DNA of 64,000 nucleotides from Ascidia mentula (lineage: Eukaryota > Chordata > Ascidiacea > Phlebobranchia > Ascidiidae), in the NCBI GenBank assembly GCA_947561715.1, contig OX387197.1, forward strand, positions 5,515,001 through 5,579,000. Reading direction: 5' to 3'. Shown here piece by piece: positions 1-64,000 of this stretch. The notes under the pieces were generated by a model that saw only the letters and a list, made by a program, of their open reading frames with translations, was not told the origin of the DNA and made no database searches. The translations under genes and the position numbers were made by a program. Every line of letters starts with the position of its first letter. Position 1 is the stretch's first letter.

Positions 1-10
1 TCATATTTCA

Positions 11-87
11 GGTTATTCAGGGTTGAATAAAACTGGTTGTTGCTGCTCTACTGGTTGTTGCTGCTCTTCCTCTCAATGTGGAAGGTA
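11..87 (+). other. Possible cysteine-rich internal exon with a duplicated unit
   Basis: A stretch bounded by ttcag on the left and a gtaagc donor on the right stays open and encodes Thr-Gly-Cys-Cys-Cys-Ser twice in succession. The duplicated DNA unit is about 18 bases. It could be the 3' part of a gene that begins outside the window. No partner exon was found downstream, so the call is weak. Confidence 0.2.
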
Positions 88-779
88 AGCAAACCTTATT
101 CCAACATACCTTTTGTTAGAATAACTATTCAAGCGCTTGGAAAACTCAGTCTTTGAATTTGTCAAATTATTTCCATAAATGTTGCTTTAATTTACAAACA
201 AGTATTTGCGCAAAGCGCAAATCCTTATGATCAGTTATATGTTTTTACAAAGATTTCGGGTTACGCAAAATCAATTTTAACTTCTAACTTAACTTCTCAC
301 AACCGTTAACGATCCAATTTTTTTATGGCAACATGTTCTTCACCGCCAAACAATGCTGCAGTGGAATACGATCCGAAAAAAACTGCCTAGTTTCCTTTTA
401 ATTTTGTGATGTACGTTTGAGAAAATGGTGGTACTCAAAGTGGTCCAAAGTGGAATGCGTGTAGTTGGTTCTCCGGTTCAGCCACGTGCAGTAATTGAAA
501 CGTTGTAAACGTGTCCCATGGTTGGAAAAACCAATAAAATTTCCAACTACAAAAAATGTGTGCTGAAATTGTTCCATTGCATGAGTAAAGTAAACTGACG
601 TGGCCGCTTTACCCTTTGGTAAACTGACGTGGCCGCTTTCAAGCGAGGGCTCGATTTGCCAAAGGTGCCGATATAGGACCCGCCTAGACAGGTTATGATA
701 GTGTTTCGCCACCAGGCTCGATGAGTGGGAGAAAAGTACTCAGCGGTCGATCGTTGATTTCACAAATTATAGAACCGTC

Positions 780-945
780 GCTTGTTTCAAAAAAGTTATT
801 CGAAACCGCATATTTTATAGAAAATAACACAGTGTCCCGTCAAATTGTGTTCAAATTGAATGCCTTTACCTTGCAGTATTTTGTAAATTCCTTCTGCCCA
901 ACAATAACTGGCGACATGGAGTTTTTTCGGCACTAAATCGAACGG
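780..945 (+). pseudogene. Decayed duplicate of the first exon of the LCCL gene
   Basis: About 150 bases here align by eye with the start of the LCCL-EGF-discoidin gene (about 2420-2570). The shared features are a leader with Leu-Phe-Glu-Thr-Ala-Tyr-Phe, then Glu-Asn-Asn-Thr, then a Cys-Pro-Thr run. The position matching the start ATG reads ATA, a TAA follows soon after, and the rest of the LCCL domain is missing. I read it as a dead partial tandem duplication lying about 1.65 kb upstream of the working copy. Confidence 0.55.
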
Positions 946-1403
946 TTTGCACTAATTTTTAATATGTTTATTTTAATTCAGTTTATGGTAAAATTGTGAC
1001 ATTTTCGTTTGGGTTTAAAAGACGGAAAAGTCACTAATAGTTTACGTTGTGACGTTTAGTTGTCGCACTTGTAAGATTGCAAAGTTATTCCCAATAAAAT
1101 GTTTTTGTAAAAAATGCCCCTATGAAGCACAACTTTAAAACAGTTTTACGCCCGATATGTCTATAACGCCAACAAAGCAGCCCTAGTTTTAAGGAAGTCC
1201 GGCTTAGCAAAGCTATTCACGCACACGCACATAAGCGCTTCCTGTCCAAGTTTAGCGTATCTCGTATGAGACAGGAAGAAATTGAGGCGCTGAACGCAAA
1301 CCAGAGTGGAACATACTATGGCCATCTAACAACTAACCACTAGTGTAGTCAGCTCAACGCTCACCTAACTTCTGTGGAAGCAATAGCATCAATAACGCTA
1401 ATT

Positions 1404-1458
1404 GAGTTGCAGACAGTCACTTTTACGACCTATACCTAATCTCATTAGTGCAGCTTAG
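1404..1458 (-). ncRNA. Decayed hammerhead ribozyme copy
   Basis: Read on the minus strand, this has the hammerhead order: stem I arm GCTGCA, a core CTAATGA (consensus CTGATGA, so the essential G is changed), a stem II region, a GTAAA in place of GAAA, a short stem III, then the cleavage-type CTGTC followed by TGCAAC, which pairs back to the first arm. The two core changes should abolish cleavage. A TATTGCTTCCAC motif lies about 30 bases past the cut site, recalling TATTTGCTCCAC in the 51.9 kb copy. Confidence 0.55.
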
Positions 1459-2446
1459 GTAATACAAAGGATATACAATATTGATGTTATAAGCATTTTG
1501 TCCAGGTTATGTCAAACACAACCAGTGTGCTTTCTTTTGGCAACTTTTTCGCTCTCAATTTAGACGATTTTCTCCACTTTAACGCATAGCTGGCCTATAA
1601 GGTCGCTTACCAGTAATTTCTGAACCAGCTCAGAATCAACATTGATTGTTTAGGTTAATTTGTGTGATTCGGCGTAATTGGCGTAATTGGCGTGATTTGG
1701 GAGGAGCCGATGTAAAGTATTCCGAATAGTAAGATCACAAATCAGACTTGTTTCAAGTTCCAACGTTTTAAATTAAAAACCATCAATTTGATACAATGAC
1801 ATGCTAAAAGTGGAACGAAGCCACGCGGACGGGTGTGATGTAGTTAGGCCTGTCCCTCTAGTAATGTTTCCTCCTAATTTAAATGGGTGACATGGTTTAT
1901 AAATTCACAAAAGGAGAGCAATTGTTGATTGATGGACATTATCACGAGTAACAATGCCACGCGACATCCGCATGCTCTACCATGCGACATAAGCATCCTG
2001 CTTTTCAGTTGCCACATTCACGTTAGAAGACTTTTTTATTTGTACAGCAAGCTAAACAACTCATCGAAATGGTTTCGAGGTCAAATCAGGTGTCAAACGT
2101 TATTTGGCAACAAAATTAATTATTTATAAGTCTGGTAGCCTGTGCTTACTTTATGAGCCTTTTACTCATGTTTTTTTAGGTGTGTTTGATCACAGTTATG
2201 CGAAAAGGCTGGCAGTTGTAGCCTTGTATAAGCAAAGGATTCAGATCCAACTAAAATGCGTTTAAACTAATCAAAAAGTATGTAAAATTTGTAGAAATCT
2301 TGTGCACGCGCCTCCCTTTTCATTTGCTTGATGCATCAGAAAACCACATCCAATGTTTAAGAATGGCCTACATTGTGTTGTATTTGGTTCAAATACTAAA
2401 GAGATTGTCGTTTGGTTCAGATAAGTTATTCGAAACGGCATATTTT

Positions 2447-4632
2447 ATGGAAAATAACACAGCATCGGGGCAAATTGTATGCCTCTTCCTTGCAAGCGTT
2501 TTGTGTCTGGTCCATTCCCTTTGCCCAACAACAACTTGTGACACGCAGTTTTCGGCACTGAATCACTCAATCACCCAACTGATATGTCCGGCCAATTGCT
2601 GGAAGCAACACTCCACCTTATGTGGTGACGGAGTCTACTCTGCAGGACCAGTTTGTCTGGCAGCTATGAGAGAACAACTCATTGACGGTACGCAGTACAC
2701 AGTTAGTTCATATTTAGATCGGTGACATGTTGTTTATTTCATTTGATGTTTTTTGTGATCTATAGCATCAGGTGGACTCATTCAAGTTTTCAAGACGTCT
2801 ACACAGTTTAGTGTTTCGGAAGCAATACAAAATGGCGTCACAAGTCAGACATGCTCAATTTCTGGACCTTTTTACTCATTACAAAGTAATACATTCATAT
2901 GTTTTGTAACATGTTTGTGACGGACTTTTACTTTACAAAGTGACTTGTTCGACCAATGGCGAAACTCAGTATCCCATCACAGAGGTCAACTGTCCACCTG
3001 GATGTCAAGGACAAATTTACCCATGTGGAACCAACGCTTATCACGTGACTAGTTCTGTTTGTGCTGCCGCCAGACAAGACAATGGATCAAGTATTTCTAA
3101 ATTCTCTTGTTTTTATAATTTTGGAGTAAATATAGGTTATGAATTTTATAAAAAATGTTTCAGCAAAAAAATAACTATCCTATTATGTGCTCAGATGGGG
3201 GTAGTGTGACTGTGTATAGATACGTCAACGAGAGCAACATTGTCATTACAAATAGTTCAAACGGATGCACGGCGGCTTCATGGTTCGCTTTTACAGGTAA
3301 GTCTATGGAATACTTTTGCTGTCAAAATTCCTACAACAAACCTTTTCTAGACGTGGATTCTTGTTCCTTCGGCAATCCCTGCAAAAATCAAGGGACTTGT
3401 GTTGATCTCTTGGCAGACTATGGATGTATATGTGCTCCGGCATACATTGGAAAAAGTTGCGATAAAGGTTTTAGGAAACAAAAAAATTCTTTTTTTTTAA
3501 ATGTTCAATTTCTGAAAAAACGGTTTCTGAACACACTAATTAAATTAAGGTCGGTATGTGAGTCAATTTAAGAAAGTTTGTGTCGGTATATGCCATCTTA
3601 AATATTATTTGCACCACGCTAGGGATTGTTGTCTGAAGCAAGTTGACTGTAGGTACGAAAAAACAAAAATAAAGCCATTCAAAAAAACAGTTTGTGTTTA
3701 GCTTGCAATCATTACATGGGACTAAAAAATTGGACTATTCCGGACAGTGCGTTATCGGCGTCGTCGTTGTGGGCAAACAATGCCGGTAATGCAGCTAAAT
3801 TTGGAAGATTGGATTATTCTGGAAAATCCGGAACAAACCCAGGAGGTTGGGCTGGAGGAAAACGTGAGTTCCTTTTTGTTATTCTTGTACTTTTAACTAA
3901 ACAACAATTGATTGACTTGCAAGTACAACCTGTATTCCAGAACAAGCTGGCGAATGGATTCAAGTCCAGTTGAATCAAACATATTTGGTATCAGGAGTAA
4001 TCACTCAAGGAAGAGGTGATAACACAGTCAGTCAGTGGGTTACAACTTACAAGATAGCATACATAAGTCCCACTAGTACAGCCTGGAGAGAAATAAGCAA
4101 CTCGACTGGTCAGTCCATTGTAAGTCAAAACAAAATATTCATCTGCGACCAATTAATAGGTTTTTTAAATTGTACATTAAACAGTTTTGAAACATAATTG
4201 CACAGAGTTTTTCCAGAACAAGACAGTTTGATGCGATAAGTTTACCCTATTTAAATGCTACAATAACTATCTTTAAATTCAAAAATTTAAATTTACATTG
4301 CCAACTGAAAGATAATTTTCCTAAACTGGTTGAAGTAAAAGCACTGCTATTTCAAAATCAAATTTAATTAAAAAAAATCTTTTTTAGGATCACCTACCAG
4401 TTAAACGATATTGTGTGTAGCTGCACATTTCCAAATGATTTGTATACTTAATACAGCTTGAACGAACATGTAAACATGTAATAAAATCTTTCAGATTTTC
4501 GTTGGAAACCATGACAATCTCACACCTAAGACAAACTTGTTTCCCCATCCGATTGAAGCTGTGACGCTGCGGCTTATTGTACAAACCTGGAGATATACGA
4601 TTGTACTGAGACATGAATATCTGATCTGTTGA
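2447..4632 (+). CDS. Secreted LCCL-LCCL-EGF-discoidin (F5/8C) protein
   Basis: Eight exons: 2447-2687, 2766-2885, 2941-3090, 3164-3296, 3351-3467, 3702-3863, 3941-4119, 4495-4632. The first exon opens with a hydrophobic leader typical of a signal peptide. It then enters an LCCL-type domain (Cys-Pro-Ala-Asn-Cys, CLAAMR) completed in exon 2. Exons 3-4 carry a second LCCL domain (CPPGCQG, VCAAARQ, NGCTAAS). Exon 5 is one EGF domain with six cysteines (CKNQGTC, CICAPAY). Exons 6-8 form a discoidin/F5-8C domain from ACNHYMG to FVGNHDN, LRLIVQTW and the closing cysteine. About 412 residues. The protein is probably extracellular, in matrix, adhesion or defence. Exon 4 joins out of phase by one base because of an A7 run right after its acceptor. 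An acceptor-like ttcag lies about 25 bases before the ATG, as expected for spliced-leader addition. Confidence 0.8.
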
Positions 4633-5488
4633 ATCAAAATTATTGTCAGAGATTGGCTTTTGTCATGAAATATCACACAACTCGAAAACCTTACGAAGAC
4701 GATAAAACGATCCGTCGGTTCCACCTAGCAGAACAGGCTGATTCTTTATGACATTTTGCCACTAGTCCTCTGAACCGTATACATATTGCAAAAAAATGTC
4801 TTTACGCGTGCTTGGCTTTAAAAAACCCATCATAAAATAGGAGAGGATTCCATAGATCATTTACGTTCGATAGTTTTGCAGGATTCACGCTGTTATTTAG
4901 TCGGCGTGTTATTATTTACGCGCTGATTTTATTGCGCATCCGTGCTAGTTAATGGTTTCAGGACATCCTGTGTGGTATATCGTTATTATGCCGTGAAAAT
5001 ACACATTATTATGCCGTGAAAATATGTTTCCTATGTTGTGTGATCATTTTCTAGTTTGACGTCAACACAGTGTATCGTTGTTATTACGTAAAAAAAAATT
5101 TTTAATTTACCGCGGACGGCGTCAATAAAAGCTAATATTAAGAGCATGTTGTGCGCTTCCAGGGCAACTTAATGCAATCTGACAGGGCAGATTCCTATAT
5201 CGTTACAGAACAAGTGACGCGAACTCCCAGGTTTGGTCCTAACTGCTAGCTGGAGATTTATTCAAGCAACGCCAAAATGAAATCTTTAATTTTTTTGAAA
5301 CTTTTATTCAAGCACACACAAATTATCCACACAAAATGAAAATGGTGATCGCCTGTTCATACAACACAAACCCGCCACAAGTTGCTAAAAAGCATTAGGG
5401 TGTAATTATAACTTATTATGTGGTAAACTAAATTAGAAATTAGGAAACGCGTAAGTGAAGCAAAATTAATCTCGGCATTTTTCCTTTC
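4633..5488. other. Spacer between convergent genes
   Basis: This holds the 3' flanks of the LCCL gene (+) and the CUB gene (-). A direct repeat of ATTATGCCGTGAAAATA occurs twice around 4985-5024. An AATAAA at 5125-5130 is a possible polyadenylation signal for the + gene. TTTATT at 5303-5308 is AATAAA on the minus strand, about 180 bases past the CUB stop. I see no gene here. Confidence 0.55.
5303..5308 (-). promoter_or_regulatory. Polyadenylation signal of the CUB gene
   Basis: AATAAA on the minus strand, about 180 bases downstream of the CUB gene's stop codon. Confidence 0.45.
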
Positions 5489-7030
5489 TTAGTAACCCAG
5501 CGCGTAATCAATGTTAAAACCTCGTGCAGTTCCGTGGTTATCCGTGGCAAATTGCATCCACAATCTGTAACCGTGAAACTTGCGTTGGTACGAATCATAT
5601 GAGCCAGTGAAGTAGCCAAGTGGGATTTTTCCGCTGTAAACCCTTAGCTCGTCTGAATAATCACCAGTGCGAAAGTCGTTGAAATTCAAATCCAGGACCC
5701 CATATCCACTGTCGAAAATCCAGCATTCAGTCGTGTTGTTTGCATAATCACCAGGATAGTTATGTGAAGTTATCGTTCCGTTCGGCTGAGAGATGTGATG
5801 AGTAATGGAGCAATCTTGCTGCATATCCGTAGGATCGTTTGTTTGGTTGCTTGTGGTTGAATATCGGAACTGGAATCCAATACTTGGGGGCGATTGATAT
5901 GACTTAAACACGACATGTAAATAGTATCCAGTCGTAGAGTAAGTTAAAAGATACGGATGATTTCCGAAGAATCCAGTCAAAGGGATGTAATCGATCGACG
6001 GTCCATCATGTAATTCGATCAAATCTTTGTCGGTGATTGAAATGGCGACAAAATCGATCTTTACATACAAGTTATTGTGACTCTGTATTGTCCATGTGCA
6101 AAGCATGTCGTTGTAATAAGCCTTTGGATAATTCGGTGACGTTAAGTAGGAATAGCCGGAATAAATATCAAGTTGCTCGTCATTAACTGCAGCTGGAATC
6201 GGAGCCGATTTCACGAGAAAAAGGAAGCCATCATTTCTTTCCATGTAACCAGGAACAACTTTTAGTTTGATCTGTGGAAGTGTTGAAAGATATCTGTTTC
6301 CAGTATTGGAATAATAGTACCTGGAAGGATAAGTGGAGTCCCAACCATTGTATATCTCCAACACGTACGAATTTGGTAATGCAAAGTCGACTATCTCGAA
6401 AAACACGCCATGGCCAGGAGTCAAAGTTTTTATAAACCACACGCATGTAGGATCTCCGTCGGGTCCATCAGGATAATTAGGCGAAGATATATACGAGTAA
6501 GTTTGTGGTACCACATCTATGTAAAGCCCAGTGCTACAGGCAACGTTTGCATTGTTAGCTGTTGGATCTCCGTAGTTTGGAAGGGTCTGACCCGACCCAA
6601 GCACACTTTTGTATTTTAAATGAAACCCACGTTTGCCATCCGACGAATCAGTAGTGAAGGCAATAAACATATACGAGGAGGCTGAACGAACATAAGTGCC
6701 AGATTTGTAGGCGTACGTGATTAGTTCATGGTACTGGGAAGGACCATCGTGAAAAGCTAAATAATCATAAAGCTCTTCTACTTCATAATCGACAATGCAA
6801 ATTTCCACAACGTAATTGCTATCAAGCGTTTTAATGCTCCAGGTGCAATCCAAATAACTGTTGTATGGATAAGGATAATTCACAGACACAATGTCGCCAT
6901 AGTTGGAGGATGCAATCAAGTTTTCAGTTTCATTGCAACCTGTTTGAGTGATAACGCCATTCTGTGCATCAGCATTGCACAGCATTGTCATAAGAAGCAA
7001 ACACAATTTAAAATAGTTCGAGAAAAGCAT
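5489..7030 (-). CDS. Secreted protein with four CUB domains
   Basis: A single uninterrupted frame of 513 residues, unusual in this intron-rich window. Residues 1-22 form a signal peptide (Leu-rich core, then NADA). Four CUB domains follow at about 30-145, 160-270, 284-393 and 408-511. Each shows the family marks: a first cysteine, SPNYP or SHNYP type motifs, a C-W or C-T-W pair (CTWSIKT, CVWFIKT, CTWTIQS), a D-Y-L-A-F or D-L-I-E-L calcium-site strand with Asp, and a closing F-x-L-x-Y strand. No protease, EGF or membrane segment is present, so it is probably a soluble extracellular binding protein. Its partner cannot be told from sequence. The ATG at 7028-7030 directly precedes the signal peptide. 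Confidence 0.88.
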   Translation of the reverse strand: MLFSNYFKLCLLLMTMLCNADAQNGVITQTGCNETENLIASSNYGDIVSVNYPYPYNSYLDCTWSIKTLDSNYVVEICIVDYEVEELYDYLAFHDGPSQYHELITYAYKSGTYVRSASSYMFIAFTTDSSDGKRGFHLKYKSVLGSGQTLPNYGDPTANNANVACSTGLYIDVVPQTYSYISSPNYPDGPDGDPTCVWFIKTLTPGHGVFFEIVDFALPNSYVLEIYNGWDSTYPSRYYYSNTGNRYLSTLPQIKLKVVPGYMERNDGFLFLVKSAPIPAAVNDEQLDIYSGYSYLTSPNYPKAYYNDMLCTWTIQSHNNLYVKIDFVAISITDKDLIELHDGPSIDYIPLTGFFGNHPYLLTYSTTGYYLHVVFKSYQSPPSIGFQFRYSTTSNQTNDPTDMQQDCSITHHISQPNGTITSHNYPGDYANNTTECWIFDSGYGVLDLNFNDFRTGDYSDELRVYSGKIPLGYFTGSYDSYQRKFHGYRLWMQFATDNHGTARGFNIDYALGY

Positions 7031-8803
7031 ATTCTACTTTTTCTGCTAAGCCTATACAACAAACGTACAATTGTGAATGGACTTCTAAATTCTGATTAGA
7101 AATTTGGTAAATTGTTCTAGTGCAAGCAATTAAACCTAAACGGTCGTAATCGAAATCCAACCGTAGTTCGGTTCCTTCTTTTTACGGCTGCAGTGGCACG
7201 ACTTCTTGTCGTTACTGTTCTCGTCTTTATCTCATTTAAATTGAGTGCTTGCGTGTTGCTAACTGCCACTTACACGCACCTCAGTTGTTACAGCATTTTT
7301 TACATTGCGTTGTTTATAACACTTTGTTAGCAAGACACGACAAATGCCCTCTTTTCTATGTATCAATACACATCTATTTCAAATAAATGATATGGACGGT
7401 TTGGTTGCAAATAACATTTAAGATACAATATCTCTAAACCTTTTCAATGGTAGGCACATCTCTAGTCAGTTTGATACGTCCTTATGCATACTTTTTCCCG
7501 AAAATTCTGCATTTATAAGCACTCGTAAACAAGTTCCAATGCAAACATTTCTGTTTGCGGATGCGCCTCAAGTCACGTATCAAAGTAGGTACAAGTTTGC
7601 TTTACCCGGCATTCTGCACGTCGCCTAAAACCCGTGTTTGAATAAAGTGTCATCGGTCGCAAGGAGAATGTGAATAACATTTACACGTGTCGCGTTTTTC
7701 ATCTCGTCAGCACTTTTAAACAACTGATAATATACATGGCCTCACCTGGTCATGAAACCATGTTTTTATAAAAAGTTGTGATGCCCCAGTGCTTTTAAAC
7801 GTTTTTTGTGCGGTAGAAACTCCGTTTTCTCCTGAAATTGGAACTTGCTATCAAACATTTTCGTATGTGGAAGCGTCGTGAGTTGTCATGTGGACTTGCG
7901 ACATTGACCGAACATTGTTGAGAAAAAAGTGACTGTGGCTATCTGTGAAATTGGGTCATTGGACAAGCAACCGACATATTCTCTTTGGAAGCAAATGATC
8001 AGCGAGCAGCAGAAAAACACTCTCGTTGGACCTATCCAGGCCTCCATGTTCGTTTCAGCACACTAAAGGATCCTTGAAACTTATCTTTCAACGCTTTGGG
8101 TTTGCCAACGTTTTTAGCACAGGCTTACATAAATCAGAAATCACTGTTTACGGTATATTGTGTTGGCATAATTAATTGTCTGTCAATGGTTGGACTGTTT
8201 CATGGTAAGTTCTGTATTTGCTTAGGCTACCATACCATTAACAAGTTTATTTTTGACTACATCTTACAGCTGTTGTCACCTCTCATTGGGCATTCCAGAG
8301 ACTGTGCAAACGAGCGCGCTCTGCGCAAACAATGCAGACATTGACGTGGACATCAACTTTGTCGTGACTTCTGATACAGGTCGCTATTCGTCTTCATTTT
8401 TGCTCTGTACATTTTATCTGTACTTTTCTTGTAATGGAGATGTGCGATGACCGAAGAAAACTGCCTTAGTTTGATTATTGTCTGAATAAAAATATACGTA
8501 CGTTAAAACATATATCTGTGGTTATTGTTGTTATTTCGGCGTCACGGTTTGGTTGTTTTCATGAAGTCACGTGTGTGAAGTAAATCAGCGAAAAATGCTT
8601 TTTGCAAATTAACGAAGCCACATGATGACTACTAAATGCGTGCATTTTTTGACCGGTACATGGTAGATGAGTTTAAATTTGCTAGGTTAATCACGTCAGT
8701 GAAAAAATGTTAGTTCAGTCAGCATGGTAATTAATAAAGAATGGATCCTTGCGGCATTAGGTTAGGTGCACGATTATTAAAGTATAATTTGTTTTACAGA
8801 AAA
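7031..8803. other. Spacer with an unidentified possible + strand gene end
   Basis: The left part is the 5' flank of the minus-strand CUB gene. At 8204-8269 there is a neat 66-base GT-AG intron-like segment (gtaagt start, ttacag end). An AATAAA at 8485-8490 suggests a transcript ends near 8.5 kb. Joining the flanking sequence gives a short open frame with no recognised domain and no clear ATG. It could be the tail of a small gene or of a non-coding RNA. Confidence 0.3.
8096..8490 (+). other. Possible 3' end of an unidentified transcript
   Basis: This region has a plausible donor at 8204, an acceptor ending at 8269, and AATAAA at 8485-8490. The joined frame reads about 60 residues with no domain I know. 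The evidence is only splice-site grammar and a poly(A) signal. Confidence 0.2.
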
Positions 8804-9838
8804 ATGTCAACATTCTCAGAGAATGCGTTGATAAAGAAGTTGGGTGAATTAAACAACACTCAACAAAGCATACAGACACTTTCCCTGTGGGTTATACATC
8901 ACAGAAAACATGCCAAAATCATTGTGCAAGTATGGCAAACCGAATTAATCAAGGCCAAAACGAAAAAGAAGCTTACATTTCTCTACCTTGCAAATGATGT
9001 CATTCAAAATAGCAAGAAAAAGGGATCTGAATTCACCAAGGCCTTTGGTGGAGTGTTAATAACTGCTTTTACCCATGTTTCAAAGCATGCTGATGGAAAA
9101 ACAAAGGGATCAATTGAGCGAATGCTCAACATATGGCTTGAAAGGAAAATATACGAAAAGGATTACATCGATCAAATAAAGCAATCCATAAGTAAAATTT
9201 TCCAGTCCAAAGTTGTTAAAGACCAGAAGCCCCCTTCAGCACCCAAACCTGCTGTTTCCAAGCGTTCTGCCCCGAGTGAAAATGTATTGAATCAGAAAGA
9301 AAATGTGCAAAAGCGGAGCAGGCTGGAAGAGTTGATTGTAGAGAATGCAGATGATGATTATCTAACTTTATCCCCACGAGATCCTCCAGAAGCCGAAGAC
9401 TTGGCAAAATCCCTCCTGGAATTGGAAAGTGCGGCATCCAGTGATGCTGTGATTCGTGAAAAAATAGCCAGCTTACCTGCCGAAGTTCAGGATGTCTCCA
9501 GGCTAGAGAAAATAACCGATCAAGAAACAGCCGATAGGCTCTTAAAAACGGTTGATGAGGCTTGCATGCTTTTGGCAGAGTACAACGGACGCTTGGTAGC
9601 TGAAATTGAGGACAGGCGACAGGTTGCCCGGATGTTGGCAGACTATGTTCGGCAGCAAAAAAGCTTGTTGCAGGAATCTGAACAAAAACTTGCTGATTAC
9701 AGAGACAAACTTGCCAAAGTTTCAGAAGTTCGAAAAGAACTGAAGTCACACATTCAAAACTTGCCCGACTTGACAATGCTACCAAGTGTGACAGGTGGGC
9801 TCGCACCATTGCCTTCAGCTGGGGATCTGTTTAATTAA
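8804..9838 (+). CDS. RPRD1: RPRD1A/RPRD1B-like RNA polymerase II CTD-interacting protein
   Basis: 344 residues in one exon. Residues 1-135 are a CID domain, with the opening LIKKLGELNNTQQSIQTLS, then HHRKHA, then FLYLANDVIQNSKKKG, then RMLNIWLER. RPRD1 proteins use this fold to bind the phosphorylated RNA polymerase II C-terminal tail and recruit phosphatase. A lysine- and proline-rich link follows, then a long coiled coil at about 225-315, the part that dimerises RPRD1A/B. Length matches human RPRD1B (326). I choose the ATG at 8804 because TTTGTTTTACAG, a strong acceptor, ends four bases before it and the CID starts there. An upstream in-frame ATG exists at 8741. The lack of introns is odd for this window and suggests a retrocopy or intron loss, although the frame is intact. 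Confidence 0.9.
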   Translation: MSTFSENALIKKLGELNNTQQSIQTLSLWVIHHRKHAKIIVQVWQTELIKAKTKKKLTFLYLANDVIQNSKKKGSEFTKAFGGVLITAFTHVSKHADGKTKGSIERMLNIWLERKIYEKDYIDQIKQSISKIFQSKVVKDQKPPSAPKPAVSKRSAPSENVLNQKENVQKRSRLEELIVENADDDYLTLSPRDPPEAEDLAKSLLELESAASSDAVIREKIASLPAEVQDVSRLEKITDQETADRLLKTVDEACMLLAEYNGRLVAEIEDRRQVARMLADYVRQQKSLLQESEQKLADYRDKLAKVSEVRKELKSHIQNLPDLTMLPSVTGGLAPLPSAGDLFN

Positions 9839-10239
9839 AAAGCCTGACAAGCGACAAAAACAAGAATATCTTTGCTGTGTAGTGATTTGTAACTGTTATA
9901 GCATTGGTTTTACAATGCTACTGTACGTAAAACTACTTACTTTGTGTGCTAAGCCAAGAATTCAATTGTGCTATGTATAACGCATTGCCTACCACTACCA
10001 GTGTATAATTTACATGTGTACAGCTGCAAGTGTGCATGATATTTCAATGGTTGCACGAAGTGTATATTTGAATTATAATTTTCTTGGTTATCGCCAGCTA
10101 AATTTTGAAAGTTTTACATGTTGTTGCAATAAATTGTCAGATCCAGCCATTGCTTCGCATAAAAATCAGACGAACTTTTTGTTTTTTCATCTCATTTCAG
10201 AAAACTAATGTAGTGTTCAAATTTAAGCAACTTAAAATT
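9839..10239. other. Short spacer with poly(A) signal
   Basis: AATAAA at 10130-10135 could end the RPRD1-type transcript, about 290 bases after its stop. The next gene starts about 105 bases further on. A ttgtttttt...ttcag tract ending at 10200 looks like an acceptor for spliced-leader addition before the ATG at 10240. Confidence 0.5.
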
Positions 10240-12152
10240 ATGAAAGTTGTGGTGCTCGCTGCTGGTTATGGTACAAGGCTTGAAAAAGACCTAAAAAGTG
10301 ACACATCCGGAAAATATAGTCATCTAAATGGTTTGCCAAAGGCATTGTTGCCAATCGGTGAAATTCCACTGCTTTCACATTGGATAAAGATTTTTAAGGA
10401 AGAAGAAGTTGAACATGTGTACATTGGGGTAGGTTATTGAAATAAAAAGCTGCGTATGTTTATTTGTAGTGTGGGTTTGGAACATCAATGTGCACTTTGT
10501 TCTAAAGTCAAATAAGGTTCCACTTGTTTCCTTACCTACCATTTGTTGTCAATGCAATCAGTGGTCATTAACCAATATGGACAAATGTACTTGTTGGACA
10601 ACAAAGGTTATGTGTAAATATACTGTTACTGAACAGTACTAAATATATATACTGATTTGGTTCTTTAGATAAAAAGCGACAGTATCTGTTCAGGAAACAG
10701 AAATAACTATATAACTGATCATTAATTGACACAATGAAGAAACAAGCTTCACTGATATATATAATACTGTTGCTAAGATAAGACAATGCCTTTTCAGTCA
10801 TTATTAATTAATAAAAGTTTCACCACTGTTTCTCTAACTTTTGATAACATGAGATGCAAAAGATGGATATGTGAAAAACACAATTGTATAATTATGATAC
10901 CCATTTAACATATATGCTCTGTAATTGATTTTTTTTCAGACCAATGACAAATACCTGGACAATTTCAAAAAGTTTGCTGATTACTTTTCTCCATTTGTAT
11001 CTGTTGTTTCGGATGGCACTACCGATAATGAACACAGGCTAGGAGCAATTGGATGCTTGAACTTTGTGTGTCAGCATTTTCACCTTAACTCATCAGATCT
11101 GTTAGTTATGGCTGCGTAAGTAGGTTTTTGTACTGATTATTGCATAGCATCTTCCCGAATGTTATGTCATAATACCTTGAACTGTTTACAGGGACACATT
11201 GTTTTTTGAAGACTTCTGTTTAAAAAAGATGTTGGACAGATTTAATGAACTGAAATTGATGTTACCAACATGCAGTATTGTACCTGTGTATTTATGTGAA
11301 GAAGAAAGTAACTTTTATGCTGCTGAGATAGTTTTTTGCATTACCTGTATATGCACTTTATAGACACTGTGCAACATGGAATTCTTGAAACAGAGGGCAA
11401 CAATTATCGTGTGTCAAATTTCTTGGAAAAGCCTCATCCTGAAGAAACCAAATCACGGAATGCTGTGTGTACCTATTATGTTTTTCCATTAAAATCTTAA
11501 AGCTATGTTTATATCTCCTAAAACAGCTATGTTGTAGGCGAGAGCCAACACTTTTAGTGTGTGTCATATTCAAATTTATACTTTATGTTAGTGTCCCTGC
11601 TTCTATGTCCTTTCAAGTGGTGCCATTGAACAAGTTGATAAGTTTCTCGAAGAGAAACAGAATTCACCACTGGTGGAAAAAGATGCCCCAGGACATTTTT
11701 TGAAGTATTTGCATAAAAAGTAAGCTTTCTTACTGTTGTGGTTCTAAGATCCTTATACAATAACAAGGTAGTAACATTGAAATTACTAGAAAAATAGAAT
11801 TTGATTTAGATTTGAGTCCCACCAATCCCCGGTCCAAATGTTTGGGCAAACATATTCTATTTATGTAGTGATAATTGCTATTATTTTATGCCTAAATTAT
11901 TAATTAAAAAATTTTTTTTAAGTAAAATGCATAATATTTTACAAGAAACCAATATAAATCCCTCCATTTTAAGGCAAGTAATGGTGTTTGTGTGATGTAT
12001 TTTTGCAATTCATAAATTTAATCTTTTGTTGTTATGTTTATTACAGGTTGCCCGTGTTCATATTTCCGATTTCTGGAAGATATGATGTTGGAAACTTGAA
12101 CTCTTACATAAAGTGCAATGAAGATTTTTTGAACAGAGAAAAAGCTTGTTAA
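10240..12152 (+). CDS. Sugar-phosphate nucleotidyltransferase
   Basis: Six exons: 10240-10428, 10940-11115, 11192-11307, 11364-11464, 11592-11719, 12047-12152, totalling 271 residues with every junction in phase. The N terminus has the nucleotidyltransferase signature LAAGYGTRL at residues 6-14 and GLPKALLPIGE at about 32-42, which bind the nucleotide and the sugar phosphate. HRLGAIGCLN and an AADTLFFEDF strand (the metal-binding Asp region) follow, then NFLEKPHP, a GAIEQVDKFL segment, and a closing VFIFPISGRYDVGN. The fold is that of NDP-sugar pyrophosphorylases such as glucose-1-phosphate thymidylyl- or uridylyltransferases. It is too short to be GMPPA/GMPPB, which add a left-handed beta helix. 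The exact sugar and nucleotide are unknown. The neighbours give no pathway clue. Confidence 0.75.
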
Positions 12153-13439
12153 TTTTCTATGCACCATTTTCTTAATTCCATTTTATCAAACCTCCTGCAC
12201 CATCAGTGTATGCTTTTGCAATTGTTAGAAAATACATTTTGTATGCAGTTTTTAAGTTGGAGTAAGCTCGGACTATAAGGAGACACATGTGGTGAAGTAA
12301 AACCTTCATGCAGTTCGTATCAGGTTTAAAAGGCAGGTTACATGTTTATGCTGAAAATGCAATAGGAAATGAAATACACAAACACCCGCTTGGTTTTTAG
12401 TGGTTTACCGGTGGTAAAGATGGAGTGTTGCAAAATCGTACTAAATTTTTGAAGGTTAATTCTAAGATTTGCCCTTATGTTTAAGCTTATTTTAGCTGTT
12501 TTTTCTTCCGGCGTCATTGTTTCAAATAACTTTGTTTTTGCTCCAACAACGTGTTTTTTTTGTTCCATATCAATTGTAGATGGAGGGCGGTAGTTAGGAT
12601 TTATAAATCCTTTCCATCACTTTTCGTTATTTTACCATATGCTCCGTAAGCAAACATTTCCACTGTAAATACCGCGAGCCCGTATTTGATGCAAAATAAT
12701 TCATAATTAACATTTATGCTTTTATTTGGGAGGTAATGGACTTTTCCAATCCTTCAGTTGAAGTTTTTCCGGGTTTAAGTTACAACGTATGAAGGCAAGT
12801 TTATTCTGTAACTAGGCCTGTTTACATGACCGGGAACCCAGGATGGCCTGGGCACGAATACCGATCATATTTTTTCTTCTTGGTATACGGGTCGGGCGCT
12901 TGGCCAATGCTGCCAATCATCACTCGCCCGGTTCAATCAGCATCAGCTTGGATCAATAACATCTTTGCTGCCGTTTAGCGGCAGATGCGACATTTTTCTT
13001 TTCCCCCATGCTAGTCATCCAGACAATGAAAAGCGCTATTGTTGCAGTGCGCCGTAAAAGTTTATGCATGCATTATTGCATGATGAATTTGATTTAGTTT
13101 AGTCTTTAAGTGGCGCAACCGGGACTGTTACGTCACAGCTAATGTGCGCTATCAAAAGTGACAAAGGTCCCTATTTTGCGTACAGCGTACAACAATAAAA
13201 CGTCAAGCCGGCAGTCATTTGTTGTATTTTTGACACGTAAAATAAAAAAGAGACAAAACGTGTTCAGTTGTGCTTTACCCGTTTTCTGATACAAAACAAT
13301 TCTAGTTGATTGATAACAAATTTAAAACAAAATGTCCATCAACATCACATGCTTTTTATGTATTATGTACAGTTTTAACTCTAAATTTAACCCTGAAAAC
13401 AGAACTTGTGTATGGAATAGTGATGACAAAGTGACAAAA
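12153..13439. other. Spacer upstream of the SWI/SNF gene
   Basis: 3' flank of the nucleotidyltransferase gene and 5' flank of the SMARCA-type gene. An open frame on the minus strand (12338-12568) has no family resemblance. I see no repeat or RNA gene. An in-frame ATG at 13332 could lengthen the SMARCA protein by 36 residues. Confidence 0.5.
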
Positions 13440-27843
<14,404 letters not shown>

Positions 27844-29260
27844 TTGCTTGGATTTCATTTCTTCGCCTGCTGATGTTAGCAGTTGTTGTACATAAAAGGC
27901 GGCTCATTCCTTCAATACTACATGTGTGTTGTACTTTACGGTAAAATCTCCGTGAACTTTGTGTGCATTCGCTGGAACCGACATTCACCGCTTGTTGCTG
28001 CCAATAAACTTGTGCTGGAGATGATTGTACAACAATATATTAGCTTATTACCATCCCAGGCCACTGCAACACACACGTGAAGTTCTCCTGATCCAACTCC
28101 GCATGGGTGTCCGACCTAACAAGTGTGTTTCATATTAACTTTTATTTGGTAATATTAGCAATTACGCAGCACCGTAACCGAACTCTTATCTTGGCGCGGT
28201 GTCACGGCTATACGATTACTTGATGCTAAGAGAGTTACGTAAGACCACATTATAGGCCGCCAGAAAAGTTAGTTGTGACATGACGATTCTAGGTTCTTGG
28301 ATCTGTTCCTTCTGGATACTCAACCACTCTGGAGTACCGTTACACTGAAAAACGAAACTCTACACGTGCAAGTGAATCTTTTAACAACCAGAAAGACCCT
28401 TGTCAATCAGCTTGCCGGACACCCGCCTCAAGGAAACTAATTTGGAATATATGTACCGTGTACCTGGTGTTAGAAAGTAATTTAATACGCGTGTAAAATA
28501 ACGAAAGTACAAAAACAAAGGGCTAAAGTTTGGTGAAAAAACTACTGATGATGAAGGAACAAAGATATCAGATACGTGCAACACATTCAAGCTAGTGGTC
28601 ACGTTTTTGCGCCCCCTGAAAGCTTTTCTCCAAAGCAGCAAATGACGCATGTAGTGAAATATGACGCAAAACAGTAAATGCAACAGTGTTCTTAGTGCAC
28701 GCCGAAACCGTTCGGTGAAGCAAACTCTATTTCTGCAAGCGCCACAATAGTAAACAAATGTTTTCCGCCTTTGAATGAATCATGGAGGAAATTCGTTCCT
28801 ATCCGAGTGAGAGGTGTATTTTTCATCGGGTCAAGCGTCTTTAATAGTTTGCGCTGCAAGGTTCGCTGTATTGAAACTATACGTCAGGTTAAAAACAGGT
28901 TACAAATAGAGGTTACATAACTCTGAAAACAAGCCAACATGCCAAAGTTAGAAATGTGCTAAACTACATGTTTATGATGTATTTAACATGAGCTATGCTT
29001 ATCTTAAGTGTCATATTACTAATCAACTGACAGACAGGACGGAGGCGAGCAGATCAGTAGCCTACCAAATGAAACACTGCTTTCAGTCATGGAGACAACA
29101 TGTTACCTATGCAAACTAAAATGCAGCATTTTTATGTAGTTTGTCACTGACATTGTTAAAGTTCTTCAGATCACTCTATGTATAGCATTGCAAAACTAAC
29201 CAGGTGAATATTTTATTAAGATTTTGAAACTTACTGAACACGTTGGGCAACCAGAAGGAA
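27844..29260. other. Spacer between the SMARCA-type gene and the kinase cluster
   Basis: Beyond the SMARCA 3' end I see no conserved coding exon, RNA gene or clear repeat. The longest open frame (28381-28683, minus) is unlike any family I know. Confidence 0.5.
28002..28007 (+). promoter_or_regulatory. Polyadenylation signal of the SMARCA-type gene
   Basis: AATAAA about 160 bases after the stop codon at 27841-27843. Confidence 0.6.
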
Positions 29261-30345
29261 ATGACATCCACTGAAGGTGTAAGTAAAAAAACTCATTTTA
29301 CCGAAATCAAACATCAATTATTAGTGCGATTTGATATTACTTTACCCTGTCTGTACTTGGTTGACGAAGGGTGTAAGTATGAAACCTAATGAAACCCAGT
29401 ATCATGTATATGGCCGATTTGCTTTAAATGTGCTTCTTTCTCTATTTAGTTGACGGAATTCAGCACGAAAGATATTTATTTCGATAATGACCAACATGAA
29501 GCGGGGTCTGGTGGCTTTGGCCAGGTCTGGTTTGGCTTCCACAGGGTCTTAAACAAGTACGTTGCAGTAAAAATCTTTTCTGTCACCGGAGGACCACAAG
29601 AAAAAGCATTCGTAGAAAATACGTAAGCTGATGCGTTTCACCCTGTTGTTTAAAGAATTGATATTCAGTGGTTGATTTTTACAGAATAAGGGAGGAAATG
29701 AGCCATCTGAAAAAATTAAATCACAATAACATAGTGCGTGTTCTTGGCTGGGTGAAATTAGATTTCGCCATGGGAATTGTGATGGAATATTGCAAAAATG
29801 GAAACCTCCGGGTACTCCTGCTCGACAAGAGAATTCCACTCAGCGTATTCCTGCGCGTTTGGTTGCTGTCTAACATTGCAAAGGCTTTGGCGTGTTGTCA
29901 CAGATTTTTGGATAAACGCTTAGTTCATGGTGACGTAAAACCAGAAAACTTCCTTTTAACGGGGTTGTTGATTTGTAAATTGTGCGATTTCGGTACAGCT
30001 GAATTGGCCACCTTAACCTCATCGATTAATGTGCCTACTCCAGAAAAGAGTAAGAAGAAGAAAATTCAATACACCCCATACTACACAGCACCGGAAAAGC
30101 TAAAAGATCTTGCCATGAAGCCAACAAAAGAGTTGGACATTTACTCATTTGCTATTCTATTGCATATGGTTCTCACCCGTGAAAATCCCTACACATGTGG
30201 ATCAGATGACCATGCAGGATTACTAAACGAAATTAGGGAAGGGCTTCGACCCAATTGTGATACAATCGCACATTGGAAGGCATCCCTTGATGACCGCGAC
30301 CAGGCTATAGTGGAAAAGCTCGCTATTAACTGCGCATTTATTTGA
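29261..30345 (+). CDS. Truncated kinase copy of the kinase-PARP/macro cluster
   Basis: Three exons: 29261-29278 (MTSTEG), 29450-29622, 29685-30345, giving 283 residues. The kinase domain has the glycine loop GSGGFGQVW, lysine in VAVK, a catalytic loop HGDVKPEN (Gly replaces the usual Arg), DFGTAEL and TAPEKL, as in RIPK/TKL-type kinases. It stops after VEKL with an unrelated tail (AINCAFI). The C-terminal lobe end seen in its sisters (MKQCWDQNPSSRPTM) and all PARP-related parts are missing. From about 29366 to 30325 it is nearly identical, introns included, to the inverted copy at 39989-40945. The first exon, however, resembles that of the next gene downstream. It may make a short kinase or be a decaying copy. 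Confidence 0.6.
29366..30325 (+). repeat. Left arm of a ~1 kb inverted duplication (kinase module)
   Basis: Pairs in inverted orientation with 39989-40945. Similarity includes intron 1 (a CAGTATCATGTATATG stretch) and both kinase exons, so the duplication or conversion is recent. Similarity ends abruptly at the codons following VEKL. Confidence 0.75.
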
Positions 30346-30671
30346 ACAAGATTGCCTAATTATTAATAGGAGGCACAATGGCAACGAACACGGGCGTTTT
30401 AGTGAGTTATTTAAACGAGCAAGAAGTTAACAGCAACCCTTCGTTTTTAGGCTTTAAAATCATTATTTGTGACTGATTTTGCCATTTGTGCAAGGTATGT
30501 ATCAAACTTGTATGTGTTAAAAGTGTTTTGTTTTGAATTTCAGACAAAACTTTTCTATTTAGCAGTAAGGCAATTCGTCTGAGCTTGCTTTGTCGCTAAT
30601 CAAAGTTTTGAGGGACAATTTCCGATAAAACAGCAACGAAACATTGCTGCACATGTGGTGCTGAATGGACA
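30346..30671. other. Short spacer between the two + strand kinase genes
   Basis: Presumed 3' flank of the truncated kinase copy and promoter of the kinase-PARP gene. No TATA box or repeat stands out. Confidence 0.5.
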
Positions 30672-33446
30672 ATGACATCCACAGAAGAAGTAAGTATCAA
30701 TATAAACATAGGGTCAGGTATTGGTGTAATTTGCTTATACTGTGATTCCTTTTAGTTAAGCGTGTTGAATGCGAAAGATATTTATTTCGATAATGACCAT
30801 CATGAAGCGGGGTCTGGTGGGTTTGGCCAGGTCTGGTTTGGCTACCACAGGGTCTTAAACAAGTACGTTGCAGTTAAAATCTTTCATGTCACCGGAGGAC
30901 CACAAGAAAAGGCATTCGTAGAAAATACGTAAGCTGATGCGTTTCACCCTGTTGTTTAAAGCATTGATATTCAGTGGTTGATTTTCGCAGAATAAGGGAG
31001 GAAATGGGCCATCTGAATAAATTAAATCACAATAACATAGTGGGTGTTCTTGGCTGGGTGAAATTAGATTTCGCCATGGGAATTGTGATGGAATATTGCA
31101 AAAATGGAAACCTCCGGGTACTCCTGCTCGACAAGAGAATTCCCCTCAGTGTAGTCCTGCGAGTTTGGTTGCTGTCCAACATTGCAAAGGCTTTGGCGTG
31201 TTGTCACAATTTTCTGGACAAACGCTTGGTTCATGGTGACGTAAAACCGGAAAACATCCTTTTAACGGGGTTGTTGATTTGCAAATTATGCGACTTCGGT
31301 GCAGCTGAATTGGCCACTTTAACCAGCTCGACTACTGTAACTACTTTAAGAAGAAGCAAGAAGAAACATCCGCAATACACCCAATACTACACAGCACCGG
31401 AAAAACTAAATGATCTTGGCATGAAACCAACAAAGGAGTTGGACACTTATGCATTCGGTATTTTAATGCACATGGTTCTCACCCGTGAAATTCCCTACAG
31501 ATCAGGAAACCTAGCAGATTTACTGGACGAAATTAAAAATGGACTTCGACCCAATTGTGAAGCAATCAGAAATTGGAAAGCAACTCTCGATGATGGTGAA
31601 AAGGAAATAGTGGAGAAGCTTGAAGAATTGATGAAGCAGTGTTGGGATCAAAACCCGTCATCTCGCCCTACGATGACTGAAGTAAGCGATAGGTTGAAAG
31701 AACTTCTAGACGAGCAACTTTCAGCGGTGGTAGAACAACATGCCTCGGATGCTCTGAAGAAAATGGAAGAAATCTATCCTCCAGCTAACTTAAATCCATG
31801 CATTCCCCTCAATGACATGTGGGCACGCAAAAATCCACGTAAAGATATGAGCATTCTAAATGGGTTTTTTATTTACATTAACCTTGTCCGTTTTAATATT
31901 TTTGTGGTGGTTATTTTCTTTTTTGCCATACAACTATTACAGCATAGCATAATTTCGCAGTTCTCTATCCACTTGGAGATGGAGATGATCGTTTCTCTGC
32001 GCTAGGTGATCCTACAAATTCTTTACGAACCTTGGATGAAAAAAATGGCAGACATTTACAAGGTTGCGTTCAAATGACGCAAACTCGCGTTTTTTTTTCT
32101 AGGCTAATTGATGTTTTCGGGAGCAATTTAGATGAAATAGCTTTAAAATTATTGCATTGAGAAAGGATGAAACGTTATCTTTAATTTTGTGAGCTGCAGA
32201 CAGATGGCCACCGTTTCGACCTATGAGGTCTCATTAATGCAGCTTCATGTGGAATTAGTGCAGCTAGGTCATCTTAATTAATCATGCACATTTAATGTCA
32301 TCTTTCACAATAATGACAGTATTTTTCTGATCAGATATAACATTTTTTATATGCACAGACTGAAAAGCTTGCTGCTCTACGTGAAAGGAGCCAATGTCCA
32401 ACAACATATATTGAGTTTTTATAAAGTACTTCCCTTGTTTTAGTTTCGATTCCAAATACGTGGGAGGATATGGAAGGTGATATTTGGAAACGAGTGAAGG
32501 TGCAACGGAACACAAGCGAATATTTAACCAACACTCAACGATTTACGGCAACCCTGAACTTGACTGTTGTTACAGTAAGATTACGGAGCTTTTTCCACAT
32601 TATTAAAAGATTTTTATTTTGTGTTCTAAAAGGTGCGCGATCATTCGAACCCAGAATGAACAGAGGTCAATTTTTCGAAAAGCAATTTTTAATTATGTTT
32701 CATCAAACCAAAGCAGGAAATATTTATTTTTAGAACCTATGCCTATAGATCTTATGCGCATATTTGTGCAATGTGGACATGGTATTATTTAAACTTGACA
32801 AGCTAATTTTTCAGTTGGAGCGAATACAGAATCCAACCCTTTGGAGTCAATTTCAAGCTCAAAAAAAGAAAATTGAAACTAAACTGAAAAACCTCCCGGT
32901 AACAAATGAACTCTTCCATGGAACAGACGCAGAAACGAGCGACAACATTATCAAAGACGGGTTCGACAAAATTTGTGCTGGCCGAGGTTTGTTTACTTAA
33001 TATCGAGGTTGTGTGACACTTCAAACTTACACGCATGCCGTTTTTTTGCTACTAAACTCTCTAAAACGTTTTTCGGGGATAAAAACGTTTAAAACAACCA
33101 CGACGTCTGCTCTCGACATAATTGTAGTTCGTTATCCTCAAGTAAAATGTTTAATTACTATGCTTGCCTAGTAACCGCGGAAGGCAGAGGAGTTTACTTC
33201 GCAACGACTGCCAAATACTCGCACGATTATACCTCCCAAGACCAACAAGGCAACCGATGCATGTTTCTTGCCGAAGTTGTGACAGGAAGTTACTGCCTTG
33301 GTAATAAGCAAACCAACGTTCCACCGAAGCAAAACGACGGATCGCCTTTCGACAGTGTTGTGGATAATCTTGAAACTCCATCCATTTTTGTTGTTTTTCG
33401 CAATTCCAGCTTCTACCCATTATACCTACTGACGTACAAATCATAA
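30672..33446 (+). CDS. Kinase-PARP fusion: RIPK-like kinase joined to a PARP14-type ADP-ribosyltransferase
   Basis: Seven exons: 30672-30689, 30756-30928, 30991-31838, 31961-32062, 32444-32574, 32815-32986, 33172-33446, giving 572 residues with all phases agreeing. Residues ~10-300 are a complete kinase: GSGGFGQVW, VAVK, HGDVKPEN (non-RD), DFGAAEL, TAPEKL, and CWDQNPSSRPTM near its end. A linker containing DRFSALGDPT follows, also present in the minus-strand sister. From about 390 on comes the PARP14/10/15-type region: a lead segment (TWEDMEGDIW), LERIQNPTLW, then the catalytic fold with LFHGT, GRGVYFATTAKYS and TPSIFVVF. The implied triad is His-Tyr-Ile, which in this family means mono- rather than poly-ADP-ribosylation. 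Probably cytosolic signalling or innate immunity (inference). AATAAA lies at 33534. Confidence 0.8.
32190..32248 (-). ncRNA. Decayed hammerhead ribozyme copy in the kinase-PARP gene
   Basis: Minus strand: GCTGCA, then TTAATGAG (two core changes from CTGATGAG), stem II ACCTCATAGGT, an intact CGAAAC, a GGTGGCCATCTGTC stem III and cut site, then TGCAGCTC, which pairs with the first arm. Stem I, II and III are all still formed; only the first core segment is damaged. It sits antisense in the intron between exons 4 and 5. Confidence 0.7.
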
Positions 33447-33533
33447 CGGCACTGATTCTTAAATTGAACAGGTTAAGTTAAGCTCTTTCATCAATTCTCA
33501 CTAACTAAACCCTAACATCGAAATTAATTTATC

Positions 33534-33539
33534 AATAAA
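33534..33539 (+). promoter_or_regulatory. Polyadenylation signal of the kinase-PARP gene
   Basis: AATAAA about 90 bases after the stop codon at 33444-33446. Confidence 0.6.
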
Positions 33540-34368
33540 AATGTATGCTTTACCTGGCGTTCTATTTTAATGCAATATTCGCGATTAAAGAAAAAAATTA
33601 GCATTTTTCTGAAATGTTTTTCCTGTGTTGTGTACTTTTGTTGTTCATGTTATATTTTTCTGTGGAATTTTTATTCACCAACTTATATCGCTTGGTCGAC
33701 ACAGATGCTACGTTATAACGACAGACAAAAATAAGTGGTGATGCAACATTCATCATAATTATTCTTATTATGCATCATAATTTCGAGGAAAACCAAAGCT
33801 TTGTCTAAAACAGTAGGTTCTCAATCTTTTTTCTCTTATTTCCCACTTTCAATTAGAAGGGAATCCTTTTTATTCCTGTATTTAAACTTTTCAACTTGAA
33901 ATTTAATTATTGCATTTGCACTATATCTGTTATGCTTTTATAACGTTTATGACGGCATTGCATGACCAATTGCCAATAAGTGTATGACACGCAGTATATA
34001 CTGCACATAACAACTACTTTTGTGTATTTTGATGCAGACCAATTGCTCACCTACAACCCTACAATTTCCCACTAGTACAAAATCTCCCACCTGTTAAGAA
34101 CCACTCGTCTAAAATGTCTAGTGTGTTGATCGAGCTTTTTGGGACAAGCCAACCTAAGGTCATTTCATTCAGACGCACGTTTCGGCGCCAGCCAATGTTC
34201 CCTGTGAAAAGTGCTCGCACTTCAAACTTACTGTAATAAATGTACATATACTAAAAAACGAATAAACTCAATACTTTGGGGGATTGAATCGGTAACACAC
34301 ACATGGTAACCGCGAAGTAAGGTTCATGGACAAACGTTACCACTGGGCGAACGTTATTTAGCGTAAGT

Positions 34369-34400
34369 GAAGATGAACGTTTCTCTGCTTTAGTTGATCA
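34369..34400 (+). pseudogene. Relic of the linker exon of the kinase-fusion genes
   Basis: About 32 bases resemble the DRFSALGDP-coding part of the linker exon in the kinase-PARP gene (31980-32011). They lie outside both gene models and suggest that another copy of this module once lay here. Confidence 0.35.
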
Positions 34401-35124
34401 AAGTCATTTAAGCGCCTTGATTAAACACGACTGTTTGTAAAGAAATCAAAAAGGGAAGAATCATATCTGCAAGTGTTGACAGTATCTTTATGTTTCTGTT
34501 TTAATACAGCTTTACATATGTACTAGGTTGAGAAATTATTGTAATGCGTATAAATTAAAAAGCAATCCTCATTACATAAGTTGGTTTGTTGCAGTCCAAC
34601 TCACAATTTTAATCTGCACAGGTGGATACAATACAATTATACTAACGCACTAAATACAACCTTCATCAATTTCGTGCGACATTAATTTTGAAACAATATC
34701 GCATGCGATTTACAATTAAGGTCGACTAACAATCGACTAAATACGGTATTTGCAGGAGGATGGCAATTCTTTTGATTTTGATTCTCATCTTTTATACATT
34801 TTTCCCCGATATTTGCGAAAATGTGAAACATACAAGTATTTGCTATCTGGCCAACGTAAACATTAGTAAATTGCCCACATGCTAAAACCACACGTTTGTG
34901 CGTTTTATCGTAACAATAATTTGAAAAACAAACCATGGCTTTCAAACTGAAAACATCCAAATCACAATTTGTTCCAAAAAAATATACATCGCAAGTCTGT
35001 ATAGTTGGTATAAAGTAAAATAGCTCACAAAATCTTGCATATACATGAAAATTAACGGAAGCAATAAGAAGGCCAGGCACCAAACCACTCCCCAAGTCAA
35101 GGTTTGCCTGATGGTTGTTTAGAC

Positions 35125-38100
35125 TCAAGGCTTTGGCAGGTTACGCAGCAAATAGCTCAGCTTATTTGCTTTTGATTGAGTCATATCATCTTTAAGTTTT
35201 TGTACGTCTTGAAACGCCTAAAAATCGAAAAGTGTCTTTTACTGCCATTTCTAACAGAAATTTGAGATTTCCAGATTACAAACTTATTTTAGTAGCTGAC
35301 AGGTACCTGATCTACGTCTTCAGATTCCCATGAACAAAACGTAATTTGAACAGTATCAGTATCTGCATCTATCAAAGAATATGCACATGCTGGTCGGGAT
35401 ATATGCAGTAATTATCACAGTCATTTGCATTTTAGTAATTGACAGAATTGCGCTGTTTTAATCTACGCCTAAAAGAAATGACATCAAGATTGCCGTAATG
35501 AGCGGGATTTCGAAAATAGCATACTTTGTAGTCAATGCTTATGGCTATGAAATTTACGTATTATTTTGCTTTACTATTTCCGCGACGGAACACAGAGAAA
35601 AATTTACCTTGGCCCAAAAAATGTCATCACCGTAATACCGGCAAAAAATAGGTTTTAGATGTGTGGGTTTAGGTGACTGACATAAATGTGTCAGGGATTA
35701 CGTAGTATTAGAAATTGTAAAAAGTTAGGTTTGATATATTTTACCAGATAAACTGGTATCCTTCAATAGATTTCTCTGAAAATCTGGAACCATGTGTGAT
35801 TCAAACACATAAACTTCAACCAATTTTAGATTGACTGGATTCATTTTGTCAAATTCGTCCAAAGCAGCAGCGACGCTTTTCGCTACAAACTCAATTGGTG
35901 TTTTCATAATACCTACAAATATAAAAAGAGCAAAATCACAACGCAACTTTACTCCTTTGTTCGATCACGAATGCGAATAGGAAACATTTTCAAAAGTTTC
36001 AGTGTAAATTTCAAGACCGTCAGAAAGTGACATGATCGGTGTCAAATTGTAGTTTTATACGAATACTGTTGTTTATCAACTTTCGTACCTGTTCCAACTG
36101 CTGGAATAGCCAAGCTTTTAACGCCCAACAGTCTATCCGCCTCCACAAGACATTCAACGATAATATTTTTAAGTAGAATGATGTTAGTTGGAATTTCCAG
36201 GTGCAAAATATATTTGCACAATTTCCCTCCACTCGTAATCCGCAGATTGTCGGATTGAAAGATTGGGTTGTGGTGACATTCGTCAACAATGGCCTGACCC
36301 GCTTTTGCTATAAGAGCTTTCCCTAAAAATCCTGTGATGCAATCAAATACCAATTTACAAATTCAATTCCTTGAACAATTTATGGCATATTTATGGAAAT
36401 ACATGTTTTTATAAATGTGTTCAAACAAAACCTATGAAAATCGTTGTGATCATAAGGCTAGAATGGGGAGTGATTACCGGAATCATTTGAATACAATTTG
36501 CAGCATATATCGTGACCTATTGAATATATCGATAAAGCAAACCAAACATACCATTGAATGAAAACTGAAAAACTGAGTTCACAATGGCCTCACAGTCAGT
36601 AAATGTGATATCTCCATGCATGAGCGTAATGTTAAATGATTTTAAGGCTGTTTTACCAAGAACTGTTGGAGAAATATCTTCACTGGTAAAATTGAAAGCG
36701 TGAGAGAGAAGTTCCTGAAAAAATAACATAAAATAATAAAAAAGAAATATATTGGTTTGTGGTTTAAGCCAAATAACCAATCTGGAAGAGGGTAACTTTT
36801 GTTGTGGAAGGTATATGTCTGCAACACATCTATTTTTCTCAGCAATGAGATCAATTTCGTTCCGACCTTCTGGGCTGTGTAAGTATTGCACAATTTTTGA
36901 CCCCTTTAATGATTTCTCTGTGGTTCGAAGGCCAGCAATGATTTCCTCCAGCCAAGAGCACGCTTCAAGTCACGATTAAGTTTATTGTTCATGTTACGTG
37001 TTATATATCGTATACCTTACCCCTCAGTACTCGTGCAGAATCCCCTTTGAGGAAAATTATCGGCACTGTAGGTTTGAATTCTAATTGACATCCATCCAAT
37101 TTCTTTTCGCTGTCTTTATGTAAATGCAAGTATTTCTCAAGATATTCGATGACAAAACTTTTCGCATGAAACGATGCGGTGATGACAAGATTTTCCGCAA
37201 TGTGCAACCCAATTTCGTTGAGCGCTAATTTAAAATCTTTCGATACTCCAACGACATCAATGGTCGATGCAATGATCTTTAAATATTAGAAGTGTAATAA
37301 ACAGGCGTATAATTATTGTAACAACTTCTCATACATTTTCGTAAACTTGCGCAGCACCCGCACAAACTTGGCTTTTCAACCTCTTCCATTGCTCTGTTTT
37401 GACAACTTCTTGAATGTTTGCAACTTCCAACGTTTCTTGCTGAACGATGTCGATCAAAACCTTTTGTGCTTTTTCAATCTCAGCTGGGTCGCAGAACACT
37501 ATACACACGTCGTCCGATTTCAGTTGAAGGGAAGCTGTAAGCAGTAAGCATTTATTGAAGTTTTTCGCCAGTTTAAAATAAAAGCTGTATTTTTGGGATA
37601 TTATTTTTTAAATTAGTTCAGCAGATTTTGCAACTATTAACCGGAGAAAGTCATAACTTACAAAGTTTTCTTTGGAAAAATTAGGCAGGAAAAAGTTGTT
37701 TTCCGAAAGACTTATTCAAAAACAATAAACAAAATATTTCTTTCACAACCCCTCACACTTGCATACCAAAATAATTAAGAATACAATACTTGCGAGCCCA
37801 CCATTTATTCCCCGTTTGGAGAAGAACGATTGTATTTCTTTTCTGGTGCGAAATCCGCCTTCCGGATGCAGAGTCGCGAGTAGAAACCTTTTACGTAAAC
37901 CCATCTCGGACACTGGCCGTGTTTGAAAAGTCTAAAAAAGTAACATTTTTTGCAATTTGCGTTTGTAGCATACTTACAAAAAGTTTATAGATAAAGAGAA
38001 ATACTTTATAAATATACAATTTACTTTATAAAAATACAATTATCACTAAAATACAACAATGAATTACTCGATACCTGTACAGCACATTCAATGTTGGTCC

Positions 38101-40957
38101 TTGCCTCCTGTACATGTTGTCGTAATCCTGTCAACGTTATTGTCCCATTTTTCTCCTCGTTTTCACCAATTTTAATTTCAACATTTTTTTCCATGTCGGC
38201 AATGACTTTTGGAATCAAGTAACATTCGCGTATTGCCCTGCAAAAGTACTTCTACCAATGAGAGCCTTTAAATATCGACTGTACTACAGAACAACATGCG
38301 TGAAAATTCATGCACCCAATGTAATTTTTCAACTTATTTCATGTTTCAAGCGGATGATGTGTAACATACCAAATCATTTCCAAAGAATACTCCAAACTTA
38401 ATTCTTTCACGTTAAAGTTTTCGTCAATAAACTGCAAAACATCGTTGACGTCACTAGTAACACCAGTCACGTTTATAGCGCCTTCGTTGTTTCTAATTAA
38501 TCTAAAAACAAAAAGTTTGGCTGCACCAACTTTTTCGTGCTAATTTAGAAGGCATGGATATTACCTGAGATATATGTTAATTGGTTTGTCATTTCCCGCA
38601 TCAATCTTCACATACTCATGCTCTTCGTGCCATTTAAAAGCTGTCCGAATCCTCGTCAGATTTTCGGATCCGTATGTGACGGACTCGGTGCTGAATCGAC
38701 TGAAAAACTCGTTCATAATAGAAGTGCATATATTTTCATATTCTTCCTGGTTGTACTTGAGGTTTTCTTCTAAATTCTACCAAACATGGAAGCAAATCAT
38801 GTTCACACAGACTATAATACAAGTGAGCACAACACAAAACGATACCCAGGGTAATCGTTTTTTCGTTCAATTCACGAACCTCAGTAACAGGCAGAAAACA
38901 AAGTGATATTTCGTTCGATCTTTCCACCACCTCTAGTACTGATACGCCCTGGAGGTCATTGTGCAATTCGTCGAAACCGGATTTTGACTTGCGTATGTAA
39001 CGAATGACGTCAGGGCCAACTTTAGGGGATGCTCGAAATTCCTTTACGAGTGTTTCTGAACAAAAAAAACTACCCCATTAAAAAAAAACTCCCATTACGA
39101 ATCTGTTATTATTCAGTTCCAAGTCGAAGCAAATATTTTCAACGCAACAAAATTAAAACTTGACCTTTTCGTGCCGTTTGTTCAAATGTGACGTCTGAGT
39201 AACTTGTAGGATCACCTAAGGCAAAGAAACGATCAGCTGGCTGACCATGAGTCTTCGGTTCTACAAAGAGAAGAAATTTAGAAATGGTTTCTCGCTAATT
39301 GTTTTGTCAGCGGTGGGACATTAGTAACTGGATAAGACGCAGAAGGGACTCATATACCAATATACTGCGCTATAACCTACAGGGTCCAAATTTTCCTATT
39401 TCTTGGTTGATTTTACATTTACGAGGCTCTCTTTTTGTTTGATTTTTTCAGCTTCTAGTGCAAGCATAAGTCCAATTTAGATTCTACAATCCTTTTCATC
39501 ACTTCCTAATCCATAATTTTTTGCAACATCGAATCACATGATTTCATTTTTTTCGCTTCTGCACAATTGTTACTGTAGGACTGATAAGTGGACTGACATG
39601 TGAGTAGATATTTCGCTATAAATATTTCCCAAACACCAATTAGTACGTGGTTAAATAACCTGTAGAGTTCGGTACCTCCTGATATGTTTCGATGTTCTGT
39701 GGCCCACTTAGCTCTGCAATATCAAATTAAAGTAACAGATTTATCAACCAAACAAAACATTTGTACCCGGGGGAAAATTTTTGCGCGCCCACATGACATT
39801 GAGTGGAATGCATGGCTTTAAGTTTGCTGGTGGATAAATCTCATCCATTTTCTTCAGTACATCCGAGGCATGTTGCTCTACCACCGCTGAAAGTTGCTCG
39901 TCTAGAAGTTCTTCCAACCTATCGCACACTTCGGTCATCGTAGGGCGAGATGACGGGTTTTGATCCCAACACTGCTTCATTATTTCTTCGAGCTTTTCCA
40001 CTATAGCCTGGTCGCGGTCATCAAGAGATGCCTTCCAATGTGCGATTGCATCACAATTGGGTCGAAGCCCTTCCCTAATTTCGTTTAGTAATGCTGCATG
40101 GTCATCTGATCCACATGTGTAGGGATTTTCACGGGTGAGAACCATATGCAATAGAATAGCAAATGAGTAAATGTCCAACTCTTTTGTTGGCTTCATGGCA
40201 AGATCTTTTAGCTTTTCCGGTGCTGTGTAGTATGGGGTGTATTGAATTTTCTTCTTCTTACTCTTTTCTGGAGTAGTCACATTAATCGATGAGGTTAAGG
40301 TGGCCAATTCAGCTGTACCGAAGTCGCACAATTTACAAATCAACAACCCTGTTAAAAGGAAGTTTTCTGGTTTTACGTCACCATGAACTAAGCGTTTATC
40401 CAAAAATCTGTGACAACACGCCAAAGCCTTTGCAATGTTGGACAGCAACCAAACTCGCAGGACTACGCTGAGTGGAATTCTCTTGTCGAGCAGGAGTACC
40501 CGGAGGTTTCCATTTTTGCAATATTCCATCACAATTCCCATGGCGAAATCTAATTTCACCCAGCCAAGAACACGCACTATGTTATTGTGATTTAATTTTT
40601 TCAGATGACTCATTTCCTCCTTTATTCTGCAAAAATCAACCACTGAATATTAATGCTTTAAACATTAGCGTGAAACGCATCATCTTACGTATTTTCTACA
40701 AATGCCTTTTCTTGTGGTCCTCCGGTGACATGAAAGATTTTTACTGCAACGTACTTTTTCAAGACCCTGTGGTAGCCATACCAGACCTGGCCAAAGCCAC
40801 CAGACCCCGCTTCATGTTGGTCATTATCGAAATAAATATCTTTCGCGTTGAATTCGGCCAACTAAATAGAGAAAGAAGCACATTTAAAGCAAAACGGTCA
40901 TATACATGATACTGGCTTTCATTAGGTTTTCATACTTACACCCTCAATATTTGACAT
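35125..40957 (-). CDS. Kinase-RRM/KH-macrodomain fusion (PARP14-like N-terminal half on a RIPK-like kinase)
   Basis: Eighteen exons, listed 5' to 3': 40940-40957, 40689-40861, 39767-40626, 39660-39713, 39165-39260, 38846-39055, 38565-38769, 38370-38501, 38075-38237, 37790-37931, 37335-37534, 37021-37276, 36778-36962, 36552-36714, 36089-36331, 35745-35912, 35307-35368, 35125-35217. They sum to 1,140 residues with every phase matching. Residues ~10-305 are the same non-RD kinase (GSGGFGQVW, VAVK, HGDVKPEN, DFGTAEL, TAPEKL). The linker has DRFFALGDPT. A run of ~600 residues follows with short repeating units like the RRM/KH stretch of PARP14/PARP9 (for example ITLTGLRQHVQEA and INVTGVTSDVNDVLQF). 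A macrodomain comes at ~905-1045 (GDITFTDCEAIVN, IPAVGTG). It lacks the usual NAAN and Gly-rich loop, so ADP-ribose hydrolysis is doubtful. No PARP domain is present. Confidence 0.75.
39989..40945 (-). repeat. Right arm of the ~1 kb inverted duplication (kinase module)
   Basis: Inverted partner of 29366-30325, with the same kinase exons and near-identical intron 1. In this arm the kinase continues normally past VEKL into EEIMKQCWDQNP. Confidence 0.75.
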
Positions 40958-41521
40958 TGTATAGACTGCACACCGAGTCTATGATCTTTCGAAAAGCAGT
41001 AGTGGTAGGTGTTTTTCTTCAATTTTGTTTACAATGTACAGCAGCAAATGTGCAGCGATCAAACGATTTTATCTTGCTTGCACTGTTTCTGTCAAAAAAA
41101 ACGATAGTTTTCACAGTGATAATGACTAAGACAAATATGACTTCAATTGCCCAAATATTTTTTCATACCACAGTAGTTTGAAACTAGTCCTATGTGGATA
41201 GTAGCATATTACGAGTATTGCAACCTATATGAAAATATGAGCCTCAAACTGGGTCTTAACAATATAATTTATGATCGATGGAAAATCCTATTTGATTAAC
41301 GCCTTTGACCTAAGATCGCACGTGAGTTCTAATTGTTGTGTTTTCTAACCTGACTTTAATTGAAAACCTAATGCAAACGCTACACCAACATTTATTGTAT
41401 CAAGATCGGTTTTGAGTACAGTTTTAATACACACAAGAATACCAATGCGAAACTTAGTGAATTGAAGACACTCAGATAGAACTGAACAAAACCGAATCAC
41501 AAAACCAAAATAACTGAGGTG

Positions 41522-41596
41522 AGCATAGTACAGCTACCCTGCCTCGCATAGTACAGCTACCCTGCCCTGCCTTGCCTCGCCTCGCCTCGCCTCACC
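41522..41596. repeat. Tandem 25-base repeat plus CTCGC microsatellite
   Basis: Two direct copies of GCATAGTACAGCTACCCTGC spaced by about 25 bases, then a degenerate run of five-base CCTCG units. Confidence 0.7.
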
Positions 41597-42486
41597 TAAA
41601 CGCACACGGAAAGTTCATTATTAAAATCGGAGAGAAAAAAAGCGATCGAAGGCTAGCCTTACTGTGCAAACAAGCACGGTTCATTTTTTGCGCCCTGCTA
41701 TTTCTCGAATTATTGCTTTCACAGTCTTATTTATCATCACATAAAACTTGCGTTGTCTTCTTGGTGTCTTTTCTCACCCAACCACGTTGTTGAAAAATGA
41801 AATTCGAAGCTTCTAGATGAAAACAAGCAATGTTTACGAAGCAGATAAAGCACGCCTATCACGTTGGTTAAAAGCGACGTTCCGCCATGATTCGTTCGTA
41901 GGCGTCGAACGTGTGTTGACGAATGCGGAAGAAACAATGCTTAACCGCTTTTCTATACAGTTAAATCTTTTGCAGGGAGGTGATTCATTGGTAGGCTGCA
42001 TGTAATATTTTGGCAAACTCCATTAATCATACCATATGTAGTTAATTTGGTAGCCTAAAATTAATCCTTTAAAATGTTGTCTGATGACTAAAATCGGAAC
42101 AACATCATTTGAGCATTCCGTAATATCAAGTTGAATCTAGAACTGGATAGTATTACGGATTGTGGAGAGCAACAAGCATTCGAAATGTTACGCACACGAA
42201 ACATGCGCCAGAACCTCAGGAAAAATACCAGGTGCCAATCATAGTTATGAGCAAAGTAGTAGACGCTTGTTCAAAAAACGAGGTGTCTTTCCAGAAGTGA
42301 CACATTTGGAGTGGCACTTAAGTAATATTGTATTATGACTTCCAACCAAACTGCATTTCCAATTCTGTTCCACCACAACAAAACATACGGTTAATATGTG
42401 CATGTGAGACTGTCACATAACCTACTATTCGCATTCGGACAAATCTGATTAATTTCGACTTCACAGCAATCATAACAACATACCAG

Positions 42487-42492
42487 TTTATT
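42487..42492 (-). promoter_or_regulatory. Polyadenylation signal of UNC93-like gene 1
   Basis: AATAAA on the minus strand about 155 bases after the stop codon at 42647-42649. Confidence 0.5.
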
Positions 42493-42646
42493 AACAATAT
42501 TTATATATTAGTAATATGTTCATTTTTTCTGCACCACATACGCTATGCCACAAAATAATATATGTACACAAAAAATATATGTACATTTGGGTGGTCATGA
42601 TTTAAACTATCGCTAGATGTTAAGCATAACAGTTTTACTTTCAGTG

Positions 42647-45459
42647 CTAATCTTTCATCGATTTTTTGTTTTTGAATTCTGCAACACCTGGGGGGGAACA
42701 AATTACGATTAACAAATAAAAAGTCACATAGAAGCAAAATAAAAATAACTTACTAAAAGCTCCCATGCTAAATAATAACAGAACGAGTTGGAAGTAGATC
42801 TTGTATCTTACGCACACTGCAGTGCTCCAACCTGATTGAAATGCATAACCGCCCATCATAAAAAGCGACCAAACCACCATAGCATTTTCTCGATCGTCGG
42901 GAAAGAAGGCAGCATGGGCGGCTGTTAAATGTCGTGTATATGCTTTGTTTAATAATTCAGCCATTCATAAAATTTGTTTATCGGTATCGTTTCTATAAAA
43001 GGCATAATTTCGTTCATGGCATGGTATTTTAGGTTATTGGCACGATGATAATATCTGGAGAACGTACACTTTAAGTTAAAATACTCACACTGTACAGCCG
43101 GCAAATTGCAAGTCTAATTATTGTTAGTGGCAGACGTACTCGCATCCATATTAAGAATGTCGCTTCAATAAACCTAATTTAATCAAAACGGACTTAATTC
43201 CAAGGCGACCGATGTACGTATTCTAATGTAAAATACCTGAACTAATGGGAGATCGAATTCCATTTGCAAAACCCATCAACCCGAACAAGATATAGACCAA
43301 CCACTTAGAAGATTCTGTCGGCATCCAAAACAAGACGGTTAGACATGTTGTCATTTCCATCAGCGTACAAATTAAAAGTGGCAACTGAAATCCATATTTT
43401 CCTGATAATTTTCCAATTAGAAATGCGACGAAGGCATTAATGGCACTGAACGTGGCCATGCACAGAGGCACCTGGAATTAAACAACCTTAAAAACTGCAT
43501 TCCTTGTGGCATTTGGTAAACCTAAAATACCCTAATTCCAAGTACTGAAACTCAATTTGAGATACGAAAGAATAATTAACACAATGAGAATCCGGTATGT
43601 CTTACCTGGTCAACACCAAGAATGCATGAGGTTAGGGATCTCGGCATTTCGACGAAGATGAACCCATGCATTACACCAAGGCTAAATGGCGTTGGGATTA
43701 TGAGAAGTTGTTTGGTTTTCAACATCTGGCGAAATGTACTTTGCACAGAATATAGAGCCAGGTGAAATCCCTTTAAAGCAAGTAAATAGAACGATACATG
43801 TGGAGTAAGGAATTAGGGTGAAAAAAATAAGTAAAACAAATAAACACAGACTAGAAGCGGTGATAATTCAACAACAGCGCTGTGTGTTCCTACCTTTACT
43901 TTAATCTCATTTTCAATGGCAACATCATCTCTTTGACTTTCAATAGGTTCGGAAGATGCTGGAAGTCCGTGTGGAATGTAAGGCGGGCTTCGGAAGGTGG
44001 CATCACCTGTGCCTACTGTATTATGGTTAATCTCCCATGGTTTTGTAATCTCTTCTTCCTCTATCTCATTGTAAAAACCTTTTAGAGAAACGCTGTTACT
44101 ACGTTTTCTAATTTTTACCCCCGCTCCTAATTCAGGTGTTTCAACGAAGAACCCCTGAATTGTTACAGCGATTAGAGTCAGACCCATGAAAACACCAAAC
44201 ACGATGTAAAGTGTGGTTTGAGGTGGGACGTACTGGGCCAGGTTTTGTTGCGTTACGTTCGGGTCCTGACAATCGTTGGCGCCACAAATAGAAAAGTCGC
44301 GTTGTTTTGATGTTTTGTTCGGGTTGGTTGAGTTTGTAGGGAAAACACGGGTGGAGCCTCCAACATAGAGAATGCAATAGGTCATCAGGTGACACATAAC
44401 CTGTAACAGAAAGTTTCTTGCAACAAAGTCTTCTGTAATTTATGGTTGATTTTTTTTTGCTGATTATACCTCAGCACTTAAACTTACCGATGATAAGTAC
44501 AAAACACCAGAAAAATAGCCAAGAAATTGGGTGTTGTAGAATTTACATTCCTTCTTTCCAAACCTGGCGTATCTTCGACCGAAATGTACGCAATAAATCA
44601 TGAAGGCAGGCCAAGTTATGGCTTCACCTATTCCTACAAGCGCTCCACTGATGGTCAACATGTAGATATCTGAATTATAACATTTAAACATTTAATACTT
44701 TGAAGGTTAGATTTTGGCAAGATATTTATTGTTTATAATATCGTGTATAATAACTGTTTGAAGTATGATAAAAAATTAGACCTACTTGAGTAGTAGTTGG
44801 AGCAGATGTAGAGAAAGTGAATGAGGTAAGCAGCTATTAGCGCCCGTTTAACACCAAGAAACTGGAAAACAACCGGAGTGCCTGTGATGAGGAATATAGT
44901 TGTGGTTGAGTAAAGAGCCGTGGTTGATGTCACCCCTGAAAAAATCACAAAGCAGATGACATAAATTATTTTTTACCCGTCTTTTTTCGGATTTCACTAC
45001 AAAAAACAGGCATAGTGTCAATAGTCTGGTATTTAACGATTAGTAAGCTTTCTTAACAGCGTATACTCGGTGTTCTCATATGAAGTAATAGCTCTTACGC
45101 AACTACACGTGCGGCGGTTCGAAATAAATTGACCACAAAATAACAAACATTTTCCAACATATTTTACCAACGCCGTTGACGATGTTCACGCTTGACTGCA
45201 GAGTGAGCATCGAGTAATACGAACCCATGGTTAGAACAACAGCAGCCATAAATAACCCGAATTTGAGCTTCACATCCCTTTTCTCCTTTCGATACATCGC
45301 TTGCACTGTATGACTTACCGTATCGAAAATAGGATACGAACCAAAATTTTGTATTTCTGTTTTTATCAAGCGTAGATGTTCCTTAATGATAGGAAAATTG
45401 TTAGGATCATAACGACTATTCCTCTTTTCTTCTGAATGTAATAGCTGACAAAATACCAT
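42647..45459 (-). CDS. UNC93-like multi-pass membrane protein, copy 1
   Basis: Eight exons, 5' to 3': 45168-45459, 44786-44935, 44488-44669, 43894-44400, 43606-43770, 43237-43471, 42754-42921, 42647-42687. Up to 579 residues, or 525 if translation starts at the ATG at 45297, where the paralogues begin to agree. The fold is MFS-like with about 11-12 membrane segments. UNC93 marks are SMLTLQSSVNIVNG in segment 1, AYLIHFLY, GIGEAITWPAFMIYCVHFG, NTQFLGYFSGV, the lumenal FSICGANDCQDPN loop, PPQTTLYIVFGVF, and STFRQMLKTKQLLIIPTPF followed by CILGVDQ. A large charged loop sits in exon 4. The family includes UNC93A, and UNC93B1, which escorts nucleic-acid-sensing Toll-like receptors. Which role applies cannot be told here. 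Confidence 0.85.
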
Positions 45460-47214
45460 AATTTCCCATTAAATGTTTACAAACTTTCATGAGTTTTCTT
45501 AAATTTTACAAATTCGTTCTTTTCTACGCGTAAAAAGCAATAAAATTTTTCAACAACAAACGGATAGAACAAGTTGCAGTCCTACCGCAACCAAGTAAAA
45601 TCAAATCTACGTTGCATTTTGGCCTCCCAGTGAGCTTGATGTGCAAACTGTTGTCGAGCGTGAAGTTATGGGTTGCGCATGCCTTAGCATGTTTCCTTAG
45701 CCTAACACGGTCACGCAAAAGCAAGTACGCTGCACCTTACAAGCTTGCATTGCAGTTTGTTGAAAAAGTTGCACAAGACCAATCGTTTTCTATATACAGA
45801 AATATCTTATCTCACGTATATATTATGTACACGCATACAACGACTGATCATTTAATTCGGATTGGAACATGCACCTCTATATATATTTTTGCTACCTTTA
45901 GTTTTCGCGCTGTTCCGGTGCAACACGCAATGGTGTGGCTATATACTGACTGCTCTATTTGCTGTACAGTGCTTGTCTTGAGTAAGATTCTAATAAAACT
46001 GCTCATTTCGGACACGGATGATTTTTTTGCCAAACTTACAGGGTTCTACCTTGTCAGCTTGGTCAATTATTCTGTCCCCCTGTCAAGTTTAAGATTTATA
46101 GACTTTGACTATTCGGAAAAAGGCAAACAGACCGAAAACTGAGACACCTTCTTAAGCAAATAAAGAGGTGTGGTGCATGTCTTCGTCTGGCTATTTAGCT
46201 AACAAGATCGTCACCAAAGCTGAGATCCGTTCGTTCACTCATCCATTGGGACAAGTATAGTTTTGAAAAATTTCAACGGTAAAATTATTTTGCGGAACTT
46301 TCTACTCGTTTCAAACATTAACACTTTCGTTGAATCGTTACTACAGGACAACAATACTTGTGACCGTAAAATACGGCTATAACAATTAAAATACCACCAC
46401 TGAGAAAGAATACGCAGTAGAAAAAGAACATACAATTGTATGGTTCATTAGGTTTGCAGGCATTGCAGCCTAGCTGGATCAGCCACTTTTTCCTGTAAAG
46501 TCGGAGCAAGATTAGAAAAATCAAGCTCCCGGTGAGGTTTAAACTCACGACCCTGGGCTTACCAGGCCCAACGTTCCACTAACGGAGCTACAGGAGGCTC
46601 TGTGGTTTCCCGGGGTATATTGTGGCCAAGGTACACTGGTGCGCAAGCGCACAACTTGCCAAGTAACCTTCACATATGGCATGAAATATTACTGCGTTAC
46701 AATTTTATGGTTCAGTAAGACATTTTGATCTTTTATTCCTTTTTTCCGTCGTGTATTTCAACTATAATATCGTAACATTACATGAGTTTGTTAAAAAGTC
46801 ATCAGGAAGTAATTTCCATTCTGCAGAGGTTAGAAGTAGGTTTGCATGAAGTAGGATGTCACAAAAAATCTAAATACTGTTCGTCACATTATAAACAGCT
46901 TCTAGTTTTCCAAATTTTATATTTCGTGTCACAAATTGGATTCCATTCCTAGTCAAGAATAAAGATATTTTACTTTATCACAAACTACGCAGTAGGAAAT
47001 TCGAAGTTTTTTTTTTTCAAAGTGGCTCCATGCCTGGACCCGTATAGTTATATTGTAATTATCATGAAACTATGGATTTTAGTTGCCACTTTTCGTGTCC
47101 TTTTTAACCATGTTGTTATGGAATGTTTTCCAAAAATACTTGTTTTCCAAAAAAATAAGAACCAGTCTTAAATATCTTTACTTTGCAGACATTAGAGGGC
47201 GATAATAGAACGCT
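45460..47214. other. Spacer between UNC93-like copies 1 and 2
   Basis: The left part is the 5' flank of copy 1. Parts of it (near 45620-45780) recur in the flank of copy 2 (near 50120-50220). The long + frame at 45612-46142 lies in this duplicated flank and has no family resemblance. A tRNA-like SINE head lies at 46524-46598. A possible minus-strand AATAAA for copy 2 lies at 46734-46739. Confidence 0.5.
46524..46598 (-). repeat. tRNA-like SINE head
   Basis: The minus strand folds as a near-complete tRNA: acceptor CCTCCTG with CGGGAGC, a D-arm TAGCTCCGTTAGTGGAAC, an anticodon arm TGGGC-CTGGTAA-GCCCA (loop triplet GGT), and a T-arm GTGAG-TTTAAAC-CTCAC. The end base pair and the T-loop C are lost, and GGT is not the normal animal Thr anticodon. 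I therefore call a tRNA-derived repeat rather than a tRNA gene. The sequence after it (CTTGATTTTTC..TGCTCCGA) matches the copy at 22.85 kb, which supports a SINE body. Confidence 0.65.
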
Positions 47215-49830
47215 TCAGGCAATCGTCATCGTTTTACTGTTTTTGCATTCTGCGACACCTGGTAAAACAAACTAAGATTTAAACACAAAAACAGCTGTAC
47301 GGAAGCAAAAACTTACTGAAAGCTGCCATGCTAAATATCAACAGAACGAGTTGAAAGTAGATCTTGTATCTTACGCAAACTACCGTGCTCCAACCAGATT
47401 GAAATGCATAACCGAACATCAGAAACAGCGACCAAAGCACCATAGATGTCTTCTGATTGTCAGGAAAGAAGGCAGCGTGGGCGGCTGTTAAATATAGTAG
47501 AATATTTTTAATTACGTCAGAGATTCGCAAAATCTGTGTATATATTTTGGTTCAACAACAATTACATTACAAGCTTAATAAAGGAAGTTAAATATCATAT
47601 GTATTTATCGATATGTTTTCAATTTATTTAAACCAATGAAAAGAGCACGTACTGATGCAAAATACCTGCACTAATGGGGGAACGAATTCCGTTTGCAATA
47701 CCCATCAACCCGAATAGGCAGTAAACAATCCACTTGGAGGTTTCAGTTGCACTCCAGAACAAAATAGTTAAAAATGTTGCCATTTCAAGCAGTGTACAAA
47801 CCAAAAGCGGCAACCGAAATCCATATTTTCCGGATAATTTCCCAACATAAAATGCGATAAAGGCATTAATGGCACTGAACGTGGCCATACATAGAGGCAC
47901 CTTGAAGTAAGAAAAATAACTGTATCGTACACAAAGCACAACAAAATAAACTATTTACATACCTGGTCAACACCAAGAATGCAAGAGGTTAGGGATCTTG
48001 GCATTTCGACGAAGATGAACCCATGCATTACACCAAGGCTAAATGAAGTGGGGATTATGAGAACTTGTTTGATTTTCAACATCTGGCGAAATGTACTTTG
48101 CAGAGAATATACTGCCAGATGAAACCCCTTTGAAGCAAGTACATATTTCTTGATATACGAAGTATAGAATTTGAGTAAAAAGTGCATGCAAAATTAAACA
48201 ACATTAAATTTTCACAATCACACACTGGGTACAATAACATCCAAATAGCACTTTATGTATAAGTTACCTTCACTTTACAATCCTCGTGAACAGCAACGTC
48301 GTCTCTTTGACTTTCAATAGGTTGGGAAGATGCTGGAAGTTCATGTTGAATGCAAGGCGGGCTTCATATCGTGGTATCAACTATGCTTACAGTCTTACGA
48401 TAAACTTTCTCATCCTGTTCTATCTTGTTGCAAACACCTTTTAGAGAAACGCTGTTACTACGTTTTCTAATTTTTACCCCCGCTCCTAATTCAGGTGTTT
48501 CAACGAAGAACCCCTGAATTGTTACAGCGATTAGAATCAGACCCATGAAAACACCAAACATGATGTAAAGTGTGGTTTGAGGTGGGACGTACTGGGCCAG
48601 ATTTTGTTGCGTTACGTTCGGGTCCTGACAATCGTTGGCGCCACAAATAGAAAAGTCGCGTTGTTTTGATGTTTCGTTCGGGTTGGTTGAGTTTGTGAGG
48701 AAAACACGATTAGGGCCTCCAACATAGAGAATGCAATAGGTCATCAGGTGGCACATAACCTGTAACAGAAAGTTTCTTGCAACAAAGTCTTTTGTGACTT
48801 AAGGATGATTCCAAAAAAATTTGCTGATTACCTTACTCCATTGTAAACTTACCGATGATAAGTACAAAACACATGAAAAATATCCAAGGAATTGGGTGTT
48901 GTAGAATTTACATTCCTTCTTTCCAAACCTGGCGTATCTTCGACCAAAATGTACGGAATAAATCATGAAGGCAGGCCAAGTGATGGCTTCACCTATTCCT
49001 ACAAGCGCTCCACTGATGGTCAACATGTAGATGTCTGAATCATAACATTTAAACTATAAATATATAACTATATATAAACTATATATAATGTACAATATTA
49101 TGTCTTATATTATATCTTTTTTTCAAACAAATATGTCATTCAAAACTATTTGTACGTCGTGTTTGTTTGAAATTTTGTTGTTTTGACCAAAAAAGCTGAA
49201 TACAATCATAACGTAACCGCGAATGAAATTTTACCCACTTCGGTAGTAATTTGAGCTCATGTAGAGAAAGTGAATGAGGTAAGCGGCTGTGAGCGCTCGT
49301 TTAACACCAATAAACAGGAAAACTACCGGAGTGCCTACGACGATGAATATAGTTGTGGTTGAATAAAGAGCCGTGGTTGATGTCACCCCTGAAAAAATAC
49401 TGATGAAATTGATACAAATTATCATTTTACTCATCGTGTATTTCAGTTATCGCACACAATCTTGTATTTGAAAGTTTGAATTTCTTCACCCATAATGAAT
49501 TGAAACGAATTCTTAACAACATATACTCGGTGTTCTCATCTAAAGTAATAACTGGAAGTTTTTACGCAACAACACGTGCGGTGGTTCGTAGTAAGTTGAC
49601 CACAAAATAACAAACAATTTCCAACATATTGTACCAACGCCGTTGACGATGTTCACGCTTGACTGCAGAGTGAGCATCGAGTAATACGACCCCATGGTTA
49701 GAACAACAGCAGCCATAAATAACCCGAATTTGAGCTTCACATCCCTTTTCTCCTTTCGATACATCGCTTGCAGTGTATCACTTACCGTATCGAAAATAGG
49801 GTACGAACCAATTTTTTTCTGTTTTATCAA
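47215..49830 (-). CDS. UNC93-like multi-pass membrane protein, copy 2
   Basis: Eight exons, 5' to 3': 49635-49830, 49239-49388, 48853-49034, 48391-48759 (or to 48268), 47963-48127, 47666-47900, 47317-47484, 47215-47258. Closest to copy 1: the segment-1 motif, FSICGANDCQDPN and PPQTTLYIMFGVF are all kept, and exon sizes are the same except in exon 4. Following copy 1's exon 4 donor, this copy meets an in-frame TGA at 48364-48366, where copy 1 has CGA. A gtaagc donor just upstream (exon end 48391) is in phase and would skip the stop, giving about 502 residues with a shorter cytoplasmic loop. The gene is either spliced that way or truncated in its loop. The upstream ATG at 49830 is in frame, and 49764 is the alternative shared with copy 1. 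Confidence 0.78.
49040..49100. repeat. TA-rich microsatellite-like tract
   Basis: Repeated TATATAAACTATA units in the intron between exons 2 and 3 of UNC93-like copy 2. Confidence 0.6.
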
Positions 49831-52800
49831 GCGTAGATGTTCCTACAAGGTAAGTATGTTGTTAGGATCACAACAACCATGTCAACACCCTATTGTATGC
49901 GGTAGATGCTAAAAATGCCACCATTTCCTATTCAAACGTCAGGCAAAGTAAATTTAATGACTTTTCTCAGACTTGCAGATAAGTTTAGAAGTGAAATTTT
50001 AGATTTTCTCCACGTGTTTAAAGAAACAAAGAAAATCTACGACTATCAAGAAAACTGGGCATGATGGCATCCCAGCCCAGCAGATGGATTAAAGTTACAC
50101 TCCTTTTGACCTTCTATACTAAACTTGATGTTCAAACTTTCGTCGATAGGCAGGCTGCAGTGTATGTACGTGCTTGTATTGCATTTTGATGAAAACATCT
50201 ATACGCCAATCAAAACACTGCATTTGAAACACTGCAACAAATTTTGATCTGAGAAATCTGAAAGCGAGTAAATGAAACGTGCTGACTAGTGGTAATTATT
50301 TTTGCAATCGTTTTCTTTTCGCATCAGTAGTTTTCTGTGCACAAGTTTTTCTTGAAACCTTGCATTATCGACCTCGAAGCTAAAAACGGAATACAGTTGC
50401 ACTTTTGATAATGAAATTATTACTTTTGCCATCTTGTTGTTTCTTAATGTGAGTTTGTACTGTAGTTTAATGCTCTTGACGTGTGTTTAGCGAAATCACC
50501 TAGTCTGAAGCATTGTAAATAAATGCGGTGGTACAAAATAAGCTGCATCTGAATATCAATGAAAGGAAGTTAGTTTACTCTCAGACAAATCCAGAAAGTA
50601 AGGGAAAATACGAACTCACAAAAACGTCACACATTGACACATTACAGTAACCAATATGTTGTCTCTTCTTTCAACGAGTTATGAACACTCTGGTTAGAAA
50701 CTCTAATTTAAATGATTGGATAGTGATAAGGTCGTGATAGTGATTAAACAGTTCCGGTGACACACACGAAATATGCAGCAACTTTTCTACTGAAAATGAT
50801 GTTTTTGATGTTTCTTTTTAAAAAACGAGGCACAGATTAGAGACCCTACTTAAAATTAAAAAATTAATCCAACTTATTTGAAAAATTGAAGGCGATTCTG
50901 TCAGACGTTTAAACTCCCACGCATGAAAAATCTAGGCGAGATTTTTAAACTTATACACCTCTGTGATGTCAGATCCAAATTATCTGGAACGTGTGGGCTG
51001 ATGACCCAGCGCTCTTTAATTTGTTAACAACGCGTTGGAAATCTTTCCAACTTTCCCTGCGTTACTTGTGGTTTAAAGTCCCGTTCATGTGAGTTTGTAT
51101 TATGCTAACTTATTTTTGGAGGTAGTCATATTTTACGAAGACATTTCAAATTGCAGAAAATAATCTGTCATAACTTATTCTGTATCTCAACGTAATTATT
51201 CACGATGCCTCAGATTAGGTAAATTCGATAAACACAAGTTAGAACGATTATTGTTACAAAGTTTACCATTACCAATGGTCAGCAGGCGCCTAAGCTAATT
51301 TACATTTTGATTGATGACATTTCGCAAACTAACACAATTTCACAATCAAAATTGTATCTAAACTTATTCTACTCTTCAGCTCTATCATGCAGGCTTTTTA
51401 TGGGGATTTACTGACAAGGAAAAAAATGACAAAGGTGTTTGTAAGTTTTACATGAATCCAGCATCAAAATACCAAGTCGATCGAAACCTTCAGCACGCGA
51501 TGCAATTGTAAGAAAAATGCTTCCTCAATAAAACTACTGATGCGAAAATATCAAATGAAAGCGTACAATCTGCGGGTGTGATTTAATGGGACCAGACAAC
51601 GATGCGGTCGCGTTTTTCTGGGAGCGAACAAAAATAAAGTGGCGTTTCAGAGAGCAGGAAATTACTTTATATTAAGTTCGACGTCAACGTCGCAAATAAG
51701 ATACCGCCGTCAAGTCGGACGAACCCGGGAATAATATCATCTCTCACGCAATCTTCCATAGTTCACTGTCCATGTGATGTTATTACGTACAACTCTACTA
51801 TAAAAATACTGGGCAAAAAATATAACAAAAGCTCATTCCAAATGTTCAAATAATTTTATTAAAAGACAAAATTTGCTGAGTTGTTTTTGTTTATTTTAAA
51901 AACTCAAGCCACGGACATCTTGAATATCGTGTATAAGCTGCAGACAGATGGCCACTGTTTCGACCTAAAAGGTCTCATCAGTGCAGTCTGCAGCTTATAC
52001 ACAAATTCATATTATTTGCTCCACATTGCTTATCTTGAATATCGTTCAGCAACTGATAAAGAGTCTAACAAGGAAAGTGCTCTACTAGCAATATATAATG
52101 AAAATATATGACTAACGTTAAAAGTAATTAACCACAGGAGAATAAGTTCAAAAATCACTGTCACACAGAAATCGAACGAAGATTGTTTCTTTCTTTGGTG
52201 TAAGTTTTTTGGCAAGCCCGCAACCGGAAACAATGATATACCGCACTTTCGACGCACATAAATTATTCAGGATGATTTTTACAATTTTATTCTTTTTTGT
52301 TTTAATTTGTCACACGACGCGCCAGGGCGTCGCGATGCACAGTATGAACTTCTATGCCAGAAGAACTTTAGAACAATGCAGCATCGTAAGCATTTCTGTC
52401 TGCGATTCTACACGCCAGGGTTTAAAAAATCTTCTGTAAACAGTTCTAATTTATTCCTTATTTCCCTAAAATAAACTAATAAAATACAGCGATGTGTAAA
52501 ACTGTATTGCAATTAAGCAAGTGCACAGTATGTCAAAACTTGTTTAAGTTACAGTTTGAAAATTAAGATAAATTAGTAATTAATATGTGTATAATGGTGC
52601 GCTTCACCTTTGCACACACCTCTACCAAACAACTTTTGTATGGGCTACAATATATCACTTTAAGTGGACTGTTTGAAAACAACCGGTTTCGCGACAAAGA
52701 AGTCAACAGAACGACTACATTTAAATACATGAGACAAGAGTTTTACCGTCTAGCTTAAAACCAGTCGGGCGCAAGGCGATATTTTCCAACCATAACGAAA

Positions 52801-52946
52801 AGGGAACAAACTGCTCTTAAGCGACATTCAACTCGCTATTGCCACGCAACCGTGTCAGAAAACACACCAAATGTCATTCGTAGCGTATCAGTCGGATTCA
52901 CATAGCAACACTGATGAAAAAAAAATGTTTGAGCACCGAGATCGCG
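49831..52946. other. Longest spacer of the UNC93 array, with one intact hammerhead insertion
   Basis: 5' flank of copy 2 and 3' flank of copy 3, separating the two UNC93 pairs. The hammerhead element at 51931-52031 is the only clear structure. Sequence near 52305-52395 (CGCCAGGGCGTCGCGATGCA) and 52853-52925 recurs behind copy 4, marking the 3' part of a segmental duplication. AATAAA on the minus strand at 52450-52455 may serve copy 3. I found no gene in 49.9-51.9 kb. Confidence 0.5.
51931..52031 (-). ncRNA. Hammerhead self-cleaving ribozyme in a short retroposed element
   Basis: The minus strand carries a complete hammerhead: a stem I arm GTATAAGC with an internal loop and TGCA, then the core CTGATGA, stem II GACCT-TTT-AGGTC, GAAA, stem III ACAG-TGGCCAT-CTGT, the cut triplet GTC, and the returning arm TGCAGCTTATAC. 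All core bases fit the consensus. The 101-base insert lies between perfect 14-base direct repeats ATCTTGAATATCGT (51917-51930 and 52032-52045). Its right part reads in the + direction like the 15.4 kb copy while the ribozyme is reversed, as in a 5' inversion during target-primed reverse transcription. Confidence 0.88.
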
Positions 52947-55900
52947 TTAACGTTTCTTTTCTGTGGACTCCTTGCGATGCAAGAATTCGGCAGCGACTAG
53001 GAAAAATGAAAAAGGTTCAATAACGTTGTTGAAATCCGCAGCAAAACACAAGTTACTGACCATAGGTTGCCATTCCAAATAACAATAAAGCGACTTGGAA
53101 GTAGATCTTGTATCGCACGCAAACCGCCGTACTCCAACCAAACTGCAAAGCATATCCAGTGAAGTGACAAAACGACCAAACCATCATAGCTTTCTCATGA
53201 TCCTCGGGAAAGAATCTAGCATGGACATCTAAAAACACAAAATTAGGATACTTTCCATATAGCAATATATAAGTATATGTTCTTTTACCTGTGGTCATGG
53301 TCACACGAATTCCAGAAGTAATTCCTGCCACGCCAAATAAACAGTACACAAGCCACTTTGTAGAGTTGGTCGGCACCCACAAAAGGCAAAATAATGCAGT
53401 TCCAATGTCTATCACCATAGCAACACCCAAGGGGACGTGATTTCCGGTACGAGAAGATATTTTGCCGACAAGAATCGATGAGCAAGCATTAGCTCCACTA
53501 AAAGCAAGGATGCACAAACCAACCTGCCAAAAAGCTTGTCATAAGTCAAACACACTTTTCTACTCTTTTTCAATGTTATTTATGATGTTGCTTGAAGTGA
53601 TTAGATTTTCGGATATAGTAAATTCAGGGCTTAACCTGGTCCACGCCGAGTATACACGAGCCAAATGCTCTTGGCATCTCTCCGTATATAAAGACTTGCA
53701 TGAAACCCGTGTAGAAGCTGAAGGGCATTATCAGAAGCTGTTTCGGTCGAACCATTTGTTGAAGGGTTTCTTTTAGTGACGATAAAGCCAGACGAATGTA
53801 ATTCTGACAGGGGATAAGAAGAAATCATTCATTTTTTTAATTCAAACTTATGTTCATTCATTTCTTGCCTTGAGCTATTATTTGGAAGAACAACATAAAT
53901 GTTAGCAGTCAATTACCCACTTTTCAGCAGATAAGTTAAAGTTTTAACAAACGAAGATATCATGACGGTACAGCAAAGTTAACAAGAGTGAAAAAGATTA
54001 ATCTTAAGTGGAAATCCATTCGCTCAAAAAAATTTTCCAAACTTACTTTTTTCCTTTTCGGTTCAACATTACGATCTTCGTTCATTTCTTTGTCTTGTGC
54101 GTAATGACCTGGGAGTTCAACAACCAAACCGTTCGGGTTGGTCTGGTCAAAATTCTCCACGGCTTTAACATTGTGTGATACAGTTTGATCTTCATCTGAC
54201 TCCACCGTATTTACGTAACACTTCGATGCATCTTCCCTTTTAACAACGATTGGTTTCGATTCTAGACTTGGATCGGGATTGTCTGTGAACAGAATGTGAA
54301 CTGCCGTAGCCGCGAGTATTATCACACCAAAGCTTCCAAACAAGATATACAGCGTCGTTTGCGGAGGAACATACTGCGCTACATTTTCTCGGGTCGCATT
54401 CGGGTCCTGGCAATCATTTACGCCGCAAACAGAGAAATCATGTAATTTGACAGAGTCCGTTGAATCCGTGTTGTTTGTTTGGGAATTTTTCGGTGATCTT
54501 CCGACGAAAAGGATGCAGTAGGTCAGGATGTTGCTAAGCATCTGAAACAGATTATTTCCTTATGAAGAACCAGTAATGTAACAGACTCAACCCATCGCCA
54601 TGGTTTTGTTTTTTGTTGAGTTCGCTTGTGTGGTTAATGTTGTGCTGTGTTACTTTAGTTCAGGGGTGCACAACACAGCACGCGCGCTAGATTGCTAGAT
54701 TCGGAAATGTGAGACCTGGGCCTAAACGGTGGGCACTGTCTGCAGGGTCGGTCCAAAAAAAGGAATGCGGGGCTTGTGTTTTACCAAAAATACCCTACAA
54801 AAAGATCTCAAAAGATTTGACCGTTTTTGTGGAACTCGTTTTGGCCAAATCGAACAAATGTGCTTATAGGACCGCCCCTGATGGTTGTCTAATGGAGCTT
54901 ACTTATCATTACAGCTCATTTCTTCTGTATTTTCGTCGTATTTTCTGTAACTAAGTTTTTTGTTGTTGAACAGCCACTTTACCATTGCCACATACAACAT
55001 GGAAAAGAGATTTCCAAGAAACTGGGAGTTGTGGTAGTCGCGGGGCTTGCCAGTAAGCTTGGCGTATCTGCGTCCATAATGCACACAATACACCATGAAG
55101 GCTGGCCAGCACGACACTTCAGCCATTCCAACAAAAACACCCAACGTTGCAAACAAGTAGGTATCTGCAAAAAATGTAGGCATTTATGTCTCAGGAAAAG
55201 ATTATACTTTATTGCGTTATCGGCCTAAATAGTTTACGACCTAAATAGTTCTAATCAGTCATAGAGTGGTGCAAGTGATGTATTGCAGGGGTGCCCAAAG
55301 TTATGATGCTTTAGGGTGCAATTTAAAAGTTGTTTATCTGCGCGTTTGCAAAATTTGACAGCCATAAACCGCCCACTTTTGTATGTATTTTTTGGTAATT
55401 AATAGAAACCGTAACTGATGCTCCTCCAGCGCTAAATTATTTCATTAAACCGAAATTCCACATATATCGTATAAAGCGTACATTTTCAACAATTTTTTTA
55501 GCAACTGTGGCTGCGATATATGGCGAAGTATCGTTACACGCAAGCGAGTTAGTCTCTAAAAAATCTACAATTATAGTGTGAGATGTGACAAACGTTTGTA
55601 ACTAATCAGCACATATAACGCAGGTAATAAGTAGCGTTGCTGGAATCAAACTGTAATACCTGTTTTGTTGCATTTATGTCACGAGTCGCATGCGGGCGCA
55701 CCCTGATGTAATGGAAATTGTTACAGCGGGTAATCTTACTTGGATAGCAATTTGCGCACGTGTAGAGCAGGAAAAAAATGTAAGCGCACGCAACAGTCCA
55801 TTTCAGACCGAGAAGCTGGATAACCACCGGTGTGAAGGTGATACCGAATATTGCTGCGGAGATGTAAATTGCAGTGCCAGACCCCACACCTGTAGATTAC

Positions 55901-56462
55901 ACTCAGTTACCAACCATAAAAAGGAGGGGTACACAGCAAAGGGCACGCCTATCAAATTTATCACAGCTTCGGTTGCAAAACGGCAACTGTAAATCATAAC
56001 ATGTAATATCCCGCGTATATTCTGTCACTTCACAATGTCTAAATTGCTAGCAGTTACTCGAATAATAATGTAGGTGACCATGTCATATAAAATATTTTAT
56101 ATGTCCATAAACCATAGAAATCAAAACTAAATGGGAAAGAAACTATGTGAAGTAAATGAGAAATGAAAACCCACAAAACATACAGGAAATATTTGCCCAA
56201 TCATTTTAAAGATTTTTTTAGGTGGAAACGCAGGTCACCACCTGCATGTTGACATACCAACCACCAATGTTGTCGACTTTCAAGAAAACTCACCTAATCC
56301 GTCAACTATGTGAACGCTCGACTGCAGAGTGAGCAGCGAATTGAAGGCACCGAACACTAGGACAACGGCGAACACAAAAATTGCAAACTTGATTTTCACT
56401 TCGCGCTTTGAGTTGTTTACACCACTCTTTTTCAGAGACATTTTATTGGACTTCATATCCAT
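52947..56462 (-). CDS. UNC93-like multi-pass membrane protein, copy 3
   Basis: Eight exons, 5' to 3': 56294-56462, 55740-55889, 54983-55164, 54047-54541, 53636-53803, 53289-53523, 53061-53228, 52947-52996, giving 538 residues with all phases matching. UNC93 features are NSLLTLQSSVHIVDGLG in segment 1, GSGTAIYISAAIFG, GVFVGMAEVSCWPAFMVYC, NSQFLGNLFSMLY, FSVCGVNDCQDPN, PPQTTLYILFGSFG, LQQMVRPKQLLIMPFSF, CILGVDQ and VLLFGMATYG-type terminal segments. A long acidic loop sits in exon 4. Exon lengths 150, 182, 235 and 168 equal those of copies 1 and 2, showing one ancestral gene. Copy 4 is its nearest relative. It differs from copies 1 and 2 mainly in the loop and tail (VAAEFLHRKE). Confidence 0.87.
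54743..54880. mobile_element. Short MITE with CAGGGTCGGTCC ends
   Basis: About 138 bases bounded by CAGGGTCGGTCC and its near inverse GGACCGCCCCTG, in the intron between exons 3 and 4 of UNC93-like copy 3. A counterpart sits at the same place in copy 4 (59708-59848). A CAGGGGTGCA at 54661 could be the outer end of a larger element. Confidence 0.6.
55286..55705. mobile_element. hAT-like MITE in intron 2 of UNC93-like copy 3
   Basis: 420 bases beginning CAGGGGTGCCCAAAG and ending in CACCCTG, flanked by 8-mers ATGTATTG and ATGTAATG (7 of 8 equal), as for a hAT target-site duplication. The orthologous insertion in copy 4 (60247-60692) keeps a clearer right end (TTGACCACCCCTG). Confidence 0.75.
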
Positions 56463-57582
56463 TAAAAATGCTACCTTTCACAACTTTTGGGGTACATCGA
56501 CAAAAACATATCGCATCAATAGACCGTTTTTATGTAAATGACACACGATTTAGTAGCATTACTGCCAACACATTTTTTTGATGCTGTCCATCTAAACTGG
56601 CGTACTTCATCGCTTGCTTAATTCTAAAACGCATAATATACCTTTACCTTGTAACAGGCATCTGTTTACCCCAAAATCACAACCAAGATACAAAACGCGC
56701 AAACTCGTTTTCAAGGAAAAATCAGTAAACCTTGAAGCCTAAAACACATCGCATGACTGAGCAGACAGCTCATCGATTGGTCACGCGTGTTCAGGTATAG
56801 TATTGCTTTCGACACATGCAATGTTTTTTACACAAACGTAATCAAACAAGTCTGCCACGCTTTCTTGTAATTTCAACACAGTACTGTTGAAAAACAAACT
56901 AAACAAACGAAATTTTAAAAACAAACTATGGGCCGCGACCCAATTTGGGCGACGCAAAACAAAATAACAACTTTATATTTTTGTTTTAAGTTGTTACGCG
57001 ATGCACCAGGGCGTGGCGATGCACAGTACGAGAACTTCTGGCAAAGGACATTGCAGCATTCTAAGCATGTCTGCCTGCGATTCTACAGATCAGGCTTTAA
57101 AAAAAAAAAACGAATAAAACACAGCGAAGTGGAACACTGCATTGCAAGTAAGCACATGTACAGTATGTAGGTTTTAACACAAATCACACTGGAAATTGAA
57201 ATAAATTTTTGGGGGATAATATTTTTTCACACACTTCCACCAAACAACTTTCGCATGTAGTACGGTACTAATATTTCGCTTAAAGGGGACTGTTTGAAAA
57301 CACCTGGTAACAGAACGACTACAGTTGAATACATGAGACAAGAGTTTTGCGGTCTAGGACTCGTGTAGTATTAGCTTAAAACCAGTGGGGCGCAAAACCA
57401 GTGAGGCGCAATTTTGCAACCATGACGAAAAGGGGACAAACTGCTCCCAAGCGGCATTCAACTCGCTATTGTCAGGCAACCGTGTCAGAAAACACACCAA
57501 ATGTCATTCGTAGCGTATCAGTCGGATTCACATAGCAACACTGATGAAAAAAACATGTTTTAGCACAACACCGTGGGTCGCG
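56463..57582. other. Spacer between UNC93-like copies 3 and 4
   Basis: Contains a 29-base block (56839-56867) matching the 3' end of the unrelated gene at 62278, carried here by the duplication. Then come the repeated CGATGCACAGTA segment (about 56996-57065) and the ~70-base block before the last exon of copy 4. No separate gene. Confidence 0.55.
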
Positions 57583-60500
57583 TTAACGTTTCTTTTCTGT
57601 GGACTCCTTGCGATGCAAGAATTCTGCGGCGCCTAAGAAAAATTAAAAGTTTAAAAATCGTTGTTGAAATCCGCAGCAAAACACAAGTTACTGACAATAT
57701 GTTGCCATTCCAAATAACAATATGGCGACTTGAAAGTAGATCTTGTATCGCACGCAAACCGCTGTACTCCAACCAAACTGAAAAGCATATCCAGTAAAGA
57801 GACAAAACGACCAAATCATCATGGCTTTCTCATGATTTTCGGGAAAGAATGTAGCATGGACATCTAAAAACACAAAAATGGGATTCCTTTGTTACATATT
57901 TTTATCATTATTTCCATACCGCCTCTAGCGACCGCCTATATGTTTTTTATTACTGCTCTTGTGTGTGGTTACCTGAGAATATGCGCGGCAGTCACGCGAA
58001 GGACTTGTGTGTAGAGCTTACATTTTGATCGCTTCTATAGTTTTTTTAATAGACATATAAACCCTACTGGTTTGGAGCAGGTCCCACGAGCCTTGAGAAA
58101 GATAAATGTACACTTTTACCTGTGGTCATGGTCAAACGAATTCCATCTGTAATTCCGGTCACGCCAAATAAACAGTACACAAGCCACTTTGTAGAGTCAG
58201 TCGGCACCCACAAAAGGCAAAACATTGCAGTTCCAATGTCTATCACCATAGCAACACACAAGGGGACGTGATTTCCGGTTCTGGAAGATATTTTGCCGAC
58301 AAGGACCGATGAACAAGCATCGACTCCACTATAAGCAAGGATGCACAGACCAACCTGCAAAAAAGCTTGTCATCAGTCAAAGACATTTTTCTACTTTTTT
58401 TCAATATTGTTTATGATGTTGGTGGAAATTCAGGGCTTAACCTGGTCCACGCCGAGTATACACGAGCCAAATGCTCTTGGCATCTCTCCGAATATAAACA
58501 TTTGCATGACGCCCGAGTAAAAGCTGATGGGCATTATCAGAAGCTGTTTCGGTCGAACCATTTGTTGAAGGGTTTCTTTTAGTGACGATAAAGCCAGGCG
58601 AATGTAATTCTGACAGAAATAAAGAAGAAATCATATTTATTTTTTTAATTTAAATTTATGTTCCTTTATTTCTTGCCTTAAGCTATTATTTGGAAGAACA
58701 ACATAAATGTTAGCAGTCAATTACCTATTTTTAAATAAGTAATTTAAATAAGTAAAGTTTCAACAAACGAAGATATCATGACGGTGCAGCAAAAATGTAC
58801 GCTTAACTTGAGTTTAACTAGAGTAAAAAAGATTAAATTTAAGGGAAAAACTATTCGCTAAAAAACTTTTTCCAAACTTACTTTTTTCCTGTTCAGTTTA
58901 ACATTACGATCTTTGTTCAATTCTTTGTCTTGTGCGTAATGACCTGGGAGTTCAACATCCAAACCGTTCGGGTCGATATTCTCCACGGTTTTGACGTTGT
59001 GAGAGATAGCTTGATCTTCATCTGACTCCACCGTATTTACATAACACTTCTGTGCATCTTCATTTTTAACAACGGTTGGTTTCGCTTCTAGACTGGGATC
59101 GGGATTGTCTGTGAACAGAATGTGAACTGCCGTAGCCGCGAGTATCATCGCACCAAAGCTTCCAAACAAGATATACAGCGTCGTTTGCGGAGGAACGTAC
59201 TGAGCTACATTTTCTTGGGTCGCATTCGGGTCCTGGCAATCATTTACACCGCAAACAGAGAAGTCACGTAAGTGGACGGAGTTAGTTGAATCCGTGTTGT
59301 TTGTTTGGGAATTTTTCGGTGATCTTCCGACGTAAAGGACGCAGTAGGTTAGGATGTTGCTGAGCATCTGAAACAGAGTTTTTCTTTATGAAAAGCCAGG
59401 AATTCAACAGACACAACCCACGGCATAAAATAATCTTCAGAAATCGTATGCAGGTTTCAAAACATGCGAATTGCTTTTCTTTCACAATTTCCAATACATA
59501 CTTTTTTGTCAGGAAAATAATGGGAAGAGGTTGGACGCTATACAAGAATCGATATATCTCCAAGTTTTTTTTTGTTCAGTCCGTTTATGTAAGTTGGGGT
59601 AATGTTGTGCTGTGTTATTTTAATTCAGGGGGACACAACATTCTGACACACGCCCGCTAGATTCTGACAAGTGAGACCCTATAGGCCTAAACAGTGGGCT
59701 CTTACTGCAGGGCCGGTCCAAAAAAAGAATGCGGGGCCTGTGTTCTAGCAATAATACCCCACAAAAGGATCTTAAAAGATTTGACCGTTAATGTGGAACT
59801 CCCTCTTAAACGCGGAGCTCGTTTTGGCCAATTGTAGGACCGACCCTGATGACAGTCTGATGAAGGTCACTGATCATCACAGCTCATTTCCTTCTGTATT
59901 TTATCGTATTGTCTGTAACTAAGTTTTTTGTTGTTGAACAGCCACTTTACCATTGCCACAAACATCATGGAATAGAAATATCCAAGAAACTGGGAGTTGT
60001 GGTAGTCGCGGGGCTTGCCAGTAAGCTTGGCGTATCTGCGTCCATAATGCACACAATACACCATGAAGGCTGGCCAGCACGACGCTTCAGCCATTCCAAC
60101 AAAAACGCCCAACGTTGCAAACAAGTAGATATCTGCATATAATATAGGCTTTTATGTGCCAGGAAAAGGATATACTTTATTGCGTTATCTGCATTCACGG
60201 CCTAAATAATTCTAACCAGTCATACAATGGTACAAGTGATGTAGTGCAGGGGCGCCCAAAGTTTTTGTGCTCTGGGGCGAAATTTAAAGCTTGTTTATCC
60301 GCGCGTTTGCAAAATTTTGTCAGCCACAAAAACGCCCACTTTTACATATATTTTTTGGGTAATTAATAGAAACCGTAACGCATGATGTTTATCAATACTG
60401 CCTCCAGCGTTAATTGATTCATGAAACCGAATTTCCACAAAAATCGTATGCCTCCATTTTCAACGAAATTTTACCAACTGTGGCTGCGATATAAAGCGAA

Positions 60501-61462
60501 GTATCGTTACACGTAAGCGAGCTTGTCTCTAAAAAATCTACAAATGTCGTGTAAAATGTGACAAACTTTTGTAACTACTCAGCACATAACACAAGTAACA
60601 TGTAGCGTTGCTGGAATCAAACTGTGATATATGTGGGCGTTTTGTCGCATTAACGTAGCGAGTCGCATGTGGCCGAACTTTGACCACCCCTGATGAAATG
60701 GAAATTGTTACAGCGGGTAATCTTACTTGGATAGCAGTTTGCGCACGTGTAGAGCAGGTAAAAAAAGTAAGCGCACGCAACAGTCCTTTTCAGACCGAGA
60801 AGCTGGATAACAACCGGTGTGAAGGTGATACCGAATATTGCTGAGGTGATGTAAATAGCAGTGCCAGACCACACACCTGTAGAATACACTCAGTTACCTA
60901 TCATATAAACCAGGGGTACACAGCCAAGGGCACGACTGTCAAATTTATCACAGCTTCCGTTTGCAACCGTAAATCATAACATTTAATATTCAGCGTATAT
61001 TTTGTCGCACTTTTACAACGTCTAAATTCCTAGCAATTACCTACTTAGAACAATAAGGTAGATGACCATGTGATATAAAATATTTAGACACACATCCTCG
61101 ATTGGGTTGATTAAATCATAGAAATCAAAACTAAGTAGGACAGAACCGATGTGAAGTTAACGAGAAATAAAAACCCAAAAAAACACAGGAAATTTTTTGC
61201 CGATTTGTTTTTGAAGATTTTTTTAGGTGGAAACGCAAAGCAAGGTCATCACCTGCATGTTGACCTACCACCAATGTTGTCGACTTTCAAAAAACTCACC
61301 CAGTCCGTCAACAATGTGAACGCTCGACTGCAGAGTGATCAGCGAATTGAAGGCACCGAACACTAGGACAACAGCGAACTCAAAAATTGCAAACTTGATT
61401 TTCACTTCGCGCTTTGAGTTGTTTACACCACTCTTTTTCAGAGACATTTTATTGGACTTCAT
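57583..61462 (-). CDS. UNC93-like multi-pass membrane protein, copy 4
   Basis: Eight exons, 5' to 3': 61300-61462, 60727-60876, 59951-60132, 58882-59367, 58442-58609, 58120-58354, 57696-57863, 57583-57632, giving 533 residues with all phases in order. Near-twin of copy 3: NSLITLQSSVHIVDGLG, GMAEASCWPAFMVYC, NSQFLGYFYSMMF, FSVCGVNDCQDPN, PPQTTLYILFGSFG, CILGVDQ (with GLCILAYSG after it) and a terminal CAAEFLHRKE tail. Both membrane halves and the lumenal Cys pair are kept, so it looks functional. The exon-4 loop is three residues shorter than that of copy 3. Position and intron pattern show it arose by tandem duplication. Confidence 0.87.
59708..59848. mobile_element. Short MITE with CAGGGCCGGTCC ends
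   Basis: About 141 bases bounded by CAGGGCCGGTCC and GGACCGACCCTG, in the intron between exons 3 and 4 of UNC93-like copy 4, matching the element at 54743-54880. Confidence 0.6.
60247..60692. mobile_element. hAT-like MITE in intron 2 of UNC93-like copy 4
   Basis: 446 bases from CAGGGGCGCCCAAAG to GACCACCCCTG, with flanking 8-mers ATGTAGTG and ATGAAATG (6 of 8 equal). It shares its site with the element in copy 3, so the insertion predates the duplication. Confidence 0.75.
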
Positions 61463-62277
61463 ATCTATTCAAAATTATTCGTGCTAACTTTCACAAGTTT
61501 TGGGGTACATCAACAAAACTAAACCAATAAACTGCTCTGTTACATAAATGACACAAGCCTAGCAGTTCAGCAGCAATGCATGCTAACATTTTTTATGTTC
61601 ACAGTATAAACTGGCGTACATGCTAAATTCTGAAAAGCATAATATGCCTACACCTTGCAACCGACCAACTCATCTGTTTACCCCACGATCACAACCAAGA
61701 TTCGAAAAGCGCAAACAACCTTTCAAGGCAAAATCGGTCAAGCTTGAAGCCAAGAACATATCGCATGACTGCGCAGACAGCTCATCCATTTTAACTGTTC
61801 GTGGTCATGTTTTTGCCATTAGCGAGGATGTTCAGGTATATATTATTGCTTCTGACACAGCAAGACACGTGCTATGTTTTTTACACAAAAGTAAGCGTTC
61901 TAACACGTATTTTTATTGTAAAAATTTTGGCGAAATTGGAATTTGAAACTCAAATAAAAAAACTAAACCTCTAAAATCTATGTTTGTATAAATCTAAAAA
62001 ATTGTATCACAAAAACAAGAAAACACAGTAAATCAAAAATCTACAAAAACAAGTACAAGAAAGCCAATTAAACCCAACAACAACAGTGCTAAACAAATCA
62101 AGCGTATTTGTAATACCACAAACTCTGTAGCAAAAATATAGATCGAAATCACAGCGTGCAGAACAAACATATTATCAATACCATTGTACAGTGGATACAA
62201 AAGCAGCAAAAATATTTCTCTGAATGTTGGACTGACAGATTTGGGCGTACAGTGGTTTATAGATAAGGCACCCTTAA
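61463..62277. other. Spacer between UNC93-like copy 4 and the next minus-strand gene
   Basis: 5' flank of copy 4. Blocks at about 61620-61700 and 61840-61890 recur in the flank of copy 3. The stretch 61930-62160 is A-rich on the + strand without a clear repeat unit. The + frame at 61620-61946 lies in the duplicated flank and is not supported. Confidence 0.5.
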
Positions 62278-63022
62278 TTAATCAAACAAGTCGGCCACGC
62301 TTTCTTGCTCGATCTTGCGGTTAAAGGCGTCAATTTTCAGATTTTCTTCTTTCAGATAAGCATCTATGAACCTGTAGAGTGCAAATCCTGTTAAACAATG
62401 GCAAAAACTAAACTTAGTTCGTTTAGGGCCACAAAGTCCCTGTTTCGCAAACACCTGCCCGTTTACGGTAAACGCAGATTGTAAATGCCGCAATTTGTTC
62501 AAGTGAAATATGATTCTTCTTAGTTGATTAGAAGGTACTGATAAGCATACAAAATCTCTTCTTGATAATTCAACACTGTACTGTTAAAACAATTAAACAC
62601 ACGAAACTTCAAAAACAATGGCATCAGTACCAACGGCTTATCAAGCTATATTTAATACAGAGCTTATATTGTTTTATTATTGGTAACTCTTAGGCTACCC
62701 CTGAATGGGTCACATAGAAATTTCTCTCAAAATGGGGTCGCGGAACAAAAACTTTGAGAAGCCCTGGTTTCTATGATGCTGATCTTAGTGGAATTTGAGA
62801 AGAAAAAAAGATTAGCTTCCGCTCAAGCTGGACAAATAACCATTACTGTAATAATTTGCATTTAATCAAGGTCACTGGTTTGCCAGCGATGCAACAAAAG
62901 TGAACCATCCCTTACTTGTCGATATGTGGATGGTGATAGGATCGGCTGTTGTCCATCAGACTGCAATACTGGGTGCCATTGAAGAAGAAGCCTTCAGGCA
63001 AAGGGTCGGTGCTGTGGGCAGT
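62278..63022 (-). CDS. Last two exons of an unrecognised gene
   Basis: Exons 62916-63022 and 62278-62371 join in phase (AA|G gives Lys). They encode a C-terminal run with DPLPEGFFFNGTQYCS, HHPHIDKFIDAYLKEENL and a closing VADLFD. The aromatic/Gly block followed by an amphipathic helix looks like genuine conserved protein, but I do not recognise the family. Earlier exons were not found with confidence and may lie beyond 63.1 kb or outside the window. A piece of its final exon was copied into the 5' flank of UNC93-like copy 3 (56839-56867). Confidence 0.5.
62690..62766. mobile_element. Fragment of a hAT-like element end
   Basis: The segment GGGGTCGCGG...AACTTTGAGAAGCCCTG has the look of the right end of non-autonomous hAT elements. 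It lies in the intron of the unrecognised minus-strand gene. No matching left end with a target repeat was found. Confidence 0.35.
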
Positions 63023-64000
63023 CTAGGAATAACGACGATGTTGTTAATACTGGCAAGGAAGTAGCTTATATTGACAGTTTTAAAAATCCGAAACCGGACA
63101 AAAAGAGAGTGAAATATGCGAACAGTTTAACCAGTAATGTTTCTATGAGGTATGAAAAAAGAAAGTAGTTATTATAGGAAACAAAACATGCTTTCCCATG
63201 GAACAATTTCGTTTGGGTTGTTTTATTAAAAATAGCGGTTAACTATGATGGTCTCGTACCAACCTGTATGGTTTTTATTTCGGATTTCGAGAGGGTTGTT
63301 TTGGTTTTCTGGCACTTCTTGGTCGGCTTCTGGCGACCGCACTTTCGCAGCCAATCTCTTAACTTTTCAACGCTCAAATCAACTCCATAAAATGACAAAC
63401 TGTAAGGCCTGGGTACAAGAGAAATTACAGTTAGGAAAGAAAAAGGTTTCATCCTTTTCTGGTCAAAAGTTTTGTGTAGATTTTTTACAGCTAGTCTATA
63501 GCAAATTTCCTCAAAATATTCATGAATTTTTTCAAACCGTTTTCTTCTACCTGGATATTTGGCTACTTTTGCTTGGTGGGGGAGCAGGTGCTTTTACTTG
63601 GTTGGGGATGTTTCTCTGCTCGATCGTCATCTGACCCGTATACGTCACAAATGCAACGTCACTGTCAGCACCAGGCGAATCTATAACGAAATTTTTTTGA
63701 CATGAGACAACATATAAACGGATACTTATGAGCTGCTTACATTGCACACTGTTTCGACCTATGAGGTCTCATCAGTGTAGGATATGGCGGTTTTCCAGCC
63801 AATCGGCTGCACTGACGCAGCACTCTTATTATATACTATTATCACGAATTTTTCAACAAACTTACACACCTGTGAAAGCCACGTGACCGCTAACTGCGTA
63901 CACATTGGCTGTGTAAGGGGACGGGGCAAGGGCGTGGCGTAAGGCACGGAGACGAGCGGAGAAAGTTGCCCTGAGCAGAGGTTGGGAAAAATCAAGGCTT
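63023..64000. other. Terminal stretch with a hammerhead core and no firm gene
   Basis: The 129-codon + frame at 63245-63634 and the opposing 69-codon minus frame overlap. Neither shows a known domain. Upstream exons of the minus-strand gene may lie here: a possible exon ends at a GTTGGT donor near 63265. The hammerhead core at 63728-63785 is listed separately. Confidence 0.45.
63728..63785 (-). ncRNA. Hammerhead core with intact catalytic bases but weak stem I
   Basis: Minus strand: CTGATGAG, stem II ACCTCATAGGT, CGAAAC, then a short stem III ACA...TGT and a GTA triplet. All core bases match the consensus, but the outer arms (TCCTACA and AGCAGCTC) do not pair by eye. Activity is therefore doubtful unless a different stem I forms. 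Confidence 0.6.

Follow-up and report, generated by a model that had tools for sequence, protein, structure and literature searches.

Can two enzymes of innate immunity that modify proteins in different ways be encoded by a single animal gene? RIP kinases are involved in inflammation as well as cell death, and PARP14-type enzymes act in antiviral responses. A sequence-only reading of a 64-kb stretch of DNA from Ascidia mentula (the whole of the stretch analysed, hereafter the window) had proposed that a complete kinase is followed, in one frame, by a PARP14-type ADP-ribosyltransferase (ART). In the present analysis, we consider whether this gene, here called gene A, is one chimera or two neighbours, where its two parts come from, how often such a join occurs in the genome, and what its product might do. 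We judge that gene A is one in-frame kinase–ART chimera with a probability of about 0.75, which is the best reading of its frame, its intron phases and the constraint on its ART.

The exon model of gene A

Gene A (30672-33446, + strand) is composed of seven exons (Table 1), whose spliced frame runs for 572 codons up to a single terminal stop. Each of the six introns is of the GT-AG type, and no stop or frameshift interrupts the 572 codons. The claim that seven exons in matching phases encode 572 residues was borne out, every exon being present. Use of the exon 5 acceptor at 32444 yields 572 aa, and that at 32447 yields 571 aa. The donors of exon 4 (gttgcg) and exon 6 (gtttgt) are not of the textbook kind and count against the model; donors without A or G at position +3 also occur in the model of the neighbouring gene B (4/17). 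As for the fusion itself, the frame, the phase match from both sides of the junction and the ART constraint stand, and the presence of all seven exons on one mRNA is what the DNA predicts. A kinase-only isoform arising by retention of intron 3 is possible, since the frame of exon 3 runs open into this intron; likewise, a Met within exon 5 could serve as the start of an ART-only transcript.

Table 1. Positions in the window of the features of gene A, gene B and copy C.
Feature	Position	Strand	Remark
Gene A exon 1, MTSTEE	30672..30689	+	
Gene A exon 2, kinase glycine loop and VAVK lysine	30756..30928	+	
Gene A exon 3, remaining RIPK1-like kinase domain (HGDVKPEN, DFG, APE) and C-terminal tail	30991..31838	+	
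Gene A exon 4, kinase-family linker exon (DRFSALGDPTN), phase 1 at both ends	31961..32062	+	
Gene A intron 4, junction of kinase-family and PARP14-family exons	32063..32443	+	
Gene A exon 5, start of PARP14/15-type ART domain	32444..32574	+	
Gene A exon 6, triad His (LFHGTD) of the ART domain	32815..32986	+	
Gene A exon 7, triad Tyr (GVYFA) and Leu (YPLYLLTY) of the ART domain, then the stop codon	33172..33446	+	
Gene A candidate polyadenylation signal AATAAA	33534..33539	+	hexamer match only
Gene B exons 1-3 (40957-40940, 40861-40689, 40626-39767), kinase 85% identical to that of gene A	39767..40957	-	
Gene B linker exons 4-5 (39713-39660, 39260-39165); exon 5 (DRFFALGDPTS) corresponds by homology to exon 4 of gene A	39165..39713	-	
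Gene B exons 6-12, PARP14-kind KH-type repeats	37021..39055	-	Pfam KH_PARP14_8, E 3.3e-6
Gene B exons 13-16, end of KH region and macrodomain	35745..36962	-	Pfam Macro, E 7.2e-8
Gene B exons 17-18, tail and stop codon	35125..35368	-	
Copy C, truncated kinase copy	29368..30345	+	29368-30322 matches gene B inverted

Identity of the two halves

Pfam places Pkinase at residues 22-296 (E 1.4e-42) and PARP at residues 404-529 (E 5.9e-21) of the gene A product, values that put both domains beyond chance; in a scan at E 0.01, only Pkinase, PK_Tyr_Ser-Thr and PARP are listed. GSGGFG, VAVK, HGDVKPEN, DFG and APE are all found in the translation, in agreement with the earlier description of a complete kinase with glycine loop, VAVK, DFG and APE. 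The nearest solved structure is RIPK1 (phmmer, E 4.3e-33, a measure of sequence similarity and not a placement in a tree of human kinases), which accounts for the 13 best matches and is followed by RIPK3. On alignment to RIPK1, the catalytic Lys, the HxD Asp and the DFG Asp are predicted to be those of VAVK, HGD and DFG, whereas RIPK1 itself carries HKD and DLG. Gene A further differs from RIPK1 and RIPK3 in that its C-terminal part gives no match to a Death domain or RHIM (Pfam, E 0.01) and holds an ART instead.

The nearest solved structure to this ART is PARP15 (E 2.5e-35), and next PARP14, both macro-PARPs of the mono-ADP-ribosyltransferase clade. Aligned to PARP15, the triad reads His (LFHGTD), Tyr (GVYFA) and Leu (YPLYLLTY over YPEYLITF), and this Leu is the residue that PARP15 itself has at the aligned position. 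The assignment to the PARP14 type made in the sequence-only reading is upheld by the PARP match and by these nearest structures, but the Ile that it had named as third member of the triad is rejected, the PARP15 alignment showing Leu. In contrast to PARP14, gene A gives no match to Macro, KH or WWE (Pfam, E 0.01) and has a kinase in front.

The junction at intron 4

Kinase and PARP14 parts meet in intron 4. On the kinase side, exon 4 has homologues in gene B and at the kinase loci L046, L050, L052, L053, L055 and L060, with E values from 0.002 (gene B locus) up to 3.3 (L053); given such values, the weaker homologues rest on a common ALGD.T motif and on position. In five of these six loci, inspected by eye, the acceptor of the linker exon is in phase 1 in all five and the donor in four; L052 contains in-frame stops. 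The homologous linker of gene B is likewise in phase 1 on both sides. Exon 4 is, to judge from these comparisons, a linker belonging to the kinase family, a point that the earlier note does not make. Where a TPR-like exon comes after the linker elsewhere in the family, its acceptor is in phase 1 in both loci inspected (L061 and L065); this exon is matched weakly in Pfam (TPR_8, E 3.8e-4, below the curated cut-off).

On the other side of the intron, the homologue of exon 5 is preceded, as in gene A, by an AG that leaves two bases before the first codon in all nine PARP14-like loci, picked where this exon was recognisable; at L022, L025 and L029, further AGs at most 40 bases away would give another phase. 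By homology, exons 5-7 are exons of the PARP14-like family. Because both sides are in phase 1, the linker and the first ART exon join without a change of frame. Between genes A and B, the linker bears no sign of constraint (dN 0.64, dS 0.72). Searches of the 64-kb window for a leftover WWE or TPR-like exon near gene A gave nothing better than E 2, and the sole notable match of the WWE query was the tail of gene B itself (E 2.6).

Origin and constraint of the transferase

In a comparison with nine full or partial PARP14-like genes, the ART of gene A is closest to that of a full-length PARP14-like gene at C1:7.461 Mb (71.7% identity over exons 5-7), to which it is joined by a branch with a support of 86.1/71. 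The two differ by a dS of 0.69 and a dN of 0.16 (dN/dS 0.24); against the other array genes, dS is saturated in 8/8 comparisons. The C1:7.461 Mb gene has coding exons for KH-type, macro, WWE and ART domains (WWE at Pfam E 2.3e-4; number of macrodomains judged by eye), and no kinase in the 16 kb examined, as shown by tblastn. PARP14-like genes with KH, macro, WWE and ART parts form clusters at C1:3.70-3.92 Mb and C1:7.24-7.50 Mb, some of them on opposite strands.

Gene A has kept 61 of the 66 columns that are invariant in its ART relatives. Among 78 codons with a single difference from the sister gene at C1:7.461 Mb, 49 could be polarised and 29 were dropped. The polarised single-base changes comprise 13 nonsynonymous and 12 synonymous on the gene A branch (p 0.003) and 12 of each on the sister branch (p 0.002), and on both branches the nonsynonymous share lies below the neutral expectation. 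The ART branch of gene A is twice as long as that of the sister (0.25 vs 0.12). By its dN/dS of 0.24 against the sister, the ART of gene A is under constraint.

Gene B and the history of the locus

A second gene of mixed composition, absent from the earlier note, lies convergent with gene A, the two 3' ends being 1.7 kb apart. Gene B (40957-35125, - strand) was modelled by hand, boundaries being adjusted by a base or a few so as to fall on GT-AG sites that keep the frame; the model has 18 exons, 17 GT-AG introns and a single terminal stop, and encodes 1131 aa comprising a kinase, two linker exons, PARP14-type KH repeats and a macrodomain. The kinases of A and B differ by a dN of 0.09 and a dS of 0.30, the latter being uneven along exons 2-3 (0.18 to 0.45). 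As divergence is uneven here and larger in the linker, gene conversion between the two kinase copies would fit. A third copy, C, which the earlier note also leaves out, is a truncated kinase; it is 96.4% identical to gene B over 956 bp in inverted orientation and ends in a stop about 330 bases upstream of gene A, with no ART in between.

Genes A and B might descend from one event, in which a kinase captured a whole PARP14-like protein and an inverted duplication then allowed A to keep the ART and B the KH and macro parts. Gene B is indeed collinear with the C1:7.461 Mb gene and stops where the latter proceeds to WWE and ART, and kinase and linker are common to A and B. We consider such a shared origin possible but doubtful: the ART of gene A is at a dS of 0.69 from the C1:7.461 Mb gene whereas the KH-macro part of gene B is near saturation (dS about 2), the macrodomain of gene B sits on a long branch with weak support, and the window yielded no remnant of a WWE. 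On the trees and dS, two separate captures are favoured over A and B being the two halves of one captured gene.

Alternative readings of gene A

The seven exons might instead be divided between two neighbouring genes: a kinase gene that stops at exon 3 or 4, or beyond it, and a short downstream ART gene driven by a promoter of its own. This division could draw on the frame of exon 3, which runs on into intron 3 without a stop as far as 32005, and on the first Met of exon 5, a start at which would keep most of the ART. It is nonetheless unlikely. The gap between exons 4 and 5 measures only 381 bases, and neither AATAAA nor ATTAAA occurs in 31839-32443, between exons 3 and 5 (elsewhere in gene A, ATTAAA is found in exon 3 at 31532 and in intron 5 at 32602). 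Upstream of exon 5 the frame is open only to 32425, with no ATG before the exon-internal Met. Moreover, the exon 5 homologue is an internal exon and not a first one in the nine relatives (in those that were read, WWE-like coding sequence was recognised by eye in front of it), and exon 4 is internal in the kinase family and ends on the matching phase.

Gene A could also be a chance rearrangement that is dying or was never functional, its open frame not yet having decayed. The faster ART branch of gene A relative to its sister, the unconstrained linker and the adjoining truncated kinase copy would all suit such a history, which we hold to be very unlikely. Against it speak the dN/dS of 0.24 maintained by the ART over a dS of 0.69, changes on the gene A branch that are as constrained as those of the sister, the intact 572 codons, and the low dN relative to dS between the kinases of A and B. 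The ART constraint is no proof on this point, because part of the gene A branch may predate the fusion. An assembly error joining two loci is extremely unlikely: inverted near-identical copies do occur in the region, as copy C and gene B illustrate, but the assembly was, according to the accessible text of its publication, built from HiFi reads at 74-fold with Hi-C (PMC11109543), and the repeated stretches do not include the junction intron.

Frequency of the fusion in the genome

The kinase query gave 127 matches, of which 117 were kept as kinase exons and ten short exon-2 matches were dropped; with 117 scored among 475 candidates, the family size is a lower bound. A partner was assigned if it was found on the kinase's own strand, no more than 12 kb away and ahead of the next kinase, and the matches compared were 150/150 for TPR-like exons, 56/114 for the ART (last exon, hand-chosen) and 36/69 for macro (hand-chosen). 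A TPR-like exon came next in 52 cases, an ART in one (gene A) and a macrodomain in one (gene B); no partner was found for 45 and the next kinase came first for 18, which leaves 63/117 kinase exons without an assigned partner. Within this sample of 117 exons the kinase–ART fusion is single. Gene A resembles the kinase–linker–TPR-like family of Ascidia mentula in its kinase (40-63% identity outside the window) and in the phase-1 linker exon, and differs from it in what follows, an ART; in gene B, KH-macro takes this place.

This RIPK1-like kinase family is very large, with at least 117 kinase exons, and there are at least 150 TPR-like exons, mostly clustered on C2 and C69; the kinases are found on C2, C69, C70, C52 and C1, and the TPR-like exons on C2 and other contigs. 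One kinase gene with a TPR-like exon (L037 and L065, C1:3721248-3728289) lies inside a PARP14-like cluster and faces an ART gene at C1:3719307-3719579 in convergent orientation, an arrangement that resembles that of genes A and B; its kinase match contains one in-frame TGA.

Proposed origin and function of the chimera

We propose that gene A arose from a member of the RIPK1-like kinase family in which a linker exon with phase 1 on either side is usually followed by a TPR-like exon. In gene A the place of the latter would be taken by the three terminal exons of a PARP14-like gene, the phase-1 entry keeping the frame, and the predicted product would carry a RIPK1-like kinase in front of a PARP14/15-type ART whose triad positions hold His, Tyr and Leu. 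The kinase half would be activated and assemble as in its kin, and the attached ART would then mono-ADP-ribosylate the kinase complex or its clients as a second output. Gene A would most likely encode a two-output immune signalling enzyme, with both activities predicted from its domains; its ART would be expected to transfer single rather than multiple ADP-ribose units, and its role would presumably be in immunity. Alternatively, the kinase half may serve as a decoy or docking part for the ART.

A more tentative extension, which we think might hold but would not expect to, takes A as an ART writer and B as a macrodomain-KH reader, forming a pair on sister kinases in one immune complex. The two proteins would assemble via their kinase halves, one marking and the other reading ADP-ribose, and the ART and KH-macro parts would sit in an exon socket used elsewhere in the family for TPR-like cassettes.

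Provided that the transcript is real, a single animal protein would unite two post-translational modification enzymes of innate immunity, with a macrodomain counterpart beside it, and gene A would offer a natural test of whether phosphorylation and ADP-ribosylation hit the same complexes. The linker exon, in phase 1 at both ends, would provide a concrete route by which an expanded kinase family can swap its C-terminal cassette. In primates, PARP9, PARP14 and PARP15 are under positive selection, as stated in the accessible part of one study (PMC4038475).

Relation to known systems

PARP14-type parts attached to immune signalling modules are already known, and gene A is a variant with a kinase as the module. 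Proteins combining DED-TRADD-N with PARP14-like parts occur in Crassostrea virginica, and TRADD-N proteins with macro and PARP domains in cnidarians, as described in the available text of one report (PMC8195603). In these the PARP14-type part is likewise carried on a module of immune or cell-death signalling, which according to the same text is a death-fold or TRADD-N adaptor and not, as in gene A, a kinase. Amphioxus has RIP kinase homologues with SH3, ZU5 and Zalpha domains, and hence offers, as far as the accessible text goes, a parallel from another invertebrate chordate, in which RIP-type kinases are numerous and combined with new domains; the word PARP is absent from the main text of that paper (PMC9573974).

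No kinase–PARP or kinase–macro fusion was found in the literature searched, largely without subscription papers, and within that scope the earlier statement that a kinase–PARP fusion is not commonly known agrees with ours. In the accessible text of two PARP-family surveys (PMC2964712, PMC4245714), 'kinase' appears twice each and never as a fused domain, and a review of bifunctional kinases mentions neither PARP nor ADP-ribos (PMC9138534). Novel domain pairs of lancelets may be gene-prediction errors, as the available portion of one study points out (PMC4967905), and this caution applies to gene A too.

Other coding regions of the window

On the - strand, 43816-59385 holds several similar membrane-protein-like coding stretches in repeated arrangement, of which 43816-44439 has no Pfam match and 53056-53538 a weak match to MFS_1 (E 1.5e-4, below cut-off). 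Upstream of the gene A locus, coding exons for Helicase_C (22267-22833) and Bromodomain (26083-26499) lie on the + strand and probably belong to one SNF2/BRG1-like gene. Further upstream are a CID-CREPT gene that appears intronless (8738-9835, + strand) and an open frame with four CUB domains (5492-7033, - strand).
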